Shown here one piece after another: positions 1-64,000 of a DNA stretch of 64,000 nucleotides. Origin of the DNA: Echinicola jeungdonensis (GTDB taxonomy: Bacteria; Bacteroidota; Bacteroidia; Cytophagales; Cyclobacteriaceae); the NCBI RefSeq assembly GCF_030409905.1, contig NZ_JAUFQT010000001.1, positions 2,254,001 to 2,318,000 on the forward strand, in the 5' to 3' direction. The first letter of the stretch is position 1; each line of letters opens with the position of its first letter. Both the position numbers and the translations under genes were made by a program. The notes beneath the pieces are model-generated. The model saw only the letters and a list, made by a program, of their open reading frames with translations. It made no database searches and was not told the origin of the DNA.

Positions 1-572
1 TTACGGTGGATGATGCAGTCAATAATGTGGAGGAAAGTGTTTTCCAAATTGTAAAAGAAGGCCCCATCAGGTCCATCATTCAGTATAATTACAATAACTG
101 GCAAACCCATAATCGCAACTATGATGTTCAGGAAAGAACTACCATCTGGCCTGGCATGTATGGCTATAAAAATGAAGTGTCTATTTCTGGACTTCAGGGA
201 GACGAAATCTTTTTGGTGGGCTTAGTAAATATCAATAATGACCAGCCATTAGAAGAAATAGAAGTCAATGAAGAATGGGTAGTGTTGTTGACCCATGACA
301 AACAAAGTTATGACAAAGAATGGCATTTGGGCATGGCTTTAATTCTTCCAAAAGCCAAATACCAGGGCTATTCCGAAGCCCCTGAATCCGGAGATTTGTC
401 AAATAGTTTCCTGGCCAAGCTATCCATAGAGGAAAATGAACCTATTTCCTATTATGCAATAGGAGCATGGGGAATGTCCGAGGAACAATTCAGGGATAGG
501 GAATATTTTAAAAATTATGTCACTAATCTCACCAAACAGCTTGATGCAGAAGTTGAGGTGAGCTGGAAATGA
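1..572 (+). CDS. DUF4861 family protein, C-terminal part (runs off left edge)
   Basis: The open frame is already running at base 3 and no convincing start lies inside the window, so this is the last ~190 residues of a longer protein. The visible part is a beta-rich domain with segments GPIRSIIQYNY, YNNWQTHNRNYDVQERTTIW and EPISYYAIGAWGMSE, which I recognise as resembling DUF4861, a family repeatedly found in pectin-degradation loci of Bacteroidota; its biochemical role is not established. It is immediately followed by the DUF6250 and PL26-like genes in the same direction, which supports a role in pectin (rhamnogalacturonan or unsaturated galacturonide) processing. Family assignment is from memory of sequence character, not from a search. 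Confidence 0.65.
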   Translation, partial: TVDDAVNNVEESVFQIVKEGPIRSIIQYNYNNWQTHNRNYDVQERTTIWPGMYGYKNEVSISGLQGDEIFLVGLVNINNDQPLEEIEVNEEWVVLLTHDKQSYDKEWHLGMALILPKAKYQGYSEAPESGDLSNSFLAKLSIEENEPISYYAIGAWGMSEEQFRDREYFKNYVTNLTKQLDAEVEVSWK

Positions 573-685
573 GAAATTTAGATTTAGGAATGATGAATTA
601 CTTCCAATTCTACCTTTATCATTTCTATTTCTTAATTAATTCTAATTGTAAAAGAAAGGATAAGGCATTGGGCAAAAACAATTGT

Positions 686-1411
686 ATGGATTTTAATCGT
701 CACTTTATATACGGCCTTTTTTTAGCTGGTATCTTTTCAGCCTGCTCTCAGGAAGGTACAGAACAAAAGGACAGAAATGAAGGCTCCACTCCCGAAAAAG
801 TGATATTCCAATCTGATTTTTCAGGTGAACTGGACCCTCAAACCTGGAAAACGGAAATAGAGGATCCGGACAGTTCAAAGGTAGTGGTAATAGATGGTAA
901 GTTGGTATTGGATTCCAATGCAGGAGTTACCGTCTGGCTGGACAAAAAACTTAAAGGAGACATTGAAATCACCTATCAACGGGAAGTGATCATGGAAGAA
1001 GGTGTCAATGACCGGCTATCTGATCTCAATCAGTTTTGGATGGCTACCGACCCTAGAAATGAAAACTTATTTACCAGGAGCGGTTCTTTCAAAGAATATG
1101 ATTCGCTAAGCATGTATTACGTTGGATTTGGGGGAAACTATAATTCCACAACCCGCTTTAGGAAATACCATGGTGATGGTGAAAAGCCATTGTTATTTGA
1201 CCTTAGGGACAAGGCTCACTTACTACAGCCTAATCATGTATATGATATCAAGATTAAAGTGGATGATGGCCTGGTAAGCTATTGGGTAGATGACAATTTG
1301 TTTTTTCAATACCAGGATGAAAACCCATTGGAGGAAGGATACTTTGGTTTCCGCTCCACCTGGTCCAGACATGCTATTGATAATTTGAAAATTGTTCAGT
1401 TAGAGAAATAG
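686..1411 (+). CDS. DUF6250 family lipoprotein (lectin-like fold, pectin locus)
   Basis: A 241-residue protein starting at the ATG at 686. The frame is open back to 569, but that longer version would overlap the upstream gene and bury the signal sequence; from 686 the N-terminus is MDFNRHFIYGLFLAGIFSAC, a clean lipoprotein signal with lipobox before the Cys. The mature part (about residues 45-241) has the pattern of DUF6250: FQSDFSGELDPQTWKTE near the start, LNQFWMATDPRNENLFTR in the middle and YFGFRSTWSRHAIDNLKIV at the end. This resembles concanavalin-like jelly rolls that bind or cleave polysaccharide. Function is unproven; the family is common beside rhamnogalacturonan lyases, as here. 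Probably co-transcribed with the DUF4861 gene upstream. Confidence 0.7.
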   Translation: MDFNRHFIYGLFLAGIFSACSQEGTEQKDRNEGSTPEKVIFQSDFSGELDPQTWKTEIEDPDSSKVVVIDGKLVLDSNAGVTVWLDKKLKGDIEITYQREVIMEEGVNDRLSDLNQFWMATDPRNENLFTRSGSFKEYDSLSMYYVGFGGNYNSTTRFRKYHGDGEKPLLFDLRDKAHLLQPNHVYDIKIKVDDGLVSYWVDDNLFFQYQDENPLEEGYFGFRSTWSRHAIDNLKIVQLEK

Positions 1412-1429
1412 AATAGTCATCGTTTCTTT

Positions 1430-1452
1430 GGACCTCGTTTCAAACGAGGTCC
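1430..1452. repeat. REP-like palindrome, copy 1
   Basis: Arms GGACCTCGTTT and AAACGAGGTCC separated by one C form a perfect 11-bp inverted repeat just after the DUF6250 stop codon. The core CCTCGTTTCAAACGAGG recurs at 11303-11327 and 11356-11382, with variants at 12061-12085 and 50717-50743. It probably folds into a hairpin in single-stranded DNA or RNA. Confidence 0.85.
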
Positions 1453-1471
1453 ATCTATTAGGTCTGTTTCA

Positions 1472-1498
1472 ATAGTCCTAGTTTAAAACGAGGGCTAT
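1472..1498. repeat. REP-like palindrome, degenerate copy
   Basis: A decayed relative of the preceding palindrome: outer arms ATAG and CTAT still pair and the inner AACGAGGGCTAT arm matches the 11356-11382 copy, but the left arm has diverged (TCCTAGTTT). Paired with the perfect copy 20 bp upstream, it makes a two-palindrome unit like those seen around RAYT genes. Confidence 0.6.
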
Positions 1499-1558
1499 AC
1501 TTTAACCATTCTCTAAATAAAAATTCGGAAAGAAATTCAAATCAACCGAAATAAACCC

Positions 1559-4285
1559 ATGAGTAACTATAATATAACCCGAAGAAATTTTGTAAAAAGT
1601 TCTGCTTTATTAAGTTCTTCACTTTTTTTAGGCCCCACCCTTGCTAATGCAGTTGGGGGTGTTTTTCCCAAATCACCATTGCGACCTGTAGCCTTACATT
1701 GGCTGGAGGAAACCGAAAACCGGATTATTGATGGGGCAACTTGGGGTGTGCCCTGGCCAATGGGGCAATTAAAGCAAAATGCCGACTTTTCCCTAAAGAA
1801 CACCAATGGAGCCAAACATGCTGTCCAGTCCTGGCCATTGGCATATTGGCCGGATGGATCCTTAAAATGGACCGGACATGCTATGCCCTCGGGGGTAACG
1901 GGATTTAATGATTTTAGCCTTGTACCAGGGGAAAAAATTCAACCTGATCAATCCCTTAAAGTGGCAGAAACCTCCTTAGAAATTTCAATCGATACAGGGA
2001 AAATCCAATGTACGATCAACAAAAAGGGAAAAGATTTAATTGCGGCTGTTCAAAGGAATGGGAGAACCCAATTAAAAAACGGTCGATTGGTGTTGCATCA
2101 CCAAGACCAAGCCCCTGGTGAAGAAGGAACAGTGAACACTTCTGAATTTGAAGGGAAAATTGAAAAGATAAGTCTCGAGCAAAAGGGCCCATTAAGGACG
2201 GTTGTAAAAATTGAGGGGAAACATGATGCGGAGGGGAAAAAAGCTTGGCTGCCCTTTGTGGTACGGCTTTATTTTTATCAGGGAGGTGAATCTATTAGGG
2301 TTATGCATACCATCATTTATGATGGGGATGAATATAAAGATTTTATTAAAGGATTGGGTCTACGTTTTTCTGTCCCTATGGAGGACGAACTCTATGACCG
2401 GCATATAAGGTTTGCCGGCGAAGAAGAAGGCGTTTTTGGAGAAGCGGTCAAGGGCCTTACTGGATTAAGAAGAAACCCCGGGCAACATATCAAAACAGCC
2501 CAGGTAGAAGGCAAAAAAACACCTCCAGTTGATCAATTTGCTGAAAGTGTCTCCAGCCGCTTACATTACATTCCCAACTTTGGGGATTATACACTTTCAC
2601 AAACCAGTCCGGATGCATTCGAAATCCGCAAAAGGACAAAAAAAGGCCATTCCTGGTTGAAATCGGGTTTTGGACAAAGGTCAAGGGGGACTGGTTATCT
2701 GGGTGGCCCAAAAGGAGGGGTTGTTTTTGGCATAAGGAATTTTTGGCAAAGTTACCCTGCCCAAATTGATATTAGAAATGCCCATACCGATGAGGGTGAA
2801 GTGACTTTATGGCTGTGGGCCCCTGATGCCCCTGCGATGGACCTGCGATTTTACCATGATGGAATGGGACAGGATACCCATGAAAAGCAATTGGATGCCC
2901 TCAATATCACCTATGAGGATTATGAACCAGGTTTTGGAACCCCAATGGGGGTTGCCAGAACCAGTGAAATGAAGCTTTGGATACTTGAGGAAACTCCTCA
3001 AAACGAAACTTTCAATGCTTTGGCCAATGGAATCCAGGAACCCGCCGTGGTTTGTTGTGAACCGGCCTATTTGCATCAGGTTGGGGTTTTTGGTAAAATT
3101 TGGGATCTCCCGGACCGAAGCTCCTTAATTAAATCCAAAATTGAGGATAATTTGGAAGCCTATTTTGAATTTTACCACCAACAGGTGGATGACCGCCGAT
3201 GGTATGGCTTTTGGGATTATGGGGATGTTATGCATTCCTATGATTTTGACAGGCATACCTGGCGTTATGATGTAGGAGGCTTTGCCTGGGACAACTCAGA
3301 ATTGTCCACCGACCTTTGGCTATGGTATTATTTTTTAAGGACCGGTAGAGCGGATGTTTTCCGGATGGCCGAAGCGATGACCCGGCACACTGGGGAAGTG
3401 GATGTTCACCATCTGGGGCGTTTTGCCCCATTGGGAAGCCGGCATAATGTCCAGCATTGGGGCTGCAGTGCCAAACAATTAAGGATCAGCACGGCGGCTA
3501 ACCGAAGGTTTTACTATTACCTGACTGCAGATGAAAGAGTTGGAGACCTAATGAGGGAACAAGTAAATGCAGTTGAAACTTTAAAGGAAATTCCTCCCAC
3601 CAGAAAGGTGACCGATCAGTCCGTTTGGGATACCGAAAGTGACCCCAATAAAGTTTATGTCAGCTTTGGTACCGATTATGGAGCAGTTTCCGCCGCTTGG
3701 TTTACAGAATGGGAACGCACCGGTGACGATAAGGTCAAGGAAAAATTGATGAACAGCATGCGGACCATTGCTGCCCAGCCCAAAGGTTTTTTCTCCGCAG
3801 GAGCTAAAATGGACCTGAGAACAGGCGAATTTGATAGGGTGGATCATCAACGGGCCTCAGCTTCTCATTTGAGTGCTGTCTTCGGTTTGATGGAGGTTTG
3901 TGCAGAATTGGTACAGAATATAGACATGCCGGAATTCGAAGCTGCTTGGATCCAATATTGTGAACTTTATAATGCCGGAGAAGAGGAGCAGGAGGAAGTA
4001 TTGGGTAATGCCCTGGGGAAAATGAACCTTGGCCAGGGCCATAGCCGACTAACGGCCTATGCGGCAAAAATAAAAAATGACCCAGAGTTGGCCCAGAGAG
4101 CTTGGAGGGAGTTTGTAGGAGGAGGGGCAGGTTATCGCCTCAGGGAACCTTATGTCCGCACTTTGGAAGGGGATGAGGTGCTTAGGCCAATGGAAGAGGC
4201 CCATGTCTCCACCAATGCCACAGCCCAATGGGGATTAGCAGCCATCCAATGCCTTGGATTAATAGGTGATGAGTTGAAATGGTAA
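1559..4285 (+). CDS. Exo-rhamnogalacturonan lyase family protein (PL26/YetA-like)
   Basis: A 908-residue protein with a twin-arginine signal (TRRNFVKSS, residues 7-15) followed by a hydrophobic stretch, so it is exported folded. Residues ~40-120 (RPVALHWLEE, WGVPWPMGQL, WPDGSLKWTGHA) match the RIFT-barrel N-terminal domain of the PcRGLX/YetA-like group; the large remainder has the aromatic-rich (alpha/alpha) toroid character, for example WYGFWDYGDVMHSYD and GGFAWDNSELSTDLWLWYY. PL26 enzymes cleave rhamnogalacturonan I from chain ends. Substrate here is inferred from the family and from the CE12, DUF4861 and DUF6250 neighbours; I cannot identify the catalytic residues by eye. Full length for the family. 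The upstream gap carries two REP-like palindromes, so it may be transcribed separately. Confidence 0.8.
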   Translation: MSNYNITRRNFVKSSALLSSSLFLGPTLANAVGGVFPKSPLRPVALHWLEETENRIIDGATWGVPWPMGQLKQNADFSLKNTNGAKHAVQSWPLAYWPDGSLKWTGHAMPSGVTGFNDFSLVPGEKIQPDQSLKVAETSLEISIDTGKIQCTINKKGKDLIAAVQRNGRTQLKNGRLVLHHQDQAPGEEGTVNTSEFEGKIEKISLEQKGPLRTVVKIEGKHDAEGKKAWLPFVVRLYFYQGGESIRVMHTIIYDGDEYKDFIKGLGLRFSVPMEDELYDRHIRFAGEEEGVFGEAVKGLTGLRRNPGQHIKTAQVEGKKTPPVDQFAESVSSRLHYIPNFGDYTLSQTSPDAFEIRKRTKKGHSWLKSGFGQRSRGTGYLGGPKGGVVFGIRNFWQSYPAQIDIRNAHTDEGEVTLWLWAPDAPAMDLRFYHDGMGQDTHEKQLDALNITYEDYEPGFGTPMGVARTSEMKLWILEETPQNETFNALANGIQEPAVVCCEPAYLHQVGVFGKIWDLPDRSSLIKSKIEDNLEAYFEFYHQQVDDRRWYGFWDYGDVMHSYDFDRHTWRYDVGGFAWDNSELSTDLWLWYYFLRTGRADVFRMAEAMTRHTGEVDVHHLGRFAPLGSRHNVQHWGCSAKQLRISTAANRRFYYYLTADERVGDLMREQVNAVETLKEIPPTRKVTDQSVWDTESDPNKVYVSFGTDYGAVSAAWFTEWERTGDDKVKEKLMNSMRTIAAQPKGFFSAGAKMDLRTGEFDRVDHQRASASHLSAVFGLMEVCAELVQNIDMPEFEAAWIQYCELYNAGEEEQEEVLGNALGKMNLGQGHSRLTAYAAKIKNDPELAQRAWREFVGGGAGYRLREPYVRTLEGDEVLRPMEEAHVSTNATAQWGLAAIQCLGLIGDELKW

Positions 4286-4399
4286 TGGATTAGAATCAAG
4301 ATTTTTGTATCAAGTAGATAGTGCTAGCCCCTGAGCAGAGTTGATGGGCCGTCAACGACTCCGTTTCCGGACTCATTACTTAAATCTCACTACTCAATA

Positions 4400-5644
4400 C
4401 TAAAAAAATATCGGCTTAATATGTTTCTCCAGAAGATTTTCCATCACCTTTTCCTCTATGGCCCTTCGGTGCAGGGTCATTAGGTTATAAAATTCTCCCC
4501 TTTCTTCAGCAGCAATTTTATAGGCACAATGCATCAATTGCCTTAAATGGGGGTTCATCCGATTTCCTCTTGGTTCATGCCTTAAAGCTTGGGCCATTTT
4601 TTCCTTGCCATCATTTTTAAGATTTTCTAGGCTGGGTAGGGCTTTTTTATCAATGTCTAAAACATCAGGATAAGGGGATGTCAGTTCATCATAACGATCC
4701 AGGGCTTTCTCATATACTTTGAGGGCAAAATCAAAACCCTCCTTGCTGCTTTCTGCTAATACCGTGATTTCCTCTAACCAGGTAGTGCCCGCTGTTTTGA
4801 CGTGTATTCCTGCATTATGTTTTTTGATCAAGCGGTTCATGACAGGATAAATGGAAAATTTATCACTTCCGCTATGGATGCTAAGTTTTAATTGATCAGG
4901 AAGCCCAAATTCTTTTTTGGCAAATTTTAAAACCTGAAGATCTTCCTCAAATTCCTTTTCAAACATTCTCAATTCCCCTTCGTAATCTATTCCTTTGTTA
5001 AACCTACCAGTAAATTTGGGGGCAAGGGTACTGACGGGAACTTTGTAATAGGCAAGGGCAGCAAGAATAAAGAAAAGTTCAATTGGAGATTGAGGCTTAG
5101 CCACCTCATCCATGGAAACCTCTACAACAAAATCATCATCCTTTTTTAAACTGATATGCTCATACACCTCTGAGGCTTTTTTAGCAGCAAATAAAAAAGT
5201 ATTGATAATTTCATTCAGCTCATTTTCATCAATAGTTATAGAATTCTTTATTCCCGGGATATATAGCGCACCTTGGTAGGGTTGCACAAATTGTAAAAAG
5301 GCATCCTTTTCCTTCTGGTATGGAGCTTTTCCGATAAACTGAGCCACATCAATCGTAAAAAAGTCGCAATAAGGAATATAATCGTCCACGATGTCAAAAT
5401 TGATGTGGTCTGCGTCCACAAAATAGGGGTCTTTAAAATTAAGATTCTTGATAGCAATTTCTGCTTCCTTCCGGACAATTTCAGGTTTGGAATTGACGGT
5501 CAAATGTTCCCGGTGGGATTTATTCCAGACTGGAGTAATGTTTATTCTCTTAGCATTGGCATGGAGTATGGCCTTTAACTGGGCATCTCCTTCCAATCCA
5601 AATCGATCCCCCATGCCAAATGAATATTTTCCTAATGCTTTCAT
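4400..5644 (-). CDS. Tagaturonate/fructuronate epimerase family protein (UxaE-like)
   Basis: A 414-residue cytoplasmic protein with no signal peptide. Segments FVDADHINFDIVDDYIP and SIHSGSDKFSIYP match the UxaE family, metal-dependent epimerases that interconvert D-tagaturonate and D-fructuronate, linking galacturonate to the glucuronate branch. This fits a locus that liberates galacturonic acid from pectin. It is somewhat shorter than the ~480 residues I recall for the Thermotoga enzyme, so a different hexuronate or ketose substrate is possible. It is the only minus-strand metabolic gene in the first 22 kb and diverges from the CE12 gene across a 410-bp gap that holds an 18-bp direct repeat. 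Confidence 0.75.
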   Translation of the reverse strand: MKALGKYSFGMGDRFGLEGDAQLKAILHANAKRINITPVWNKSHREHLTVNSKPEIVRKEAEIAIKNLNFKDPYFVDADHINFDIVDDYIPYCDFFTIDVAQFIGKAPYQKEKDAFLQFVQPYQGALYIPGIKNSITIDENELNEIINTFLFAAKKASEVYEHISLKKDDDFVVEVSMDEVAKPQSPIELFFILAALAYYKVPVSTLAPKFTGRFNKGIDYEGELRMFEKEFEEDLQVLKFAKKEFGLPDQLKLSIHSGSDKFSIYPVMNRLIKKHNAGIHVKTAGTTWLEEITVLAESSKEGFDFALKVYEKALDRYDELTSPYPDVLDIDKKALPSLENLKNDGKEKMAQALRHEPRGNRMNPHLRQLMHCAYKIAAEERGEFYNLMTLHRRAIEEKVMENLLEKHIKPIFF

Positions 5645-6054
5645 TGCTGTTTATTTTGGGTTGACTAACCTTTAATGCCTTTTCTTTTAGATTATTGTTG
5701 GAAAAATGGCTTTTGATAACAGTACTATAATTTAATAACATTATTGGTTTTGGCCTAAAAAAATAGGGTAATTGGTGCCTTTGGTAAAATGGAAGTTTTA
5801 GTATTTAGGGAAGTACACGCCTTTGGCTCATATTTGCCCGATGGACTTTAAATGAGATTTTTAAACAAAAGGGTCAACGCTATTTAGGGAAGTAAACGTT
5901 TTTCATATCTAATATCTCACAACTCTCAACTCCTTCCACCATAACGAAACCATACAGTTTCCCAGACTGGGATCGTTAATTTTATTGGTTGAATAAAGTT
6001 AATCCCTCTGTTCAAGTGTGGAGCTATGTCTAATAAACTCAATACAAACCAATA
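5645..6054. promoter_or_regulatory. Divergent intergenic region with an 18-bp direct repeat
   Basis: The 410-bp gap separates the UxaE-like gene (leftward) from the CE12 gene (rightward), so both promoters probably lie in it. TATTTAGGGAAGTACACG at 5802-5819 recurs as TATTTAGGGAAGTAAACG at 5881-5898, 17 of 18 bases identical and 79 bp apart. A long low-complexity motif repeated in direct orientation between divergent genes is a reasonable operator candidate. No regulator gene is adjacent, and I could not place -33/-7 boxes with confidence. Confidence 0.4.
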
Positions 6055-7413
6055 ATGAAGCGAAACTCATTTATATATTGCCTCGGGATAGGGGCTTTTG
6101 CCATTTGCAGCTCATTGATTTCCTGTAAAACCCAACAACAAGAAATTCAATCTTCCACATATAAATTTGATTTTGGCACAGGAAAGATTGCCGAAGGATA
6201 CCATCAAGTTCGACCTGAGAATATGTACGATTCTGCCAAAGGGTTTGGCTTTTTGGATGCTCCGGAATTGGAAGCTGCTGACCGGGGAGGAAATGTTCTG
6301 GAAAATGATTTTTTAAGTTCTAAGAGCCCTTTTTTCTTTACCGTAGATGTTCCTGAAGGAAATTATGATGTCAAAGTAATTTTAGGGGATAAAGAGGGAA
6401 CTTCTTCCAGCACCATTAGAGTAGAAAACAGAAGATTGATGGTGGGAAAAACTGAAACCAAATCTGGAGAAATAATTGAAAAGAATTTTTCCGTCCATAT
6501 TCGCTATCCTGAAATTGCCGGCACTAATAAAAAGGTGAAGTTAAAATCCAGAGAACATGACTATTTGCACTGGGACCACCAATTGACTATTGAGTTTAAT
6601 GGAGATATGCCAAAAGTAGCGGGGATAGAGATTACCCCTAACAATACTGCCCCAACCGTATTTTTGGCTGGTAACAGCACTGTCGTGGATCAGGCCAATG
6701 AACCCTGGGCTGCTTGGGGACAAATGTTTCCCGCCTTTTTTGAGCCTGGCAAAGTGGTTATAGGAAACCATGCAGAATCCGGTCTTACCCTTAAAGCATT
6801 CAGATGGCATAACAGGTTGGAAAATATATTGAGTATGATGAAGCCCGGTGATTATTTGTTCATTGAATTTACTCATAATGACCAAAAACCAGGAAATGCC
6901 CATGTTGAGCCGTTTACTTCCTATCAGGAGGTGATTAGGGAATTTATGGCTGCTGCTAAAGAAAAGGGAGGTATTCCTGTTTTGGTAACCTCCATGCATC
7001 GCAGGAGTTTTGATGAAAATGGAAAAATTATCAATACCCTGGAAGAATATCCCGAAGCGATGCGTCAATTGGCCGAGGAAGAGAATGTGGCCCTAATTGA
7101 TCTCAATGCCATGAGCAAGACTTTATATGAAGCTTGGGGAGAAACGGAATCCAAAAAGGCTTTTGTCCATTTTCCTGCAGGGACCTTTGAAGGGCAGGAA
7201 GAAGATTTTGCTGACAATACCCACTTCAGCACTTATGGCGCATATCAATTGGCCAGCTGTGTGGTGGAAGGTCTGAAGAAAACAGATTTGGATTTGGTGA
7301 AATGGATAAAACCGGATATTCCAACCTACAATCCAGCAAACCCTCCGGCTTTTGAGGAATTCTATTGGCCACTCAGTCCCCGGGTGTCAATTATCAAACC
7401 TGATGGAAATTAA
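6055..7413 (+). CDS. Rhamnogalacturonan acetylesterase, CE12 SGNH hydrolase lipoprotein
   Basis: A 452-residue lipoprotein (lipobox SLISC, Cys24). Residues ~30-195 form a beta-sandwich N-terminal domain (FDFGTGKIAEGYHQV, HWDHQLTIEFNGD) typical of galactose-binding or esterase-accessory modules. The SGNH core follows: Ser208 in AGNSTV, a Gly block in HAESGLT, Asn275 in FTHNDQKPG and the Asp387/His390 pair in DNTHFS, so all catalytic blocks are present. CE12 enzymes remove acetyl groups from rhamnogalacturonan I so that lyases such as the PL26-like enzyme can act. Starts at the ATG at 6055. A clear terminator follows its stop, so it appears to be transcribed alone or at an operon end. Confidence 0.85.
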   Translation: MKRNSFIYCLGIGAFAICSSLISCKTQQQEIQSSTYKFDFGTGKIAEGYHQVRPENMYDSAKGFGFLDAPELEAADRGGNVLENDFLSSKSPFFFTVDVPEGNYDVKVILGDKEGTSSSTIRVENRRLMVGKTETKSGEIIEKNFSVHIRYPEIAGTNKKVKLKSREHDYLHWDHQLTIEFNGDMPKVAGIEITPNNTAPTVFLAGNSTVVDQANEPWAAWGQMFPAFFEPGKVVIGNHAESGLTLKAFRWHNRLENILSMMKPGDYLFIEFTHNDQKPGNAHVEPFTSYQEVIREFMAAAKEKGGIPVLVTSMHRRSFDENGKIINTLEEYPEAMRQLAEEENVALIDLNAMSKTLYEAWGETESKKAFVHFPAGTFEGQEEDFADNTHFSTYGAYQLASCVVEGLKKTDLDLVKWIKPDIPTYNPANPPAFEEFYWPLSPRVSIIKPDGN

Positions 7414-7435
7414 TTGTTGATTAGATAATCATTAT

Positions 7436-7463
7436 AAAAGCCCTTTATTTGAAGGGCTTTTTT
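7436..7463 (+). terminator. Rho-independent terminator after the CE12 gene
   Basis: Arms AAAAGCCCTT (7436-7445) and AAGGGCTTTT (7452-7461) flank a 6-base loop and the right arm merges into a T run. It lies 23 bp after the CE12 stop codon. The rest of the 360-bp gap up to 7773 is AT-rich and probably contains the GH51 promoter, but no convincing boxes were placed. Confidence 0.85.
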
Positions 7464-7772
7464 GTTTAAAGTCAATTGAAAATCTCATTTTTATGGGTAA
7501 TAGCTTTTTGAGGAAGGTTACAGGACCGCCATTTTTTTTTCCTTTGCGGGAAGGTTAAATTTTCACCCTCCTATTCAATTAATTTGTAAATTATATGCCC
7601 CAATCAAAAAACAAAGCTAAACTTGTTCAAACAATAAAGAATTAAAAAGAGTTGGAAGAGTATTTATATAAGTGTATAAAAAACAATTAATTATTTTTTT
7701 ATATCTTTAAAAGACCAATTTTGCCTTATTGGCAATTAAACCCTAAATCCCAATTAATAAAAAAAACTAAAT

Positions 7773-9749
7773 ATGTTTAAGACCAAAACCCTATTGTTGG
7801 GAATGGCTGCCTTGATTTCGCCATTGCTGACAAATGCCCAAAATGAGCCAACCGAATTGGAGGTGGATCTCAAAGAAAAAGTAACGGACATTTCCCCAAA
7901 TATGTGGGGCTTGTTTTTTGAAGATATCAATTTTGCTGCAGATGGAGGTCTTTATGCAGAAATGATCAAAAACTACTCTTTCGAATTCAAAAATCCATTG
8001 ATGGGATGGGGAAGGGTGGAAGACCATGGTGCCTATGGTTATGTTTTTAACCGCAACCACCCGGAAGGAGCCAATAAAAAATTCCTCCGAATCCAAAGAC
8101 TCAATAACCAAGGTGACTTTGGAATAAGTAATGGAGGATTTCGTGGTATTGCAGTTAAGGAAGGCCTGGATTATACTGTTACTTTTATCGCCAAAATTGC
8201 AAAAGGTGAAGACTTAAAAGTTACCACCAAATTATTGGACAGAAATGAAGTGATTGGGAAGGGATCAGTCAGCGGTTTTACCGATGAGTGGAAGGAATAT
8301 AAAATTGTGATGAACTCCAGCAAAACCCTGGATGGAGTACAGTTTCAGTTATTGCTGGAAGGAGAAGGGGAATTGGATGTGGATATGATTTCCATGTTTC
8401 CTGAGGATACCTGGAAAGGCCATAAAAGAGGCCTGAGAAAGGATTTGGTGCAGTTGCTTGCCGATATGGATCCCGGATTTTTGAGATTCCCCGGTGGATG
8501 TATTGTGGAAGGTTTTGATCTGGAAAACCGCTATCAATGGAAAAAAACCATTGGCGAAATGGAAGACCGGGAAGTGATGATGAACCGTTGGAATATTGAA
8601 TTTTCCCATAGGACGACCCCGGATTATTACCAGTCATTTGGCATTGGCTTTTTTGAATATTTCCAACTGGCTGAGGATATTGGAGCAGAGCCATTGCCTA
8701 TCGTAAGTTGTGGTTTGGCCTGCCAATTTAATACTGGAGAGCAAGTTCCTATTGGAGCTTTAGATCCATTCGTAAATGATGCTCTTGATTTAATAGAATT
8801 TGCCAATGGCCCTGTGGATAGCAAGTGGGGAGCCAAAAGGGCTGAAATGGGGCATCCCGAACCTTTTAACTTGAAATTTATAGGTGTTGGTAATGAAAAC
8901 TGGGGACCGCAGTATATCGAGAGGGCCAAAGTTTTTCAAAAAGCCATAAGTGCAGCTTATCCCGATGTGACCATTGTCAGTACTTCAGGTCCATTTCCTG
9001 ATGGAAGGGAATTTGAATATCTATGGGGAGAATTGAAGAAAATGGATGCAAAACTGGTGGATGAACATTACTACCGATCACCTGAGTGGTTCCGCAGCAA
9101 TGCCCGTCGATATGATGACTATGACCGTAATGGTCCTAAAGTTTTTGCAGGGGAATATGCGGCGCATACAAATATGACAAGGGAAGCATTGAAGCGAAAC
9201 AACTGGGAAGCAGCCCTATCAGAAGCAGCTTTTATGACCGGGTTGGAGAGAAATGCAGCGGTTGTTAGGTTGGCTTCTTATGCTCCATTATTTGCACATG
9301 TTGAAGGTTGGCAATGGAACCCGGATTTGATTTGGTTTGACAACCTTAGGTCCTATGGTACACCAAACTACTATGTCCAAAAATTATTCTCTACCAATCC
9401 AGGTACACATGTAGTACCTATTACTGAAGCTGATAAAAGTTTGGCCGGGGAAGATGGCCTTTATGCCTCAGCTACCATTGATGAAAACACTAATGAGTTA
9501 ATCTTTAAAGTGGTCAATATTTCTAAGGAACCTCAAAAAGTGATTATTGACTTGAATGGCAGGTATCGAGGTAATGGAAAAGGAATCCTTTTGGAAATGG
9601 CCAGTGATGACCTCGCTGCGGTAAACTCACTGGAAAACCCAACCAATTTGGAGCCGGTTGAAAAGACATTAGAGGTAAAAAGAAAAACCATTGAAATGGA
9701 ATTGAAAGGTCAATCTGTCAATGTCGGTAAAGTTAAATTGAGTAAATAA
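7773..9749 (+). CDS. GH51 alpha-L-arabinofuranosidase
   Basis: A 658-residue secreted enzyme with signal peptide MFKTKTLLLGMAALISPLLTNA. The catalytic TIM barrel is recognisable from RFPGGCIVEGFDLENRYQW (around residue 237), the acid/base Glu375 in GVGNENWGPQY and the nucleophile Glu461 in VFAGEYAAH, followed by a C-terminal beta-sandwich. GH51 enzymes remove terminal alpha-L-arabinofuranose from arabinan, arabinogalactan or arabinoxylan; a pectin arabinan side chain is the likely target here. It is followed after only 9 bp by the GH43 gene, so the two almost certainly form an operon acting together on arabinose-bearing chains. Confidence 0.92.
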   Translation: MFKTKTLLLGMAALISPLLTNAQNEPTELEVDLKEKVTDISPNMWGLFFEDINFAADGGLYAEMIKNYSFEFKNPLMGWGRVEDHGAYGYVFNRNHPEGANKKFLRIQRLNNQGDFGISNGGFRGIAVKEGLDYTVTFIAKIAKGEDLKVTTKLLDRNEVIGKGSVSGFTDEWKEYKIVMNSSKTLDGVQFQLLLEGEGELDVDMISMFPEDTWKGHKRGLRKDLVQLLADMDPGFLRFPGGCIVEGFDLENRYQWKKTIGEMEDREVMMNRWNIEFSHRTTPDYYQSFGIGFFEYFQLAEDIGAEPLPIVSCGLACQFNTGEQVPIGALDPFVNDALDLIEFANGPVDSKWGAKRAEMGHPEPFNLKFIGVGNENWGPQYIERAKVFQKAISAAYPDVTIVSTSGPFPDGREFEYLWGELKKMDAKLVDEHYYRSPEWFRSNARRYDDYDRNGPKVFAGEYAAHTNMTREALKRNNWEAALSEAAFMTGLERNAAVVRLASYAPLFAHVEGWQWNPDLIWFDNLRSYGTPNYYVQKLFSTNPGTHVVPITEADKSLAGEDGLYASATIDENTNELIFKVVNISKEPQKVIIDLNGRYRGNGKGILLEMASDDLAAVNSLENPTNLEPVEKTLEVKRKTIEMELKGQSVNVGKVKLSK

Positions 9750-9758
9750 ACCATTTCT

Positions 9759-11282
9759 ATGTTTTGGAATATTGAAGAAATAATAAAAAGCAGGCCTTTT
9801 CAAAAGTCTGCAATGGTTATAATGGCCAGCTTTATTTGGGTCAACCTTTCCTATGGACAGGAAAAGTTTAATCCAATTTTGCCTGATAACATTGCAGATC
9901 CATCAGTCGCTTTTTTTGATGGAACTTATTACCTTTTTGGGACCACGGATATTGATAGGGGACTAGCTCAAATGGGGCCTCCCGTGGTCTGGAAATCCAA
10001 GGATTTTGTGAATTGGAGTTTTGATGGGACCATTTTAAATGGGGTAGACTGGAGCAAACCCTATGAATTTGTCGATAAAGAAGGAAACTCAAAAACTGGC
10101 TATTTTAGATATTGGGCACCGGGAAGGCCTAGGAAAAAGGAGGGGAAATTTTATTTGTTTCCGACCATTGTAAAGCCCGATGATTCAATGGGCATTTATG
10201 TCATGGTAGCTGAACACCCGGAGGGTCCTTATGAATTTGTCAATGGTGATGGCCTTTACTTCAATGAACCTGAAAAGGCAAATAGTGAAGCCAAGCCATT
10301 GATTAACGATATTGATGCAGAGGTTTTTATTGATGATGATGGCAGTGCTTATGTCTATTGGAGAAGGCGAAATGCCGCAAAGCTCAATGAGGATTGGACG
10401 GGAATTGATGGTGAACTTGTAAAAATCTCCACCAACCATGGAGGGTATTCTGAAGGACCGACTTTATTTAAAAGAGATGGGATTTATTATTATCTCTATA
10501 CCTTGTCAGGGCATGCCAATTATAAAAATGCCTATATGATCAGTAAGGATGGACCGCTAGGACCTTTTGAAAAACCTGAGGGGCCGGATATTTTCATCCA
10601 TTCAGATGTTGAAACAGGGGTTTGGGGGCCCGGTCATGGTAATATTTTCAAGGTTCCGGAAGAAGATAAGTACCTGTTTTCCTATTTGGAATATGGAGAA
10701 GGCGGCACCACCCGGCAGGTGTTTGCCAATGAGTTGGAGTTTAACCCTGATGGGACCATAAAACCCATGGAAGTTAATTTTGAAGGCGTAGGCTATTTGG
10801 GTAAAGATAAAAGTATTTCTTCCAAACAATTGGAGATCGCCAAAATTACAGCTTCCAGTTGGAAAGGGCCCAAAAAGGTGGAAGCCAACATGGATGTCAA
10901 TCCGAATCGCTTGGATGGATTATCCGGACCCAATGAAAAGTCGTCAACCAAGACTTTTACTTATGGCCCAGAAAATGCCGTGGACAACAGCAATTATACC
11001 AGTTGGGTGGCCAGAGAAACTGATCCCAAACCCTCTTTGCAGCTGGATTTAGGCAAAGCCAAGAAAGTAAAGAAAATCTCTTTAGCATTTGTCCATCCAG
11101 TTTTTGGGCATGCTTACAAGCTGGAAAAGTCAGAAGACGGAATCCGGTGGAAGGAAGTAATGAAGCAGGAAAACCAGAAGGTCAGAACCCCTCATTGGAT
11201 AGAAGGAGTAGGGAAGGCCCGATACTTAAAAGTCACGATATTGAATGGCCATCCGGGTATTTGGGAAATGGGAGTTTATTGA
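9759..11282 (+). CDS. GH43 glycosidase with C-terminal CBM32/discoidin domain
   Basis: A 507-residue exported protein; the hydrophobic segment is at residues ~17-33, so the first ~15 residues are an unusually long n-region or the true start is the internal Met at about 18. The five-bladed propeller shows the GH43 triad: Asp47 (NIADPSV), Asp186 (NDIDAEVFID) and Glu232 (YSEGPTLF). Residues ~380-507 form a discoidin-type (F5/8 C) domain, seen in ENAVDNSNYTSWVA and LQLDLGKAKKVKKISLAF, probably a galactose-type carbohydrate binder. Likely an arabinofuranosidase or beta-galactosidase/xylosidase; the subfamily cannot be assigned by eye. It closes the operon with GH51; two REP-like palindromes follow. 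Confidence 0.87.
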   Translation: MFWNIEEIIKSRPFQKSAMVIMASFIWVNLSYGQEKFNPILPDNIADPSVAFFDGTYYLFGTTDIDRGLAQMGPPVVWKSKDFVNWSFDGTILNGVDWSKPYEFVDKEGNSKTGYFRYWAPGRPRKKEGKFYLFPTIVKPDDSMGIYVMVAEHPEGPYEFVNGDGLYFNEPEKANSEAKPLINDIDAEVFIDDDGSAYVYWRRRNAAKLNEDWTGIDGELVKISTNHGGYSEGPTLFKRDGIYYYLYTLSGHANYKNAYMISKDGPLGPFEKPEGPDIFIHSDVETGVWGPGHGNIFKVPEEDKYLFSYLEYGEGGTTRQVFANELEFNPDGTIKPMEVNFEGVGYLGKDKSISSKQLEIAKITASSWKGPKKVEANMDVNPNRLDGLSGPNEKSSTKTFTYGPENAVDNSNYTSWVARETDPKPSLQLDLGKAKKVKKISLAFVHPVFGHAYKLEKSEDGIRWKEVMKQENQKVRTPHWIEGVGKARYLKVTILNGHPGIWEMGVY

Positions 11283-11302
11283 ATATTTTAAGCCAGCATG
11301 AC

Positions 11303-11327
11303 TGGTCCTCGTTTCAAACGAGGACCA
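11303..11327. repeat. REP-like palindrome, copy 2
   Basis: Arms TGGTCCTCGTTT and AAACGAGGACCA around a single C, a perfect 12-bp inverted repeat, 20 bp after the GH43 stop. Shares the core CCTCGTTTCAAACGAGG with copy 1 and the next copy; outer bases vary but compensate, keeping the pairing. Confidence 0.9.
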
Positions 11328-11355
11328 TTTTCTGGACGCAGCTGTAATAAAAAAG

Positions 11356-11382
11356 ATAGCCCTCGTTTCAAACGAGGGCTAT
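11356..11382. repeat. REP-like palindrome, copy 3
   Basis: Arms ATAGCCCTCGTTT and AAACGAGGGCTAT around one C, a perfect 13-bp inverted repeat, 28 bp from copy 2. The pair lies just beyond the 3' end of the RAYT pseudogene, the arrangement expected for REP doublets beside their transposase. Confidence 0.9.
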
Positions 11383-11433
11383 TGCAATGTGGCTTTTGAG
11401 TTTCGCATTAGCATTGCTCGTAGCAATAGTATC

Positions 11434-11989
11434 CTAAATAATTTCAACTGGAACCAACCCTTTCGTGCCTAACATATAATCCCTGGCACTACTATAAACA
11501 TAATGTTCAGGAGATTCCACAATTCCAGCTTTTATAGGGTTATTATGGATGTAGTTAATTTTTTGGATGACATCAATATTGTTATTGTTAAAATCAATAG
11601 TGTGATTTCCATCTTTCCAAAACCTATAATCTTTGTGCCTTTTAGAGTTTTTTGCGTAGATAGTAAACCTTTCCAATAGCCATTTGCTTCTACTTTCATT
11701 TACATTGAGTATTTCCTTGATGATATTTTTAGCTGTAAATTTTTTTGAAATCTCTTAAGAAATGCGACATCAAATGAGGGTGTTCACATCGGCCGACTAA
11801 ATGAAGATGGTTGCTCATTATAACCCAAGCATTTAAGTGAAGTCCCTTTGAGGAACAGCAAAAGTTAAGGGAATCAACAATAATATCCTTGTAATTTACT
11901 CTAGTAAAGATATCCACCCAATCAACTACGGTAAGCGTTAAGAAATAGGTGCTATTTTGATCTTGGATAAAGTATTTGTCTCTTGACAT
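11434..11989 (-). pseudogene. REP-associated tyrosine transposase (RAYT), frameshifted
   Basis: Two adjacent minus-strand frames make one Y1-type HUH transposase. The N-terminal part (11729-11989) carries the HUH-like motif MSNHLHLV; the C-terminal part (within 11434-11740) carries the RAYT signature IHNNPIKAGIV and EHYVYSSARDYM. They are joined at a run of seven A on the coding strand (11740-11746): removing one A gives a continuous reading DFKKFTAKNIIKEIL and then KWLLERFTIYAK, as expected for the family. So a single-base expansion broke the gene, unless slippage on the A7 run restores it. Flanked by REP-like palindromes at 11303-11382 and 12061-12085. RAYTs cut and join single-stranded REP hairpins. 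No other part of an insertion sequence is seen. Confidence 0.88.
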
Positions 11990-12060
11990 GATAAATGAAA
12001 AAATTATGATTACTTAAAATAGGAAATTATTATATGCATTGCAAATGCCGAATTCACGAG

Positions 12061-12085
12061 TTGTCCTCGTTGCAAACGAGGACAA
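12061..12085. repeat. REP-like palindrome, copy 4
   Basis: Arms TTGTCCTCGTT and AACGAGGACAA around GCA, an 11-bp inverted repeat about 70 bp upstream of the RAYT start codon. It is the loop-variant form (GTTGCAAAC rather than GTTTCAAAC) that it shares in part with the 50717-50743 copy. With copies 2 and 3 it brackets the transposase. Confidence 0.87.
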
Positions 12086-12292
12086 GTTTCTTTAGACATA
12101 GACGTATTTAGGAAAAATGGCCATAGTTTTAATCGTAGACAAGCCTTAAAGTTTCTGACATGAAGGTACAGGATAGCCACTGCACTTAAGCTTTTTAAAT
12201 TGTTTCCTAAATTTCATTTCCTTATTTCTATTTAGGCGAAATGAATTTTTACTGTAAAAAATCCAGAAAATAAGGGGAATAAGTTTTACAAC

Positions 12293-13231
12293 ATGAATAA
12301 AGAAACTAATAAAGAATTGACCTCAAGCCGAAGAGGGTTTATCAAATCACTTGCTTTAATAGGAACCGGAATTATGTCCGGTCAGGCCTTGGTCAGCTGT
12401 TCATCAGCCAGTGGTTTGGGCTTTGGAAGTGAAGAACGTTATAAAGTGGCCGTTTGTGATTGGATGATCCTTAAAAGGCAAAAACTAAGCGCTTTTGAAT
12501 TTGCCAATGAGATCAACGCAGATGGAATCCAAATGGATATGGGTGGCCTGGGTGACCGGGTAACTTTTGATAGCAAACTGGGAGATCCGGAAATGCAACA
12601 AAAGTTCCTGGCAGAAGCCAAAAAGCAGGGTGTTGAAATCAGCTCTATTGCTATGTCGGGTTTTTATGCCCAGTCCTTTGCCGAAAGGCCGACCGTTCCA
12701 AAAATGGTGCAGGATACCGTGGATACGATGGATGCCATGGGAATAAAGATTGCCTATTTGCCTTTGGGAGTACCCGGGGATTTGGTCAAAAAGCCAGAAT
12801 TGAGGCCTGCCATCGTGGAAAGACTTAAAATGGCAGGGGAAAAAGCCCATAAAATTGGTGGGGTGATTGCCGTGGAAACTGCTCTTGATGCTGAGGGAGA
12901 ATTGGAATTGCTGAAAGATGTGAATTCCCCTGGAGTGAAGATCTCTTACAATTTTGCCAATGCGATTAGGGATGGAAGGGATATTCCAAGTGAACTCAAA
13001 AAGTTGGGAGCGGAGAATATTGCCCAAATCCATTGTTCAAATACCGACGGTGAATTGATAGAAAACGATCCGGCATTTGATATGCCAAAGATCAAAAAGA
13101 CCCTTGACAAAATGGGCTGGTCCGGTTGGCTCATTATTGAGCGGTCCAGAGATGTGGATGATGTTCATAACAGGAAGTACAATTACGGTTCCAACGTGGA
13201 ATATATGAAAGAAGTATTTCAGGAAAGCTAA
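12293..13231 (+). CDS. Exported sugar phosphate isomerase/epimerase family protein (TIM barrel)
   Basis: A 312-residue protein with a twin-arginine motif (SSRRGFIKS, Arg13-Arg14) and, at the end of the same signal, a lipobox-like ALVSC (Cys36), so it is probably exported by Tat and lipid-anchored. The body is a xylose-isomerase-like TIM barrel: AFEFANEINADGIQMDMGG, IAVETALDAEGELELL and IAQIHCSNTDGELIENDPA, with acidic and His residues at strand ends suitable for a divalent metal. Many Bacteroidota PULs encode such exported members; substrates are mostly unknown and may be a keto-sugar or glycoside intermediate. It is the first gene of the 12.3-22.6 kb glycosidase group. Confidence 0.78.
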   Translation: MNKETNKELTSSRRGFIKSLALIGTGIMSGQALVSCSSASGLGFGSEERYKVAVCDWMILKRQKLSAFEFANEINADGIQMDMGGLGDRVTFDSKLGDPEMQQKFLAEAKKQGVEISSIAMSGFYAQSFAERPTVPKMVQDTVDTMDAMGIKIAYLPLGVPGDLVKKPELRPAIVERLKMAGEKAHKIGGVIAVETALDAEGELELLKDVNSPGVKISYNFANAIRDGRDIPSELKKLGAENIAQIHCSNTDGELIENDPAFDMPKIKKTLDKMGWSGWLIIERSRDVDDVHNRKYNYGSNVEYMKEVFQES

Positions 13232-13490
13232 TTCCCCAGTTTCTCATTGGCCTAATGCTTAGTTCCATAAGCTTTTTAGTTAAAGGAGTTTTTCTTGAAA
13301 ATGTCCTCTAAGGGATTTTCAGGGAATGACTCCTTTTAAGCCTTTCAAGAATCAGGTAATTTTTGATAGGTAATTGCAAAAAAAAGGAGTAGAATTTCTC
13401 CCTGAAATTTGAGAAGATTAGCAATTAAATCTATCAGGCCATAAAAGTTGTGATAACCAAATGTTCAATTTATTAAAAGCCCAAAAGACC

Positions 13491-16235
13491 ATGAAACTTC
13501 CCATTATTCAGTTATTGATTTTTGCCCTGATTTTGGGCAGCTGCTCCCAAAAGGAAAGCATTACTCTAATTTCCACTGAAGGAGCCTCGAACCGAGTGGA
13601 ATTTGGAAAGGAAAAACTTATGGAAGCCTTTACCATGGCAGGGTTTGAGGTTCAAAGCACTTCTCCCCAAAACTGGAACGGTAAAGGAAAGGCCATTGCC
13701 TTAGGAACGTGGGACGATGAAATTTATTCGGATTGGTTGACCCAAAATGGCTTTGAACCCGCATCCGGCGAGAAACCAGGGGATGAAGGTTTCCAAATTT
13801 CCAGTAAAGATAAGCTAATTGCTGTTCAGGGTGCGGATGGTTCTGGTGCTCTTTATGGTGCCATTGATTTAGCCAACCGTTTGAAAAAAGAAGGTGAACT
13901 TGATTTTTCCATCAATCTAACCGATGAACCAGAAATGGTACTTCGCGGGGCTTGTATTGGGATGCAGAAAACCGAATATCTTCCCGGTAGAGGGGTTTAT
14001 GAATATCCTTACACCCCTGAAAATTTTCCTTGGTTTTACGATAAGGAACTCTGGATTGATTATCTGGACATGCTGGTAGAAAACCGCATGAATTCTTTGT
14101 ACTTGTGGAATGGGCACCCTTTTGCTTCTCTGGTAAAACTGGAGGATTATCCTTATGCCGTGGAGGTGGATGATGAAACCTTCAAAAAAAATGAGGAGAT
14201 GTTTAAGTTTATTACTGAGGAAGCCGATAAACGGGGAATTTGGGTTATCCAGATGTTTTATAACATCATCGTTTCAAAACCTTTTGCTGACCACCACGGG
14301 ATTAAAACCCAGGACCGTAGCCGGCCTATTTTGCCTTTTATTGCTGATTATACTCAAAAATCCATTGCAGCTTTTATCGAAAAATATCCAAATGTGGGTC
14401 TTTTGGTGGCTCTCGGGGAGGCCATGTCCGGAGAAGAAACCGATGTGAAATGGTTTACCGAAACCGTCATCCCTGGAGTAAAGGATGGATTAAAGGCTTT
14501 AGGGACGAATGAAGAACCACCAATTATCCTTCGGGCCCATGATACCAATGCCCCGTTGGTGATGGAGAAATCATTGCCCATCTATAAGAATTTATACACT
14601 ACGCATAAATACAATGGTGAATCATTGACGACTTATGAGCCAAGAGGACCTTGGTCCCAAATTCACAGGGACTTGAGCTCCAAAGGCAATATCCATATTT
14701 CCAACGTACATATCTTGGCAAACCTGGAGCCATTTCGCTATGGTTCTCCGGATTTTATCCAAAAAAGTGTGAAAGCCATGCATGAAGTTCATGGTGCCAA
14801 TGCCCTTCACCTTTACCCCCAGGCTTCTTATTGGGACTGGCCTTATACGGCTGATAAGTTAGCTTCAGGGGATCGTCTGCTTCAGATAGAAAGGGATTGG
14901 ATTTGGTATAAAGCCTGGGGTAGGTATGCCTGGGAAAGTCAAAGAGACCGGGAAGATGAAATTGCCTATTGGACAGAAATGGTGGGAAATAAATATGATG
15001 CCGGAGAAGGCGGCAGGTACATTCTGGAAGCCTATGAAGAAACCGGTGAAATTGCTCCTAAACTTTTAAGGAGATTTGGCATTACAGAAGGAAACAGACA
15101 GACCTTGCTATTGGGGATGTTTGGAAGCCAATTGGTGAATCCTTACAAATGGAGGGTGTACCCAGGATTTTATGAATCCTGTGGACCAGTAGGGGAGATT
15201 TTGGTGGATTATGCAGAAAAAGAATGGAAAGGTCAGCCTCATGAAGGCGAAACTCCTCCTCAAATTATTCAGGAAGTAGAAGCCCATGGAGAAAAAGCTG
15301 TTGAAGCCATTGAAAAAGCAGCTCCTATGGTCAATGGGGATAAGGCCGAATTTGAAAGGTTGAAAAATGATGTATATGCCTATAAAGCTTTTGCTGATTT
15401 CTTTGCTGCCAAAGTAAGAGCTGCCATGGAGGTTTTGGAGTTTAAATATTCCAATGAAGTTTCAGACCTGGAGGAAGCCGTTCCTTACCTGGAAAAAAGC
15501 GTAGAACATTATAAAAAGTTGGTGGACCTTACTAAGGACTCCTATCATTATGCCAACAGCATGCAAACCAATATGAGGAGAATTCCTGTTGGTGGTAATG
15601 ATGGGAAAAACAAGCATTGGATAGAATTGTTGCCGCATTATGAAGAGGAATTGGCCAGTTTGAAGCGGAATATCGAATTGCTGAAAAACAGCAAGGATGG
15701 GCAAATGCCCCAAAAAGAAGTGGACCCCTGGCAAAAAGCTGCAATCAACTGGAAAGGAGTTTATGCTGATTTTACTGCCCAAGCAGGATATAAAGTGTTT
15801 ACTGATGATCAAGGTTCCATTGTCCGTTTGGCGGATGAAATCAAAGGATTGGAAGGCCTTAAGTTGAACTCGGAGAAACTGGATGATGAAGGAATTACCC
15901 TCCAATTCAGCAATGAAAAGCCTATCAAACTGGTTGTTGGCTTTTTCAATACCGGAGATAAGCATTACCTGAATCCACCTACACTGGAAACCAATGCAGC
16001 AGGGAATATGAGAGGACAGGCAGAGGTGCAGTTGGCCAATGCTATGGAGATCGCTGGATTGCCACCGGTTAATATCCATACTTATGAATTTGAAGCAGGA
16101 GATAATGAGTTGGTTTTGGGAGAGGGGAAAGTGCTGATCCTGGGAGCCATTGATGCAGGTCAGGAAATCCAATCCAGGGAGGTTGGATTGATAGGTGAAG
16201 AGCAAAAAGCAGCCGTAGATTGGGTGTTTTATTAA
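13491..16235 (+). CDS. Large glycosidase lipoprotein, alpha-galacturonidase-like (weak family call)
   Basis: I chose the ATG at 13491 (914 residues) over 13461 because it yields MKLPIIQLLIFALILGSC, a compact lipoprotein signal (Cys18). Residues ~20-150 look like the alpha/beta domain that precedes GH20, GH67 and GH115 barrels (GDEGFQISSKDKLIAVQGAD, SGALYGAIDLANRL). The middle is a TIM barrel with LYLWNGHPFASLVKLEDYP, GLLVALGEAMSG and ILRAHDTNAP, then a helical and a beta C-terminal part. It resembles Bacteroidota proteins annotated alpha-D-galacturonidase, which would fit this pectin locus, but GH115-like alpha-glucuronidase activity cannot be excluded. Candidate acids are in LGEAMSG and HDTN; I cannot assign them firmly. 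Confidence 0.6.
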   Translation: MKLPIIQLLIFALILGSCSQKESITLISTEGASNRVEFGKEKLMEAFTMAGFEVQSTSPQNWNGKGKAIALGTWDDEIYSDWLTQNGFEPASGEKPGDEGFQISSKDKLIAVQGADGSGALYGAIDLANRLKKEGELDFSINLTDEPEMVLRGACIGMQKTEYLPGRGVYEYPYTPENFPWFYDKELWIDYLDMLVENRMNSLYLWNGHPFASLVKLEDYPYAVEVDDETFKKNEEMFKFITEEADKRGIWVIQMFYNIIVSKPFADHHGIKTQDRSRPILPFIADYTQKSIAAFIEKYPNVGLLVALGEAMSGEETDVKWFTETVIPGVKDGLKALGTNEEPPIILRAHDTNAPLVMEKSLPIYKNLYTTHKYNGESLTTYEPRGPWSQIHRDLSSKGNIHISNVHILANLEPFRYGSPDFIQKSVKAMHEVHGANALHLYPQASYWDWPYTADKLASGDRLLQIERDWIWYKAWGRYAWESQRDREDEIAYWTEMVGNKYDAGEGGRYILEAYEETGEIAPKLLRRFGITEGNRQTLLLGMFGSQLVNPYKWRVYPGFYESCGPVGEILVDYAEKEWKGQPHEGETPPQIIQEVEAHGEKAVEAIEKAAPMVNGDKAEFERLKNDVYAYKAFADFFAAKVRAAMEVLEFKYSNEVSDLEEAVPYLEKSVEHYKKLVDLTKDSYHYANSMQTNMRRIPVGGNDGKNKHWIELLPHYEEELASLKRNIELLKNSKDGQMPQKEVDPWQKAAINWKGVYADFTAQAGYKVFTDDQGSIVRLADEIKGLEGLKLNSEKLDDEGITLQFSNEKPIKLVVGFFNTGDKHYLNPPTLETNAAGNMRGQAEVQLANAMEIAGLPPVNIHTYEFEAGDNELVLGEGKVLILGAIDAGQEIQSREVGLIGEEQKAAVDWVFY

Positions 16236-16305
16236 GGAGATGTTAGAGAGAGATGTATGAATTGAGTTTGACACCCAATAGCTGTTTTTTTGTGAATATT
16301 AATTC

Positions 16306-16368
16306 CTTGCGTCCTCTGCATCTCTGCGAGAAAAATATATTCACGCAAAGACGCTAAGTTCGCAAAGG
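16306..16368. repeat. Dispersed GCG-rich intergenic repeat (two inverted halves)
   Basis: TTGCGTCCTCTGCATCTCTG then CGAG on one side and CACGCAAAGACGCTAAG with CGCAAAG on the other make a degenerate inverted pair in the 220-bp gap before the GH2 gene. Relatives occur at 20141-20166, 46770-46798, 50961-50988, 51045-51070, 57247-57270 and 57376-57405, all intergenic. Confidence 0.65.
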
Positions 16369-16456
16369 GTAATAAGGGAATTGTTCAAAAGTATTTTACG
16401 CTTCACCTTGAGTTCTTTGCTGTATAGAATAATGAAAATCAGAACAATAAAAATAC

Positions 16457-19400
16457 ATGTTTATTAATTTTATTAAGAGTTTTTGGTTCGTCATGCTTTT
16501 GAGTTGCAGTTTGGTTTTAAGGCTGAATGCACAAGAAGTAAGACAAGAAATTTCCCTCAACCAAAATTGGAAGACTATTGCTTCAGGGCCCAAGCCTTTA
16601 ATCGAGAAGAATTTCGAACAGCCCAACTTTGATGATGAAAATTGGCTTAAGGTGGATGTGCCTCATAACTGGGATCAGTATGAAGGGTTCCGGAGAATGA
16701 AGCATGGTAACCGCCATGGTGCAGCCTGGTACAGAAAGCAAATTCACCTGGACCCGAAAAATCAGGGAAAACAGCATTTTCTGTTTTTTGAAGGGGTTGG
16801 TTCCTATGCCACCGTTTATGTCAATGGTGAAAAAGTAGGAGAACATGCAGGTGGTAGGACAACCTTTACCCTGGACATCACCGATGCCGTTTCCTTTGAA
16901 GGTGAAAATACCATCGCCGTAAAAGCTGACCATCCCGCAATGATTGCTGACTTGCCCTGGGTTTGCGGGGGCTGTTCCGGTGAATGGGGATTTTCTGAAG
17001 GTTCCCAGCCAATGGGGATTTTTAGGCCGGTTTCCCTCGTAGTAACTGCCCCTGTTAGGATAGAACCTTTTGGGGTCCATATCTGGAGTGATGAAGAAAT
17101 CAGCAAAGAAGCCGCCCAGCTTCATATCAATACCGAACTAAAAAACTATGGAAAAGAAACCCGCAAATTAACCCTTGTCAACAGGCTTTTAGATGCCAAA
17201 GGCGAGGAAGTTGACCAACAAAAGCAGGAAATCAGCATAGCCCCGGGTAAGATCGAAAAATTCCAGCAGGCCACGCCTGTATTGGAAAACCCACACCTTT
17301 GGTCGCCAAAGGATCCTTACCTGTACACTATGGTCACTGAAGTCCAAGAAAATGGCCAGGTAATAGATGAATTGAAAACTCCTTACGGAATCCGTTGGGT
17401 CAGCTGGCCAGCAGGAAGGAATGATGGTGACCATCGTTTCTTTATCAATGGAGAGCCATTATATATCAACGGGATTTGTGAATATGAGCATTTGATGGGC
17501 CAAAGCCATGCCTTTACTGATCAGCAAGTTCAATCCAGGGTGGATCAAATGCTGGCAGCAGGGTTTAATGCATTCCGTGATGCGCACCAGCCCCATAATT
17601 TCAAATATCATGAGCAGTGGGATAAAAACGGGATTCTTTTCTGGACCCAATTTTCCGCCCATATCTGGTATGACACCCCTGACTTTAGAGAGAATTTCAA
17701 GAAACGACTAAGAGATTGGGTCAAGGAAAGAAGAAACAGTCCGTCCGTGGTGCTTTGGGGCTTGCAAAATGAAAGTACCATCCCTAAGGCTTTTGCTAAA
17801 GAATGTACCGAAATTATCCGGGAGATGGATCCTTCCACCTCCTCTCAAAGGTTGGTTACTACCTGTAATGGTGGTGAGGGTACTGATTGGAATGTGATTC
17901 AAAACTGGTCAGGAACTTATGGTGGAGATCCACATCAATATGGAGAAGAACTGAGTGAACAAATTTTAAATGGAGAATTTGGTGCCTGGAGGACCCTGGG
18001 GCTTCATACAGAAGGGCCATTTGACCAGGATGGTATTTACAGTGAAGACCGTTTTTACCAGTTGATGCAGATCAAGGTCAGGGAAGCTGAGGAGCATAAA
18101 GACAGCCTTGCAGGACAATTCCATTGGTTGTTTAATTCCCATGAAAACCCTGGTAGAATCCAAAACGGGGAAGCATTTAGGGATATTGACAGGGTAGGCC
18201 CCATCAATTATAAAGGATTGGTAACCCCTTGGGAGGAGCCTACAGACACTTATTTCATGTTCCGTTCGGAATATGCTCCAAAAGAAACGGAACCGATGGT
18301 CTATATTGTTTCCCACACCTGGCCTAACCGGTGGACCGAACCTGGAGTGAAAGACAGTTTGGTTGTATTCTCTAATTGTGATGAAGTAGAGTTGTTTAAT
18401 GGCGTAAATGGTCAATCCCTAGGTAAGAAATCCAACCCGGGACTGGGTTATAATTTTCAGTGGGATCAGGTAGATATCCAATACAATGTATTAAAAGCCA
18501 TTGGCTATGTCGATGGAGAAGCTGTGGCGGAAGATATGATTCTTTTGCACCACCTTCCGAAGGCTCCAGAATTTGATCAACTGTATGAGGATACAGATCT
18601 TTTGAAAGGCCGGGAAGGGTATGAATACCTTTACAGGGTAAATGCCGGCGGACCTGATTTCACCGATCAACATGGCCAATTATGGATGGCAGATGTTCCC
18701 CGTTCAAATGATAAATTTTGGGGGTCTGTATCCTGGACTGATGATTTTAAAGATTTGCCTGCCTTCTATGCCAGCCAAAGAAGAATTCATGATCCTATCA
18801 AGGGCACTAAAGAATGGGAACTTTTCCAGAATTTCAGATTTGGAAAGCATAAACTGAAATTTGAATTTCCGCTGCCTGATGGTGAATATCTTGTTGAGTT
18901 GTACTTTAATGAACCTTGGTATGGCACCGGTGGAGGAATGGACGCTGAGGGATGGAGAGATTTTGATGTAGCCGTTTCAGGAGATACGGTATTGCAAAAC
19001 CTTGATGTCTGGAGTGAGGTAGGTCATGACCATGCTTTGAAAAAGGTGGTAAAAGGAAAATCCAAAGATGGACTGTTGACCATTTCTTTCCCAAAAATCA
19101 CTTCAGGCCAAGCTCTCATTTCAGGAATTGCCATTGCCAGCCCAATAGAAAATCCAGTTCCTGCTCTAAGTTCGCCAAAAAACATCCTTGCTTTGAAAAC
19201 AACAGATGAAGACCAGGCGGAGGTGAAAACATGGTTAGACAATGGGCAAAATCAATACCTGAACAGCCCTCTCCAATTTAACCAATTGCCATATAAATTA
19301 TTTGGGGCAGATTGGATCTGTTTTAATGCAGGTCTCAATGACAAGGATTTTAATGGTTCTTTTGAAGTTCAGGAAGCATCAAATGTTTTTGTCCTTATGG

Positions 19401-20002
19401 ATAATGCGGTAAAAACGCTTCCGGATTGGATGGGAAATTATGGGAAAACCAAAGACCAGGCTGTCAATAGCCGGAGAGATGTTTTTGAAGTTTATCAGAA
19501 AAAGGCCAAAGCAGGTCAAACCATCCAGCTTGGTCCAAATGGTCAAAATGCAAAGTCCATGTATAGTGTTGTAGTAGTACCCACATATACTATGGGTGAA
19601 GGGGATGAAGCCCGGCCAGTGGTAACGCAGGAAGCTGAATTGGCGGAATTTAGTGGAGAAGGTATTGAAAAAGGAAACTTTAAGGAAAGTGACTATATCT
19701 CCTTTTCAGAAAATAACCGACAAGAACTTTCCTGGGAAGTCAATCCAGGTTTGGCGGGGATTTACCTCATCCGGTTTAGGTACATGAACATTTCTGATCA
19801 CCCTATTAAAGTACGTTTGCAAATAGAAGCAGATAATGGGGTGATGATGCGGGATGAAGAAATTACTTTCCCAGTCAAGGATGAAAAGTGGAAAATACTG
19901 AATACTACCACAGGAAGCATGATTAATGCCGGTAAATACACTATCAGGATATTTGCTGATGATATGGGTGGTCTTTGGGTGGACCGCATGGAGTTCCAAT
20001 AG
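16457..20002 (+). CDS. GH2 beta-galactosidase-like enzyme with malectin and CBM35/6-like domains
   Basis: At 1181 residues this is much longer than a plain GH2. Signal peptide to about residue 24 (LRLNAQE). Sugar-binding jelly roll ~30-210 (VPHNWDQYEGF), Ig-like domain ~210-320, TIM barrel ~320-600 with acid/base Glu439 in WGLQNEST and probable nucleophile Glu519 in LHTEGPF, then an Ig-like tail. Residues ~715-890 are a malectin-type domain (YRVNAGGPDFTD, YLVELYFNEPWYG), and ~1060-1181 a CBM35/6-like domain (EAELAEFSGEG, WVDRMEF). Likely a secreted beta-galactosidase or related exo-glycosidase held on the polymer by its two binding modules. Same direction as the following GH2, 178 bp apart. 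Confidence 0.85.
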   Translation: MFINFIKSFWFVMLLSCSLVLRLNAQEVRQEISLNQNWKTIASGPKPLIEKNFEQPNFDDENWLKVDVPHNWDQYEGFRRMKHGNRHGAAWYRKQIHLDPKNQGKQHFLFFEGVGSYATVYVNGEKVGEHAGGRTTFTLDITDAVSFEGENTIAVKADHPAMIADLPWVCGGCSGEWGFSEGSQPMGIFRPVSLVVTAPVRIEPFGVHIWSDEEISKEAAQLHINTELKNYGKETRKLTLVNRLLDAKGEEVDQQKQEISIAPGKIEKFQQATPVLENPHLWSPKDPYLYTMVTEVQENGQVIDELKTPYGIRWVSWPAGRNDGDHRFFINGEPLYINGICEYEHLMGQSHAFTDQQVQSRVDQMLAAGFNAFRDAHQPHNFKYHEQWDKNGILFWTQFSAHIWYDTPDFRENFKKRLRDWVKERRNSPSVVLWGLQNESTIPKAFAKECTEIIREMDPSTSSQRLVTTCNGGEGTDWNVIQNWSGTYGGDPHQYGEELSEQILNGEFGAWRTLGLHTEGPFDQDGIYSEDRFYQLMQIKVREAEEHKDSLAGQFHWLFNSHENPGRIQNGEAFRDIDRVGPINYKGLVTPWEEPTDTYFMFRSEYAPKETEPMVYIVSHTWPNRWTEPGVKDSLVVFSNCDEVELFNGVNGQSLGKKSNPGLGYNFQWDQVDIQYNVLKAIGYVDGEAVAEDMILLHHLPKAPEFDQLYEDTDLLKGREGYEYLYRVNAGGPDFTDQHGQLWMADVPRSNDKFWGSVSWTDDFKDLPAFYASQRRIHDPIKGTKEWELFQNFRFGKHKLKFEFPLPDGEYLVELYFNEPWYGTGGGMDAEGWRDFDVAVSGDTVLQNLDVWSEVGHDHALKKVVKGKSKDGLLTISFPKITSGQALISGIAIASPIENPVPALSSPKNILALKTTDEDQAEVKTWLDNGQNQYLNSPLQFNQLPYKLFGADWICFNAGLNDKDFNGSFEVQEASNVFVLMDNAVKTLPDWMGNYGKTKDQAVNSRRDVFEVYQKKAKAGQTIQLGPNGQNAKSMYSVVVVPTYTMGEGDEARPVVTQEAELAEFSGEGIEKGNFKESDYISFSENNRQELSWEVNPGLAGIYLIRFRYMNISDHPIKVRLQIEADNGVMMRDEEITFPVKDEKWKILNTTTGSMINAGKYTIRIFADDMGGLWVDRMEFQ

Positions 20003-20140
20003 GGTTTTACCCATAGATAAAATAGGCAATTAATTTACCACGTAGGTACAATAGGACACACAGGGGCGGATTTAAAGATAAAAAAGTACCTATTGTGACC
20101 TATATTATCTGTTGTTGTTCAAAATAAGAAAAACTAAAAT

Positions 20141-20166
20141 TTGCGGCCTTGGCGCCACTGCGAGAA
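20141..20166. repeat. Dispersed GCG-rich repeat, half copy
   Basis: TTGCGGCCTTGGCGCCACTG followed by CGAGAA is one half of the degenerate intergenic repeat seen at 16306-16368. It lies 15 bp upstream of the next GH2 start codon. Confidence 0.6.
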
Positions 20167-20180
20167 ATTAAATATTTGAA

Positions 20181-22622
20181 ATGCGAAAATTATTTTCATT
20201 AATTGGTGCTTCCATATTGTTCCTGGCCTTTTTTGGTTGTACGAAACCGTCCAAAGAAGCACGTTTGATCCACGATTTTAATAAAGATTGGCAATTTCAT
20301 TTGGGGGATCATCCTGATGCCATCCAAATGGATTTTGATGCCAGTGATTGGAGAAACCTAAGACTTCCCCATGACTGGAGTATTGAAGGGGAATTTAGCG
20401 AGGATCATCCTACAAGGCCGGAAGGCGGAGCTTTACCAGCTGGTATTGGTTGGTACCGAAAAACATTCACCGTGCCACAGGAAGCTGCAAATAAAGAAGC
20501 TGCAAATAAAACAACATGGGTGGAGTTTGATGGGGTTTATCGAAATGGAGAAGTCTGGATCAATGGCCAACATTTGGGAAAAAGACCCAATGGTTACAGC
20601 TCTTTTCATTATGACCTGACCCCTTATCTGAATTATGGAGATAGCTCCAATATAATTGCAGTGAAGGTGGACAATTCCCAACAGCCTAATTCCCGTTGGT
20701 ACACTGGATCCGGAATTTACCGAAATGTCCGTTTAGTGACAACAGGAAAGGTGCATGTTGCCCATTGGGGAAGTTTTGTGACAACACCCGAGGTAAGTGA
20801 GGATGTCGCCAAAGTTAACTTCCAGTTGAACCTGAAAAATGATGGTAAGGAAGATCAGCCGTTGAAGGTCTTATCCAAAATCATTGACCAGGAAAATAAG
20901 GTAATTGCTTCTTTGGAAACAGACAGCCTGATTGCTGCCAATGCGGTGGTATTGGTTGAGCAGGATTTTTCTGTTCAGTCTCCAAAATTATGGTCTCCGG
21001 ATAATCCTTATATGTATCAGGTACAGACGGAGGTTTATGTCAATGACCAATTGGTGGACAATTATCAAACTCCTTTGGGAATCCGTTATTTCTCTTTCGA
21101 TCCGGAAGAAGGTTTTTTCCTTAATGGAGAATACATGAAAATCCTAGGTGTATGTAATCACCATGACTTGGGCGCTTTGGGTGCAGCTGTTAATAAAAGA
21201 GCCATTGAAAGACGGTTGGAAATATTGAAAGAAATGGGTGCCAATGCCATCCGTACAGCCCATAATCCACCCTCTCCGGAATTGTTGCAGTTATGTGACA
21301 GCATGGGATTTATTGTACAAGATGAAGCTTTTGATGTTTGGAAAAAGAAAAAAGTGGATGCAGATGGTCACCTTTTCTGGGATGAATGGCACAAAAGAGA
21401 CCTGGAGGATCTGATCCTAAGAGATCGAAACCATCCTTCCATCATGATGTGGAGCATTGGAAATGAAATCAGGGAGCAGTTTGACAGCACTGGCCTTACC
21501 ATCACCAAAGAACTGGTGGATATAGTGAAAAACCTGGACACCACCCGTCCTGTAACCTGTGCTTTGACCGAGAATATCCCCGATAAAAATTATATCTATC
21601 AGTCTGGTGCTTTGGATCTTTTGGGCTTTAATTATAAGCACAAGGACCATAAGAATTTTCCGGAATGGTACCCTGGAGAGAAACTGATTGCTACAGAAAA
21701 TATGTCTGCCTTGGCAACAAGAGGGCAATATGATCTCCCTTCAGATACCACCATGCGATGGCCTCAAGCCCATGATATTCCACTGGAAACAGGCAATGAA
21801 GATTTGACCGTATCCGCATATGATCAAGTTTCTGCCTATTGGGGAAGCACCCATGAGGAGACCTGGAAATCCATCAAAGACCAGGATTTCATGTCAGGGC
21901 TTTTTGTATGGACAGGCTTTGATTATCTGGGAGAGCCTATTCCTTACCCTTATCCTGCCAGAAGCTCTTATTTTGGGATAATTGATTTGGCTGGTTTCCC
22001 AAAAGACAGTTATTACATGTACCAAAGTGAATGGACTGACAAGGCTATGTTGCATGTATTCCCTCACTGGAATTGGCAAGAAGGGCAAGAAGTGGATATT
22101 TGGGCTTATTACAACCAAGCTGATGAAGTGGAGCTTTTTCTGAATGGTGAGTCCCAGGGTGTGAAAAAGAAAGAGGGTGATGATCTACATGTTATGTGGA
22201 GGATTCCATTTGAGCCAGGCACCCTTAAAGTTATTTCAAGAAAAGATGGAAAAGTTGTTTTGGAAAAAGAAATCCATACTGCTGGGGAAGCTTCCAGAAT
22301 CGAAATGACTCCGGACAGAATCCAATTAAAAGCCAATGGAAAAGACATGTCCTTTATCACGGTAAATATTTTGGATGAGGAAGGCAACCTTGTGCCAGAA
22401 GCTGACAACGTGGTGAATTTTGAAATTGTTGGAGAAGGCCATATTGCCGGTGTGGACAATGGCTACCAGGCCAGTCTGGAACCATTTAAAGCAGATTACA
22501 GGAAAGCCTTCCATGGCAAATGCCTGGTGATAGTTGAAACCAATGAAAATGCCGGAAAAATCACCCTGAAAGCCACTGCTGAAGGACTTGAGCCTTCAGA
22601 AATTGTGCTGGAGACCAATTGA
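20181..22622 (+). CDS. GH2 beta-galactosidase lipoprotein
   Basis: An 813-residue lipoprotein (LAFFGC, Cys20). It has the standard order: jelly roll (LPHDWSIEGEF near residue 75), Ig-like domain, TIM barrel with acid/base Glu429 in WSIGNEIREQ and nucleophile Glu506 in LIATENMSA, then DUF4982-like and a C-terminal Ig-like domain (ITVNILDEEGNLVPEADN). Closest in character to Bacteroidota beta-galactosidases. A perfect 15-bp tandem duplication (GAAGCTGCAAATAAA twice, 20481-20510) inserts EAANK twice in the loop after FTVPQ; it keeps the frame and is probably harmless. Last gene of the group, followed by the strong terminator at 22838-22888. Confidence 0.9.
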   Translation: MRKLFSLIGASILFLAFFGCTKPSKEARLIHDFNKDWQFHLGDHPDAIQMDFDASDWRNLRLPHDWSIEGEFSEDHPTRPEGGALPAGIGWYRKTFTVPQEAANKEAANKTTWVEFDGVYRNGEVWINGQHLGKRPNGYSSFHYDLTPYLNYGDSSNIIAVKVDNSQQPNSRWYTGSGIYRNVRLVTTGKVHVAHWGSFVTTPEVSEDVAKVNFQLNLKNDGKEDQPLKVLSKIIDQENKVIASLETDSLIAANAVVLVEQDFSVQSPKLWSPDNPYMYQVQTEVYVNDQLVDNYQTPLGIRYFSFDPEEGFFLNGEYMKILGVCNHHDLGALGAAVNKRAIERRLEILKEMGANAIRTAHNPPSPELLQLCDSMGFIVQDEAFDVWKKKKVDADGHLFWDEWHKRDLEDLILRDRNHPSIMMWSIGNEIREQFDSTGLTITKELVDIVKNLDTTRPVTCALTENIPDKNYIYQSGALDLLGFNYKHKDHKNFPEWYPGEKLIATENMSALATRGQYDLPSDTTMRWPQAHDIPLETGNEDLTVSAYDQVSAYWGSTHEETWKSIKDQDFMSGLFVWTGFDYLGEPIPYPYPARSSYFGIIDLAGFPKDSYYMYQSEWTDKAMLHVFPHWNWQEGQEVDIWAYYNQADEVELFLNGESQGVKKKEGDDLHVMWRIPFEPGTLKVISRKDGKVVLEKEIHTAGEASRIEMTPDRIQLKANGKDMSFITVNILDEEGNLVPEADNVVNFEIVGEGHIAGVDNGYQASLEPFKADYRKAFHGKCLVIVETNENAGKITLKATAEGLEPSEIVLETN
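20481..20510. repeat. 15-bp in-frame tandem duplication inside GH2 gene
   Basis: GAAGCTGCAAATAAA occurs twice with no mismatch, giving EAANKEAANK in the protein. The lack of any divergence between the units suggests a recent slippage event. Confidence 0.9.
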
Positions 22623-22837
22623 TTAATTGATTGGTTGGGGAGCAACCGAGGTTGTATTTGCCTGAGTTCGAATTTAAGGAACCGAAATAAAGTCGTTAAC
22701 GTCATTGCGGACCCTGTTAAAAAGGGGAAGTAGGAGGGAGGGTGTGGAAATCTCCTTTTGATGGAATTCCCTTTGTTTCCCTTCCGCAATTTCCCTACAT
22801 GCCTGGATTATTTTTTTTCGTTAGGAGGTTAATATAT

Positions 22838-22888
22838 GGAAAGGAAGCATAAGGAGAAATTTTCTCCTTATGCTTCCTTTCCTTTTTT
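22838..22888 (+). terminator. Rho-independent terminator with 22-bp stem, overlapping the araC-family 3' end
   Basis: 22838-22859 and 22861-22882 are perfect reverse complements (left arm begins GGAAAGGAAGCATAAGG), followed by TTTTTT at 22883-22888. In the plus direction it is a very strong terminator for the GH2 group. The right arm contains the last codons and stop (22868-22870) of the minus-strand AraC-type gene, whose final residues GKEA are therefore encoded by the stem. On the minus strand no T run follows directly. Confidence 0.9.
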
Positions 22889-23821
22889 CCGTATTTGGGA
22901 TTGATATTTCCCAGGGGTAATGCCAGTTCGTTGTGAAAAAGTGGAGGTAAAATGCTGCAATGAAGAAAACCCGCAGGTAAAAGCAATATCAGTCAATTCC
23001 ATTTCATTCTCCCCAAGAATCAATTCCTTTGCCTTATCCACTTTCAAATTGATGATAAAACTATTGGGAGGGTAACCAGTCAGCCTTTTGACTTCATCAG
23101 TGAATTTCGTTTTTCCCATGCCAAAGGACACAGCTATATCCTCTACAATCCATTTTTTGGTCAAATCACCCAATATCATTTGGGTAAGGGTATCAATAAA
23201 ATGGTCTTCTTCTCCGATCTTTTGCTTCCTGTTGGAAAGGTGACGGTACAGGTCAATCAATAGGTTTTCAAGGATGTTGGCAACAATGATTTCGAATCCT
23301 TCTTCCTGTTCATCCAGCTCCTTTTTAAGTTCTGTAAAGTACTTTTTAAAGGTCTTCGCTTTTTTGAGTACCAAGCCATCCTCGTCTGCAATTAGTTTGC
23401 CCAATTCCTGTTGAAAACCTGGGGATAATTTGGTCCATTTGCCAAGGTTAAGAGGTTTGGAGGGTGAAAAGTCTTCTGGATTGATAATGATCCAATTGAT
23501 TTGGCCCATGTCCATTTTCCCTGCTGGACTTCCGTTCCAAAGCCATGGAGCAGTGACAGAAAGGTCATCAGGAAGCAGTTCTATTGACCGGTCTTCGATG
23601 ACCCAATCGTATTTTCCACTTTCTATAAAATGAATTTCAATCCCGTCATTTAAGTGGGGACGCATATTTTCATCCATCCTGACTTTGGAAAACTTCATGC
23701 TTCCAAACTGGTTGATGAATGGGATTCTGACCAGTGGTCCTTTATTGCCTTCATGCCACCAGGTTCCTGATTCCCCAGATTTGGTTTTTTCCGCTAATGG
23801 GTGGTCTTTTGAATATTCCAT
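22868..23821 (-). CDS. AraC-family transcriptional regulator
   Basis: A 317-residue cytoplasmic protein. The N-terminal ~150 residues are a cupin-like sensing domain (HLNDGIEIHFIESGKYDWVI), and residues ~210-310 hold two helix-turn-helix motifs of the AraC type (KKWIVEDIAVSFGMGKTKF; ELTDIAFTCGFSSLQHF, then TGITPGKY). It probably senses a sugar and controls the neighbouring PUL genes. It is divergent from the first susC gene with a ~205-bp shared upstream region and convergent with the GH2 group. It is the only regulator gene I could identify in the whole window, so other promoters must be controlled from elsewhere or by this protein. Confidence 0.88.
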   Translation of the reverse strand: MEYSKDHPLAEKTKSGESGTWWHEGNKGPLVRIPFINQFGSMKFSKVRMDENMRPHLNDGIEIHFIESGKYDWVIEDRSIELLPDDLSVTAPWLWNGSPAGKMDMGQINWIIINPEDFSPSKPLNLGKWTKLSPGFQQELGKLIADEDGLVLKKAKTFKKYFTELKKELDEQEEGFEIIVANILENLLIDLYRHLSNRKQKIGEEDHFIDTLTQMILGDLTKKWIVEDIAVSFGMGKTKFTDEVKRLTGYPPNSFIINLKVDKAKELILGENEMELTDIAFTCGFSSLQHFTSTFSQRTGITPGKYQSQIRKKGKEA

Positions 23822-24026
23822 TGGTATTTTGGGTGATTATTTCAATTCGCTAAAATACAATATAAAAGGCAAAATATTTTAATAAATGGTAAAAAGGGAA
23901 ATAAAAGTAAATAAAACCATGTAGTTTATAAAATCGAGCGTTGATTGAATTTTGCATGATTTGATTTTTTATAATTCTAATATTAAGGGTGATTGATGTT
24001 TCAATAACCCGAAAACCAAATATTAG

Positions 24027-27000
24027 ATGAATGTAAAATTACTCAGCGCATCGGTGCTGTTGGCTTTTAGTGCTCAGCTTTCAGCAGATGCCATGGGAAA
24101 AGGAAATTCCTATTTCCCCTTCCTACCAAAAGAGCACAATTCCAAAAATTCTTCAGAATTAAAAACCCCAGTGGACCGGGTGATCCGGGGAAGGGTCATT
24201 GATGGAGCCAATGACCAAAGCATCCCCGGGGTTAATGTCCGGGAAAAAGGTACTTCAAGGGGTACAGTTACTGATATTGATGGAAAATTTGAAATGGAAA
24301 TCAGCGATAATGCTGAAACCCTCATTTTTTCCTTTATCGGTTATCAAACCTTGGAAGTACCCGTTGGAAACCAATCAGTTTTTGAGGTCACCCTCCAGCC
24401 GGATATTAAAAGTCTGGACGAGGTGGTTGTGGTCGGATATGGTACCCAGACCAAAAGAAATGTGACCGGTTCTGTCAGTTCAGTGGACCTGGAGCAATTG
24501 GAAAGCCAGCCTAATACCAATATTGCCCAAGCCCTTAGAGGCCGGGTAGCCGGAGTTCAGTTTACTGACAATGGCAGGCCTGGACAAGGCGGAAATATTT
24601 TGGTTCGTGGGCAAAGATCAATTACCGCTAGTAATGACCCCCTGATTATTTTGGACGGGGCCTTCTATAATGGAAATCTGGCAGATATCAACCCTAACGA
24701 TATTGAGTCCATGGAAGTCTTGAAAGATGCTTCTGCAGCAGCTATCTATGGTTCAAGGGCTGCCAATGGTGTGATTTTGATTTCTTCCAAAAGAGGTACC
24801 TCTGAAAAGCCCACCATCCGGTTTAACAGTTATTTCGGTGCTTCAGGCTGGAGCCATAAAATGCCTTTATATTCCCCAGAAAGTTACCTGCAAAGAAGGC
24901 TGGATTTCCGTTCCCAAAACCAACCTAATGCCACTGAAGTACCAGTTAGGGAGCTGCTCAATGCTCCTGAAAAGGAAATGTATGATGCCGGGAAGACCAT
25001 TGATCCATGGGAAGAAATTTCTCAAGAGGCTACCCAGCAATCTTATAACTTGAGTGTTTCCGGGCGTACTGATAAGACTAACTATTTTATCTCTGGAAGT
25101 TATACGGATGAAGATGGGTTGATTTATGGAGACCGGGCCAGCAGAATATCGGCCAGGTTAAATCTGGAAAATCAAATTACTGACTGGTTAAAAGTTGGAA
25201 TAAACTCCCAGTTTACCCAAAGAGATCAATCCGGAGTGGAGGCCAGTGTTTTGAATGGCTACTGGTTAAGCCCATATGCCAAAATGTATTTTGATGAAGC
25301 GGAGACAGATCCAGTGCCTTACCCAACAGATGATAACCTGGTAAGTAACCCCATGTTCAATGCCTTGACCATGGACAATGAGGAAATTTCCAATAACCTT
25401 TTTGCCAATATCTTCGCGGAGATTGATGTTCCTTTTGTAGAGGGGCTTTCTTATAAATTCAGCTACAATCCCAATATCAGATGGGATCATGATTATTCCT
25501 TCCAGCCGATTTATCAAAGAAATGATATCAACAATATCGGATTGGGAAGAAAGTTCAACAGAAACCGGATGAACTGGCAGTATGAAAATTTGGTAACCTA
25601 TACCAAGGAAATCAATGATCATAAGTTTGATTTGACCTTATTATATGGCAGGAACCATAGTTTTTCCGAAGGCACCTTTGTAGAAGGACGCGGCTTTGTC
25701 AATGATGCCAATAGCTGGAATAATCTTGACATTGCCCAGACCCAGATCATTGAAACAGAAGCTACCCAGCAAGATGGGGTGTCTTCTATGGCCAGGTTAA
25801 ATTATCAATTTAAAAACCGTTACCTGGTAACATTGACTGCCAGAAGAGATGGTTCTTCTGTGTTTGGAGCAGATAAAAAGTTTGGAACCTTCCCTTCAAT
25901 AGCTTTAGGCTGGGTGATGAGTGATGAACCATTTATGATGCAACAAAACACCTTTGATATGCTGAAGTGGAGACTTTCCTATGGGGAAGTGGGTAACCAA
26001 GCGGTGACTCCTTACCGTTCATTGGATCGTTCATCCTCTTGGCAGTATGTGTTTGGATCCGAAACCTATACTGCCTTATTCCCGGATCCAGCATATATGC
26101 CTAACCCAAGTTTGGGATGGGAAACAACCAAGTCTTTCAATGCCGCAGTTGATTTTGAAATGTGGCAGGGAAGAATTACCGGTACCCTGGAATATTATGA
26201 TATGACTACCAATGACCTATTGTTGGCCAGAAGCTTACCTGCCATGACAGGATTCTGGACCACTACAGCCAACCTGGGTCAAACCAGTAATAATGGTTTC
26301 GAAATTACTTTGAATACGGTCAATGTCCGAAACCAAGATTTCCAATGGAATTCTACCTTTACTTTTTCTACTAATAAAAACCGGATTGACCACTTGTATT
26401 ATGTGGATTCCGATGGTGATGGTCAGGAGGATGATGACCTGGGTAACCGATGGTTTATTGGACAGCCGATTGGTGTGATCTATGATTATGAGTTTGATGG
26501 CATCTACCAAGAAGGAGATGATCTGCCAGAAGGTTATCAGCCTGGATGGGTAAGGGTAAAAGATCAGAATAATGATGGTTCCATTACCACAGATGACCGA
26601 AAAGTGTTAGGTCAGACCCAACCTAAATACAGACTGGGCCTTAATAACCAGTTAAGCTACAAGGACTTTACCTTCTCCTTCTTTATCAATGCCATGACAG
26701 GCTGGGATGCTCAGCTCAACCTTTTGGATGTAAGCACCAGTACTGGAAACAGTTTCCCTGGTAGATCCGTGAATTTCCTCGATGCAGGTTATTGGACTCC
26801 AGAAAATCAGTCCAACACCAGACCAGGGTTAACTTATACCAATCCATTGGGCAGAGGTTATTACCAAAGCAGAGATTTTGTCAGGTTGCAGGATGTGACT
26901 TTTGCTTATGACCTGCCAAAACCAATAACAGAAAGATTGAAAATTAACAGCTTGAGGTTTTATGTGAGTGGAAGAAACTTAGCTACCATTACTAATTGGA

Positions 27001-27092
27001 TGGGGCCAGATCCTGAAAGTGGTAATAATACCATCACCAATCTGTACCCTACCTCCAGAACCATTATCGGAGGGATTAACCTAAGTTTCTAA
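24027..27092 (+). CDS. SusC-like TonB-dependent outer-membrane receptor 1
   Basis: A 1021-residue protein. N-terminal signal (LLSASVLLAFSAQLSADA), a carboxypeptidase-regulatory-like domain at residues ~53-125 (IRGRVIDGANDQSIPGVNV), a TonB-box-like stretch LDEVVVVGYGTQTK, a plug domain ~145-260 (NIDPNDIESMEVLKDAS-type segment) and a beta barrel ending in GGINLSF. Transports oligosaccharides across the outer membrane with its SusD partner, 29 bp downstream. Starts at the first ATG after the divergent region with the AraC gene, whose product is the obvious regulator candidate. Confidence 0.95.
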   Translation: MNVKLLSASVLLAFSAQLSADAMGKGNSYFPFLPKEHNSKNSSELKTPVDRVIRGRVIDGANDQSIPGVNVREKGTSRGTVTDIDGKFEMEISDNAETLIFSFIGYQTLEVPVGNQSVFEVTLQPDIKSLDEVVVVGYGTQTKRNVTGSVSSVDLEQLESQPNTNIAQALRGRVAGVQFTDNGRPGQGGNILVRGQRSITASNDPLIILDGAFYNGNLADINPNDIESMEVLKDASAAAIYGSRAANGVILISSKRGTSEKPTIRFNSYFGASGWSHKMPLYSPESYLQRRLDFRSQNQPNATEVPVRELLNAPEKEMYDAGKTIDPWEEISQEATQQSYNLSVSGRTDKTNYFISGSYTDEDGLIYGDRASRISARLNLENQITDWLKVGINSQFTQRDQSGVEASVLNGYWLSPYAKMYFDEAETDPVPYPTDDNLVSNPMFNALTMDNEEISNNLFANIFAEIDVPFVEGLSYKFSYNPNIRWDHDYSFQPIYQRNDINNIGLGRKFNRNRMNWQYENLVTYTKEINDHKFDLTLLYGRNHSFSEGTFVEGRGFVNDANSWNNLDIAQTQIIETEATQQDGVSSMARLNYQFKNRYLVTLTARRDGSSVFGADKKFGTFPSIALGWVMSDEPFMMQQNTFDMLKWRLSYGEVGNQAVTPYRSLDRSSSWQYVFGSETYTALFPDPAYMPNPSLGWETTKSFNAAVDFEMWQGRITGTLEYYDMTTNDLLLARSLPAMTGFWTTTANLGQTSNNGFEITLNTVNVRNQDFQWNSTFTFSTNKNRIDHLYYVDSDGDGQEDDDLGNRWFIGQPIGVIYDYEFDGIYQEGDDLPEGYQPGWVRVKDQNNDGSITTDDRKVLGQTQPKYRLGLNNQLSYKDFTFSFFINAMTGWDAQLNLLDVSTSTGNSFPGRSVNFLDAGYWTPENQSNTRPGLTYTNPLGRGYYQSRDFVRLQDVTFAYDLPKPITERLKINSLRFYVSGRNLATITNWMGPDPESGNNTITNLYPTSRTIIGGINLSF

Positions 27093-27121
27093 ATCTTTTC
27101 ACGAGCTAATCCAAAATACCT

Positions 27122-28774
27122 ATGAAGTTTATCAAAAATATATATCAAAAATTCGCACCCAGCCATAAGGCCATTGCTATGGGCTTATTGGTTGCCTTAA
27201 GCCATAGTGCTTGTGACGATAATTTTCTGGACGAAGAACCCCAGGATTTCCTCAACTCCGATGTGGTTTTGACTAATGAGGAGGGATTTGAAAGTGCTAT
27301 TGTAGGCCTCCATGAATCAGCAAGGCACCTTTACTTCCGGGAGGATGGGTCTAAAATGCAGTCCATGTACTACGGGACAGACATTGCCATCACAGGAGAC
27401 CGTACATTAGCTGATTTCCATGACTATCCTACCTGGTTAACCCCAACACTTTATGCAGTGGAGCACTATTGGAACTGGGCCTACAGGAATATGATGCCAA
27501 GGGCCAATACGGTTATCCAATATGCAGAAGAAGGTGATTTCTGGGAAAGTGAAGAAGATAGAAATGCAGTCATTGCCGAAGCTCGCTTTTTCAGGGCATA
27601 TGCCTATAATTTCCTGGCCAATCTTTATGGAGGAGTACCAATTGTAGATCAATTGTACAGGGCCCCCAAAGCAGATTTCACCAGGGCCTCAAGGGAAGAA
27701 GTATATGATTTTGCAAGGCAAGATCTGGAATTTGCTTCAGAGTGGTTGCCAGAAACCACAGATATGGAAGGCCGCATTACCAAAGCTGCTGCCGACCATC
27801 TTTTATCTGAAGTATACATCAACCTTGGGCGTTATCAGGATGCCGTGGAAAGTGCCTCCAGGGTAATTGATGATGAAAAATACCATTTAATGACCGAAAG
27901 GTTTGGTGCCCATACCGATGAACCTGGGGATGTAATTTCCGATTTGCATGGTCAGGACAATATCAACCGTTCTTCTGGCAATATGGAAACCATTTGGGCC
28001 CTTCAATTTGAGCCCCGAACAGTTCCTGGCGGAACCGTGGAAAACAGTAAATGGAAAGGTGTAACCTGGCTGAGAGCCTGGGGACCAAAATGGTGGGACA
28101 TCACCGACCCCAATGGCGAAAAGGGCATGCAGCTTTCCGTGGATAGTCTTGGCCGTGGCGTTGCCTGGGTAAGACCAACTGATTACTTCAATTACGAAGT
28201 TTGGGAAGATTATCCTAATGACATCAGAAATTCTGAACATAACATCCGCAGAGAATATTATTACAACAATCCGGAGTCTGAATATTTCGGCCAAAAAGTG
28301 GAATTTGATCCAGATCGATTGGATTCCATGGTGCAATATTATCCCATGTTGAGAAAGGTAGAAGGGGATGCCGAAAAAAAAGAAGGTGCCAACTATGGTC
28401 GTTCTTTAAAAGATGTGTATTTAATGCGCGTGGCAGAAACCTACCTGCTCAGGGCAGAAGCTTACTTCTTGTTGGGAGATGCGGCCAATGCAGCAGCTGA
28501 CATCAATGCCGTAAGAGGCCGTGCCAATGCATCATTGGTGACTCCTGGAGAGGTGGATTTGGATTATATCCTGGACGAAAGGGCCCGTGAGTTGATTATT
28601 GAAGAAAACAGAAGGTTGACTCTAAACAGAATGGGTAAGCTGGTAGAGAGAACCCGCCTATACAACCCACAAAGTGGACCAAGTATCAAGGATTACCATA
28701 ACCTGTTCCCCATCCCACAATCGACAATTGATGCCAATATCGATAAAATGATGGAACAGAATCCAGAATATTAG
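27122..28774 (+). CDS. SusD/RagB family nutrient-binding lipoprotein 1
   Basis: A 550-residue surface lipoprotein (ALSHSAC, Cys31, followed by DDNFLDEEPQDF). It shows the SusD pattern: N-terminal TPR-like helices (ARFFRAYAYNFLANLYGGVP), a variable middle that would contact sugar, and the C-terminal block YLLRAEAYFLLGDAANAAAD and FPIPQSTIDANIDKMMEQNP. It captures glycan at the surface and lids the SusC1 barrel. Co-transcribed with susC1 (29-bp gap); a wobble-paired terminator follows at 28810-28840. Confidence 0.95.
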   Translation: MKFIKNIYQKFAPSHKAIAMGLLVALSHSACDDNFLDEEPQDFLNSDVVLTNEEGFESAIVGLHESARHLYFREDGSKMQSMYYGTDIAITGDRTLADFHDYPTWLTPTLYAVEHYWNWAYRNMMPRANTVIQYAEEGDFWESEEDRNAVIAEARFFRAYAYNFLANLYGGVPIVDQLYRAPKADFTRASREEVYDFARQDLEFASEWLPETTDMEGRITKAAADHLLSEVYINLGRYQDAVESASRVIDDEKYHLMTERFGAHTDEPGDVISDLHGQDNINRSSGNMETIWALQFEPRTVPGGTVENSKWKGVTWLRAWGPKWWDITDPNGEKGMQLSVDSLGRGVAWVRPTDYFNYEVWEDYPNDIRNSEHNIRREYYYNNPESEYFGQKVEFDPDRLDSMVQYYPMLRKVEGDAEKKEGANYGRSLKDVYLMRVAETYLLRAEAYFLLGDAANAAADINAVRGRANASLVTPGEVDLDYILDERARELIIEENRRLTLNRMGKLVERTRLYNPQSGPSIKDYHNLFPIPQSTIDANIDKMMEQNPEY

Positions 28775-28809
28775 TTGATTTAGTTTTGTTTTTAAAGCTA
28801 GGGTAATGA

Positions 28810-28840
28810 AAAGGCCTGCCATATTGGTGGGTCTTTTTTT
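28810..28840 (+). terminator. Probable terminator after susC/susD pair 1
   Basis: AAAGGCCTGCCA pairs with TGGTGGGTCTTT (three G-U wobbles) and continues into a run of seven T. It lies ~35 bp after the SusD stop. Confidence 0.7.
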
Positions 28841-29312
28841 ATTGATGTGAGTAGGAGATTTTTTTTAAGCTTAAAGGCCTTATGGGACCATATTTTACCC
28901 ACTTCAGGGTCGAATGGAGTAGAAGGGTAACCCTTTTTTATAGGCATACCATCTCATCGGGATGGTGGAACCCCGGTTGATTTAGGTAATGGGATTAACC
29001 TTGATTTTTGGAATAGATTGATTTTCAAATTAAGCTTTGGTTTCCAAGAGCCTGAAGGGTTCATACTCCTTTAGAGGTTTCCAGTTTAAAATTCCCCACC
29101 GACCCAGAATGGGCCGCCTATTATTGAGGTTGGAATTGAATTCAAGCAGGTTTAAAGGAATAAATTAACTAGTTTAACAACAAGGTTTTTTAGTTTAATA
29201 ATTTACCTTTTTTGACTTGTTATTATCATCACACCCTTCCCCATTTGTTTTTTAATCGCAGTTTCTGGATATTTCCATTGACAATGAAATCGTTTTTTAT
29301 TTCCTCAACCTT
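28841..29312. other. Gene-free gap between SusD 1 and the ion-channel gene
   Basis: About 470 bp with no credible coding frame. It has a small hairpin AAGGG-TAA-CCCTT followed by a T run at 28923-28940, a short CCATC/GATGG inverted repeat near 28951, and otherwise AT-rich sequence that probably includes the promoter of the channel gene. No known RNA family was recognised. Confidence 0.5.
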
Positions 29313-31286
29313 ATGCGTAGAAAAAAACTTCGTATTTTAGAAAGCTTCAATTTTTTTCTGGAAAGGCAATTTATCAGGGGTGCCCACGTGCAATTGTTTT
29401 TTGTGGCCCTGTTGATCGGTTTGTTGTCTGTTATTGGCGGGGCATTGGTTTTACCTTCTGGGGAACCCACCGATTCATTAGGAGAGGCTATTTGGTGGGC
29501 ATTTTTGAGGCTATCTGACCCAGGATATTTGGGTGATGATGAAGGGACATGGAGACGATTAATTTCTACCTTGATCACCGTAGCTGGTTATGTGGTGTTT
29601 TTGGGTTCTTTGGTAGCTATTATTACCACATGGCTAAACCGAAAAATCAGGATACTTGAACAAGGCCTGACCCCCGTTACAGCTACCAATCACATTGTAA
29701 TCTTAGGCTGGACAAACCGTACCATCCACATTGCCGCCGAATTATTCCAATCCACAGGAAGGCTAAAAAAGTTTTTGCAAAGACATGGGGTAAGAAAATT
29801 AAAGTTGATCATCCTATCCGATGATGTGACACCCGACCGCTTGCAGGAATTGAAAGACCATCCCCTAATCGGAGAGAGGGCCAATGAAGTCATCCTACGG
29901 TCTGGTGACCCGATTGACAGAGAGCATCTCAGAAGGGTGGACAGCCTTAATGCTTCTGCCATCATTATCCCCAGTCAAACTTATACCCAAAGTGAGTTGA
30001 TTACCCCAGATGTAGAAACCATTAAAACACTTCTTTCACTCAATGCGGAGGCTAATGGCAATTTTAACCATGACCTTCCTTATGTGGTGGCGGAGATACA
30101 GGATGAGAATAAACTTAAAGCAGCCTACCGGGCTTATTCTGGGCCTTTGGAAGTTATTTCCAGTGATAATATAATTAGCCGTTTGATTGCCCAAAATGTC
30201 CGGCACTATGGCCTTTCTGAAGTTTATAATGAACTTCTTTCCAATAATTTTAATAATAATCTTTATGCCCGCGATTTCCCTGAAATTATTGGTAAAGAAA
30301 TGGGCTTTATTAAAAGCCATTATGATGCGGCCATTGTACTTGGGGTGGTCAGAAAAACAAATCAGAAATTTGAGCCTTTTTTAAATCCACCCGATGATTT
30401 TGAAGTAAAAGGAGAAGATCGGTTGATATTGCTTGCCAGGAAAATGGAAGACACGGAATTTGAAATAGAAGCCCCGGAAACTTTCCAGGAGTCGGATGTG
30501 TCTATTGAATACAAAGGTTCCTTGCCCATAGAAGAAGATTCTGGGATAAAACAATTGCTTATTTTGGGCTGGAACCATCAAATACCTGCCTTGATAAAAG
30601 AGTTGGGCTCTTATGAAGATGAAGCTTACCATGTAACCATCGTTTCTCTCAGGCCTCCCGAAGAACGCCAAAAGGAGATTGATCTCCATGGTGTGCAGCG
30701 GGGCCGCTTGGCTTGTGAACACCTTCAGGTAGATTATATCCGGGAATCAGAATTGAGGGGTATTCACCCAGAGAAATTTGACAATATCATTTTGGTAAGT
30801 AGTGGTCGGTTGACCGATGAGGAAGAAGCAGATGCTCGGACCATTGTAGGCTATACCCTGTTGGAGGAAATTCTAGAGGGGCGGGAGAAAAAGCCACATA
30901 TTCTTTTGGAGTTATCTGACCCCAGCAATGAAATATTGATCAAGAATTTTAAAAGTGAGGTTCTTATTGGCCCATTGATTTTGAGTAATCTCTTGGCCTC
31001 CATTGCCATGCGAAGAGAGTTGCATAGTGTCCATAAAGAATTGTTTACGGTTGGAGGTGCAGAGATTATTTTTAGAACCCCCCAAGAATATGGATTGGAA
31101 GCGGCAAACATTCTTTTTTCTGACTTGGAAAAGCGGGCAGCTGAATACCATGAAACAGCCTTAGGTATCTATGAGGGATTCCATTATGAAAAAAATAAAG
31201 TCCACCTAAAGCTAAATCCAGATCGTGAGGAAAAACTTGCAATTCATTCGGAAGTGAGATTGGTTGTGTTGACTACTGTTTATTGA
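29313..31286 (+). CDS. CASTOR/POLLUX-type potassium/ion channel with two RCK domains
   Basis: A 657-residue membrane protein. Hydrophobic segments at residues ~28-50 and ~85-112 flank a pore-like region (LGEAIWWAFLRLSDPGYLGDD), as in the plant CASTOR/POLLUX and bacterial homologues. Two cytosolic Rossmann-like regulatory domains follow: NHIVILGWTNRTIHIAAEL (~residue 126) and KQLLILGWNHQIPALIKEL (~residue 412), with conserved acidic strand ends. Likely a calcium- or nucleotide-regulated cation channel for ion homeostasis; no direct link to sugar use. It stands alone between two PULs, with long gaps on both sides. Confidence 0.85.
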   Translation: MRRKKLRILESFNFFLERQFIRGAHVQLFFVALLIGLLSVIGGALVLPSGEPTDSLGEAIWWAFLRLSDPGYLGDDEGTWRRLISTLITVAGYVVFLGSLVAIITTWLNRKIRILEQGLTPVTATNHIVILGWTNRTIHIAAELFQSTGRLKKFLQRHGVRKLKLIILSDDVTPDRLQELKDHPLIGERANEVILRSGDPIDREHLRRVDSLNASAIIIPSQTYTQSELITPDVETIKTLLSLNAEANGNFNHDLPYVVAEIQDENKLKAAYRAYSGPLEVISSDNIISRLIAQNVRHYGLSEVYNELLSNNFNNNLYARDFPEIIGKEMGFIKSHYDAAIVLGVVRKTNQKFEPFLNPPDDFEVKGEDRLILLARKMEDTEFEIEAPETFQESDVSIEYKGSLPIEEDSGIKQLLILGWNHQIPALIKELGSYEDEAYHVTIVSLRPPEERQKEIDLHGVQRGRLACEHLQVDYIRESELRGIHPEKFDNIILVSSGRLTDEEEADARTIVGYTLLEEILEGREKKPHILLELSDPSNEILIKNFKSEVLIGPLILSNLLASIAMRRELHSVHKELFTVGGAEIIFRTPQEYGLEAANILFSDLEKRAAEYHETALGIYEGFHYEKNKVHLKLNPDREEKLAIHSEVRLVVLTTVY

Positions 31287-31338
31287 TGAATGATAGTAGA
31301 GATTTGAGATGTGAGATCGGTTCCCGTGTTTTCTCATC

Positions 31339-31362
31339 GTGGTTTGTGTCCTCACAAACCAC
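31339..31362. repeat. TCCT-loop palindrome, copy A
   Basis: Arms GTGGTTTGTG and CACAAACCAC, perfect over 10 bp, with loop TCCT. The inner TGTGTCCTCACA is shared exactly with copy B at 31513-31538, while outer bases differ with compensating changes. Confidence 0.85.
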
Positions 31363-31512
31363 CCAGGCATATTGTCCCCCTGTCTCTAACGCGGGACAGA
31401 TCTCCTCCAAACATGGTTTGATCACAAACTACCCATGCCTGAAGGCTTCACTGTATTAAAAGAATCAATTGGTAAGAGAGACTTGTATCGAACGGTCATG
31501 GCTTTGAAAAAG

Positions 31513-31538
31513 CCCGGTCTGTGTCCTCACAGACCGGG
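31513..31538. repeat. TCCT-loop palindrome, copy B
   Basis: Arms CCCGGTCTGTG and CACAGACCGGG, perfect over 11 bp, with the same TCCT loop as copy A. It belongs to a second palindrome family, unrelated in core sequence to the CCTCGTTTCAAACGAGG family. Confidence 0.85.
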
Positions 31539-31642
31539 GGAGAATAGTCAGCCAAGGTTGTATTCAGCAATTAATTTGGTGGATAAGTTGCAATTAAGGT
31601 TCAACTCCTACCGAGTTGGGTGGATCTATATATTCCGATTAT

Positions 31643-31672
31643 ACCCCGGGATGCTCCCGGGGTTATTTTTTT
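31643..31672 (+). terminator. GC-rich hairpin followed by T run
   Basis: ACCCCGGGA (31643-31651) and TCCCGGGGT (31655-31663) pair around TGC, followed by TATTTTTTTT. By form it is a rho-independent terminator, but no gene ends nearby (the channel gene stops 360 bp upstream), so it may end a long 3' UTR, an unrecognised RNA, or simply be another palindromic repeat. Confidence 0.6.
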
Positions 31673-31994
31673 CAAGCCTAACAGGCTTGGGGTTCCTTGT
31701 GGTTTCCTTGCTAATCAATATAATCTTTCAAGCTAGGTAGAATTTTAAATTTGAGATGTGGCTGATTAATCAATCACCTCAACTGAGGTCTGTGTTTACA
31801 AACCAACCTCTATGCAGAATACATCAACTCCCGTTTTTGAGAAAAATCTTGTCAAATTTTTGATTGACGAATTGGGTGTTTCCTGAAATGGACAGGTATG
31901 TGACACAGATCTGAAGTGATAAAAGTAGCCTGTTAAGGCTTCAACTATAATAACTCTTGGTGAAGCCCGGGGAGGCAATATATTTGTAACTTTC

Positions 31995-32014
31995 CCAACC
32001 CCTTTAGGGGTTGG
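31995..32014. repeat. Perfect 8-bp-arm palindrome
   Basis: CCAACCCC and GGGGTTGG around TTTA. Part of the palindrome cluster of this gap; no T run follows, so it is not a typical terminator. Confidence 0.75.
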
Positions 32015-32504
32015 ACAAAACTACAAGCACAGAAGAACCCTAAATTTCAATTGATTTACTTTTTAGAAAATGGTAGTTCATATTTTCCCCAGGGGCTAAA
32101 ATGAAAAAATGGTTCTTGTCAAAATAAAACATATTACATACTATATACGGCCCCTTGTATTGACTTGCCCTGCTATCTCAGAACCAAAACAGGTCTGAAC
32201 AATAAAAAATGTCGATATCTAAATAAAAATTCCACGTAATCTTCCCTAATATATTCCAGTCGGCTCCAACTATTTTTTTGTTGAAAAGGGGCAATGCCCG
32301 AACAGAACACCGTTTTTGGGGATGTTGAAGGTGGATAGTCTTGTTTGATGCTGTTTTTACAAAATCGACCATAGTTTTTATTTTACATCTTTAATTTTTT
32401 TGAATAGGGAAATTGGACCCAATGAATGACATAAGTCAGGAAAATCAATTTGGGATTTCCCGGCTTGTTATTGTTCGATTTTATAACCCAAAATTTCCAA
32501 TAAC

Positions 32505-35500
32505 ATGAATCCAAAATTACTTCTGCTGCTGACCGGGATGGCGATGGCCACCTACCCCTCAGCACAAGCAGCTGCAGTGCCTTCCTCGGGCAATAAGGCA
32601 GCGTTAGAAATTAACAAACTTCAACAAGAAAAGACCATTCGGGGAACTGTCCGGGATGCTTCGGATAGCCAAACCATTCCCGGAGTTAATATCATGGTCA
32701 AGGGGAGTCAAATTGGGACAGTAACAGACCTGGACGGTAACTTTGAGCTGAGTGTCGGGGATGAAGCTTCCACCTTGGTGGTATCTTTTGTAGGGTATAT
32801 TTCCCAGGAAGTAAGCATCGGAAATCAAACCAACCTTGACATTTATTTGGAGCAGGATGTTAAAAGCCTGGATGAAGTGGTGGTGGTTGGTTACGGAACT
32901 GCCAAAAAACGTGACCTTACCGGTGCGGTAAACCGCGTTGGAGAGGAATCCTTTAACAAAGGAGTCAACGTTTCCCCCGATCAATTGATCCAGGGTAAAG
33001 TTTCCGGAGTGGACATCATCAATAATAGTGGTGCCCCAGGTGGAGAGGTGACTTTTAGAATCCGGGGTAATTCCTCTGTTAGGTCTGGAAACCAGCCATT
33101 GTTTGTGGTGGATGGGGTGCCTTTGGATGGTAGAAATACCAAGCCCAGCGCTTCCGCAGGTGAGTTAGGTAGTACTGAAGGATCCAATCCTCTTAACTTT
33201 ATCAACCCCAATGACATTGCCAGCATTGACATCCTTAAGGATGCTTCTGCTACGGCCATTTATGGTTCCAGAGGGGCCAATGGGGTAGTGATCATCACTA
33301 CCAAAAAAGGAAAATCGGGAGCTCCTGCAGTAATGCTTGACATGAGTACAGGCATTAGTAATATGGTCCGCAAGCCGGATATTATGGATGGAGATACCTT
33401 CCGAAGGGCTTTGGATCATAGGGAACTTACCGGATTCGATGGTGGTACTTCCGTAGATGCCTTTGATGCCATCACTCAGACTGCAGTGACCAAACAAGTC
33501 AATCTTTCTGTTAGTGGTGGAAATGATAAAAGCAATTATCGTCTTTCTGCCGGTTACCATGATCAGGAAGGGGCCATCAAGGAAAGTGGCATCAAAAAAT
33601 ACACTGCCAATTACACTTCTTCATACAAGTTTTTACCGGAAGACCGATTAAAATTGGATGTCAGCGTAATTGCTGCTAACACCGTTGAAAATGGAGCTCC
33701 AATTGCCGAAAACTCTAATGTAAATGGTAGTTTGATAGGGAATGCCATCGAATGGAATCCCACAGTTCCTTTTAGAAATGCCCAGGGCGAATACGTGCAA
33801 AGGGTTTACCAGGAGGGAGGAAACGATGTGTCCGGCTTGCCTACCAACCCTGTTGCATTAATTGATTATTATAATGACCGAAGTAATACCACCCAGATAT
33901 TAGGTAGCCTTGGTGCTACATTTAATATTGTAGAAGGGTTAGATTATAAATTCAGCCTTGGTGTAAGCCATGCCAAAGGAAACCGGACTGTTGATACCTC
34001 AGGTGAGCTTTTCCTCAGTACCATTACAGATTTAGGATTAGCCGTAGTCAATACCTCCGTATTGAACAGCCAAACTATCACCCATACTCTAAATTATAAA
34101 AAGGAATGGGAGGGAATAAAACTGAATGCCCTTGCAGGTTATGAATTTCAAGAATACAAAAGCTATACTAATAACATATCTGCAAGAGGTTTTACCATGT
34201 TTGATTTGTTGGGATCTAATATCCTTCAAAACCCATCACGTGATAATGTAAGTGTAAATTCATACCGAGACCCAACCAATCAGATCCAATCTTATTTTGG
34301 CAGGGTAAACTTGAATTTTGCTGACAAATTCCTGGTGACTGGTACCATGAGGGCGGATGGTTCCACCAAGTTTGGTGAAAACAACAAATACGGTTATTTC
34401 CCTTCTTTTGCCGGAGCTTGGATATTAAGCGAAGAGGGATTTTTGAAAGGCTCTTCCAAAATAGATAACCTAAAATTAAGATTGGGCTGGGGTAGAACTG
34501 GTAACCAGGAATTCCCTGCAGGTGCTTCCCAAGAGCGGTATGCATTTGGTAACCAGCAGATCTCCTTGCTCAATGTAGCCAACCCTGATTTGAAATGGGA
34601 AACTACCGAAACCGTAAACATTGGTGTGGACTTTTCTCTTTTCCGTTCCAGGTTAATGGGTTCATTGGAATACTTTGACAAGTCTACAACAGACCTGTTG
34701 TTTCAACTGCCTACCATCCAACCTGCTCCTGCAGCTCAATATTGGACCAATTTGCCAGCTACCATTCGAAATAATGGTGTAGAATTAATGCTGAATGGAA
34801 TAGTAAAAGAAACCCAAAAAATGAGTTGGGAAGTTGGGGTAAATGCTACTTATCTGAAAAACGAATTGACAGATTATAATGGTGCTCCTGTATTGACCGG
34901 ACAAATCAATGGAAACGGTCTGGGCGGAGGATCCAATTCCCAGCAACTGGTCAACAACCAGCCATTGTATGTCTTTAAGATGCTAGATTTTATGGGCTTT
35001 GATGAGGATGGTGTAGCCCAATATTCCGACGATGAGCAGTTTGTTGGTGACCCTAATCCAGATGTTCTTTTAGGCTTTAACACCAAGTTGGATTATGGGA
35101 AATTCAGCTTCAGCATGAATATGAATGGAGCCTTTGGTCAACAGGTTTACAATAATACCGCCAATGCCGTGATCACGGCAGCAAACTTCGGGCTGGGAAG
35201 AAATGCTTCTCCTGAAATTGGTTTGGGGAATGAATCCTTGGGTAATGCCAATGTGGTTTCCACCCGTTTCTTGGAGGATGCTGATTATATGAGGTTACAA
35301 AATGCTTCCGCGTCCTATAACCTGGGCCCTGTGAGCAATTACCTTCGCAATGTAAGGGTCTCACTTACCGGTCAAAACCTGTTTTTACTCACTGATTACA
35401 GTGGGTTTGATCCGGAAGTCAATACCAATCGTGGTGTAGGTGGCGTGCCTTCCTTCGGCATTGAATACATTCCTTACCCACCAGCTAGAACCTTTATGCT

Positions 35501-35522
35501 AGGCTTAAGTGCATCATTTTAA
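32505..35522 (+). CDS. SusC-like TonB-dependent outer-membrane receptor 2
   Basis: A 1005-residue receptor with signal peptide (LLLLTGMAMATYPSAQAAA), carboxypeptidase-regulatory-like domain at residues ~45-120 (IRGTVRDASDSQTIPGVNI), the TonB-box-like LDEVVVVGYGTAKKRD, plug (INPNDIASIDILKDASATA) and barrel ending MLGLSASF. It shares the family signature with SusC 1 but differs widely in the extracellular loops, so it probably imports a different oligosaccharide. First gene of the 32.5-50.7 kb PUL; SusD 2 follows after 18 bp. The 26 bases around its start codon are almost identical to those around the SusD 2 start. Confidence 0.95.
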   Translation: MNPKLLLLLTGMAMATYPSAQAAAVPSSGNKAALEINKLQQEKTIRGTVRDASDSQTIPGVNIMVKGSQIGTVTDLDGNFELSVGDEASTLVVSFVGYISQEVSIGNQTNLDIYLEQDVKSLDEVVVVGYGTAKKRDLTGAVNRVGEESFNKGVNVSPDQLIQGKVSGVDIINNSGAPGGEVTFRIRGNSSVRSGNQPLFVVDGVPLDGRNTKPSASAGELGSTEGSNPLNFINPNDIASIDILKDASATAIYGSRGANGVVIITTKKGKSGAPAVMLDMSTGISNMVRKPDIMDGDTFRRALDHRELTGFDGGTSVDAFDAITQTAVTKQVNLSVSGGNDKSNYRLSAGYHDQEGAIKESGIKKYTANYTSSYKFLPEDRLKLDVSVIAANTVENGAPIAENSNVNGSLIGNAIEWNPTVPFRNAQGEYVQRVYQEGGNDVSGLPTNPVALIDYYNDRSNTTQILGSLGATFNIVEGLDYKFSLGVSHAKGNRTVDTSGELFLSTITDLGLAVVNTSVLNSQTITHTLNYKKEWEGIKLNALAGYEFQEYKSYTNNISARGFTMFDLLGSNILQNPSRDNVSVNSYRDPTNQIQSYFGRVNLNFADKFLVTGTMRADGSTKFGENNKYGYFPSFAGAWILSEEGFLKGSSKIDNLKLRLGWGRTGNQEFPAGASQERYAFGNQQISLLNVANPDLKWETTETVNIGVDFSLFRSRLMGSLEYFDKSTTDLLFQLPTIQPAPAAQYWTNLPATIRNNGVELMLNGIVKETQKMSWEVGVNATYLKNELTDYNGAPVLTGQINGNGLGGGSNSQQLVNNQPLYVFKMLDFMGFDEDGVAQYSDDEQFVGDPNPDVLLGFNTKLDYGKFSFSMNMNGAFGQQVYNNTANAVITAANFGLGRNASPEIGLGNESLGNANVVSTRFLEDADYMRLQNASASYNLGPVSNYLRNVRVSLTGQNLFLLTDYSGFDPEVNTNRGVGGVPSFGIEYIPYPPARTFMLGLSASF

Positions 35523-35540
35523 CCCAAAATTTCCATTACC

Positions 35541-37037
35541 ATGAAAAGATCAAAAATAATATATGCTTTATCACTGGCCGCTCTTTTTTCCTGTACCGAT
35601 TTGGATGAGGAGCTAAAATCCGATTTGCCAGCGGCCAAAGCCAAGGAATTCCTGAATGCCAATGTGGACTTTAGTTCCCTGATGGAAACTGTTTACCGTG
35701 ACTTTGACAGCCGCTTTATCCAACACGCTGGTTGTGTATGGCTGTTTCAGGAAATCAGCGCAGATGGAGCCATCGTACCCTCCAGGCCTTCAGGCTGGGA
35801 CAATGGCGGGGTTTACCGTCAATTACATACCCATACTTGGGTGCCTCAAAACCCTTACATACAGTCTCTTTGGAATGGTTTAAACAAAGGGATTTTCGAT
35901 GCAACCAATGTGCTGAACTTTGATCCGACCCAGGAATTGGCAGCAGAAGCCCGCTTCCTGAGAGCTTTCTTTATGTACAATGTGCTTGATTTATTTAATC
36001 AGGTACCTTTCCGCGAGCCAGGTGATAATTTGCTGGAACCTTCCACTGTATTGAAGGGGGCAGAGGCAACAGACTTTATCATCAGCGAGGTGGAGGAAGT
36101 ATTGCCTCTACTTACTCAGGGTGGCCCAGCTTACAGGGCTTCCCAAAATGCAGCCCATGGTTTATTAGCCAAGCTTTACCTGAACAGGGCAGTGTATGAA
36201 AACCGGGAAAACCCACAATTTGACCAGGCAGATTTGGACAAAGTGATTGAACATGTGGATGCCATTGAAGGTAAATCTTTGGATTTCTATTGGGACAGCT
36301 TTAGCCCAAATAATAATGAAGCTTCCACAGAATTGGTGTTTACCATTGAAGGAAAAGGTGGAGTTCGTTCCCACTCTTTATGGGTATGGTGGCATGCCAT
36401 CTTCCCTGGAGAAATGACCCTGCCAAATGGTGGGGGTTGGAATGGGTTTGCTTCCACCCCGGAAGTGTATGAACTGTTTGAAGAAGATGATATCCGTCGT
36501 TATTACGACCATCCGGTTACTACTCCGAGGGGTTACAATGCCGGATTCCTGACCGGACAGCAATATGATGCTGACGGGGATCCAATTCCTAATGTGGTAT
36601 TTACCAAGGAGATCCCGACTATAGTAGGGGCATCCTTGTATAATGGTTACCGGCCAGTGAAGTACATTCCGGATTATGAAAATCCGGGAGCTGCGGACAA
36701 TGATATTGTCTTGTTGAGATACGCCGACTTATTATTGATGAAAGCAGAAGCATTGCTGAGAAAAGGAATGGATACCGAGGCCTTGGCCATTGTCAATGAT
36801 ATCCGTGAAATGCGTGGTGTGGATGCATTGGGAAGCTTGGATTTGGATGTCTTGTTGGACGAGAGAGGTAGAGAATTGTTCTGGGAAGGACACCGTCGCC
36901 AGGATATGGTGAGGTATGGAAAATTCCTTGGTTCTTGGACTTTGAAGGAACCTTCAGATCCAAAATACCTGATTTTCCCTATTCCACCTGCTGATGTTTT
37001 GGCTAATCCTAATCTGGATCAAAATCCTGATTTCTAA
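35541..37037 (+). CDS. SusD/RagB family nutrient-binding lipoprotein 2
   Basis: A 498-residue surface lipoprotein (AALFSC, Cys18, followed by TDLDEEL). Contains the helical core ARFLRAFFMYNVLDLFNQVP, a central glycan-facing region rich in Trp (SHSLWVWWHAIFPGE) and the C-terminal motif LLDERGRELFWEGHRRQDMVRYG with IPPADVLANPNLDQNPDF, all typical of SusD. Partner of SusC 2; together they bind and import one oligosaccharide class. A terminator-like hairpin follows its stop, so downstream genes need read-through or their own promoter. Confidence 0.95.
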   Translation: MKRSKIIYALSLAALFSCTDLDEELKSDLPAAKAKEFLNANVDFSSLMETVYRDFDSRFIQHAGCVWLFQEISADGAIVPSRPSGWDNGGVYRQLHTHTWVPQNPYIQSLWNGLNKGIFDATNVLNFDPTQELAAEARFLRAFFMYNVLDLFNQVPFREPGDNLLEPSTVLKGAEATDFIISEVEEVLPLLTQGGPAYRASQNAAHGLLAKLYLNRAVYENRENPQFDQADLDKVIEHVDAIEGKSLDFYWDSFSPNNNEASTELVFTIEGKGGVRSHSLWVWWHAIFPGEMTLPNGGGWNGFASTPEVYELFEEDDIRRYYDHPVTTPRGYNAGFLTGQQYDADGDPIPNVVFTKEIPTIVGASLYNGYRPVKYIPDYENPGAADNDIVLLRYADLLLMKAEALLRKGMDTEALAIVNDIREMRGVDALGSLDLDVLLDERGRELFWEGHRRQDMVRYGKFLGSWTLKEPSDPKYLIFPIPPADVLANPNLDQNPDF

Positions 37038-37043
37038 ATTATT

Positions 37044-37078
37044 GGAGCGGGAAAGAAAACTTTCCTTTTTCCCGCTCC
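37044..37078 (+). terminator. Nested hairpins after SusD 2
   Basis: Outer arms GGAGCGGGAAA and TTTCCCGCTCC form an 11-bp stem. Inside it, GGAAAG-AAAA-CTTTCC (37050-37065) is followed by TTTTT, a compact terminator. The two folds are mutually exclusive in part, which could make it a partial terminator that lowers expression of the enzymes relative to SusC/D. Confidence 0.7.
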
Positions 37079-37293
37079 TTCACTTTCCTTCCTGAAAGTG
37101 CAGGACAGTATAGAAACTGGTAATTCCTAATATTAAAAGCCTTCTCAATTTCATTTAGATCATTGGTCTAAAATTGCTGGAGGGACAAATCAAAATCAGG
37201 GTTTTACCTGAATGTTAGAATAAACATAAATAAGAGGATAAGGTATCCTTTGCAATGCGGGAAACCTTATCAGATAATTGTCTTTTAACCCCC

Positions 37294-39579
37294 ATGAAGC
37301 AAACCAACTACCAACTTTTTGATTTTCTGGATTTTAATCCGGAATTAGATAGCGAAACAAACAAAGCCCGGCTTTGGAGGGCTTGTAAACCCACATCTAT
37401 TGCTCAAAGGGGTAAGGAAGTTGTGGTTACCATTCCATTTCAATTATTTAAATATGAATCCGCAGACCTTAGTGCTGATACTTCAGCGGAACAAAAGGTA
37501 TTTGAATTAAACCTGAGGGCCTATGGAAATAAAATATTAAGAGTTGGTGCTGCATTTAGTGGGGAAATCAAGGAAAAATCCCCTATGCTTGAAATGAATC
37601 AGGCTTTAAAGCAGACAGGCTTGAGCATTGAAAAGCAAAGCAAAAAATGGTTGGTCAAAGACGAGGGGGGAAGGCTAAAGGCAGAATTTGACCTTTCTGA
37701 TCCTGAAACTGACCATTGGAGTGATCTTTTGCCTGCTCCTGAAGAAACATTTAAGGCGATCTTTTTTCCTGATGGAGAAAAAGCAATAAAGCTAAGTGCT
37801 TATGACCAATTCTTCCCCGCAAGAGCTGATGCCATGGGCTTGGCTTTTGTGGAAGAAAAAAGTGAAATAGACCGGGTATCTTTTTCCTTCCATGCCAAAC
37901 CTGATGAAAAGTTTGTTGGCACCGGCGAAAGATTTGCCAAGATGGACCTGTCAGGCCATACTTTCCAGTTGAAAAACCAGGATGGGCAAGGTGTCAATAA
38001 CCGCCGAACCTATAAAAATATTCCTTTTTACCTGTCCAGTGAAATGTACGGGTTGTTCCTTCATACTTCCGCATACAGCAAATTTTCATTGGCAGACCAT
38101 AGCAACCGTTCGGTGCAGATGCTGGTAGAAGAGCCTCTGATGGATGTATTCCTGATAGGTGGAGACCAGCCAGAAGAAATTTTATTCCAATACCGCCAGT
38201 TGACCGGATTTCCAAGCTTGCCACCTTTGTGGAGTTTTGGAGTTTGGATGAGCAGGATGACTTATTTTTCTGCGGAGGAAGTGGAAGAAATCTGCGATCG
38301 CCTTCGCGCTGAGGATTACCCCTGTGATGTTATCCATTTGGATACGGGGTGGTTCCGAACAGATTGGTTGTGCGAATGGAAATTTAACCCTGAAAGATTT
38401 CCGGATCCAAAAGGTTTTATCCAAAAGCTTAAAAAACAAGGTTACCGGGTAAGCCTTTGGCAAATGCCCTATATCGCAGCTGAGGCCGAACAGCATGATG
38501 AAGCCAAGGCCAACAAATACATGGGCCCTTTGAATGAAAAGAAAATGCAGAGTGGTTCCAATTTTAGCGCATTGGATTACGCAGGAACAATTGATTTCAC
38601 TTATCCAGCCGCTGTAGAATGGTACAAGAATCTATTGCGGGAATTGCTGGAAATGGGCATCACCTGCATCAAAACTGACTTTGGAGAAGAAATCCACCTG
38701 GATGCCCAGTACCATGATATGGCTCCGGAGTTATTGAATAATCTATATGGCTTGCTTTACCAAAAAGCAGCTTATGAAGTCACCAAGGAAGTTACTGGTG
38801 ACGGTATCGTTTGGGCGAGGGCAGGCTGGGCAGGCTGTCAACGTTATCCGCTCCATTGGGGTGGTGATGCGGCAGCTTCCTGGGATGGTATGGCCGGCTC
38901 TTTAAAGGGTGGCCTTCACCTGGGCTTGTCAGGCTTTGGCTTTTGGAGCCACGATGTGCCTGGATTCCATGGAGTGCCCAACTTTATGAATTCCGTGATA
39001 CCTGATGATTTGTATATAAGATGGACCCAGTTTGGGGTATTTACCTCTCATATCCGCTACCATGGTACCTCAAAAAGAGAACCTTATCACTTCCCCAATA
39101 TTTCTGGGATGGTAAGAAAATGGTGGAAGCTGCGCTATGCTTTGCTCCCCTATATTCTGGAGCAAAGCGAAAAAGCTACCCAATCCGGTTTTCCTGTTTT
39201 GCGCGCTTTATTGCTTCATCATCCCAAAGATAAAATGTGCTGGCACATTGATGACCAATATTATTTCGGGGAGGATATCCTGGTTGCTCCGGTGATGAAT
39301 TCCGAAAACCGAAGAGACATCTATTTGCCCGAAGGAAACTGGGTCAGCCTTTTTTCCGGTGAAAAAATCAAGGGTGGCAGATGGCTCAACCAAGTGGAGG
39401 TGCCACTGGAAGAGATGCCGGTATGGGTCAAAGAAAGTGCGGTAATCCCTCTTTATCCAGAGGCGGTGTCCTGTACAGATGAGATGGACCTTGCTAAAAC
39501 AGTAAAGGTTAGCGTTGATGAAAATTTCAAAGGCATTTGGCCTTTTGTGGAGAAGCTGGAAAGGCAGAAAGTGAATTGA
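37294..39579 (+). CDS. GH31 alpha-xylosidase-like enzyme, no signal peptide
   Basis: The frame opens at 37255; I prefer the ATG at 37294 (761 residues, MKQTNYQLFDFLDF), which is where family similarity plausibly begins, though 37255 is possible since AGGATAAGG lies just before it. The GH31 core is clear: HLDTGWFRTDWLCEW, nucleophile Asp462 in CIKTDFGEE and acid/base Asp525 in YPLHWGGDAAASWDG (numbers from 37294). KTDFGE and HWGGD are characteristic of YicI-type alpha-xylosidases. Neither start gives a signal peptide, so the enzyme is cytoplasmic and would act on imported oligosaccharides. Closely followed by an oxidoreductase gene (34 bp). Confidence 0.85.
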   Translation: MKQTNYQLFDFLDFNPELDSETNKARLWRACKPTSIAQRGKEVVVTIPFQLFKYESADLSADTSAEQKVFELNLRAYGNKILRVGAAFSGEIKEKSPMLEMNQALKQTGLSIEKQSKKWLVKDEGGRLKAEFDLSDPETDHWSDLLPAPEETFKAIFFPDGEKAIKLSAYDQFFPARADAMGLAFVEEKSEIDRVSFSFHAKPDEKFVGTGERFAKMDLSGHTFQLKNQDGQGVNNRRTYKNIPFYLSSEMYGLFLHTSAYSKFSLADHSNRSVQMLVEEPLMDVFLIGGDQPEEILFQYRQLTGFPSLPPLWSFGVWMSRMTYFSAEEVEEICDRLRAEDYPCDVIHLDTGWFRTDWLCEWKFNPERFPDPKGFIQKLKKQGYRVSLWQMPYIAAEAEQHDEAKANKYMGPLNEKKMQSGSNFSALDYAGTIDFTYPAAVEWYKNLLRELLEMGITCIKTDFGEEIHLDAQYHDMAPELLNNLYGLLYQKAAYEVTKEVTGDGIVWARAGWAGCQRYPLHWGGDAAASWDGMAGSLKGGLHLGLSGFGFWSHDVPGFHGVPNFMNSVIPDDLYIRWTQFGVFTSHIRYHGTSKREPYHFPNISGMVRKWWKLRYALLPYILEQSEKATQSGFPVLRALLLHHPKDKMCWHIDDQYYFGEDILVAPVMNSENRRDIYLPEGNWVSLFSGEKIKGGRWLNQVEVPLEEMPVWVKESAVIPLYPEAVSCTDEMDLAKTVKVSVDENFKGIWPFVEKLERQKVN

Positions 39580-39613
39580 ATGAAATAAAAATTGCTGATA
39601 AAACCGTAAAAAG

Positions 39614-40723
39614 ATGACAAAGGAAGGAAAGCTAAGACTGGGGATATTAGGACTAGGCGAAGGAAGAAGTACTATTTCTGCAGCCCTCCACAGTAAGAAA
39701 ATTACTTTGCAAAAAATGTGTGATGTCAATCAGGCGCTTTGTGAGCAAAGAGCCAAAGAGTTTGACTTTCACCAATATACTACCCGGTATGAGGACATGT
39801 TGGAGGATCCGGAAATTGATGCCATAGGCATTTATACACCAGACAAACTCCATGCCACTCATATCAAAATGGCCATGGAAAATGGCAAGCACGTGGTCTG
39901 TACCAAGCCTTTATTGGATGACCTGAAAGATGCCAAGGAGCTGATTGACATTCAGAGAAAGACCGGTAAAAGGCTTTTTGTGGGACAAAGCAGTCGATTT
40001 TTTGAACCCTTGAAGCGCCAAAGAGCAGATTTCAAAAAAGGATTGATTGGAGATTTAATCACCTTGGAAGCTTACTATAATGCCGATCACCGTTGGTTTT
40101 TGTCCAAACCCTGGGCTTTGGAACCTTCCTTCAAATGGTTGTATGGTGGATTGAGCCACCCTGTGGATTTTATCAGGTGGTATTTGCCTGAAATAGATGA
40201 AGTAATGGGCTATGGCATGCTCAGCGCCAATGGTAAAAAAGGTGGCTTGAAAAACCCTGATACCATGCAGTTTATCTATAAAGCGAAAGACGGTCGCATT
40301 GCCCGGGTATCAGGAGCTTATTCCGGTCCAGTACAGCCCGCCTTGAGGGACAGTGAGATGAGTTGTATCCTCAGAGGCACTGAAGGTAGCAGCCAGGGAG
40401 ATTACATGGAGCTTAGATATGCGATCACCGATAGCACAGGTGAAGAGCAGGTGGTGACCTGGGAACACAAATCCAAGCACTATTTCCGCTTTGAAGGAAA
40501 AAGCCACCATGCAGGGGAATACAACAACTACCTGGAGCACTTCGCGGACAGTATCAACTATGATTTTGTCGCCTATCCTGATTTGAAAGAAGGTATTGGC
40601 ACCATTGCCCTGCTGAAAACCATGGAAAAAACTTTACAAACTGGCAAACCTGAAAAGGTAGATGACATCATAGCCGAATATGACCTTCATGAATACCTGA
40701 AAAGGGAACCTGTAGAAAAATAA
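39614..40723 (+). CDS. Gfo/Idh/MocA family oxidoreductase 1
   Basis: A 369-residue cytoplasmic NAD(P)-dependent dehydrogenase. The N-terminal Rossmann fold starts LRLGILGLGEGRST, and the family lysine is in HVVCTKPLLDD; the C-terminal alpha/beta domain carries WLYGGLSHPVDFIRWY, with the His expected near the substrate. It probably oxidises or reduces a sugar or inositol-like compound. It lies between the GH31 and the PhyH-like gene with short gaps (34 and 43 bp), implying that the sugar released by GH31 or imported by SusC/D 2 is handled oxidatively. Substrate unknown. Confidence 0.85.
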   Translation: MTKEGKLRLGILGLGEGRSTISAALHSKKITLQKMCDVNQALCEQRAKEFDFHQYTTRYEDMLEDPEIDAIGIYTPDKLHATHIKMAMENGKHVVCTKPLLDDLKDAKELIDIQRKTGKRLFVGQSSRFFEPLKRQRADFKKGLIGDLITLEAYYNADHRWFLSKPWALEPSFKWLYGGLSHPVDFIRWYLPEIDEVMGYGMLSANGKKGGLKNPDTMQFIYKAKDGRIARVSGAYSGPVQPALRDSEMSCILRGTEGSSQGDYMELRYAITDSTGEEQVVTWEHKSKHYFRFEGKSHHAGEYNNYLEHFADSINYDFVAYPDLKEGIGTIALLKTMEKTLQTGKPEKVDDIIAEYDLHEYLKREPVEK

Positions 40724-40766
40724 CCCAAAAGCAATTAATAATTAACCAAAAATAACCAATTTAAAA

Positions 40767-41534
40767 ATGAGTACAATTCTGTCAAATGAGCAGTTGAAGC
40801 AATTCCAGGAGGATGGCTTCTGCATTGTTAAAAATGTAATTCCACAGGAACTTTTGAACCGTTTGCGTGACGAGTGTCAGCGGTTTATGAAGGAAAAGGA
40901 TGAGGAAATGGACCGCAAAGGGGTAGAAGTGGATGAAATCAACCACAAGGGAAAACGCTATTTTATTGCCCTTAGATATAAGGACAGTGAAACCATGCAG
41001 GACCTGATCTTCAGCAAACAGCTTGAAGAGATTACCCGGAAAATCCTTGGCGAAGATGTCTTCCTCTTTCTGGAGCAATTTGTGGTAAAAGCTGCAGACA
41101 AAGGCATGACCTTCAGTTGGCACCAAGATTCAGGTTATCTGGATTTTGATCACAAACCTTATTTATCGGTTTGGTGTCCATTAGATGATGTCAATGAAGA
41201 TAATGGTACGGTTTACCTGTTGCCCTACAAGGACGCAGGAACAAGGGATAGGATTGAACATGAACTCCAGGAAGGTACCAATGATAAGGTGGGCTATTTT
41301 GGGGACAATCCTGGGGTACCTGCCATTTTGAATGCCGGGGATGTGGCCTTGTTTTCCAGCACCTGTTTTCATAGAAGTGGATCCAATTTTACCAACAAAT
41401 CCAGAAGGGTGCTTTTGCTGCAATATTCGGCAGAACCAATACTCAAAGAAGGAAGTCAGGAGCCGCTTTACTGGGCTGATCCCTTCGTAGTAAAAGGGGA
41501 AAGGGTCAAAGCAGTGCCTGCCTCACAGGAATAA
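40767..41534 (+). CDS. Phytanoyl-CoA dioxygenase (PhyH) family protein
   Basis: A 255-residue cytoplasmic Fe(II)/2-oxoglutarate-type oxygenase. The iron triad is visible: His119 and Asp121 in SWHQDSGY and His202 in CFHRSGS; Arg213/Arg214 (KSRRVLLLQY) would bind 2-oxoglutarate. Such enzymes hydroxylate small molecules; members occur in Bacteroidota and Planctomycetota sugar loci with unknown substrates. Its place between a Gfo/Idh/MocA enzyme and a symporter suggests it removes a substituent (for instance O-demethylation) or hydroxylates a sugar released by this PUL; that is inference. A 13-bp-stem hairpin follows. Confidence 0.85.
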   Translation: MSTILSNEQLKQFQEDGFCIVKNVIPQELLNRLRDECQRFMKEKDEEMDRKGVEVDEINHKGKRYFIALRYKDSETMQDLIFSKQLEEITRKILGEDVFLFLEQFVVKAADKGMTFSWHQDSGYLDFDHKPYLSVWCPLDDVNEDNGTVYLLPYKDAGTRDRIEHELQEGTNDKVGYFGDNPGVPAILNAGDVALFSSTCFHRSGSNFTNKSRRVLLLQYSAEPILKEGSQEPLYWADPFVVKGERVKAVPASQE

Positions 41535-41561
41535 TGTATTTCACGAATTATTTGTAGCTGT

Positions 41562-41600
41562 AAGCCCTACTGGAGATGGTTATAACTTCCAGTAGGGCTT
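41562..41600 (+). terminator. Hairpin after the PhyH-like gene
   Basis: AAGCCCTACTGGA and TCCAGTAGGGCTT form a perfect 13-bp stem with a 13-base loop. There is no clear T run, so it may be a weak terminator or an mRNA-stability element between the PhyH-like and symporter genes. Confidence 0.6.
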
Positions 41601-41650
41601 CTCAGCAAATAGCAATTCATCAATTTTAAATAACCAGAAACCCATTTATT

Positions 41651-43237
41651 GTGGAAATTCATGAGATTTTAAGGCCGCTGGACTTTGCAGTCGTTGGCTT
41701 GTATTTAGTGACTTTAATTGGTATCGGGTACTATGTCAGCTTCAAAAAAAAGCGGGCCAGTGATGAAAACCTCTTTTTGGCCGGTAACTCCCTGGGATGG
41801 CCAAGTATCGGTTTCACCATGTGGGGTACCAATGTAGGCCCTTCTATGTTGATAGCCTCTGCCAGTATCGGTTATACCACCGGGGTAGTTGCCGGTAATT
41901 TTGCCTGGTATGCCTTTATTTTCATATTCCTCTTGGCAGTGGTTTTTGCACCAAGGTATTTGGGGGCCAGAGTTCAGACTTTACCAGAATTTATGGGAGA
42001 AAGATTCGGAAATTCAACCCGAAACATCCTGGCCTGGTACACCATTGTGACCATTTTGGTCAGTTGGCTGTCCCTGACCCTGTTTGCTGGTGGAATATTG
42101 ATCCGGCAAATCCTGAATTTCCCCATGTGGCTCTCAGTGGTAGTACTGATTTTGATAGCCGCATTTTTTACCATTGCAGGTGGTTTGAAAGCCATTGCCT
42201 ATACCAATGTATTCCAAATGGTGCTGTTGATTTTGGTGTCTTTGGTGTTGACTTTGACGGGACTGTACAAAGTTGGCGGGGTTGGAGAATTGATTGACCA
42301 GACGCCATCAGAATATTGGAATTTGCTTTTGCCCAATGATGATCCTAACTATCCATGGATAGCTATTGCCCTGGGATATCCCGTGATGGGGGTTTGGTTT
42401 TGGTGTACGGACCAGTCCATGGTGCAATCCATCCTCGGTGCCAAAAACCTAAAACAAGGTCAAATGGGGGCCAACTTTACCGGATGGTTGAAAATTTTGG
42501 ATGTAGCCTTATTTATCATTCCTGGGATAATTTGTTATGTATTATTCCCTGATTTGGATAATCCGGATGAGGCTTATATGACCATGGTGACCAAGTTATT
42601 TCCAGTAGGTATGACCGGATTGATTATGGCCGTTTTGATTGCTGCTTTGGTAAGTACTATTGATTCAGCCCTGAATGCTTTGAGTACCGTATTTACCATG
42701 GACATTTATGTGAAAAAATACCGTCCAGAAGCCAGTCAAAAGCAAATTGTCACCATAGGAAGGATAGTGACCGTTTTGGGTGCCATCATTGCCATTTTTA
42801 TGACCTTGGCCATTGACAGCATCAAAGGTTTGAACCTGTTCGATGTTTTCCAGTCCATATTGGGCTTTATAGCACCACCCATGTCTGTGGTATTCTTATT
42901 TGGGGTGCTTTGGAAGAAAACTACCACCCGGGCAGCCAATACCATTTTGATCCTTGGGACCATCCTCAGCTTGGGAATTGGAGTCCTGTACCTTTGGGTT
43001 TTCCCTAAAGAGGTTTACGAATTTTGGCCTCACTTTCTTCTGCTTTCCTTCTTCATTTTCGTGTTTTTGGCCGCATTGATTGTGGTGATTTCCCATATCG
43101 AAAGAAACAAAAAAGATTTACATGTAAGTACTTTGGATTTTGGGGAAATACCCAAACTCCCCCCCCAAGTGAAATGGCTTTGGATCGCTTTGATCATCGT
43201 GATGGTGGGGATGTACATTTTATTTAATGGCCATTAA
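41651..43237 (+). CDS. Sodium:solute symporter (SSS family)
   Basis: A 528-residue membrane protein with about 13-14 hydrophobic helices. The only sensible start is GTG at 41651 (the nearby ATG is out of frame). SSS hallmarks: YYVSFKKKRASDENLFLAGNSLGW after helix 1, TMWGTNVGPSMLIASASIGY, and AALVSTIDSALNALSTVFTMDIY, the sodium-site region of the family. It takes a sugar or sugar acid across the inner membrane using the sodium gradient, which suits a marine organism. It lies within the PUL between cytoplasmic enzymes and GH78, so it probably imports the monosaccharide or uronate released in the periplasm. Confidence 0.92.
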   Translation: MEIHEILRPLDFAVVGLYLVTLIGIGYYVSFKKKRASDENLFLAGNSLGWPSIGFTMWGTNVGPSMLIASASIGYTTGVVAGNFAWYAFIFIFLLAVVFAPRYLGARVQTLPEFMGERFGNSTRNILAWYTIVTILVSWLSLTLFAGGILIRQILNFPMWLSVVVLILIAAFFTIAGGLKAIAYTNVFQMVLLILVSLVLTLTGLYKVGGVGELIDQTPSEYWNLLLPNDDPNYPWIAIALGYPVMGVWFWCTDQSMVQSILGAKNLKQGQMGANFTGWLKILDVALFIIPGIICYVLFPDLDNPDEAYMTMVTKLFPVGMTGLIMAVLIAALVSTIDSALNALSTVFTMDIYVKKYRPEASQKQIVTIGRIVTVLGAIIAIFMTLAIDSIKGLNLFDVFQSILGFIAPPMSVVFLFGVLWKKTTTRAANTILILGTILSLGIGVLYLWVFPKEVYEFWPHFLLLSFFIFVFLAALIVVISHIERNKKDLHVSTLDFGEIPKLPPQVKWLWIALIIVMVGMYILFNGH

Positions 43238-43437
43238 AGGTGTAGCTAGTTTCTGGTATCAAGTATCAAGACTAAAGACCTGGATTTATTTAAACAGAAA
43301 AGGAAGTTAGAAATGAGGTCATTTAATTGAGCTCAATACTCAAGAATAGAGATTAAATACTATATAAAAGCAGGAATGTACAGGATAAAAATACGATGTA
43401 ATCCATGCAGTTTTAAAATGAATAAAAACCCTTTAAG

Positions 43438-45645
43438 ATGAAACATATACTCAAAATTTCCATCTGTAAATTTTTACCCGTCTTATTGATGGGGCTATTA
43501 TTTTTCAGTAGCTATAATGCTAATGCCCAGGAAAAAGACCCCAAAGCCACATGGATCTGGTATCCGGGGGATTATGAAATTTGGTTGAGCAATAAGATGC
43601 AGGCCAGAAGAACAGAAAGAGGTGCTTTTTTGCCTCCACTTTGGAGATATTACAGCCCCTATGCTTTGGTGACATTTAGGAAAGATTTTGAACTTCCGGA
43701 AGAAGATAAAGTTGCTATCCACACAGAGGGAGATTTTAAATTGCAAATAGATGGAAAACTGGTGCATGGAAGGCCAGAATCTATAACCATTCCTGCCGGA
43801 AAGCATAGCATGGTGATTAAAATTTATAACCAGGAACGTGTGCCTGCTGTATTTATCAAGGGTAAACATCTCCAGACTGATGAAAGCTGGAAGGTGACTT
43901 TTGAGGATAAAGAATGGATTGATGAAACCGGCAAGGCTTCTGACCAGTCTGGTACTAATTGGGAAGCCGTGGGGACCTGGAATTTTAATACCCCTGAGGA
44001 TTTGCCTTCTGAGTTCCAATTGGCCACCAAACCACAATACGTGGTGGAGTCCAAGCCAATGGGAGAAGGTGAACTGGTAGATTTTGGAAGAGAGACTTTT
44101 GGCTATGTGAAATTCCACGGCCTGGAAGGGGAAGGAAAAGTTTCCCTCTACTATGGTGAATCTGAAGAGGAAGCCATGGACAGCGCTTATTGCGAGACTT
44201 TGGATCACTTGGAATTTGATGGCAGCCAAGCCGAAGATTATACATTAAAAAATTCCAAAGCTTACCGTTATGTGCAAATTCAAACTGATCCAGGAGTAAG
44301 TTATGATTCAGTTTCCATGCTTTATGAGTACTTACCGGTGGAATACCGGGGAAAATGGAATAGTTCTGATGAGCTGTTGAATGAAATTTGGGATGTTTCT
44401 GCCTATACCATGCATTTGAATACCAGGGAATTTTTTCTGGATGGTATTAAACGTGACCGGTGGATCTGGTCCGGGGATGCCTACCAAAGTTATCTCATGA
44501 ATTATTACCTGTTCTTCGACAATGCATCGGTTAGAAGAACACTTTTGGCATTAAGAGGGAAAGAGCCGGTAGCCAGCCACTTGAATACCATCATGGATTA
44601 TTCTTTTTACTGGTTTGTAGGAATTTATGATTATTACCTGTATTCCGGGGATGAGGAATTTATCAAGAATTTTTACCCGCGTATGGTCAGCCTGATGGAT
44701 TTCTGCCTGGAAAGAAGAAATGAAAATGGTATGATGGAAGGTTTGCCCGGGGATTGGATTTTTATCGACTGGGCTGATGGATTGAGTAAGCAGGGAGAGG
44801 TGAGTTTTGAGCAAATGCTGTTGGCCAGAAGTTTGGAAGCCATGGCAGTAAGTGCAGAAATTGCCGGAGATGAAAAAGGCCAGGCCAAATACCAAACACT
44901 GGCTGATGAAATGAAAGAAAAGTTGTTTGATGTTTTTTGGTCCGAGGACCGGAAAGCCATCATGCACCAGAGAGTGGATGGTGAGGTGTTGGACAATGTA
45001 ACCCGCTATTCCAATATGTTCGGAATTTTCTTCGATTACTTTAAGGAAGAGCAAAAGCAAGCCGTTAAGCATTCCGTGCTTCTCAATGATGATGTGCAGA
45101 AAATTACTACCCCATACATGAGATTTTATGAACTGGAAGCTCTTTGTGCCATGGGTGAGCAAGAATTTGTCTTGGATGAAATCCGTGATTATTGGGGAGG
45201 AATGTTGGACTTGGGAGCGACCTCTTTCTGGGAAAAATATGATCCCAGTGAATCCGGTAGGGAACACCTTTCCATGTATGGAAGGCCCTATGGAAAAAGC
45301 CTTTGTCATGCCTGGGGAGCAAGCCCAATTTACCTTTTTGGTAAATATTATTTAGGTGTGAAACCACTTTCCCCAGGATATGAAACCTATGAAATTTCCC
45401 CTGAGTTGGGAGGATTGGAATGGATGGAAGGTAAGGTGCCTACTGACAATGGTGATATTTCTGTGTATGCCAATTCCAGGGAAATCAAAGTATCTGCAGA
45501 TCATGGTATAGGAACCCTGAAATTTGAAAGCAGGTCCAAGCCAAGAAGTAAGGATGGAGAAATAAAAAGCTTGGGCAATGATGCCTATGAAATGGAAGTT
45601 CAGCCAGGTAAAGAATATGTAGTGAGCTACAAAGCCCTGAAATAA
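43438..45645 (+). CDS. GH78 alpha-L-rhamnosidase-like enzyme
   Basis: A 735-residue secreted protein with signal peptide ending SYNANAQE. The N-terminal half is made of beta domains (YALVTFRKDFELPEED, VDFGRETFGYVKFHGLEG), then the (alpha/alpha)6 barrel with EFFLDGIKRDRWIWSGDAYQ, the most recognisable GH78 segment (its acidic residues are the catalytic candidates), and SFWEKYDP followed by SLCHAWGASPIYLFGKYYLG near the end. Releases terminal alpha-L-rhamnose, as found in rhamnogalacturonans or marine rhamnose-containing glycans such as ulvan. Its TAA stop overlaps the ATG of the next gene by one base, so translation of the two is coupled. Confidence 0.87.
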   Translation: MKHILKISICKFLPVLLMGLLFFSSYNANAQEKDPKATWIWYPGDYEIWLSNKMQARRTERGAFLPPLWRYYSPYALVTFRKDFELPEEDKVAIHTEGDFKLQIDGKLVHGRPESITIPAGKHSMVIKIYNQERVPAVFIKGKHLQTDESWKVTFEDKEWIDETGKASDQSGTNWEAVGTWNFNTPEDLPSEFQLATKPQYVVESKPMGEGELVDFGRETFGYVKFHGLEGEGKVSLYYGESEEEAMDSAYCETLDHLEFDGSQAEDYTLKNSKAYRYVQIQTDPGVSYDSVSMLYEYLPVEYRGKWNSSDELLNEIWDVSAYTMHLNTREFFLDGIKRDRWIWSGDAYQSYLMNYYLFFDNASVRRTLLALRGKEPVASHLNTIMDYSFYWFVGIYDYYLYSGDEEFIKNFYPRMVSLMDFCLERRNENGMMEGLPGDWIFIDWADGLSKQGEVSFEQMLLARSLEAMAVSAEIAGDEKGQAKYQTLADEMKEKLFDVFWSEDRKAIMHQRVDGEVLDNVTRYSNMFGIFFDYFKEEQKQAVKHSVLLNDDVQKITTPYMRFYELEALCAMGEQEFVLDEIRDYWGGMLDLGATSFWEKYDPSESGREHLSMYGRPYGKSLCHAWGASPIYLFGKYYLGVKPLSPGYETYEISPELGGLEWMEGKVPTDNGDISVYANSREIKVSADHGIGTLKFESRSKPRSKDGEIKSLGNDAYEMEVQPGKEYVVSYKALK

Positions 45646-46721
45646 TGAAGGAGCGGATAAAATCTTTTCAGGTATTTAAGGCCAAAGCCCCTTTGGATAA
45701 GCCTATTGCTGATAGTACCCATACTTTGACAGAAATATCCTTTCATGTGGTGAGGATCAATCTGGAAAATGGTATGGTGGGAGAGGCTTATTTACTATCC
45801 TTTCAATATAGCCCTTGGGCCATTGCCGGAGCATTGAAAGATATGGGTGAAATTCTGGTTGGAGCGTCTGTTTTTGCCACTGAACAGGTGTATGAAAAGA
45901 TGGAACAGGCCAATGAATATTTTGGCCAGGATGGCATCAACCGTTGGGCTCAAGCAGCCTATAATATTGCCATGTGGGATGCCCAGGGAAAAGTCCTTGG
46001 GCAGCCTGTTTGGAAAATTTTGGGAAAGGCCAGAGAAAAGGTGCCTATTTATGGCAGTGGAGGCTGGATTTCCTACTCATTGGAAGAATTGATCGATGAG
46101 GTCAGCAATTACAAGTCCAGGGGATTCCAAGCTGTAAAAATCAAAGTTGGAAAACCTGATTGGAAAGAAGACTTGGAAAGGTTGCGATTGGTTCGGGATG
46201 CCGTAGGAAAGGACATCCAAATCATGATGGATGCCAATCAAGGTATGACCGTTTCAGATGCCTTGCAGTTGGCCAGGGCGGCAAGGACATTGGATATACA
46301 ATGGTTTGAAGAACCGATCAATCACCGTGATTTTGAAGGGTACCGATTGCTGAGAGAACAAACGGGAATTTCTATTGCCATGGGGGAAAGGGAATTTTCT
46401 ACCTTGCCTTTAAGGGAATTGCTTAGCCGAAATGCCATTGATATTTGGCAACCCGACATTCTTCGGATAGGTGGAGTAGAAAGGTGGCGGGATAGTGCGG
46501 CATTGGCCAAGGCCTATCATGTGCCTGTTTTGCCTCATTATTATAAAGATTATGATGTGCCCTTACTTTGCACCATTTCCAATGGTGTGGGGGCAGAATC
46601 CTTTGATTGGATTGATCCCTTGATTGATTACCCATTGACCATCAAAGATGGTTGGGCCATGCCTCATGACCGTCCGGGCTGGGGTTTTGGCTTTAAGGAT
46701 GAAAAGTTGGAAGAAGTTTAA
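45645..46721 (+). CDS. Enolase-superfamily dehydratase/racemase (mandelate racemase subgroup)
   Basis: A 358-residue cytoplasmic enzyme starting at the ATG overlapping the GH78 stop (TAATG). All superfamily residues are in place: Lys165 and Lys167 (AVKIKVG), metal ligands Asp196 (MMDANQG), Glu222 (WFEEP) and Glu248 (MGERE), and the His298/Asp271 dyad (LPHYY; WQPDILR). The Lys-x-Lys plus His/Asp pair defines the mandelate racemase subgroup, whose members are mostly acid-sugar dehydratases, racemases or epimerases. A sugar-acid dehydratase acting on an aldonate or uronate from this PUL is most likely. Tight coupling to the rhamnosidase suggests rhamnonate as one candidate, though the exact substrate is open. 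Confidence 0.85.
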   Translation: MKERIKSFQVFKAKAPLDKPIADSTHTLTEISFHVVRINLENGMVGEAYLLSFQYSPWAIAGALKDMGEILVGASVFATEQVYEKMEQANEYFGQDGINRWAQAAYNIAMWDAQGKVLGQPVWKILGKAREKVPIYGSGGWISYSLEELIDEVSNYKSRGFQAVKIKVGKPDWKEDLERLRLVRDAVGKDIQIMMDANQGMTVSDALQLARAARTLDIQWFEEPINHRDFEGYRLLREQTGISIAMGEREFSTLPLRELLSRNAIDIWQPDILRIGGVERWRDSAALAKAYHVPVLPHYYKDYDVPLLCTISNGVGAESFDWIDPLIDYPLTIKDGWAMPHDRPGWGFGFKDEKLEEV

Positions 46722-46769
46722 TTTTCTGGGGTAGAAGCAGAGATCGCTAAGGTTAATAAATAAGGAATC

Positions 46770-46798
46770 TTTGCGCTCTTTTGCGTCTTGGCGAGCAA
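46770..46798. repeat. Dispersed GCG-rich repeat, half copy
   Basis: TTGCGCTCTTTTGCGTCTTG followed by GCGAG in the 192-bp gap before the third GH2 gene. Same degenerate family as 16306-16368. Confidence 0.6.
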
Positions 46799-46913
46799 CC
46801 TTTGGCTTCACTAACTCATGGCACTGAGGGGGTAGGGGTATTCGTCCCGCTGCAAAGGTGATAGGACAACAATGAGAAACTAAAAAAAGAAAAATCGAAA
46901 ACTAACCTATATA

Positions 46914-49787
46914 ATGAAAAACAGTTTCACCAATTGTAATTTTAAAAACTTATGTTGGATGCTGGTGGCATTGCTTCATCTTCCTTTTGTTGGAAGTTAT
47001 GCTCAGGAAGCCAGCACGGAAATAAAATACCTTTCTGGAAAAGGCTATCAAGATACCAAAGAATGGGAGTTTATGGTGACCGGTGGCCGCAAAAGCGGGG
47101 AATGGTCCACCATCAGCGTGCCTTCTGTTTGGGAGCAGGAAGGATTTGGCCAATACCAATATGGTATCAAATTTTATGGTAAGCCTTTCCCGGATGGAAT
47201 TGCCGATGAGGTGGGCCATTACAAATATACTTTTGAAGTACCACAAGAATGGGAAAACCGGATTGTCCGGATCATTTTTGACGGTTCCATGACCGATACC
47301 GAAGTTAAGATCAATGGTAGGTCAGCCGGTGACAAACACCAAGGCGCTTTTTACCGCTTCAAATATGACATTACTGACTTATTAAAATATGGCAAGGAAA
47401 ACTTATTGGAGGTAACCGTTAGCAAGGAATCCTCCAATGCCAGTGTCAATCTTGCTGAGAGAAGGGCAGATTACTGGAATTTTGGAGGAATATTCAGGCC
47501 TGTTTTCCTTGAAGCCTTACCTCCTAAGTTTATTGAAAGGACAGCCATCGATGCCCAGGCCAATGGGAAATTCTTAGCGGAAGTTTATTTGGGTAATGGC
47601 TATAATTCCAACCTTTCAGTTAAGGCTCAAGTGACTGATGAAGATGGTAAAAAAGTGGGGGATGAGATCAAAGCCCAAATTGAAGAAGGAGGAGATAAGG
47701 CAGTTTTGGAAGCGGATTTTGATGATGTCCAACTTTGGACTGCAGAAACCCCCAACCTGTATAATATCGAATTTTCCCTTTATGATGGGGGTGAATTGGT
47801 TCATAAGATCAAGGACCGTTTTGGATTTAGAACTATTGAAATCAAAGCCAGTGATGGTATTTACGTTAATGGACAAAGGGTTTTGATGAAAGGCGTAAAC
47901 AAACACAGTTTCTGGCCGGAATCAGGCAGAACCCTGAACAAAGAATTGAATTATGCAGACGCCAAACTGATCAAGGAGATGAACATGAATGCGGTAAGAT
48001 TGTCGCATTATCCCTCTGATCCTGAGTTTTTGGATGCCTGTGATGAGTTGGGACTTTATGTCTTGCATGAATTGGGTGGCTGGCATGGCCATTATGATGA
48101 AAACATCGGAATGGAATTGATAGAGTCCCTGGTGACCAGGGATGTGAACCACCCCAGTGTGATTTTCTGGGACAATGGTAATGAAGGTGGTTGGAATACC
48201 GAATTGGATGATGAATTTGCCAAGTGGGATCCCCAAAACCGTCCCGTATTGCACCCTCAGCAATTGTTGAACGGTGTGGAAACCATGCACTATCGTTCTT
48301 ATGGGGAAACCCAGGAATATTTCCGAGGGGATTACATATTTATGCCTACTGAATTTTTGCACGGGCTTTATGATGGGGGCCATGGTGCCGGTTTGCATGA
48401 TTATTGGGAAATGATGCGAAAGCATCCCCGAAGCGGAGGAGGATTCCTTTGGGTATTTGCTGATGAAGGAATTGTTCGAACCGATCAGGATGGTAGAATT
48501 GATAACCAGGGAAATTTTGGAGCAGATGGTATCGTAGGGCCACACCACGAAAAAGAAGGCAGTTTCTTTACGATTAAGGAAGTTTGGTCTCCAGTGATGG
48601 TGATGCATAATGATCATTTGTCTTCAGATTTTGACGGGACCTTTACCGTTGAAAACCGGTATGATTTTACCAACCTGAATGAATGTACTTTTGAATGGGA
48701 GTTGGCGGAATTTTATAGTCCTGAAGAAGGAAAATCCGGTCATAAGACCATTGAAAAAGAAGATTTCAATGGCCCTGATGTAGCCCCACATGAAGAAGGA
48801 GAAATTGATTTGGAATTGCCTTCCAATTGGAAAGAAGCGGATGCCCTTTATCTGACAGTTAAAAATCCAGAAGGAAGAGAACTCTGGACCTGGTCATACA
48901 CCTGGGAAAAAGAAAAACAATATCTTACTTCCGGAAATGGCAAAGTTTTTTTGGAAACTACGGCTAATGGCTATAAAGTGACTTCAGGAGATTTGGAAAT
49001 CGTATTTGATAGAGAAGATGGGAAAATCCAGTCCATACAGGAAAATGGAAAAGCTATTTCTTTTAAAGGAGGACCAAGGTTTGTTGCTGCCAGAAGAGGT
49101 GACAGAACTTTGGATGGCACGGTGAATCCTGACTTTGAAAAGGGAATGGACCGGATATATAAAGAAATTGAATTGGAGCGTGAGCTTCAGGAAATTGAAG
49201 CCCAGCAAGAAGGAGAAAATGTTGTAGTTAAAGCTGTATATTTTGGTCCCATGGAGGAAGTGATTTGGACCATTCAGCCCGGTGGCTTGGTTCAATTGGA
49301 CTACACTTACCAATACAATGGAGTGGTAGAATTGATGGGGGTTTCTTTTGATTATCCTGAGCATGAAGTTGAGTCCATCCGTTGGCTGGGTGAAGGACCA
49401 TATAGGGTTTGGCAGAACAGGATACATGGTACCACCCTGGACATTTATGGAAATGATTACAACGATCCAATTCCAGGAGAGTCATTCATCTATCCAGAAT
49501 TCAAAGGCTATTTCAATGACTGGCATTGGGCAGCACTTCAAACCACTGAAGGGAAAATCTATATGGCCAGCGAAAACCAGGACAATTATTTGGGCATTTT
49601 CACCCCAAGGGATGGCAGAGATGCCCTATTATATACTTTGCCAAAAACAGGAATTGCAGTATTCGACGTGATTCCAGCTGTAAGAAATAAAGTCAATGCT
49701 ACCGATTTGGTAGGACCTAGCTCCCAACCACAAAAGGTGAGTGGTTCCAAATCCGGTAGGGTTTATTTTAAATTTAAATCCAAATAG
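46914..49787 (+). CDS. GH2 beta-galactosidase/glycosidase, third copy
   Basis: A 957-residue secreted enzyme with a signal peptide ending VGSYAQEA. Jelly roll ~residues 40-210, Ig-like ~210-310, TIM barrel ~310-590 with acid/base Glu424 in WDNGNEGGW and probable nucleophile Glu480 in MPTEFLHGLYDGG, then an Ig-like domain and a C-terminal beta-galactosidase small-chain-like region (residues ~680-950, VESIRWLGEGPYRVWQNR). The acid/base context NGNEGGW differs from the two GH2 enzymes at 16-22 kb, so it probably belongs to another GH2 clade with another substrate. Followed after 2 bp by the isomerase-like gene, hence same operon. Confidence 0.87.
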   Translation: MKNSFTNCNFKNLCWMLVALLHLPFVGSYAQEASTEIKYLSGKGYQDTKEWEFMVTGGRKSGEWSTISVPSVWEQEGFGQYQYGIKFYGKPFPDGIADEVGHYKYTFEVPQEWENRIVRIIFDGSMTDTEVKINGRSAGDKHQGAFYRFKYDITDLLKYGKENLLEVTVSKESSNASVNLAERRADYWNFGGIFRPVFLEALPPKFIERTAIDAQANGKFLAEVYLGNGYNSNLSVKAQVTDEDGKKVGDEIKAQIEEGGDKAVLEADFDDVQLWTAETPNLYNIEFSLYDGGELVHKIKDRFGFRTIEIKASDGIYVNGQRVLMKGVNKHSFWPESGRTLNKELNYADAKLIKEMNMNAVRLSHYPSDPEFLDACDELGLYVLHELGGWHGHYDENIGMELIESLVTRDVNHPSVIFWDNGNEGGWNTELDDEFAKWDPQNRPVLHPQQLLNGVETMHYRSYGETQEYFRGDYIFMPTEFLHGLYDGGHGAGLHDYWEMMRKHPRSGGGFLWVFADEGIVRTDQDGRIDNQGNFGADGIVGPHHEKEGSFFTIKEVWSPVMVMHNDHLSSDFDGTFTVENRYDFTNLNECTFEWELAEFYSPEEGKSGHKTIEKEDFNGPDVAPHEEGEIDLELPSNWKEADALYLTVKNPEGRELWTWSYTWEKEKQYLTSGNGKVFLETTANGYKVTSGDLEIVFDREDGKIQSIQENGKAISFKGGPRFVAARRGDRTLDGTVNPDFEKGMDRIYKEIELERELQEIEAQQEGENVVVKAVYFGPMEEVIWTIQPGGLVQLDYTYQYNGVVELMGVSFDYPEHEVESIRWLGEGPYRVWQNRIHGTTLDIYGNDYNDPIPGESFIYPEFKGYFNDWHWAALQTTEGKIYMASENQDNYLGIFTPRDGRDALLYTLPKTGIAVFDVIPAVRNKVNATDLVGPSSQPQKVSGSKSGRVYFKFKSK

Positions 49788-49789
49788 CC

Positions 49790-50674
49790 ATGATAAAAAA
49801 CACTAACGACGGAAGCCAACAACAACCGTATTTGAGAGTGGATATGAATTATGGGGGCTGTAATGAGCTTCCCCCATTTTCCCAGGGACCTAAAGGGGAT
49901 GATAGGGAAAAGCATGAAATGATCCAAAAAGCGGGATTCAAAGGTATCCAGGATGGCGATCCTGAACTCTGTAAAGAATTAGGTCTGGAGCTGACTGCCC
50001 ATGCCAGAATGAATGCAGTGGGTGATCTGGATGAACTGCTTCCTCAATGGAAAGATGGAGGTTATAACTGTGCCACCCTGCATGTGGGTTGGGGCATGGA
50101 GTCTGATGCGGAAGTTGACAGATTGGTAGGCTATGTACTGGATAATTCAGTAAAATTTGACCTGCCTATCTATATTGAAACCCATCGGGCCACCATAACC
50201 CAGGACATGCAAAGGACTGTGGAACTGACTAAAAGATTTCCAGAGGTAAGGTTCAATGGTGATTTCTCCCATTGGTACACCGGCCAGGAAATGGTTTATG
50301 GAGGCATTGAAAACAAATGGGAATTTATTCAGCCCGTTTTTGACCGGGTCCGTTTTATGCACGGGAGAATCGGGAATCCAGGTTGCATCCAGGTTGATGT
50401 GGGGAATGGTGAAAATCAAAGCTATGTCGATCATTTCAAAGAAATGTGGACCAGGGCTTTTCAAGGTTTTTTGAGGTCGGCCGGTGAAGGGGATTATATC
50501 TGCTTTACCGTAGAATTGCTCCAGGCAGACATCTTTTATGCAAGAACTTTCAAAAATGCCCAAGGGCAGGAACAGGAAGAAGGGGACCGTTGGCAGCAGG
50601 CATTACTGTACAAGGAATTCGCCCAATCCGCCTGGCAAGAAGCATTAAAAAGAGAACAAAAAGTTAAAGCTTGA
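49790..50674 (+). CDS. Cytoplasmic sugar isomerase/epimerase-like TIM-barrel protein
   Basis: A 294-residue protein with no signal peptide, 2 bp after the GH2 gene. Visible segments: LRVDMNYGGCNELPPFS, ELGLELTAHARMNAVGDLDELL, CATLHVGWGMESDAEVDRL, IYIETHRATITQDMQRT, VRFNGDFSHWYTGQEM and RFMHGRIGNPGCIQVD. Glu, Asp and His at strand ends (IETHRA, GDFSHW, MHGRIG) form a typical divalent-metal site of the xylose-isomerase-like family. Likely an isomerase or epimerase of a keto-sugar or sugar acid produced inside the cell by this PUL. Last gene before a palindrome with a T run. Confidence 0.8.
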   Translation: MIKNTNDGSQQQPYLRVDMNYGGCNELPPFSQGPKGDDREKHEMIQKAGFKGIQDGDPELCKELGLELTAHARMNAVGDLDELLPQWKDGGYNCATLHVGWGMESDAEVDRLVGYVLDNSVKFDLPIYIETHRATITQDMQRTVELTKRFPEVRFNGDFSHWYTGQEMVYGGIENKWEFIQPVFDRVRFMHGRIGNPGCIQVDVGNGENQSYVDHFKEMWTRAFQGFLRSAGEGDYICFTVELLQADIFYARTFKNAQGQEQEEGDRWQQALLYKEFAQSAWQEALKREQKVKA

Positions 50675-50716
50675 TAGTGGTTTAGAATAATAAGAGCAAG
50701 AAAATGCTTCCCACGA

Positions 50717-50750
50717 ATAGCCCTCGCTGCAAACGAGGGCTATTTTTTTG
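50717..50750 (+). terminator. REP-like palindrome (copy 5) doubling as terminator
   Basis: ATAGCCCTCG and CGAGGGCTAT pair around CTGCAAA, followed by TTTTTTT. It is a variant of the RAYT-associated palindrome (right arm AAACGAGGGCTAT is identical to that of 11370-11382) placed 43 bp after the operon's last stop codon, so it can serve as a transcription terminator. Confidence 0.8.
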
Positions 50751-51255
50751 CCATTTATCCAATCTAATATTCTTTAATTGTTCCAATTTAGTAATCCTCC
50801 CAATTCCTAAAACCGTTCCCCCAACTTTTCAACCTTTCAACCTTTATAACCTTTCAACTCTCAAAACACCATGATACCACAGGAAGGTATTTCTATGGAG
50901 GAAAGTAACTTTATCATTGGAAAAAAGGGCGTTTAGTTGCCAATTCAAAATAAGAAGTTGGCACGCAAAGGCACGGAGAACGCAAAGGTTGTAAAGGGAT
51001 ACAGATAGCCAGGGAATATAATTGAAAAAGGGGGCGAAAATCATAGCGCTCTTAACGCCTCTGCGAGACGTTTTAATTCCTTAAATAAAAAGAGCCGAAT
51101 GAGGAGGGTTTCGGAGCCTTATCATCCCTATAAAGGAGGGATCTTTAGTGTAAATATTATTGGGTGAGATCCCTCGTTACCTCGGATTGACAAATACGAT
51201 TCACGTCAAGGGTAGAAAAACAACCTGAGTATATAAGCTTGAAAATAATCAACAT
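50751..51255. other. Repeat mosaic upstream of the MaoC gene
   Basis: No gene is supported in these 505 bp. They contain a four-unit short tandem array of CTTTCAAC-type units (50825-50858), two GCG-rich repeat halves in opposite orientation (50961-50988 and 51045-51070), and a long-loop inverted repeat AGGGATCT/AGATCCCT (51137-51174). The promoter of the MaoC-to-oxidoreductase operon should lie in the last ~80 bp, but no clear boxes were found. Confidence 0.6.
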
Positions 51256-51699
51256 ATGTTTATAAAGAAGTACTACGAAGAGTTTGAACTTGAAGAAAGC
51301 CGGACCACCTTGGGCCGGACCATTACGGAAACAGATATTGTAATGCATGCCGGTCAAACCGGTGATTATTTTCCGCACCATATGGATGAAGAATGGTGCA
51401 AAACACAACCTTTTAAAGAGCGCATTGCCCATGGAACCCTGATTTTTTCGGTAGCCGTAGGGATGACAGCCCAGGTCATTAATGAGGTGGCCATGACCTA
51501 TGGATACGAGCGTTTGCGATTTACCAAACCTGTGTTCATTGGGGACACCATCCGGGTGAAAGTTTCCATAAAAGACAAAAAAGACCATAAAAGGCCTCAG
51601 TATGGGCTGGTTACGGAGCTGGTAGAAGTCTTTAACCAGAAAGATGAACTGGTGATGCTTTGTGAACATATTTTATTGACCGAAAAAAAGGATGTTTAA
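51256..51699 (+). CDS. MaoC-family (R)-hydratase/dehydratase
   Basis: A 147-residue single hot-dog domain protein. The hydratase motif [13 protein letters not shown] (Asp37 and His42 as catalytic pair) and the following [14 protein letters not shown] match MaoC enzymes that add or remove water on CoA thioesters. It begins the 51.3-58.5 kb operon. The presence of two CoA-transferases downstream makes a CoA-bound substrate plausible; the overall logic recalls mesaconyl-CoA-type hydratase/transferase pairs, but no CoA lyase, CoA ligase or thiolase is encoded nearby. Substrate unknown. Confidence 0.85.
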
Positions 51700-51858
51700 A
51701 GCCAAAAGCCGAAAGCCTAAGGTCTAATGCGAACCAAAGTGTTGATCAGGAAAAAAATCTATGGATGAGAGGTATTCGGATTTTGGCCTTTAGCTACCAC
51801 TGGTTGGTCGGTAAGAAGAAATTTGAAAGTAAAAAGAAGAAATTAATACGTAGAAATA

Positions 51859-53022
51859 ATGGCGAAAAAGATATTAAAAGGAATGACCTGGGGGCATAGT
51901 CGAGGGATCGCCCCTTTGCAGGCTTTTGCCCAAAGATTTCAACAACTTTATCCGGATATTGAGGTGCAATGGAGACAAAGGACTTTACAGGAGTTTGCCG
52001 ATTATCCGATTGAAAAACTGACGGAAAGCTATGATCTCCTGATCATCGACCACCCTTGGGTGGGATGTGCTGCTGCCACCAATTGTGTATTGCCATTGGA
52101 TGAACATTTGCCTAAGGCTTATCTGGAAAACCAGGCAGACAATAATGTAGGGAGATCCCATCAAAGTTACCATTATGGTGGTCACCAGTGGGCTTTGGCC
52201 ATTGATGCAGCTGCTCCTGTTCCCAGTTACAGGAAAGATTTGCTCAAGGAAAATGGGGCAAAAGTTCCTGAAACATGGGCAGAGGTGATGGAACTGGCCA
52301 AAAAAGGTAAAGTGGCTGCTCCAGCCATTCCGATCGATTTGCTGATGAACTTTTATATGTTCTGTCAGGCGCATGGACAAGAGCCTTTTGTAAGTACTGA
52401 GGAGGTGATTGATAAGTCAACTGGCCTCAAAGCATTGGCCACCATGAAGGACTTTTACAGCCAATTGGATGAAAGGATGTTTGCTGCCAATCCTATTAGA
52501 GTGGCAGAAATGATGTCCATGAGCAATGATTTCTGGTATTGTCCTTTTGCCTATGGCTATTCCAATTATTGCAGGGAAGGATACAGTGACTATCTGTTGA
52601 CCTATGGAAACTTGGTCAATTTTGACGACAAAAATAAATTGAGAAGTACCATTGGAGGTACTGGTTTGGCGGTTTCCGCTTTTAGCAAACATAAGGAGGA
52701 AGCATTACTTTTTGCGGAAATGGTAGTGAGCGAAAGGCATCAGTCTACCGAATATGTACTCAATGGCGGCCAGCCAGGGCACCGCACTGCCTGGTTGGAT
52801 GAAAGAACCAATTACATCACTAATGATTATTTCAAAGACACCCTTGCTTCATTGGATGCTTCTTATATGAGACCCAGGTACAATGGTTACCTGCATTTTC
52901 AGGACCATGCGGGAAATTCCATCCAAAATTATATGAAGGGGGAAGGAAGTCCTGAAGAAGTGCTGGATGCTATTAACCAAATTTATCAGGAAAGCCTGAG
53001 AACGGTAGTAAATGAAGAGTAA
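51859..53022 (+). CDS. Solute-binding-protein-fold protein lacking signal peptide
   Basis: A 387-residue protein with the pattern of family 1 extracellular sugar-binding proteins: LQAFAQRFQQLYPDIEVQW, YDLLIIDHPWVG, WALAIDAAAPVPSYRKDLL, VPETWAEVMELAKKG and GGTGLAVSAFSKHKEEALLFAEMV. The N-terminus (MAKKILKGMTWGHSRG) has no hydrophobic segment, and an in-frame stop at 51844-51846 rules out an upstream extension, so it is cytoplasmic. No ABC permease or ATPase gene is in the window. It overlaps or abuts the first CoA-transferase gene. It may be an enzyme or ligand sensor built on the SBP fold (as MqnA, MqnD and Thi5 are) serving the CoA pathway. Function unknown. Confidence 0.8.
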   Translation: MAKKILKGMTWGHSRGIAPLQAFAQRFQQLYPDIEVQWRQRTLQEFADYPIEKLTESYDLLIIDHPWVGCAAATNCVLPLDEHLPKAYLENQADNNVGRSHQSYHYGGHQWALAIDAAAPVPSYRKDLLKENGAKVPETWAEVMELAKKGKVAAPAIPIDLLMNFYMFCQAHGQEPFVSTEEVIDKSTGLKALATMKDFYSQLDERMFAANPIRVAEMMSMSNDFWYCPFAYGYSNYCREGYSDYLLTYGNLVNFDDKNKLRSTIGGTGLAVSAFSKHKEEALLFAEMVVSERHQSTEYVLNGGQPGHRTAWLDERTNYITNDYFKDTLASLDASYMRPRYNGYLHFQDHAGNSIQNYMKGEGSPEEVLDAINQIYQESLRTVVNEE

Positions 53023-54193
53023 TACGGAAAAAAATATGGGAAAAAGGCCATTGGACGGGGTGTTGGTATTGGAGTTTTGCCAATACCTTTCCGGCCCATC
53101 TGCTGGTTTAAGGTTGGCAGATTTGGGGGCAAGGGTGATCAAAATCGAAAACCCAGGCAAGGGGGATTTGTGCCGTATTTTGCCCATCAAAAACCAATGG
53201 GTAGGAGATGATTCCCTGCTTTTCCATACCATCAATAGAAACAAGGAAAGCTTTACAGCTAACCTGAAATCTCCAGAGGAACTGGCAGAAATCAAAAACC
53301 TGGTAGGCAAAGCAGATGTGTTGATCCATAATTTCAGGCCCGGAGTCATGGACAAATTAGGCTTGGGATATGAAACTGTGAAAGAAATTAACCCCAAGCT
53401 GATTTTTGCGGAAATCAGCGGTTATGGCAGCAAAGGACCTTGGGCCAAAAAGCCCGGTCAGGACCTCTTGCTCCAAGCTATGAGCGGATTGATGTATTCC
53501 AGCGGTAACCAGAAAGATGCCCCAACTCCATTTGGATTGGCTATTGGGGATATGCTCTGTGGTGCCCAGATGGTGCAGGGGATTTTGGCGGCATTGGTCA
53601 GTAGAAACAAGACCGGCAAAGGGGCCAAGTTGGAATTGAGCCTTTTGGAATCCCTATTGGATTTCCAGTTTGAGTTGTTGACCACCTACTTTGCCAGCGG
53701 CAAAAGGCCTTTGCGATCCGCTGTCAATAATGCCCATCCTTTGCTGGGAGCACCTTACGGGATTTATGCCACCTCTGATAGTCATTTGGCCATTGCCATG
53801 ATTCCACTTGCCGATTTAAATGCAGCTATTGGCGGTGAAAAGTTAGAAGACTTCGATCAGTCACAGGTCTTTAGCCATCGGGATGAAATCAAATCCATCC
53901 TGGCAGAACACTTCAAGCAAAAAAGTACCGATCACTGGTTGGGAAAACTGCGGGAAAATGGCCTTTGGGCCATGGATGTCAAAAATTGGAAGGAACTGAA
54001 GCAGGAACGGGGGTATCAGGAAATGCAACTGGAACAGGAAGTGAGGCTTCCTGATGGTAAGTCGATCTTGACCAATCGATGTCCTATTAGAATTGATGGA
54101 AAGCGGATGCTCAGTGAAAAGCCTGCTCCAGAGTTGGGGGCGGATACTGAAAAGATCAAAGCCGCATTTAACCTATTTGAAATACAGTCATGA
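53012..54193 (+). CDS. CaiB/BaiF class III CoA-transferase A
   Basis: A 393-residue cytoplasmic enzyme, or 385 if the ATG at 53036 is used; from 53012 it overlaps the SBP-like gene by 11 bp. Family marks: SGPSAGLRLADLGARVIKIE, HTINRNKESFTANLK, LIHNFRPGVMDKLGLGY, ISGYGSKGPW, and the catalytic Asp180 in GLAIGDMLCG (the equivalent of the aspartyl-CoA residue of formyl-CoA transferase). Moves CoA from one carboxylic acid to another without an ATP cost. It is clearly paralogous to the next gene and translationally coupled to it (ATGA overlap), so the two may form a heteromer or act on successive acids. Confidence 0.9.
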   Translation: MKSNTEKNMGKRPLDGVLVLEFCQYLSGPSAGLRLADLGARVIKIENPGKGDLCRILPIKNQWVGDDSLLFHTINRNKESFTANLKSPEELAEIKNLVGKADVLIHNFRPGVMDKLGLGYETVKEINPKLIFAEISGYGSKGPWAKKPGQDLLLQAMSGLMYSSGNQKDAPTPFGLAIGDMLCGAQMVQGILAALVSRNKTGKGAKLELSLLESLLDFQFELLTTYFASGKRPLRSAVNNAHPLLGAPYGIYATSDSHLAIAMIPLADLNAAIGGEKLEDFDQSQVFSHRDEIKSILAEHFKQKSTDHWLGKLRENGLWAMDVKNWKELKQERGYQEMQLEQEVRLPDGKSILTNRCPIRIDGKRMLSEKPAPELGADTEKIKAAFNLFEIQS

Positions 54194-55341
54194 GTTTACT
54201 GGAAGGAATATTAGTCGTAGACTTTTCCCAGTTTTTGTCCGGGCCATCAGGGAGCTTGCGCTTAGCTGATATGGGTGCCCGGGTGATCAAAGTGGAAAAG
54301 CCCGAAACCGGGGACATCTGCCGCCAGCTATATGTGTCAGAAGTGGAGGTGGCTGGGGAATCCACCATTTTTCATACTATCAACCGGAACAAGGAAAGTA
54401 TCACGGCTGATCTCAAAAATGAGAAAGATAAAGTAAGGATCCTCGATTTGTTGAAAAAAGCGGATGTGGTGATGCACAATTTCCGTCCTGGAGTAATGGA
54501 TCGCCTTGGTTTGGCATTTGAAGATGTCAAGGCCATCAAACCTGATGTCATTTATGCAGAAATTAGTGGCTATGGATCGGAGGGGCCCTGGAAGGATTTG
54601 CCCGGGCAGGATTTGCTATTACAGTCCTTGACAGGATTGCCCTTTTTGAATGGTGAAGAGGATAAATTACCGACCCCTATGGGGATCTCGGTGGTGGATA
54701 TATTAGCAGGTACCCAATTGGCTCAGGGAATATTGGCCGCTCTATATCAAAAGGATCAAACAGGACAAGGCGCTTTGGTGCAAGTAAGCATGTTGGAATC
54801 AGCCATGGATTTTCAATTTGAAGTGTTTACCACTTTCCTCAATGATGGGAATGAACTTCCCCAAAGAAGCAAAGCCAATCATGCCCATTCTTATGTGGCC
54901 GCCCCTTATGGCGTTTATGAAACTACTGACGGCCATTTGGCTTTGGCCATGGGGAATATCCAGATATTAAAGGACCTTTTGGGTTGTCCCGAACTGGCGC
55001 CATTTGAAGATCCAAAAACCTGGTTTGACCAAAGGGATGAAATAAAAGCCATTTTGGCCAGCCACCTTCAAAGCCAAAGTACCCGGCACTGGCTGGATAT
55101 TTTAGAGCCTGCGGACATTTGGTGTGCCCGGGTCTTGGATATTGAGGCCCTGATGGAAGAAGAAGGCTATCAGGTGTTGGAGATGGAAATGAAAGTAAGA
55201 ACCATCCAGGGTCATGAGGTGAAAACCACCCGATGCCCAATTAGGGTCAATGGAGAAATTTTGAAATCGGAAAAGGGAGCTCCCTTTTTAGGAGAACATA
55301 ATGACGCAATTGCCAGGGAGTTTGGACTCAATGACCACTGA
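54190..55341 (+). CDS. CaiB/BaiF class III CoA-transferase B
   Basis: A 383-residue paralogue of the preceding enzyme, starting inside its stop codon (ATGA). Same motif order: SGPSGSLRLADMGARVIKVE, HTINRNKESITADLK, VMHNFRPGVMDRLGLAF, ISGYGSEGPW, with catalytic Asp170 in GISVVDILAG kept. The two copies look roughly half identical by eye, so the duplication is old and both active sites are maintained, which argues for separate or subunit-specific roles rather than redundancy. The next gene begins 1 bp after its stop. Confidence 0.9.
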   Translation: MSLLEGILVVDFSQFLSGPSGSLRLADMGARVIKVEKPETGDICRQLYVSEVEVAGESTIFHTINRNKESITADLKNEKDKVRILDLLKKADVVMHNFRPGVMDRLGLAFEDVKAIKPDVIYAEISGYGSEGPWKDLPGQDLLLQSLTGLPFLNGEEDKLPTPMGISVVDILAGTQLAQGILAALYQKDQTGQGALVQVSMLESAMDFQFEVFTTFLNDGNELPQRSKANHAHSYVAAPYGVYETTDGHLALAMGNIQILKDLLGCPELAPFEDPKTWFDQRDEIKAILASHLQSQSTRHWLDILEPADIWCARVLDIEALMEEEGYQVLEMEMKVRTIQGHEVKTTRCPIRVNGEILKSEKGAPFLGEHNDAIAREFGLNDH

Positions 55342-55342
55342 A

Positions 55343-56200
55343 ATGAATATCGTAGATTCACATATCCATATTTGGGATTTTGAAAAGGCCAGGTACAGCT
55401 GGCTGAAAAATGACACTTCCATTTTGAGCAGGACTTATTCCCTGGAGGAATTGGAAGAGGAACGCAAAGAAGCAGGCATCAATGCTGGGGTCTTGGTGCA
55501 GGCGGCCAACAACTTTGACGATACCGACTGGATGCTGGAAGTGGCCAAAAAAAATGATTGGATCAAGGGAGTAGTAGGTTGGGTGCCGCTTCAAGATCCA
55601 GAATATACGGCCAAAGTTTTGGAGGGCAAGTATTTGTCCAATCCTTATTTTAAAGGGGTCCGCCATTTGATCCACGATGAACCAGATTCCCAGTGGTTAT
55701 TGCAGGAAGAAGTTTTGGAAAGCCTCCAGATACTGGCGGACAAAAACATTCCCTATGATGTGGTGGGCATTTTGCCCGAACATATTGAAACGGCTTTGAC
55801 CGTGGCTGAAAAAGTGCCCGATCTGAAAATGGTTTTTGACCATCTCAATCAGCCCCCCATCCAGGAAGCCGCTCATTTTGGCAGATGGGGGGAGTTGATG
55901 GAACAAGCTGCCCAACACCCCAATTTTTATATGAAAATTTCCGGCATGGGTACCACCTCCGGAAAACCGGATAACTGGGGTCGTTATGACATTTTTCCCT
56001 ATGTGGAGTTTGCCTTGGATACCTATGGTGTTGGTCGATGCTTTTGTGGTGGTGATTGGCCAGTGTCCTTATTGGCCGGGAGCTACACCTATTCCTGGAA
56101 AAATTATAAAGATGTTTTGCAATTATTGTTGCACCCCAAAGAACAAGAAAAAGTATTGAGTGAAAATGCTGCAGCATTTTACAACCTGAACCTAAAATAA
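55343..56200 (+). CDS. COG3618 amidohydrolase, probable sugar lactonase
   Basis: A 285-residue TIM-barrel hydrolase. I start it at the ATG at 55343 (MNIVDSHIHIWDFEK), one base after the previous stop; the frame is open to 55301, but that part overlaps the CoA-transferase. DSHIHIWD provides two metal His (7 and 9), followed by ARYSWLK, the signature of the L-fuconolactonase/L-rhamnonolactonase group, and later VFDHLNQPP and CFCGGDWPVS. It probably hydrolyses an aldonolactone to the sugar acid. This fits a neighbour that would make the lactone (Gfo/Idh/MocA at 57413) and a RhaT-like transporter that would import the sugar. Confidence 0.83.
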   Translation: MNIVDSHIHIWDFEKARYSWLKNDTSILSRTYSLEELEEERKEAGINAGVLVQAANNFDDTDWMLEVAKKNDWIKGVVGWVPLQDPEYTAKVLEGKYLSNPYFKGVRHLIHDEPDSQWLLQEEVLESLQILADKNIPYDVVGILPEHIETALTVAEKVPDLKMVFDHLNQPPIQEAAHFGRWGELMEQAAQHPNFYMKISGMGTTSGKPDNWGRYDIFPYVEFALDTYGVGRCFCGGDWPVSLLAGSYTYSWKNYKDVLQLLLHPKEQEKVLSENAAAFYNLNLK

Positions 56201-56207
56201 CCAAAAA

Positions 56208-57239
56208 ATGAGTGTAATTGGAGGCGTAATGTTACATGCGGTAGGGGCTTCCTTTGCCGCCCTTTGCTATACCCCACAGAAAAAAGTATCCCAATGGTCC
56301 TGGCAAACTTATTGGCTGGCACAAGCTTTTGTTTGCTGGTTTCTTTTACCCATCATAGTGGCCTGGATCACCATCCCTGAACTAATGACGGTTTTGGAAA
56401 AAGCGCCATCTGATGCCATGTGGAAAGCATTTGGTCTGGGAATGGCCTATGGCGTGGGAGGTACAGCTTTTGGCATTGCCATCCGGTACATGGGGTTCTC
56501 CCTGACCTATGCCATTTCCATTGGCATCAGCTGTGTGGTGGGAACCTTATTGCCTCCATTTGTAAGGGGAGAATTGATGACCGTTTTGCAGCAGAATGGT
56601 GCCGAATGGATCATCACAGGAATGATTTTTGGAGTAGTAGGTATTGCCCTTTGTGGGTTGGCCGGCCGATACAAAGAAATAGATCTGGCCAAATCCCTGA
56701 AAACCCAGGATTCCAGCTTTTCTATAGGTAAAGGTTTGCCTCTGTGTTTATTGGCGGGGGTATTGTCTGCTCTTTATGGTTTTTCCATCGACCAAGGCCA
56801 ACCTATTGCTGAAGTTGCAGTAGAATATGGCGCAGGGGATTACCAAAGCAATGTGATTTACATCTTTTCAAATACCGGAGCATTTTTGGTGACTTTGATT
56901 TATTGTCTCTCCCTGCACCGCAAACAAGGTACTTTCAAAGAGTTTGTGGGAAAAGGAAAATCCCCATTGACCAGAAATTACATTTTTGCCATCATCACCG
57001 GTTTGTTGTGGTATTCCCAATTCTTCTTTTATGGCTTAGGCCATGTGAAGATGGGAGATTACAAATTTACAAGTTGGGCAGTGCATATGATCATGCTGGT
57101 GCTGTTCAGTACGGTAGCCGGTTTGGCTCTAAGGGAATGGGTGCATGCCAAAGGAAAAACCATTTGGACGCTGGCCCTGGCATTGGCCGTGCTCGTGGCT
57201 GCTGTATTGGCCCTGACCATTGGCAATTCCATGGCTTGA
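56208..57239 (+). CDS. RhaT-family sugar/proton symporter
   Basis: A 343-residue inner-membrane protein with about 10 helices and no signal peptide. AYGVGGTAFGIAIRYMGFSL followed by TYAISIGISCVVGTLLPPF is highly typical of L-rhamnose:proton symporter RhaT, and the conserved C-terminal GLLWYSQFFFYGLGHVKMG supports it. It imports L-rhamnose or a related 6-deoxy or branched sugar. Eight bases after the lactonase gene, so in the same operon. That makes the sugar it brings in the probable entry substrate of the enzyme set around it. Note that no rhamnose isomerase or rhamnulokinase gene accompanies it, so a different, oxidative fate is likely. Confidence 0.87.
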   Translation: MSVIGGVMLHAVGASFAALCYTPQKKVSQWSWQTYWLAQAFVCWFLLPIIVAWITIPELMTVLEKAPSDAMWKAFGLGMAYGVGGTAFGIAIRYMGFSLTYAISIGISCVVGTLLPPFVRGELMTVLQQNGAEWIITGMIFGVVGIALCGLAGRYKEIDLAKSLKTQDSSFSIGKGLPLCLLAGVLSALYGFSIDQGQPIAEVAVEYGAGDYQSNVIYIFSNTGAFLVTLIYCLSLHRKQGTFKEFVGKGKSPLTRNYIFAIITGLLWYSQFFFYGLGHVKMGDYKFTSWAVHMIMLVLFSTVAGLALREWVHAKGKTIWTLALALAVLVAAVLALTIGNSMA

Positions 57240-57246
57240 CAGTTTT

Positions 57247-57405
57247 TCGCCTAAACGCTAAGAACGCAAATTTGGGATGGGAGAAGTTATATTTTCGAAT
57301 GAGGAAATGGGTCATATTTCCCAAAACACCAAAATTCAAACGGATAGGATACCTTTAGGGTATTAGAATAAAAATCTTTGTGGGCCCTGCGCCTCCGCGA
57401 GAAAA
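57247..57405. repeat. Inverted pair of GCG-rich dispersed repeats
   Basis: CGCCTAAACGCTAAGAACGC (57248-57267) and, in the opposite sense, CTTTGTGGGCCCTGCGCCTC with CGCGAGAA (57376-57403) bracket the gap between the RhaT-like and oxidoreductase genes. The second half ends only ~10 bp before the true start codon at 57413 and would be read as coding if the earlier GTG at 57380 were taken as the start. Confidence 0.6.
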
Positions 57406-57412
57406 ATTCAAT

Positions 57413-58468
57413 ATGAACAAAAAAACTAAAATACAGGTCATCGGAGCGGGAGGGATTGTAAAAGATGCCCACCTGCCCGCTTATCAATTGGCTGGTTTTG
57501 AGGTAGCAGGAATTTTTGATTTGGATGTTTCCAAAGGGAAGGGTTTGGCAGATCAATTCGGGATTCCCCAGGTATTTGAAAACTTGGAAGATTTGGTAAA
57601 ACATGCTGATGAATCTACCATTTTTGATGTGGCTGTCCCTGGTAATGCCATGTTGAAAGTATTGGAAAAACTTCCCAATGGGGCCAGGGTATTGATCCAA
57701 AAACCCATGGGTGAAAACCTGGAAATGGCCAAAGACATTTTAACCTTGTGCAAAAAAAAGAAGTTGATTGCCGGAATCAATTTCCAGCTTCGTTATGCAC
57801 CCTTTATCCAAAAAGCCCGGGAAATCATCCAATCCGGAAAAATCGGGGATTTATGTGATATTGAAATTAATATCAATGTTTTTACCCCCTGGCACCTTTG
57901 GGAATTTTTATTCACCTCTCCAAGAGTAGAAATATTGTACCACAGCATCCATTATGTGGATTTGATCCGGTCTTTTTTGGGGGATCCAAAATGCGTTTAC
58001 GCCAAAACCACCAAACATCCCAAAATGGCCCAACTGGCCTCGGTGAGGAGCAATATCATTTTGGATTATGGAGAAATGGTCCGGGCCAATATCATAACCA
58101 ATCATGCCCATGATTTTGGTTTGAAAAACCAGCATTCCTATATCAAACTGGAAGGCACCAAAGGAGCCATCAAAATAGAACTGGGGCTGCTCAAAAATTA
58201 CCCGGAAGGGACGGAAGACCAATTCGAATGGATCCAATTGGAAGAGGGGAAGACTCCTAAGTGGAAAGAAGAAAAGATAAATGGTTCTTGGTTCCCACAT
58301 GCATTTATGGGTTCCATGGGAGAAATGATCAAGAGCTTGGAAGGTCCAGGTTATCAACCTGATAATAGTGTGGAAGACTGCATCCATACTATGGCCTGTG
58401 TGGAGGCGGCGCACCGATCTTCTGAAGAGGGTGGTGTGAAGTTGGGAGAGTTGCTGAGTGGAAATTGA
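57413..58468 (+). CDS. Gfo/Idh/MocA family oxidoreductase 2
   Basis: A 351-residue cytoplasmic dehydrogenase. The frame is open from a GTG at 57380, but that extra 11 residues are translation of an intergenic repeat; the Rossmann fold begins properly at MNKKTKIQVIGAGGIVKDAH. The catalytic lysine lies in VLIQKPMGENLEM, and the second domain has LYHSIHYVDLIRSFLGDP with the expected His. Members of this family oxidise aldoses to lactones, including D-apiose dehydrogenase of the apionate pathways. Here it could make the lactone for the COG3618 enzyme. Last gene before the hairpin at 58700-58737. Confidence 0.85.
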   Translation: MNKKTKIQVIGAGGIVKDAHLPAYQLAGFEVAGIFDLDVSKGKGLADQFGIPQVFENLEDLVKHADESTIFDVAVPGNAMLKVLEKLPNGARVLIQKPMGENLEMAKDILTLCKKKKLIAGINFQLRYAPFIQKAREIIQSGKIGDLCDIEININVFTPWHLWEFLFTSPRVEILYHSIHYVDLIRSFLGDPKCVYAKTTKHPKMAQLASVRSNIILDYGEMVRANIITNHAHDFGLKNQHSYIKLEGTKGAIKIELGLLKNYPEGTEDQFEWIQLEEGKTPKWKEEKINGSWFPHAFMGSMGEMIKSLEGPGYQPDNSVEDCIHTMACVEAAHRSSEEGGVKLGELLSGN

Positions 58469-58699
58469 AGTTAAATCTTTTTAGAAGTTCACCTTTGACA
58501 GTCAACTGAGAACTCGTCCTTATACATCGTACCTCGTACTTTTCTCCTAGGTAAAAATGGGAGTTTCTCCAAAGCGTCTATTATTTAAAGGAATAAGGAT
58601 AAAAAAATGATTGTTCCTAATTGGAGCAGGTAAGTTCAGGATGCTGTTATAAAGCAGCATAGCTACTTTTGCTCACATAGGGTTTTATTAGGTTTTTTT
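58469..58699. promoter_or_regulatory. Leader/promoter region before the RuBisCO-like gene
   Basis: This is the first part of a 318-bp gap. It holds a short hairpin ATGCTG/CAGCAT (58641-58660) upstream of the strong terminator at 58700-58737. It may include the promoter of the second half of the cluster, or a leader in which the first hairpin influences the terminator. I recognise no known riboswitch. Confidence 0.4.
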
Positions 58700-58737
58700 A
58701 AGTAGGACGGGAGCTTTACTCCTGTCTTACTTTTTTT
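58700..58737 (+). terminator. Terminator or attenuator 50 bp upstream of the RuBisCO-like gene
   Basis: AAGTAGGACGGGAG (58700-58713) pairs with CTCCTGTCTTACTT (58719-58732), 14 bp with two G-U pairs and a 5-base loop, continuing into seven T. It is placed 232 bp after the upstream stop and only 50 bp before the next start, a position more typical of an attenuator in a leader than of an operon-end terminator. Confidence 0.8.
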
Positions 58738-58786
58738 GATTTTCCTAATCCCTTTCCAACCCCACCACCCATTTTGACATTATATC

Positions 58787-60037
58787 ATGGAAAGAATTTC
58801 AGCCACATATTATATAGAAACCCCCTATGAAGTTGAAGCTGCCGCCCAAGTTTTGGCTGGCGAGCAATCCTCGGGGACATTTGTAGCCGTTCCAGGTGAA
58901 ACGGCTGAATTAAAACAACGCTTTGCCGCACAGGTAGAATCCATTGAGCCTTTAGAAGAGGTCAGCGAACCGGCCATCCCAGGAGCTGTTTCGCCTACTG
59001 GCAAATACAGAAGGGCAAGGATCAAGGTTTCCTGGTCTATTGAAAATTTTGGTTATAACCTTCCCACGATGATTTCCACCCTTCAGGGAAATTTATATGA
59101 AATCACCCAATTTACCGGCCTGAAGTTGATGGATCTGGAAGTTCCTGATTCCTTTGCCCGGCATTTTGCAGGGCCCAAGTTTGGCATAAAGGGTTGTAGG
59201 GATTTGACGGGTGTTCCAGAAGGAAGGCCTTTGATTGGAACCATTATCAAACCCAGTATCGGTATGAGTCCTGAAGAAACGGCTGCATTGGTGAAGGAAT
59301 TGGCAGAAGCAGGGATTGATTTTATTAAGGATGATGAACTGATGGCTTCTTCCGCTAATTCGCCATTTGACAAAAGGGTGGATGCCATCATGAAGGTGAT
59401 CAATGAGCATGCGGACAAAACCGGGAAAAAGGTCATGTATGCCTTCAATATTTCCGATGAAATCGATGCTATGCACAAACATTATGATAAGGTGGTACAA
59501 AGTGGTGGCACCTGTGCCATGATGAGCATCAACAGTGTAGGGCTGGCGGGGGTGAAATCCATTTGTGACCGGGGTGAGCTGGCAATTCACGCCCACAGAA
59601 ATGGCTGGGGAATGCTCAACAGGCATCCACTTTTAGGAATTGATTTTAGAGCATACCAAAAATTATGGCGATTGGCCGGGGTAGATCAACTCCATGTCAA
59701 TGGCATTCAAAATAAATTCTGGGAATCTGATGATTCGGTAGTCAACTCCATTGAAGGCTGTTTGACACCCCTGCTTGGTGGCTATCAGGTAATGCCAGTA
59801 GTTTCCTCCGGACAATGGGGAGGGCAAGCTCCCGAAACTTTCAGAAGGACCAAAACCACTGACTTGCTTTACATGGCAGGTGGAGGGATAATGGCTCATC
59901 CTGCTGGACCCGCTGGAGGGGTAAAAGCTTTGAAGCAAGCCTGGGAAGGTGCTGTCGATGGCCTTTCCGTGGAGGAAGTGGCGGAACAATATCCGGAGTT
60001 TGGTCTATCAGTTGAGAAATTTGGAAAGAAAAAATAA
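58787..60037 (+). CDS. RuBisCO-like protein (form IV, acid-sugar type)
   Basis: A 416-residue cytoplasmic protein with the RuBisCO large-subunit fold: N-terminal alpha/beta domain to about residue 140, then the TIM barrel. Key positions persist: Lys155 in GTIIKPSIG (RuBisCO Lys175), the carbamylation site Lys181 with Asp183 and Glu184 in FIKDDE, His270 in HAHRNGWGM, a loop-6 Lys310 in NGIQNKF and GGGIMAHP for phosphate binding. RuBisCO's second lysine in KPK is Ser here, so it is a RuBisCO-like protein, not a CO2-fixing enzyme. Followed in a TAATG overlap by a DUF1537 kinase; that pairing is known from D-apiose catabolism (3-oxo-isoapionate 4-phosphate decarboxylase or transcarboxylase/hydrolase, OiaX/OiaT). 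Confidence 0.88.
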   Translation: MERISATYYIETPYEVEAAAQVLAGEQSSGTFVAVPGETAELKQRFAAQVESIEPLEEVSEPAIPGAVSPTGKYRRARIKVSWSIENFGYNLPTMISTLQGNLYEITQFTGLKLMDLEVPDSFARHFAGPKFGIKGCRDLTGVPEGRPLIGTIIKPSIGMSPEETAALVKELAEAGIDFIKDDELMASSANSPFDKRVDAIMKVINEHADKTGKKVMYAFNISDEIDAMHKHYDKVVQSGGTCAMMSINSVGLAGVKSICDRGELAIHAHRNGWGMLNRHPLLGIDFRAYQKLWRLAGVDQLHVNGIQNKFWESDDSVVNSIEGCLTPLLGGYQVMPVVSSGQWGGQAPETFRRTKTTDLLYMAGGGIMAHPAGPAGGVKALKQAWEGAVDGLSVEEVAEQYPEFGLSVEKFGKKK

Positions 60038-61419
60038 TGGCAAAACAAGCACCACTTTTATTGGCCTATTACGGGGATGATTTTACAGGCTCTTCGGATG
60101 CACTGGACTTCCTAAGCCGTGCCGGAGTGAAAACGGTGCTATTTATCGCGCCTCCCACACCTGAACAATTGGCCAGGTATGAAGGGATTGAGGCCATTGG
60201 GATTGCTGGGATGACCCGTTCCATGAACCCGGAGGACATGGAAAAAGAATTAAAAGTGGCTTTTTCGGCACTAAAAGACTCTGGCGCTGCACAAGTACAT
60301 TATAAAGTTTGTTCCACCTTTGATTCCTCTCCCAAGATCGGAAGCATTGGAAAAGCCATAGATGTTGGCGCGAAAATTTTTAACCACAATTATATTACCC
60401 TTTTGGTAGCTGCACCCCAACTGGGACGTTATTGTGCCTTTGGAAACCTTTTTGCCCGGATGGGTATAGGCAGCCAGGGAGAAATCCATAGACTGGATCG
60501 TCATCCATCCATGAGCAAACACCCCACCACTCCTGTTGATGAAAGTGACCTTAGGTTACATTTGGGCAAGCAAACCGACAAGAAAGTTGGATTGGTAGAT
60601 ATTCTGGAAGTGGAGGGAGAGGAAGCAAGCTTGGAAAAAGCCCTTCTTAGGGAACTGGAAGATCAAGCGGAAGTGGTCCTTTTTGATGCCCTTTATCCTG
60701 ATCAAATGCCAAAAATCGGCCGTTTAATTGACCAGGCTGGGCAAGAGAAAACCCATTTTTCGGTGGGATCTTCAGGTGTAGAAATGGCCTTGGGAGCTTA
60801 TTGGAAATACAAAGGGAAAATTGATCAGGAAATCAATTGGTCCCATCCTGGTAGGGCTACACCTATGTTGGTAGTTTCAGGAAGCGGGAGTCCGGTGACT
60901 TCAGGACAGATTTCCTGGGCCTTGGACCACGGATTTGAAGGTGTAGCCTTGGATCCGGAAAAAGTGATAGCTGAGAAAAATGGGTTGGATGGATATGTGG
61001 AGGAAGTAAAAGCAAAAATGGCTGCAGGGAAAAGTGTGGTCATCCATACTGCCTTGGGGAGTGATGATCCCAGGATGGCGCTTACCAAAAAGCTGTTGAC
61101 TCAAAATGGAATAGCTTCAGAGGAAGTTTCCAGTAAAACTGCTGATTTATTTGGGAAAGCCCTGGGAAGTATAGCCCGCCAGGTGGCTCAGGAAATTAGG
61201 TATCAAAGATTATTGATCGCTGGAGGAGATACTTCCAGCAAGGTGGCCAGAGTTTTGGGCATTGAAGCAGTGGAGATGATTGCTCCTCTTGTTCCCGGTG
61301 CCCCATTATGTAAAGCTTTTGCCCCGGGATCTCCTTTGGATGGAGTTGAAGTGAACTTTAAAGGTGGCCAGGTGGGAGCGGAAGATTACTTTGGCAGTGT
61401 AGAAAAAGGTGAAAATTAA
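60037..61419 (+). CDS. DUF1537 four-carbon acid-sugar kinase family protein
   Basis: A 460-residue cytoplasmic kinase. The N-terminal substrate domain has YYGDDFTGSSDALDFLSRAG, the family signature, and YKVCSTFDSSPKIGSIG; the C-terminal nucleotide domain has VVSGSGSPVTSGQI and LLIAGGDTSSKVAR near residue 395. DUF1537 kinases phosphorylate threonate, erythronate, 3-oxo-tetronate or 3-oxo-isoapionate. It overlaps the stop of the RuBisCO-like gene by one base, so the two are made together and probably act in series: the kinase makes the 4-phosphate, the RuBisCO-like protein splits it. OiaK-like activity is a good hypothesis; no PdxA2, OtnI or OtnC partner is present, which argues against the tetronate pathways. 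Confidence 0.88.
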   Translation: MAKQAPLLLAYYGDDFTGSSDALDFLSRAGVKTVLFIAPPTPEQLARYEGIEAIGIAGMTRSMNPEDMEKELKVAFSALKDSGAAQVHYKVCSTFDSSPKIGSIGKAIDVGAKIFNHNYITLLVAAPQLGRYCAFGNLFARMGIGSQGEIHRLDRHPSMSKHPTTPVDESDLRLHLGKQTDKKVGLVDILEVEGEEASLEKALLRELEDQAEVVLFDALYPDQMPKIGRLIDQAGQEKTHFSVGSSGVEMALGAYWKYKGKIDQEINWSHPGRATPMLVVSGSGSPVTSGQISWALDHGFEGVALDPEKVIAEKNGLDGYVEEVKAKMAAGKSVVIHTALGSDDPRMALTKKLLTQNGIASEEVSSKTADLFGKALGSIARQVAQEIRYQRLLIAGGDTSSKVARVLGIEAVEMIAPLVPGAPLCKAFAPGSPLDGVEVNFKGGQVGAEDYFGSVEKGEN

Positions 61420-61442
61420 GTGTAATAGAAAAACAGATCATT

Positions 61443-62105
61443 ATGCAAAAAGATAAAACATTAGGATTGATCCATACTTCGGCAACATTGGTGCCTATAT
61501 TCCAAAAGCTTTGTGAGGAGCATTTGCCAGGAGTAAAAGTGTTCAATATTGTAGACGACAGCTTAATAAAAGATGTGATCAACAAAGGTAAGTTGACCCA
61601 GCAAACTGCCAGAAGAGTGGTTGATTATGTAGGGTCGGCAGAAACCGCAGGTGCTGACCAGATCATGGTTACCTGTTCCTCCATTGGAGCGGCGGTAGAA
61701 GCTTCAGAAGCATTGACTCAGGTGCCTGTAATAAGGGTAGACCAACCAATGGCAGATTTGGCCATTAAAACAGGTAAAAAAATTGGAGTAGTTGCCACTT
61801 TACCTACTACCTTGGAACCCACTTCAGACTTGGTAGAAAGAAGAGCGAAAGTTTTAGGAAAAAAAATCGAACTGACTGCTAAGCTATGTGAAGGGGCTTT
61901 CGAAGCCTTGATGGGAGGAGATCCGGAAAAGCATGACCAGATGGTTGCAGAAGCGTTGAAAGCACTATCTAAAGAAGTGGATGTGATCTTATTGGCCCAA
62001 GCCTCTATGGCCAGGGTGGTGGAAACCTTAGATGAGGAAGATAAAAAAGTGCCAATCGTGGCCAGTCCACCAGAAGCAGTAAAATATTTAGCTTCCATCC
62101 AATAA
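61443..62105 (+). CDS. Asp/Glu racemase-fold protein with one catalytic Cys
   Basis: A 220-residue cytoplasmic protein, 23 bp after the kinase. The fold is recognised from LGLIHTSATLVPIF, IMVTCSSIGAA (Cys78), DQPMADLAIKTGKKIGVVATL and VILLAQASMARVVE. True racemases use two cysteines; here the first (Cys78) is present but the second position is in the AQAS segment, with no Cys. It is therefore more likely a decarboxylase, isomerase or hydrolase-like member of the superfamily (as maleate isomerase or arylmalonate decarboxylase use altered cysteine sets). In context it may act on the sugar-acid intermediate or product of the RuBisCO-like protein. Specific function unknown. Confidence 0.8.
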   Translation: MQKDKTLGLIHTSATLVPIFQKLCEEHLPGVKVFNIVDDSLIKDVINKGKLTQQTARRVVDYVGSAETAGADQIMVTCSSIGAAVEASEALTQVPVIRVDQPMADLAIKTGKKIGVVATLPTTLEPTSDLVERRAKVLGKKIELTAKLCEGAFEALMGGDPEKHDQMVAEALKALSKEVDVILLAQASMARVVETLDEEDKKVPIVASPPEAVKYLASIQ

Positions 62106-62115
62106 ACTATCCCTT

Positions 62116-63447
62116 ATGCAGCTTGTAAGAAAGTCTCTTTTGTATATTTCCGGACTGCTATTGGTCGTAATGCTCTTTGCCATTATGGGAGGTTTTACCT
62201 CCATTTGGCAAGTTACTGCTGTGGGGTTTTGTGTGGCTTTTTCTTTGGGAATGGGATCCTTTGAAAAATGGAAAGGCTACCAATACACGGCTTGGATCAT
62301 GACTGCAGTAGTTGCCGGGATGATCTATCCGGAGGCTTTCTTGCAATGGGGTGATTTTGACCTTCGCAACAAATGGGTGATCCTGTTTGTGGTGCAAGGG
62401 GTAATGTTTGGCATGGGTATCCAGATGAGCTTAAGGGACTTTTCCAATTTGGCCACCACAGGAAAAGGGGTCCTGGTTGGATTGCTCAGCCAATTTTCCA
62501 TTATGCCCTTGATTGGTTTTATGCTCACCCAAATATTTGATTTTGATCCTGAAATTGCTGCTGGGATCATTCTGATGGGAGCATGCAGCAGTGGATTGGC
62601 TTCCAATGTGATGGTTTACCTTGCCAGGGCCAATCTGGTCTTGTCCGTAACGGTGACGGCCATGGCGACCATGCTGGCCCCATTAATGACTCCGTTTTGG
62701 ATGAAAACACTGGCGGGCACCCTGATTGATATTGAATTTATCAGTATGATGATGAGTATCATCAAAATTGTTTTGGTACCCATTGGAGCCGCCTTGTTGC
62801 ATGACTTTTTGAAACATGCACCTACCCGGTATAAATCCAAAATATATGGAGTAGCGGCCTTTGTCGCTGTTTATTTAGCAGCACTTCCCCTGGGGCTTTG
62901 GGAATATTTCTCCAATGCCTTTACCGCTCCAGCCCTTCAGTCGCTTGAGATTTTCACTTTCTTTATGGGGGCAATAGTTTTTGGGGTGTTGTACCATGTG
63001 GCAACTCGATATATTAGGAGGTTGGATCAATTGATGCCTTATATTTCCATGTTCGGTATTGTTTACTTCACCACGGTAACTACTGCGGCTGGAAGGGACA
63101 ATTTACTTCAAGTAGGAGTTTTACTTTTTATGGCAAGCGTAATTCACAATGGCTTGGGGTATTTCTTTGGCTATTGGCTTAGCCGCTTGTTAGGATTGGA
63201 TGTCAACTCTGCCCGTTCTATGGCCTTGGAAGTGGGGTTGCAAAATGGAGGAATGGCCTCCGGATTGGCCGGTTCCATGGGGAAATTGGGAACCGTTGGT
63301 TTGGCACCAGCAGTATTTAGCCCCTGGATGAATATTTCTGGTTCCATTTTGGCCAATTATTGGCGCAAAAAATCTTTAAAGGAAGAAGCAGAAGAGGAAG
63401 AACAAGAGGCAAAGGAAAAAATCAAAGAGCCCATTTCAGCAGAATAG
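62116..63447 (+). CDS. Bile acid:sodium symporter (BASS) superfamily transporter
   Basis: A 443-residue membrane protein with about 11 hydrophobic helices, two of them N-terminal to the usual BASS core. MFGMGIQMSLRDF, GACSSGLASNVMVYLARAN and GLQNGGMASGLAG are the core motifs of the family (sodium sites and crossover helices). The last ~30 residues are a charged Lys/Glu tail (EEAEEEEQEAKEKIKE). It lies 10 bp after the racemase-fold gene and probably imports, with sodium, the organic or sugar acid consumed by the RuBisCO-like/kinase pair; export of a product is the alternative. It ends the cluster. Confidence 0.87.
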   Translation: MQLVRKSLLYISGLLLVVMLFAIMGGFTSIWQVTAVGFCVAFSLGMGSFEKWKGYQYTAWIMTAVVAGMIYPEAFLQWGDFDLRNKWVILFVVQGVMFGMGIQMSLRDFSNLATTGKGVLVGLLSQFSIMPLIGFMLTQIFDFDPEIAAGIILMGACSSGLASNVMVYLARANLVLSVTVTAMATMLAPLMTPFWMKTLAGTLIDIEFISMMMSIIKIVLVPIGAALLHDFLKHAPTRYKSKIYGVAAFVAVYLAALPLGLWEYFSNAFTAPALQSLEIFTFFMGAIVFGVLYHVATRYIRRLDQLMPYISMFGIVYFTTVTTAAGRDNLLQVGVLLFMASVIHNGLGYFFGYWLSRLLGLDVNSARSMALEVGLQNGGMASGLAGSMGKLGTVGLAPAVFSPWMNISGSILANYWRKKSLKEEAEEEEQEAKEKIKEPISAE

Positions 63448-63928
63448 GAAGGACGATCATTTGAGTATATTTTTTCGCATCTTAAGTTTTCTCATATATT
63501 AATCCATTCCTGATATTGGGGTTAAAAAGGTTTACTTTTCAATCGGTTATTTGTTTAACTGAAATGGACATAGTTGATTTATTATCATTGATTTTTTCAG
63601 CAACAATAGTTTTTTCGAAAGCAGATTCCATGATTTTCAAATTTCAAATCACCAATAACAATAAATTCACTTTTCATGGAGTTTTCAGTATAATAATGAG
63701 GTGACTTTTCCCCTTTTTGAACTTGCTATTTATTTGTTAAAAATATTTAAATAAAACCTTGAGATAATTCCACCTTGCAATAACAAGTGCTTTAATTTGT
63801 TTGTTTAAGCTTTTAAAAATACTTTTAGTAATAATTTTTATGGCACCTGCCAAATGGAAAATGGATGACCAGAAATTGTTTTTAATCGTTTAACAGATAA
63901 TAAAACCTAAATCATAACATATCCCAAT
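63448..63928. other. AT-rich gap before the last, partial gene
   Basis: About 480 bp without a supported gene; the 62-residue frame at 63516-63704 starts at TTG and resembles nothing. There is no clear terminator hairpin after the BASS gene. The region around 63720-63830 is very AT-rich and probably contains the promoter of the gene starting at 63929, but no box pair with correct spacing was found. Confidence 0.5.
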
Positions 63929-64000
63929 ATGAGAAAATTAGCTTTTTTGGTGTTATTGATAAGTTTTACCAGCTTATCAGGCATCGCTCAAAATGATATC
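63929..64000 (+). CDS. Start of a secreted protein (runs off right edge)
   Basis: ATG at 63929 opens a frame to the window end. The 24 visible residues, beginning MRKLAFLVLLISFTSLSGIA and followed by QNDI, are a complete signal peptide with a likely cleavage after GIA, the form usual for exported Bacteroidota proteins. Identity cannot be determined from this fragment. Confidence 0.75.
   Translation, partial: MRKLAFLVLLISFTSLSGIAQNDI

Follow-up and report, generated by a model that had tools for sequence, protein, structure and literature searches.

The 64,000 nucleotides analyzed here (the window) come from Echinicola jeungdonensis and contain eleven co-directional genes between positions 51256 and 63447. 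The initial annotation had named a family for each gene; all of the ORFs (11 of 11) are present on the + strand, and every protein exceeds the Pfam cut-off of its named family. Several of the eleven genes overlap or touch their neighbors, as had also been described. The genes, and a hairpin found among them, are as follows.

51256..51699, + strand: MaoC-type hydratase, 147 aa (MaoC, 94 bits; best model the hydratase part of PaaZ, 103 bits, cut-off 563)
51859..53022, + strand: SBP-fold protein, 387 aa, no signal peptide (SBP_bac_1, 59 bits)
53012..54193, + strand: type III (CaiB) CoA-transferase 1, Cai1, 393 aa (CoA_transf_3, PF02515, 325.6 bits, over cut-off)
54190..55341, + strand: type III (CaiB) CoA-transferase 2, 383 aa (CoA_transf_3, PF02515, 337.5 bits, over cut-off)
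55301..56200, + strand: COG3618-type amidohydrolase, candidate sugar lactonase (Amidohydro_2, 147 bits)
56208..57239, + strand: RhaT-type 6-deoxyhexose symporter (RhaT, 177 bits in Pfam; 300 bits in NCBIfam, cut-off 468)
57380..58468, + strand: Gfo/Idh/MocA oxidoreductase, GfoB (GFO_IDH_MocA, 53 bits)
58700..58732, + strand: terminator-like hairpin between modules A and B, a 14-pair stem and then a T run (match to the consensus only)
58787..60037, + strand: RuBisCO-like protein (RLP), 416 aa, predicted decarboxylase of a phosphorylated keto form of aceric acid (RuBisCO_large, 218 bits)
60037..61419, + strand: DUF1537 acid-sugar kinase, 460 aa, predicted to act on the same substrate as the RLP (SBD_N/NBD_C, 196/116 bits)
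61443..62105, + strand: Asp/Glu-racemase-fold protein, 220 aa, candidate aldose-ketose isomerase (Asp_Glu_race, 89 bits)
62116..63447, + strand: BASS-type sodium/organic anion symporter, 443 aa, predicted acid-sugar importer (SBF, 111 bits)

The eleven genes probably constitute two modules, A (51256–58468) and B (58787–63447), and not one unit. A gap of 318 bp lies between the end of the GfoB gene at 58468 and the start of the RLP gene at 58787. A single transcription unit is improbable because, of the 22 terminator-like hairpins in 50600–64000, the longest lies in this gap. Shuffled sequence contains 17.5 ± 3.9 such sites, and the hairpin at 58700–58732 thus stands out by length alone. A set of 80 related loci was collected using the RLP, and kinship among these loci inflates all counts made from it. 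The two halves do co-occur elsewhere, since 10 of the 80 loci carry homologues of SBP, CaiB, GfoB, or MaoC; none of these was found in the fetched stretch of the other 70 (15 of the 80 are shortened by contig ends). The earlier proposal of one joint pathway, in the form of a single CoA-dependent route for one sugar, draws on the contiguous and co-directional arrangement, on the identical order of all eleven genes in Anditalea (locus L003), and on the SBP orthologue carried by all 8 of the RLP-containing genomes among 395 from the window's phylum. It is judged very improbable given the hairpin between the halves, the 70 loci just described, the 11 of 19 SBP-containing genomes that have no RLP orthologue, and the separation of the SBP and RLP matches by about 80–101 kb in three genomes (G021, G202, and G343).

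Module B is a conserved cassette made up of the RLP, the DUF1537 kinase, the one-cysteine racemase-fold protein, and the BASS transporter, and the kinase was recovered in 73 of the 80 loci. Residues K155, K181, D183, E184, H270, H303, and K310 of the RLP are invariant in all 76 aligned proteins, the window's own included. These residues align with those of the type III RuBisCO 2CWX, and the catalytic set, including the carbamate and loop-6 lysines, is kept; we take their roles to be those of the RuBisCO carbamate, acid/base, and loop-6 residues. The RLP is 51% identical to the OiaX of Rhizobium, and its best NCBIfam model is OiaX at 521.2 bits, below the cut-off of 700. The best model for the kinase is OiaK at 435.5 bits, also against a cut-off of 700, which does not discriminate here since the kinase beside the Rhizobium OiaX falls below it as well (480.1). 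The BASS symporter scores highest with PanS (203 bits, cut-off 400). Asp/Glu racemases use a two-cysteine mechanism. In the racemase-fold protein C78 and Q186 are invariant in 74 of 74 aligned sequences, and Gln186 is located where the second catalytic cysteine of the family is expected, a position assigned from the motif rather than by aligning a two-cysteine enzyme. This pattern does not fit a two-cysteine racemase. An isomerase function for the protein is a guess, and to our knowledge no aldose-ketose isomerase activity has been described in PF01177.

The region is best explained as part of a utilization island for rhamnogalacturonan-II (RG-II), the most complex plant pectin, with two separate modules for rare RG-II monosaccharides. 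The proposal of a pectic sugar in the initial annotation is judged right. The other features of the island in the window are listed below.

13461..16235, + strand: GH138 alpha-D-galacturonidase, a marker of RG-II breakdown (1514.8 bits, cut-off 1300)
16457..20002, + strand: GH2 protein similar to the "beta-d-glucuronidase/beta-L-arabinofuranosidase" model (1581.5 bits, cut-off 1800)
32505..37037, + strand: SusC/SusD-type pair (named by reading only)
39614..46721, + strand: GfoA, PhyH, SSS symporter, GH78-like protein, and enolase-superfamily protein (family matches; homologues also found next to the RLP cassette in other loci)
46914..49787, + strand: GH2 enzyme of the same island (Pfam match)

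The GH138 enzyme is presumably linked to chain A of RG-II. The GH2 protein at 16457..20002, which we assume to be BT0996-like, covers positions 363–1400 of the 1400 in its model, the first quarter of which is missing. The GH78-like protein is a relative of the solved structure 3CIH. Among the 80 RLP loci, homologues of the SSS symporter, the GH78-like protein, and GfoA appear in 15, 14, and 13, respectively, and the enolase-superfamily protein has a homologue near the cassette in four (L003, L030, L038, and L060). An aceric acid hydrolase (acericase) is encoded in the same genome at G000:C1:1130801-1132762 (1114.8 bits, model cut-off 950). This gene has homologues of GH106, GH2, SASA, and DUF5703 genes in its vicinity and is 1.18 Mb from module B. 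The RG-II loci of Bacteroides thetaiotaomicron contain a GH127 acericase, GH138, GH139, and GH141. The GH138, the BT0996-like GH2, and the aceric acid hydrolase are common to both organisms, whereas the RG-II genes of this genome are spread over at least two loci and include additional modules for the released rare monosaccharides. GH139 is assigned to the B. thetaiotaomicron loci in PMC12282258.

An acericase-type GH127 is present in 36 of the 80 RLP loci and is the ORF immediately upstream of the RLP in 24 of 76; none was found in the fetched stretch of the remaining 44. The next most common RG-II gene is GH106 (16 of 80). All 36 locus acericases, two of them partial (L011 and L017), are 45–64% identical to the acericase of the window's genome and 30–35% identical to its GH127 paralogue, and the representative from L026 reaches 1145 bits, above the cut-off of 950 for the aceric acid hydrolase model. 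Fifty of the 80 RLP genomes, mostly named isolates and those whose loci have no visible acericase, were searched for this enzyme. A match of at least 877 bits was obtained in 50 of 50, with 44 above the curated cut-off and six below. Of the 395 genomes of the phylum, 20 have an acericase over the cut-off, and these include every one of the 8 that carry an RLP orthologue (hypergeometric probability 9e-12, or 2e-10 minus the window's own genome, kinship uncorrected). Credible GH138 matches (at least 776 bits) are found in 42 of the same 50 genomes. In the 395 genomes GH138 is over the cut-off in 18, all within the acericase set, and 7 of the 8 RLP genomes carry both enzymes. Co-occurrence alone does not separate the use of aceric acid from general RG-II use, and the genome-level signal mostly identifies an RG-II degrader. 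Since an RLP orthologue is missing from 12 of the 20 acericase genomes, release of aceric acid does not require the RLP. On a Croceibacterium plasmid, the GH127 beside a 53%-identical RLP is not at acericase level (87 bits).

Module B is predicted to encode the catabolism of L-aceric acid; together with the RG-II island and the role proposed for module A, this reading is given a probability of roughly 0.6. L-Aceric acid, among the rarest sugars of RG-II, is 3-C-carboxy-5-deoxy-L-xylose. The BASS symporter would import aceric acid, and the one-cysteine racemase-fold protein may convert the aldose to the 2-ketose HOCH2-CO-C(OH)(COOH)-CH(OH)-CH3. This ketose is a tertiary beta-keto acid, one methyl group away from 3-oxo-isoapionate (its C-methyl homologue). 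The DUF1537 kinase would then phosphorylate the CH2OH adjoining the ketone, and the RLP would release the branch carboxyl as CO2 to form a 5-deoxypentulose-1-phosphate. A class II aldolase encoded elsewhere may cleave this product to dihydroxyacetone phosphate and acetaldehyde; two proteins of the class II aldolase family are encoded in the genome. In 2018 Carter et al. reportedly assigned the OiaK kinase and the OiaX RuBisCO-like decarboxylase to the isoapionate branch of D-apiose catabolism. A review cites this branch and describes RLPs that decarboxylate 3-oxo-isoapionate-4-phosphate (PMC6302742). Aceric acid is a plausible source of the substrate for the RLP and the kinase because their closest models are OiaX and OiaK and the aceric 2-ketose shares its core with the substrate of those enzymes. 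The computation shows which genes are present and conserved, that they are linked to aceric acid hydrolase and to further RG-II enzymes, that the catalytic residues are kept, and that no ApnO-like gene matched in the 30 RLP genomes searched; substrate and activity are predicted.

The resemblance of the RLP/DUF1537 pair to the D-apiose pathway, noted in the initial annotation, is borne out by these closest models. Apiose, which is carried by RG-II, was also among the substrates proposed there. Module B would in that case act with GfoB and the lactonase through dehydrogenase, lactonase, oxidoisomerase, kinase, and RLP decarboxylase steps, and genes of the Gfo/Idh/MocA and lactonase types do lie upstream of the RLP. 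Failure to reach the OiaX cut-off does not by itself exclude this role, because the RLPs of Shinella and Haloterrigena located beside ApnO-like genes fail too (471.6 and 515.6 bits; Rhizobium OiaX, 786.7). An ApnO-like gene was found in none of 30 RLP genomes searched, the window's own included, but in 3 of 3 OiaX-type control records. The query, which we take to be ApnO, the type of oxidoisomerase that makes 3-oxo-isoapionate, had no NCBIfam match at 1e-60. None of the eleven genes encodes an erythrulose-phosphate isomerase of the TIM or DerI type; the Rhizobium OiaX cluster contains such enzymes, and its DerI-type isomerase scores over the cut-off of its model. The RLP clade is separate from OiaX and five other outside RLPs (support 100/93). 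The suggested partnership of the RLP with the lactonase and the Gfo/Idh/MocA protein fails on distribution, as a close lactonase occurs only in L003, a distant one (32%) in L064, and GfoB homologues in only 10 of the 80 loci. The apiose route is thus considered improbable. Module B shares with the isoapionate branch a kinase gene adjoining the RLP gene and a predicted tertiary alpha-hydroxy-beta-keto acid substrate; it differs in its racemase-fold protein and BASS transporter, in the absence of an ABC importer among the eleven genes, and in its linkage to aceric acid hydrolase.

Module B might instead serve another RG-II acid sugar or sugar acid (Dha, Kdo, or a keto acid of chain A or B), the acericase linkage then reflecting shared RG-II loci. 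The nearly equal genome-level association with acericase and GH138 is consistent with this assignment, as is the occurrence of GH106, GH141, GH2, SASA esterase, and DUF5703 as further neighbors. The acericase, however, is by far the most common neighbor, and 8 of the 50 RLP genomes have no credible GH138 whereas none is without the acericase-type match. Neither Dha nor Kdo has a tertiary carbinol-carboxylate that a RuBisCO-type enzyme could decarboxylate. This alternative is considered unlikely, though less so than apiose. If the aceric acid assignment is true, it adds a substrate to the RuBisCO superfamily and provides many proteins whose present annotation is RuBisCO large chain with a function that can be tested; a few purified proteins would then suffice to test what becomes of aceric acid. 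In the literature collection searched, no paper joined aceric acid with RuBisCO-like proteins and none joined RuBisCO-like, polysaccharide utilization, and pectin; of the papers that mention both aceric acid and a decarboxylase, none is on this subject, judged by title.

Module A probably serves a 6-deoxyhexose, with 2-O-methyl-L-fucose as the favored candidate, and its link to RG-II is seen in the SBP orthologue, which occurs in 19 of the 395 genomes, among them each of the 8 that carry an RLP. The module would import the 6-deoxyhexose; oxidation, lactone opening, CoA transfer, and hydration or dehydration by the MaoC protein may then lead toward a 2-keto-3-deoxy-acid route, the details being tentative. 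The COG3618-type amidohydrolase assignment holds, while its naming as a lactonase is weakened by the best NCBIfam model, L-fuconolactonase, at 151 bits (cut-off 400). Asp151 of Cai1 aligns with an Asp of YfdE and is presumably catalytic. The MaoC protein keeps an Asp37/His42 dyad. The proposed cytosolic location of the SBP-fold protein is supported, as by eye the protein begins straight in the SBP core in the window and in 19 of 21 relatives, with no signal peptide; the ORF start is placed further upstream in the two set apart (L126 and L130). The missing signal peptide speaks against an ABC-transporter solute-binding role, and no ABC permease gene was found by Pfam scan among the ORFs of 39614–63447.

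It is possible, though doubtful, that both modules are new sugar pathways as a set: module B for aceric acid via a RuBisCO-family decarboxylase acting on a keto phosphate, and module A for 2-O-methyl-L-fucose, whose methyl ether would be removed or bypassed in a CoA-dependent manner, with a cytosolic SBP fold recruited as a soluble partner of the CaiB transferases and the MaoC protein acting as an enol-ether hydrolase like its nearest model PaaZ. PaaZ chemistry is that of an enol-ether hydrolase. The classical oxidative (diketo-hydrolase) L-fucose/L-rhamnose pathway is not known to use CaiB transferases, a MaoC hydratase, or cytosolic SBP-fold proteins, and module A differs from it by its two CaiB transferases, its MaoC hydratase, and its cytosolic SBP-fold proteins. 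The two are alike in the fuconolactonase-like lactonase and the 6-deoxyhexose transporter, and in Flavobacterium loci homologues of the fucose-pathway genes are located next door.

Eleven ORFs, all on the + strand, occupy positions 51256–63447 of the window. Placement of each with Pfam and NCBIfam confirmed that the genes belong to the families named in the initial annotation, which had read them as a single pathway for an imported pectic sugar such as apiose with a CoA-dependent branch. Module A (51256–58468) encodes MaoC, a cytosolic SBP-fold protein (SBP), two CaiB transferases, a lactonase, the RhaT transporter, and the Gfo/Idh/MocA protein GfoB. Module B (58787–63447) encodes a RuBisCO-like protein (RLP), a DUF1537 kinase, a racemase-fold protein, and a BASS transporter. 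Between them lie the following:

58469–58786: gap between the modules, 318 bp
58700–58732: terminator-like hairpin with a T run, 14-pair stem, inside the 318-bp gap

In a sample of 395 genomes from the same phylum, an RLP orthologue (at least 72% identity) is present in 8; the other 117 of the 125 matching genomes (about 24–36% identity) were set aside, and their matches are probably other RuBisCO-superfamily proteins. An SBP orthologue (at least 46% identity) is present in 19, including all 8 RLP genomes, after 9 of 28 matching genomes (best E value 6.6e-6, 23–32% identity) were dropped. A single eleven-gene pathway is unlikely given the hairpin in the gap and this distribution of SBP and RLP. 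The CoA genes are part of a second module for rhamnogalacturonan-II (RG-II), separate from the RLP pathway. The RuBisCO-like/DUF1537 logic of the earlier interpretation is retained; its CoA branch is removed from the RLP pathway, and aceric acid is likelier than apiose as the sugar. A Bacteroidota promoter consensus gave one match in the window versus 4.3 expected by chance, so no promoter is proposed.

The window is a piece of an RG-II island, which includes the following genes:

1559–11282: PcRGLX-like, tagaturonate epimerase-family, GDSL esterase, arabinofuranosidase-family, and GH43 proteins
13461–16235: GH138 alpha-D-galacturonidase, 1514.8 bits, passing the model cut-off of 1300
16457–20002: beta-glucuronidase/beta-L-arabinofuranosidase-like protein, under the model cut-off and with the first quarter of the model missing

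The GH138 homologue at a related locus, L075, scores 1432 bits on the GH138 model and matches the solved BPa0997 (6HZF) at 1005 bits. The aceric acid hydrolase (acericase, GH127) of the window's own genome is found at 1.13–1.15 Mb of contig C1, with 1114.8 bits against a cut-off of 950. The same stretch carries homologues of several proteins encoded at the RLP loci: GH106, GH2, SASA esterase, DUF5703, and GH130-like. Midway through the sugar island, a 657-aa ORF (29313–31286) encodes Castor/Pollux ion-channel and RCK domains. A PhyH-family oxygenase (40767–41534), with a weaker match to the halogenase HalD, lies between GfoA and an SSS symporter and has a homologue in Belliella (L060). The 294-aa protein encoded at 49790–50674 gave zero Pfam or NCBIfam matches; homologues appear in Anditalea (L003) and Belliella (L060).

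The four genes of module B form a conserved cassette. A scan of the species collection with the RLP provided at least 576 confirmed relatives, the best 80 of which were studied as loci. The RLP ORF could be identified in 76 of these 80 loci, and each of the other three genes (DUF1537, racemase-fold, BASS) in 73; the order RLP-DUF1537-racemase-BASS is uninterrupted in 65 of the 76. The hosts of the best 80 belong to the Bacteroidota, Balneolota, and Verrucomicrobiota. In a maximum-likelihood tree the 76 RLPs, that of the window among them, are split by a branch with 100/93 support from six outside sequences including Rhizobium OiaX; the outside sequences sit on long branches, and the order among them is unsure. 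A full cassette is also found on plasmid 1 of Rufibacter tibetensis (L153, NZ_CP012644.1), with pectinesterase and GH28 genes nearby. This plasmid is typed as mobilizable, and the cassette may therefore move.

A ~675-aa ORF appears repeatedly upstream of the RLP. Compared with the NCBIfam model for aceric acid hydrolase (cut-off 950), its representative reaches 1145 bits. Such an acericase-type ORF is present in 36 of the best 80 loci and immediately precedes the RLP in 24 of 76. All 36 are 45–64% identical to the own-genome acericase and 30–35% to its GH127 paralogue. Other neighbours in the best 80 are GH106 (16 loci), DUF5703 (15), GH2, GH130-like, and GH78-like (14 each), GH141 (13), SASA (12), and GH138 (10). 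At the genome level, 50 of the 80 RLP-locus genomes were searched for acericase and GH138. An acericase-type match of at least 877 bits is present in 50/50, and 44 are over the cut-off; those below it are L067, L068, L074, L078, and L079 (Verrucomicrobiota) and L081. Acericase is not visible in 44 loci; the genomes of 32 of these were searched, and all 32 carry it elsewhere. GH138 reaches at least 776 bits in 42/50, and the 8 genomes with no credible GH138 are not independent, three being Dyadobacter. In the 395-genome sample, acericase is over the cut-off in 20 genomes and GH138 over its own cut-off in 18, all within those 20; the 8 RLP genomes carry acericase in 8/8 and GH138 in 7/8. In two of these eight (G286 and G080) the RLP and acericase matches are separated by 35–50 bp, in one by 3.3 kb, and in four by 27–55 kb; in the window's genome the separation is 1.18 Mb. 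Since the GH138 pattern is nearly the same as that of acericase, whole-genome presence mainly marks an RG-II degrader and is not decisive. Aceric acid is singled out by position and by the 8/50 RLP genomes with no credible GH138, compared with 0/50 lacking an acericase-type match.

The D-apiose isoapionate route employs an RLP (OiaX), a kinase (OiaK), an oxidoisomerase (ApnO), and an isomerase (DerI). The OiaX cluster of Rhizobium TAL182 contains a TIM-type isomerase, a DerI over the cut-off, an ABC importer, and a phosphogluconate-dehydrogenase-like protein, which we take to be ApnO. Rhizobium OiaX reaches 787 on the OiaX model, which has a cut-off of 700, and two RLPs of the module B type reach 509 and 521. 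The score alone does not decide against apiose, since the Shinella (472) and Haloterrigena (516) RLPs are also low. With the ApnO-like protein of Rhizobium TAL182 as the query, 0 of 30 RLP genomes (29 of the 80 RLP-locus genomes plus the window's own) were matched, versus 3/3 OiaX-type control records (Rhizobium, Shinella, and Haloterrigena), and apiose is thus an unlikely substrate for module B. The case for aceric acid is built on gene adjacency, the eight RLP genomes lacking a credible GH138, and the chemistry. A plasmid of the haloarchaeon Haloterrigena (L152, NZ_CP149788.1) carries an OiaX-like RLP-kinase pair together with a TRAP transporter and an ApnO-like gene.

Aceric acid is 3-C-carboxy-5-deoxy-L-xylose, and 3-oxo-isoapionate is HOCH2-CO-C(OH)(COOH)-CH2OH. 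From these structures, the 2-ketose of aceric acid, HOCH2-CO-C(OH)(COOH)-CH(OH)CH3, is the 3-oxo-isoapionate core plus one methyl group. RLPs are described in a review as acting on 3-oxo-isoapionate-4-phosphate by decarboxylation, or by transcarboxylation and hydrolysis (PMC6302742). Residues K155, K181, D183, E184, H270, H303, and K310 of the RLP are invariant in 76/76 aligned sequences and agree with the type III RuBisCO 2CWX. K181 is at the carbamate position and K310 in loop 6. The predicted RLP product is a 5-deoxypentulose-1-phosphate, which would then be cleaved by a class II aldolase; two PF00596 proteins are present in the own genome. The racemase family uses a two-cysteine mechanism. 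In the racemase-fold protein Cys78 and Gln186 are both invariant in 74/74 aligned sequences, and Gln186 occupies the site where the motif predicts the second cysteine. The protein is a candidate isomerase of module B, because a single catalytic thiol fits a one-base proton shift better than two-base racemisation.

A Croceibacterium plasmid (L157, NZ_CP156083.1) carries an alphaproteobacterial GH127-RLP-kinase trio at 7175–11528, with no racemase or BASS genes adjoining. Next to the trio lies a protein similar to the N-terminal region of the glucuronidase/arabinofuranosidase model. Measured against the model for aceric acid hydrolase, the GH127 of the trio scores 87 bits, far from acericase, and the locus is suggestive at most.

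Among the 19 SBP genomes, acericase is over the cut-off in 15, and three more contain a GH127 of 698–845 bits. In 13 of the 15 genomes with both, SBP and acericase are 10–55 kb apart on the same contig; the spacing is ~109 kb in G269 and 1.17 Mb in the window's genome. The best GH127 of the remaining genome, G214 (locus L124), is no higher than 483 bits, and module A is therefore not tied to aceric acid. The common core of module A is SBP-CaiB-CaiB with GfoB and MaoC. Lactonase and RhaT are added in the window, L003, and L124–L126; loci from Flavobacterium, Pedobacter, and Mucilaginibacter instead have a FucP symporter (FucP of L010, 373 versus a family cut-off of 280) and another SBP-fold protein that likewise lacks a signal peptide. 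The exceptions are L123 (lactonase with FucP), L133 (second SBP with RhaT), L131 and L137 (with neither GfoB nor MaoC), and L135 (SBP alone).

Divergent neighbours of module A in the Flavobacterium loci, judged on representatives, include an L-fucose dehydrogenase (357 versus a cut-off of 300) and, below their cut-offs, fuconolactonase-like and 2,4-didehydro-3-deoxy-L-rhamnonate hydrolase-like proteins. Homologues of these genes are found in 8–9 loci. The fucose-type neighbours point to a 6-deoxyhexose as the putative substrate. The sugar favoured, tentatively and at well below even odds, is 2-O-methyl-L-fucose, because genes for plain fucose stand next door. GH139 is described as releasing 2-O-methyl-fucose from RG-II chain B (PMC12282258). 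The top model for MaoC is the hydratase part of PaaZ. PaaZ hydratase is an enol-ether-type hydrolase acting on a beta-alkoxy group. The fit to a 2-O-methyl sugar is not clean, since the 2-O-methyl would be alpha and the PaaZ target is beta.

Additional genes accompany module A at some loci. Crotonase-like and aldehyde-dehydrogenase-like genes, recognized by eye from their N-termini, occur near SBP-CaiB-CaiB in L131, L133, and L137. The SBP orthologue of L135 (G286), found without CaiB, adjoins, judged by eye, rhamnose isomerase, aldolase, and kinase look-alikes. In L124 (334–11351), module A continues into a second MaoC-like gene, an SDR-like gene, and a gene that by eye is FAH-like.
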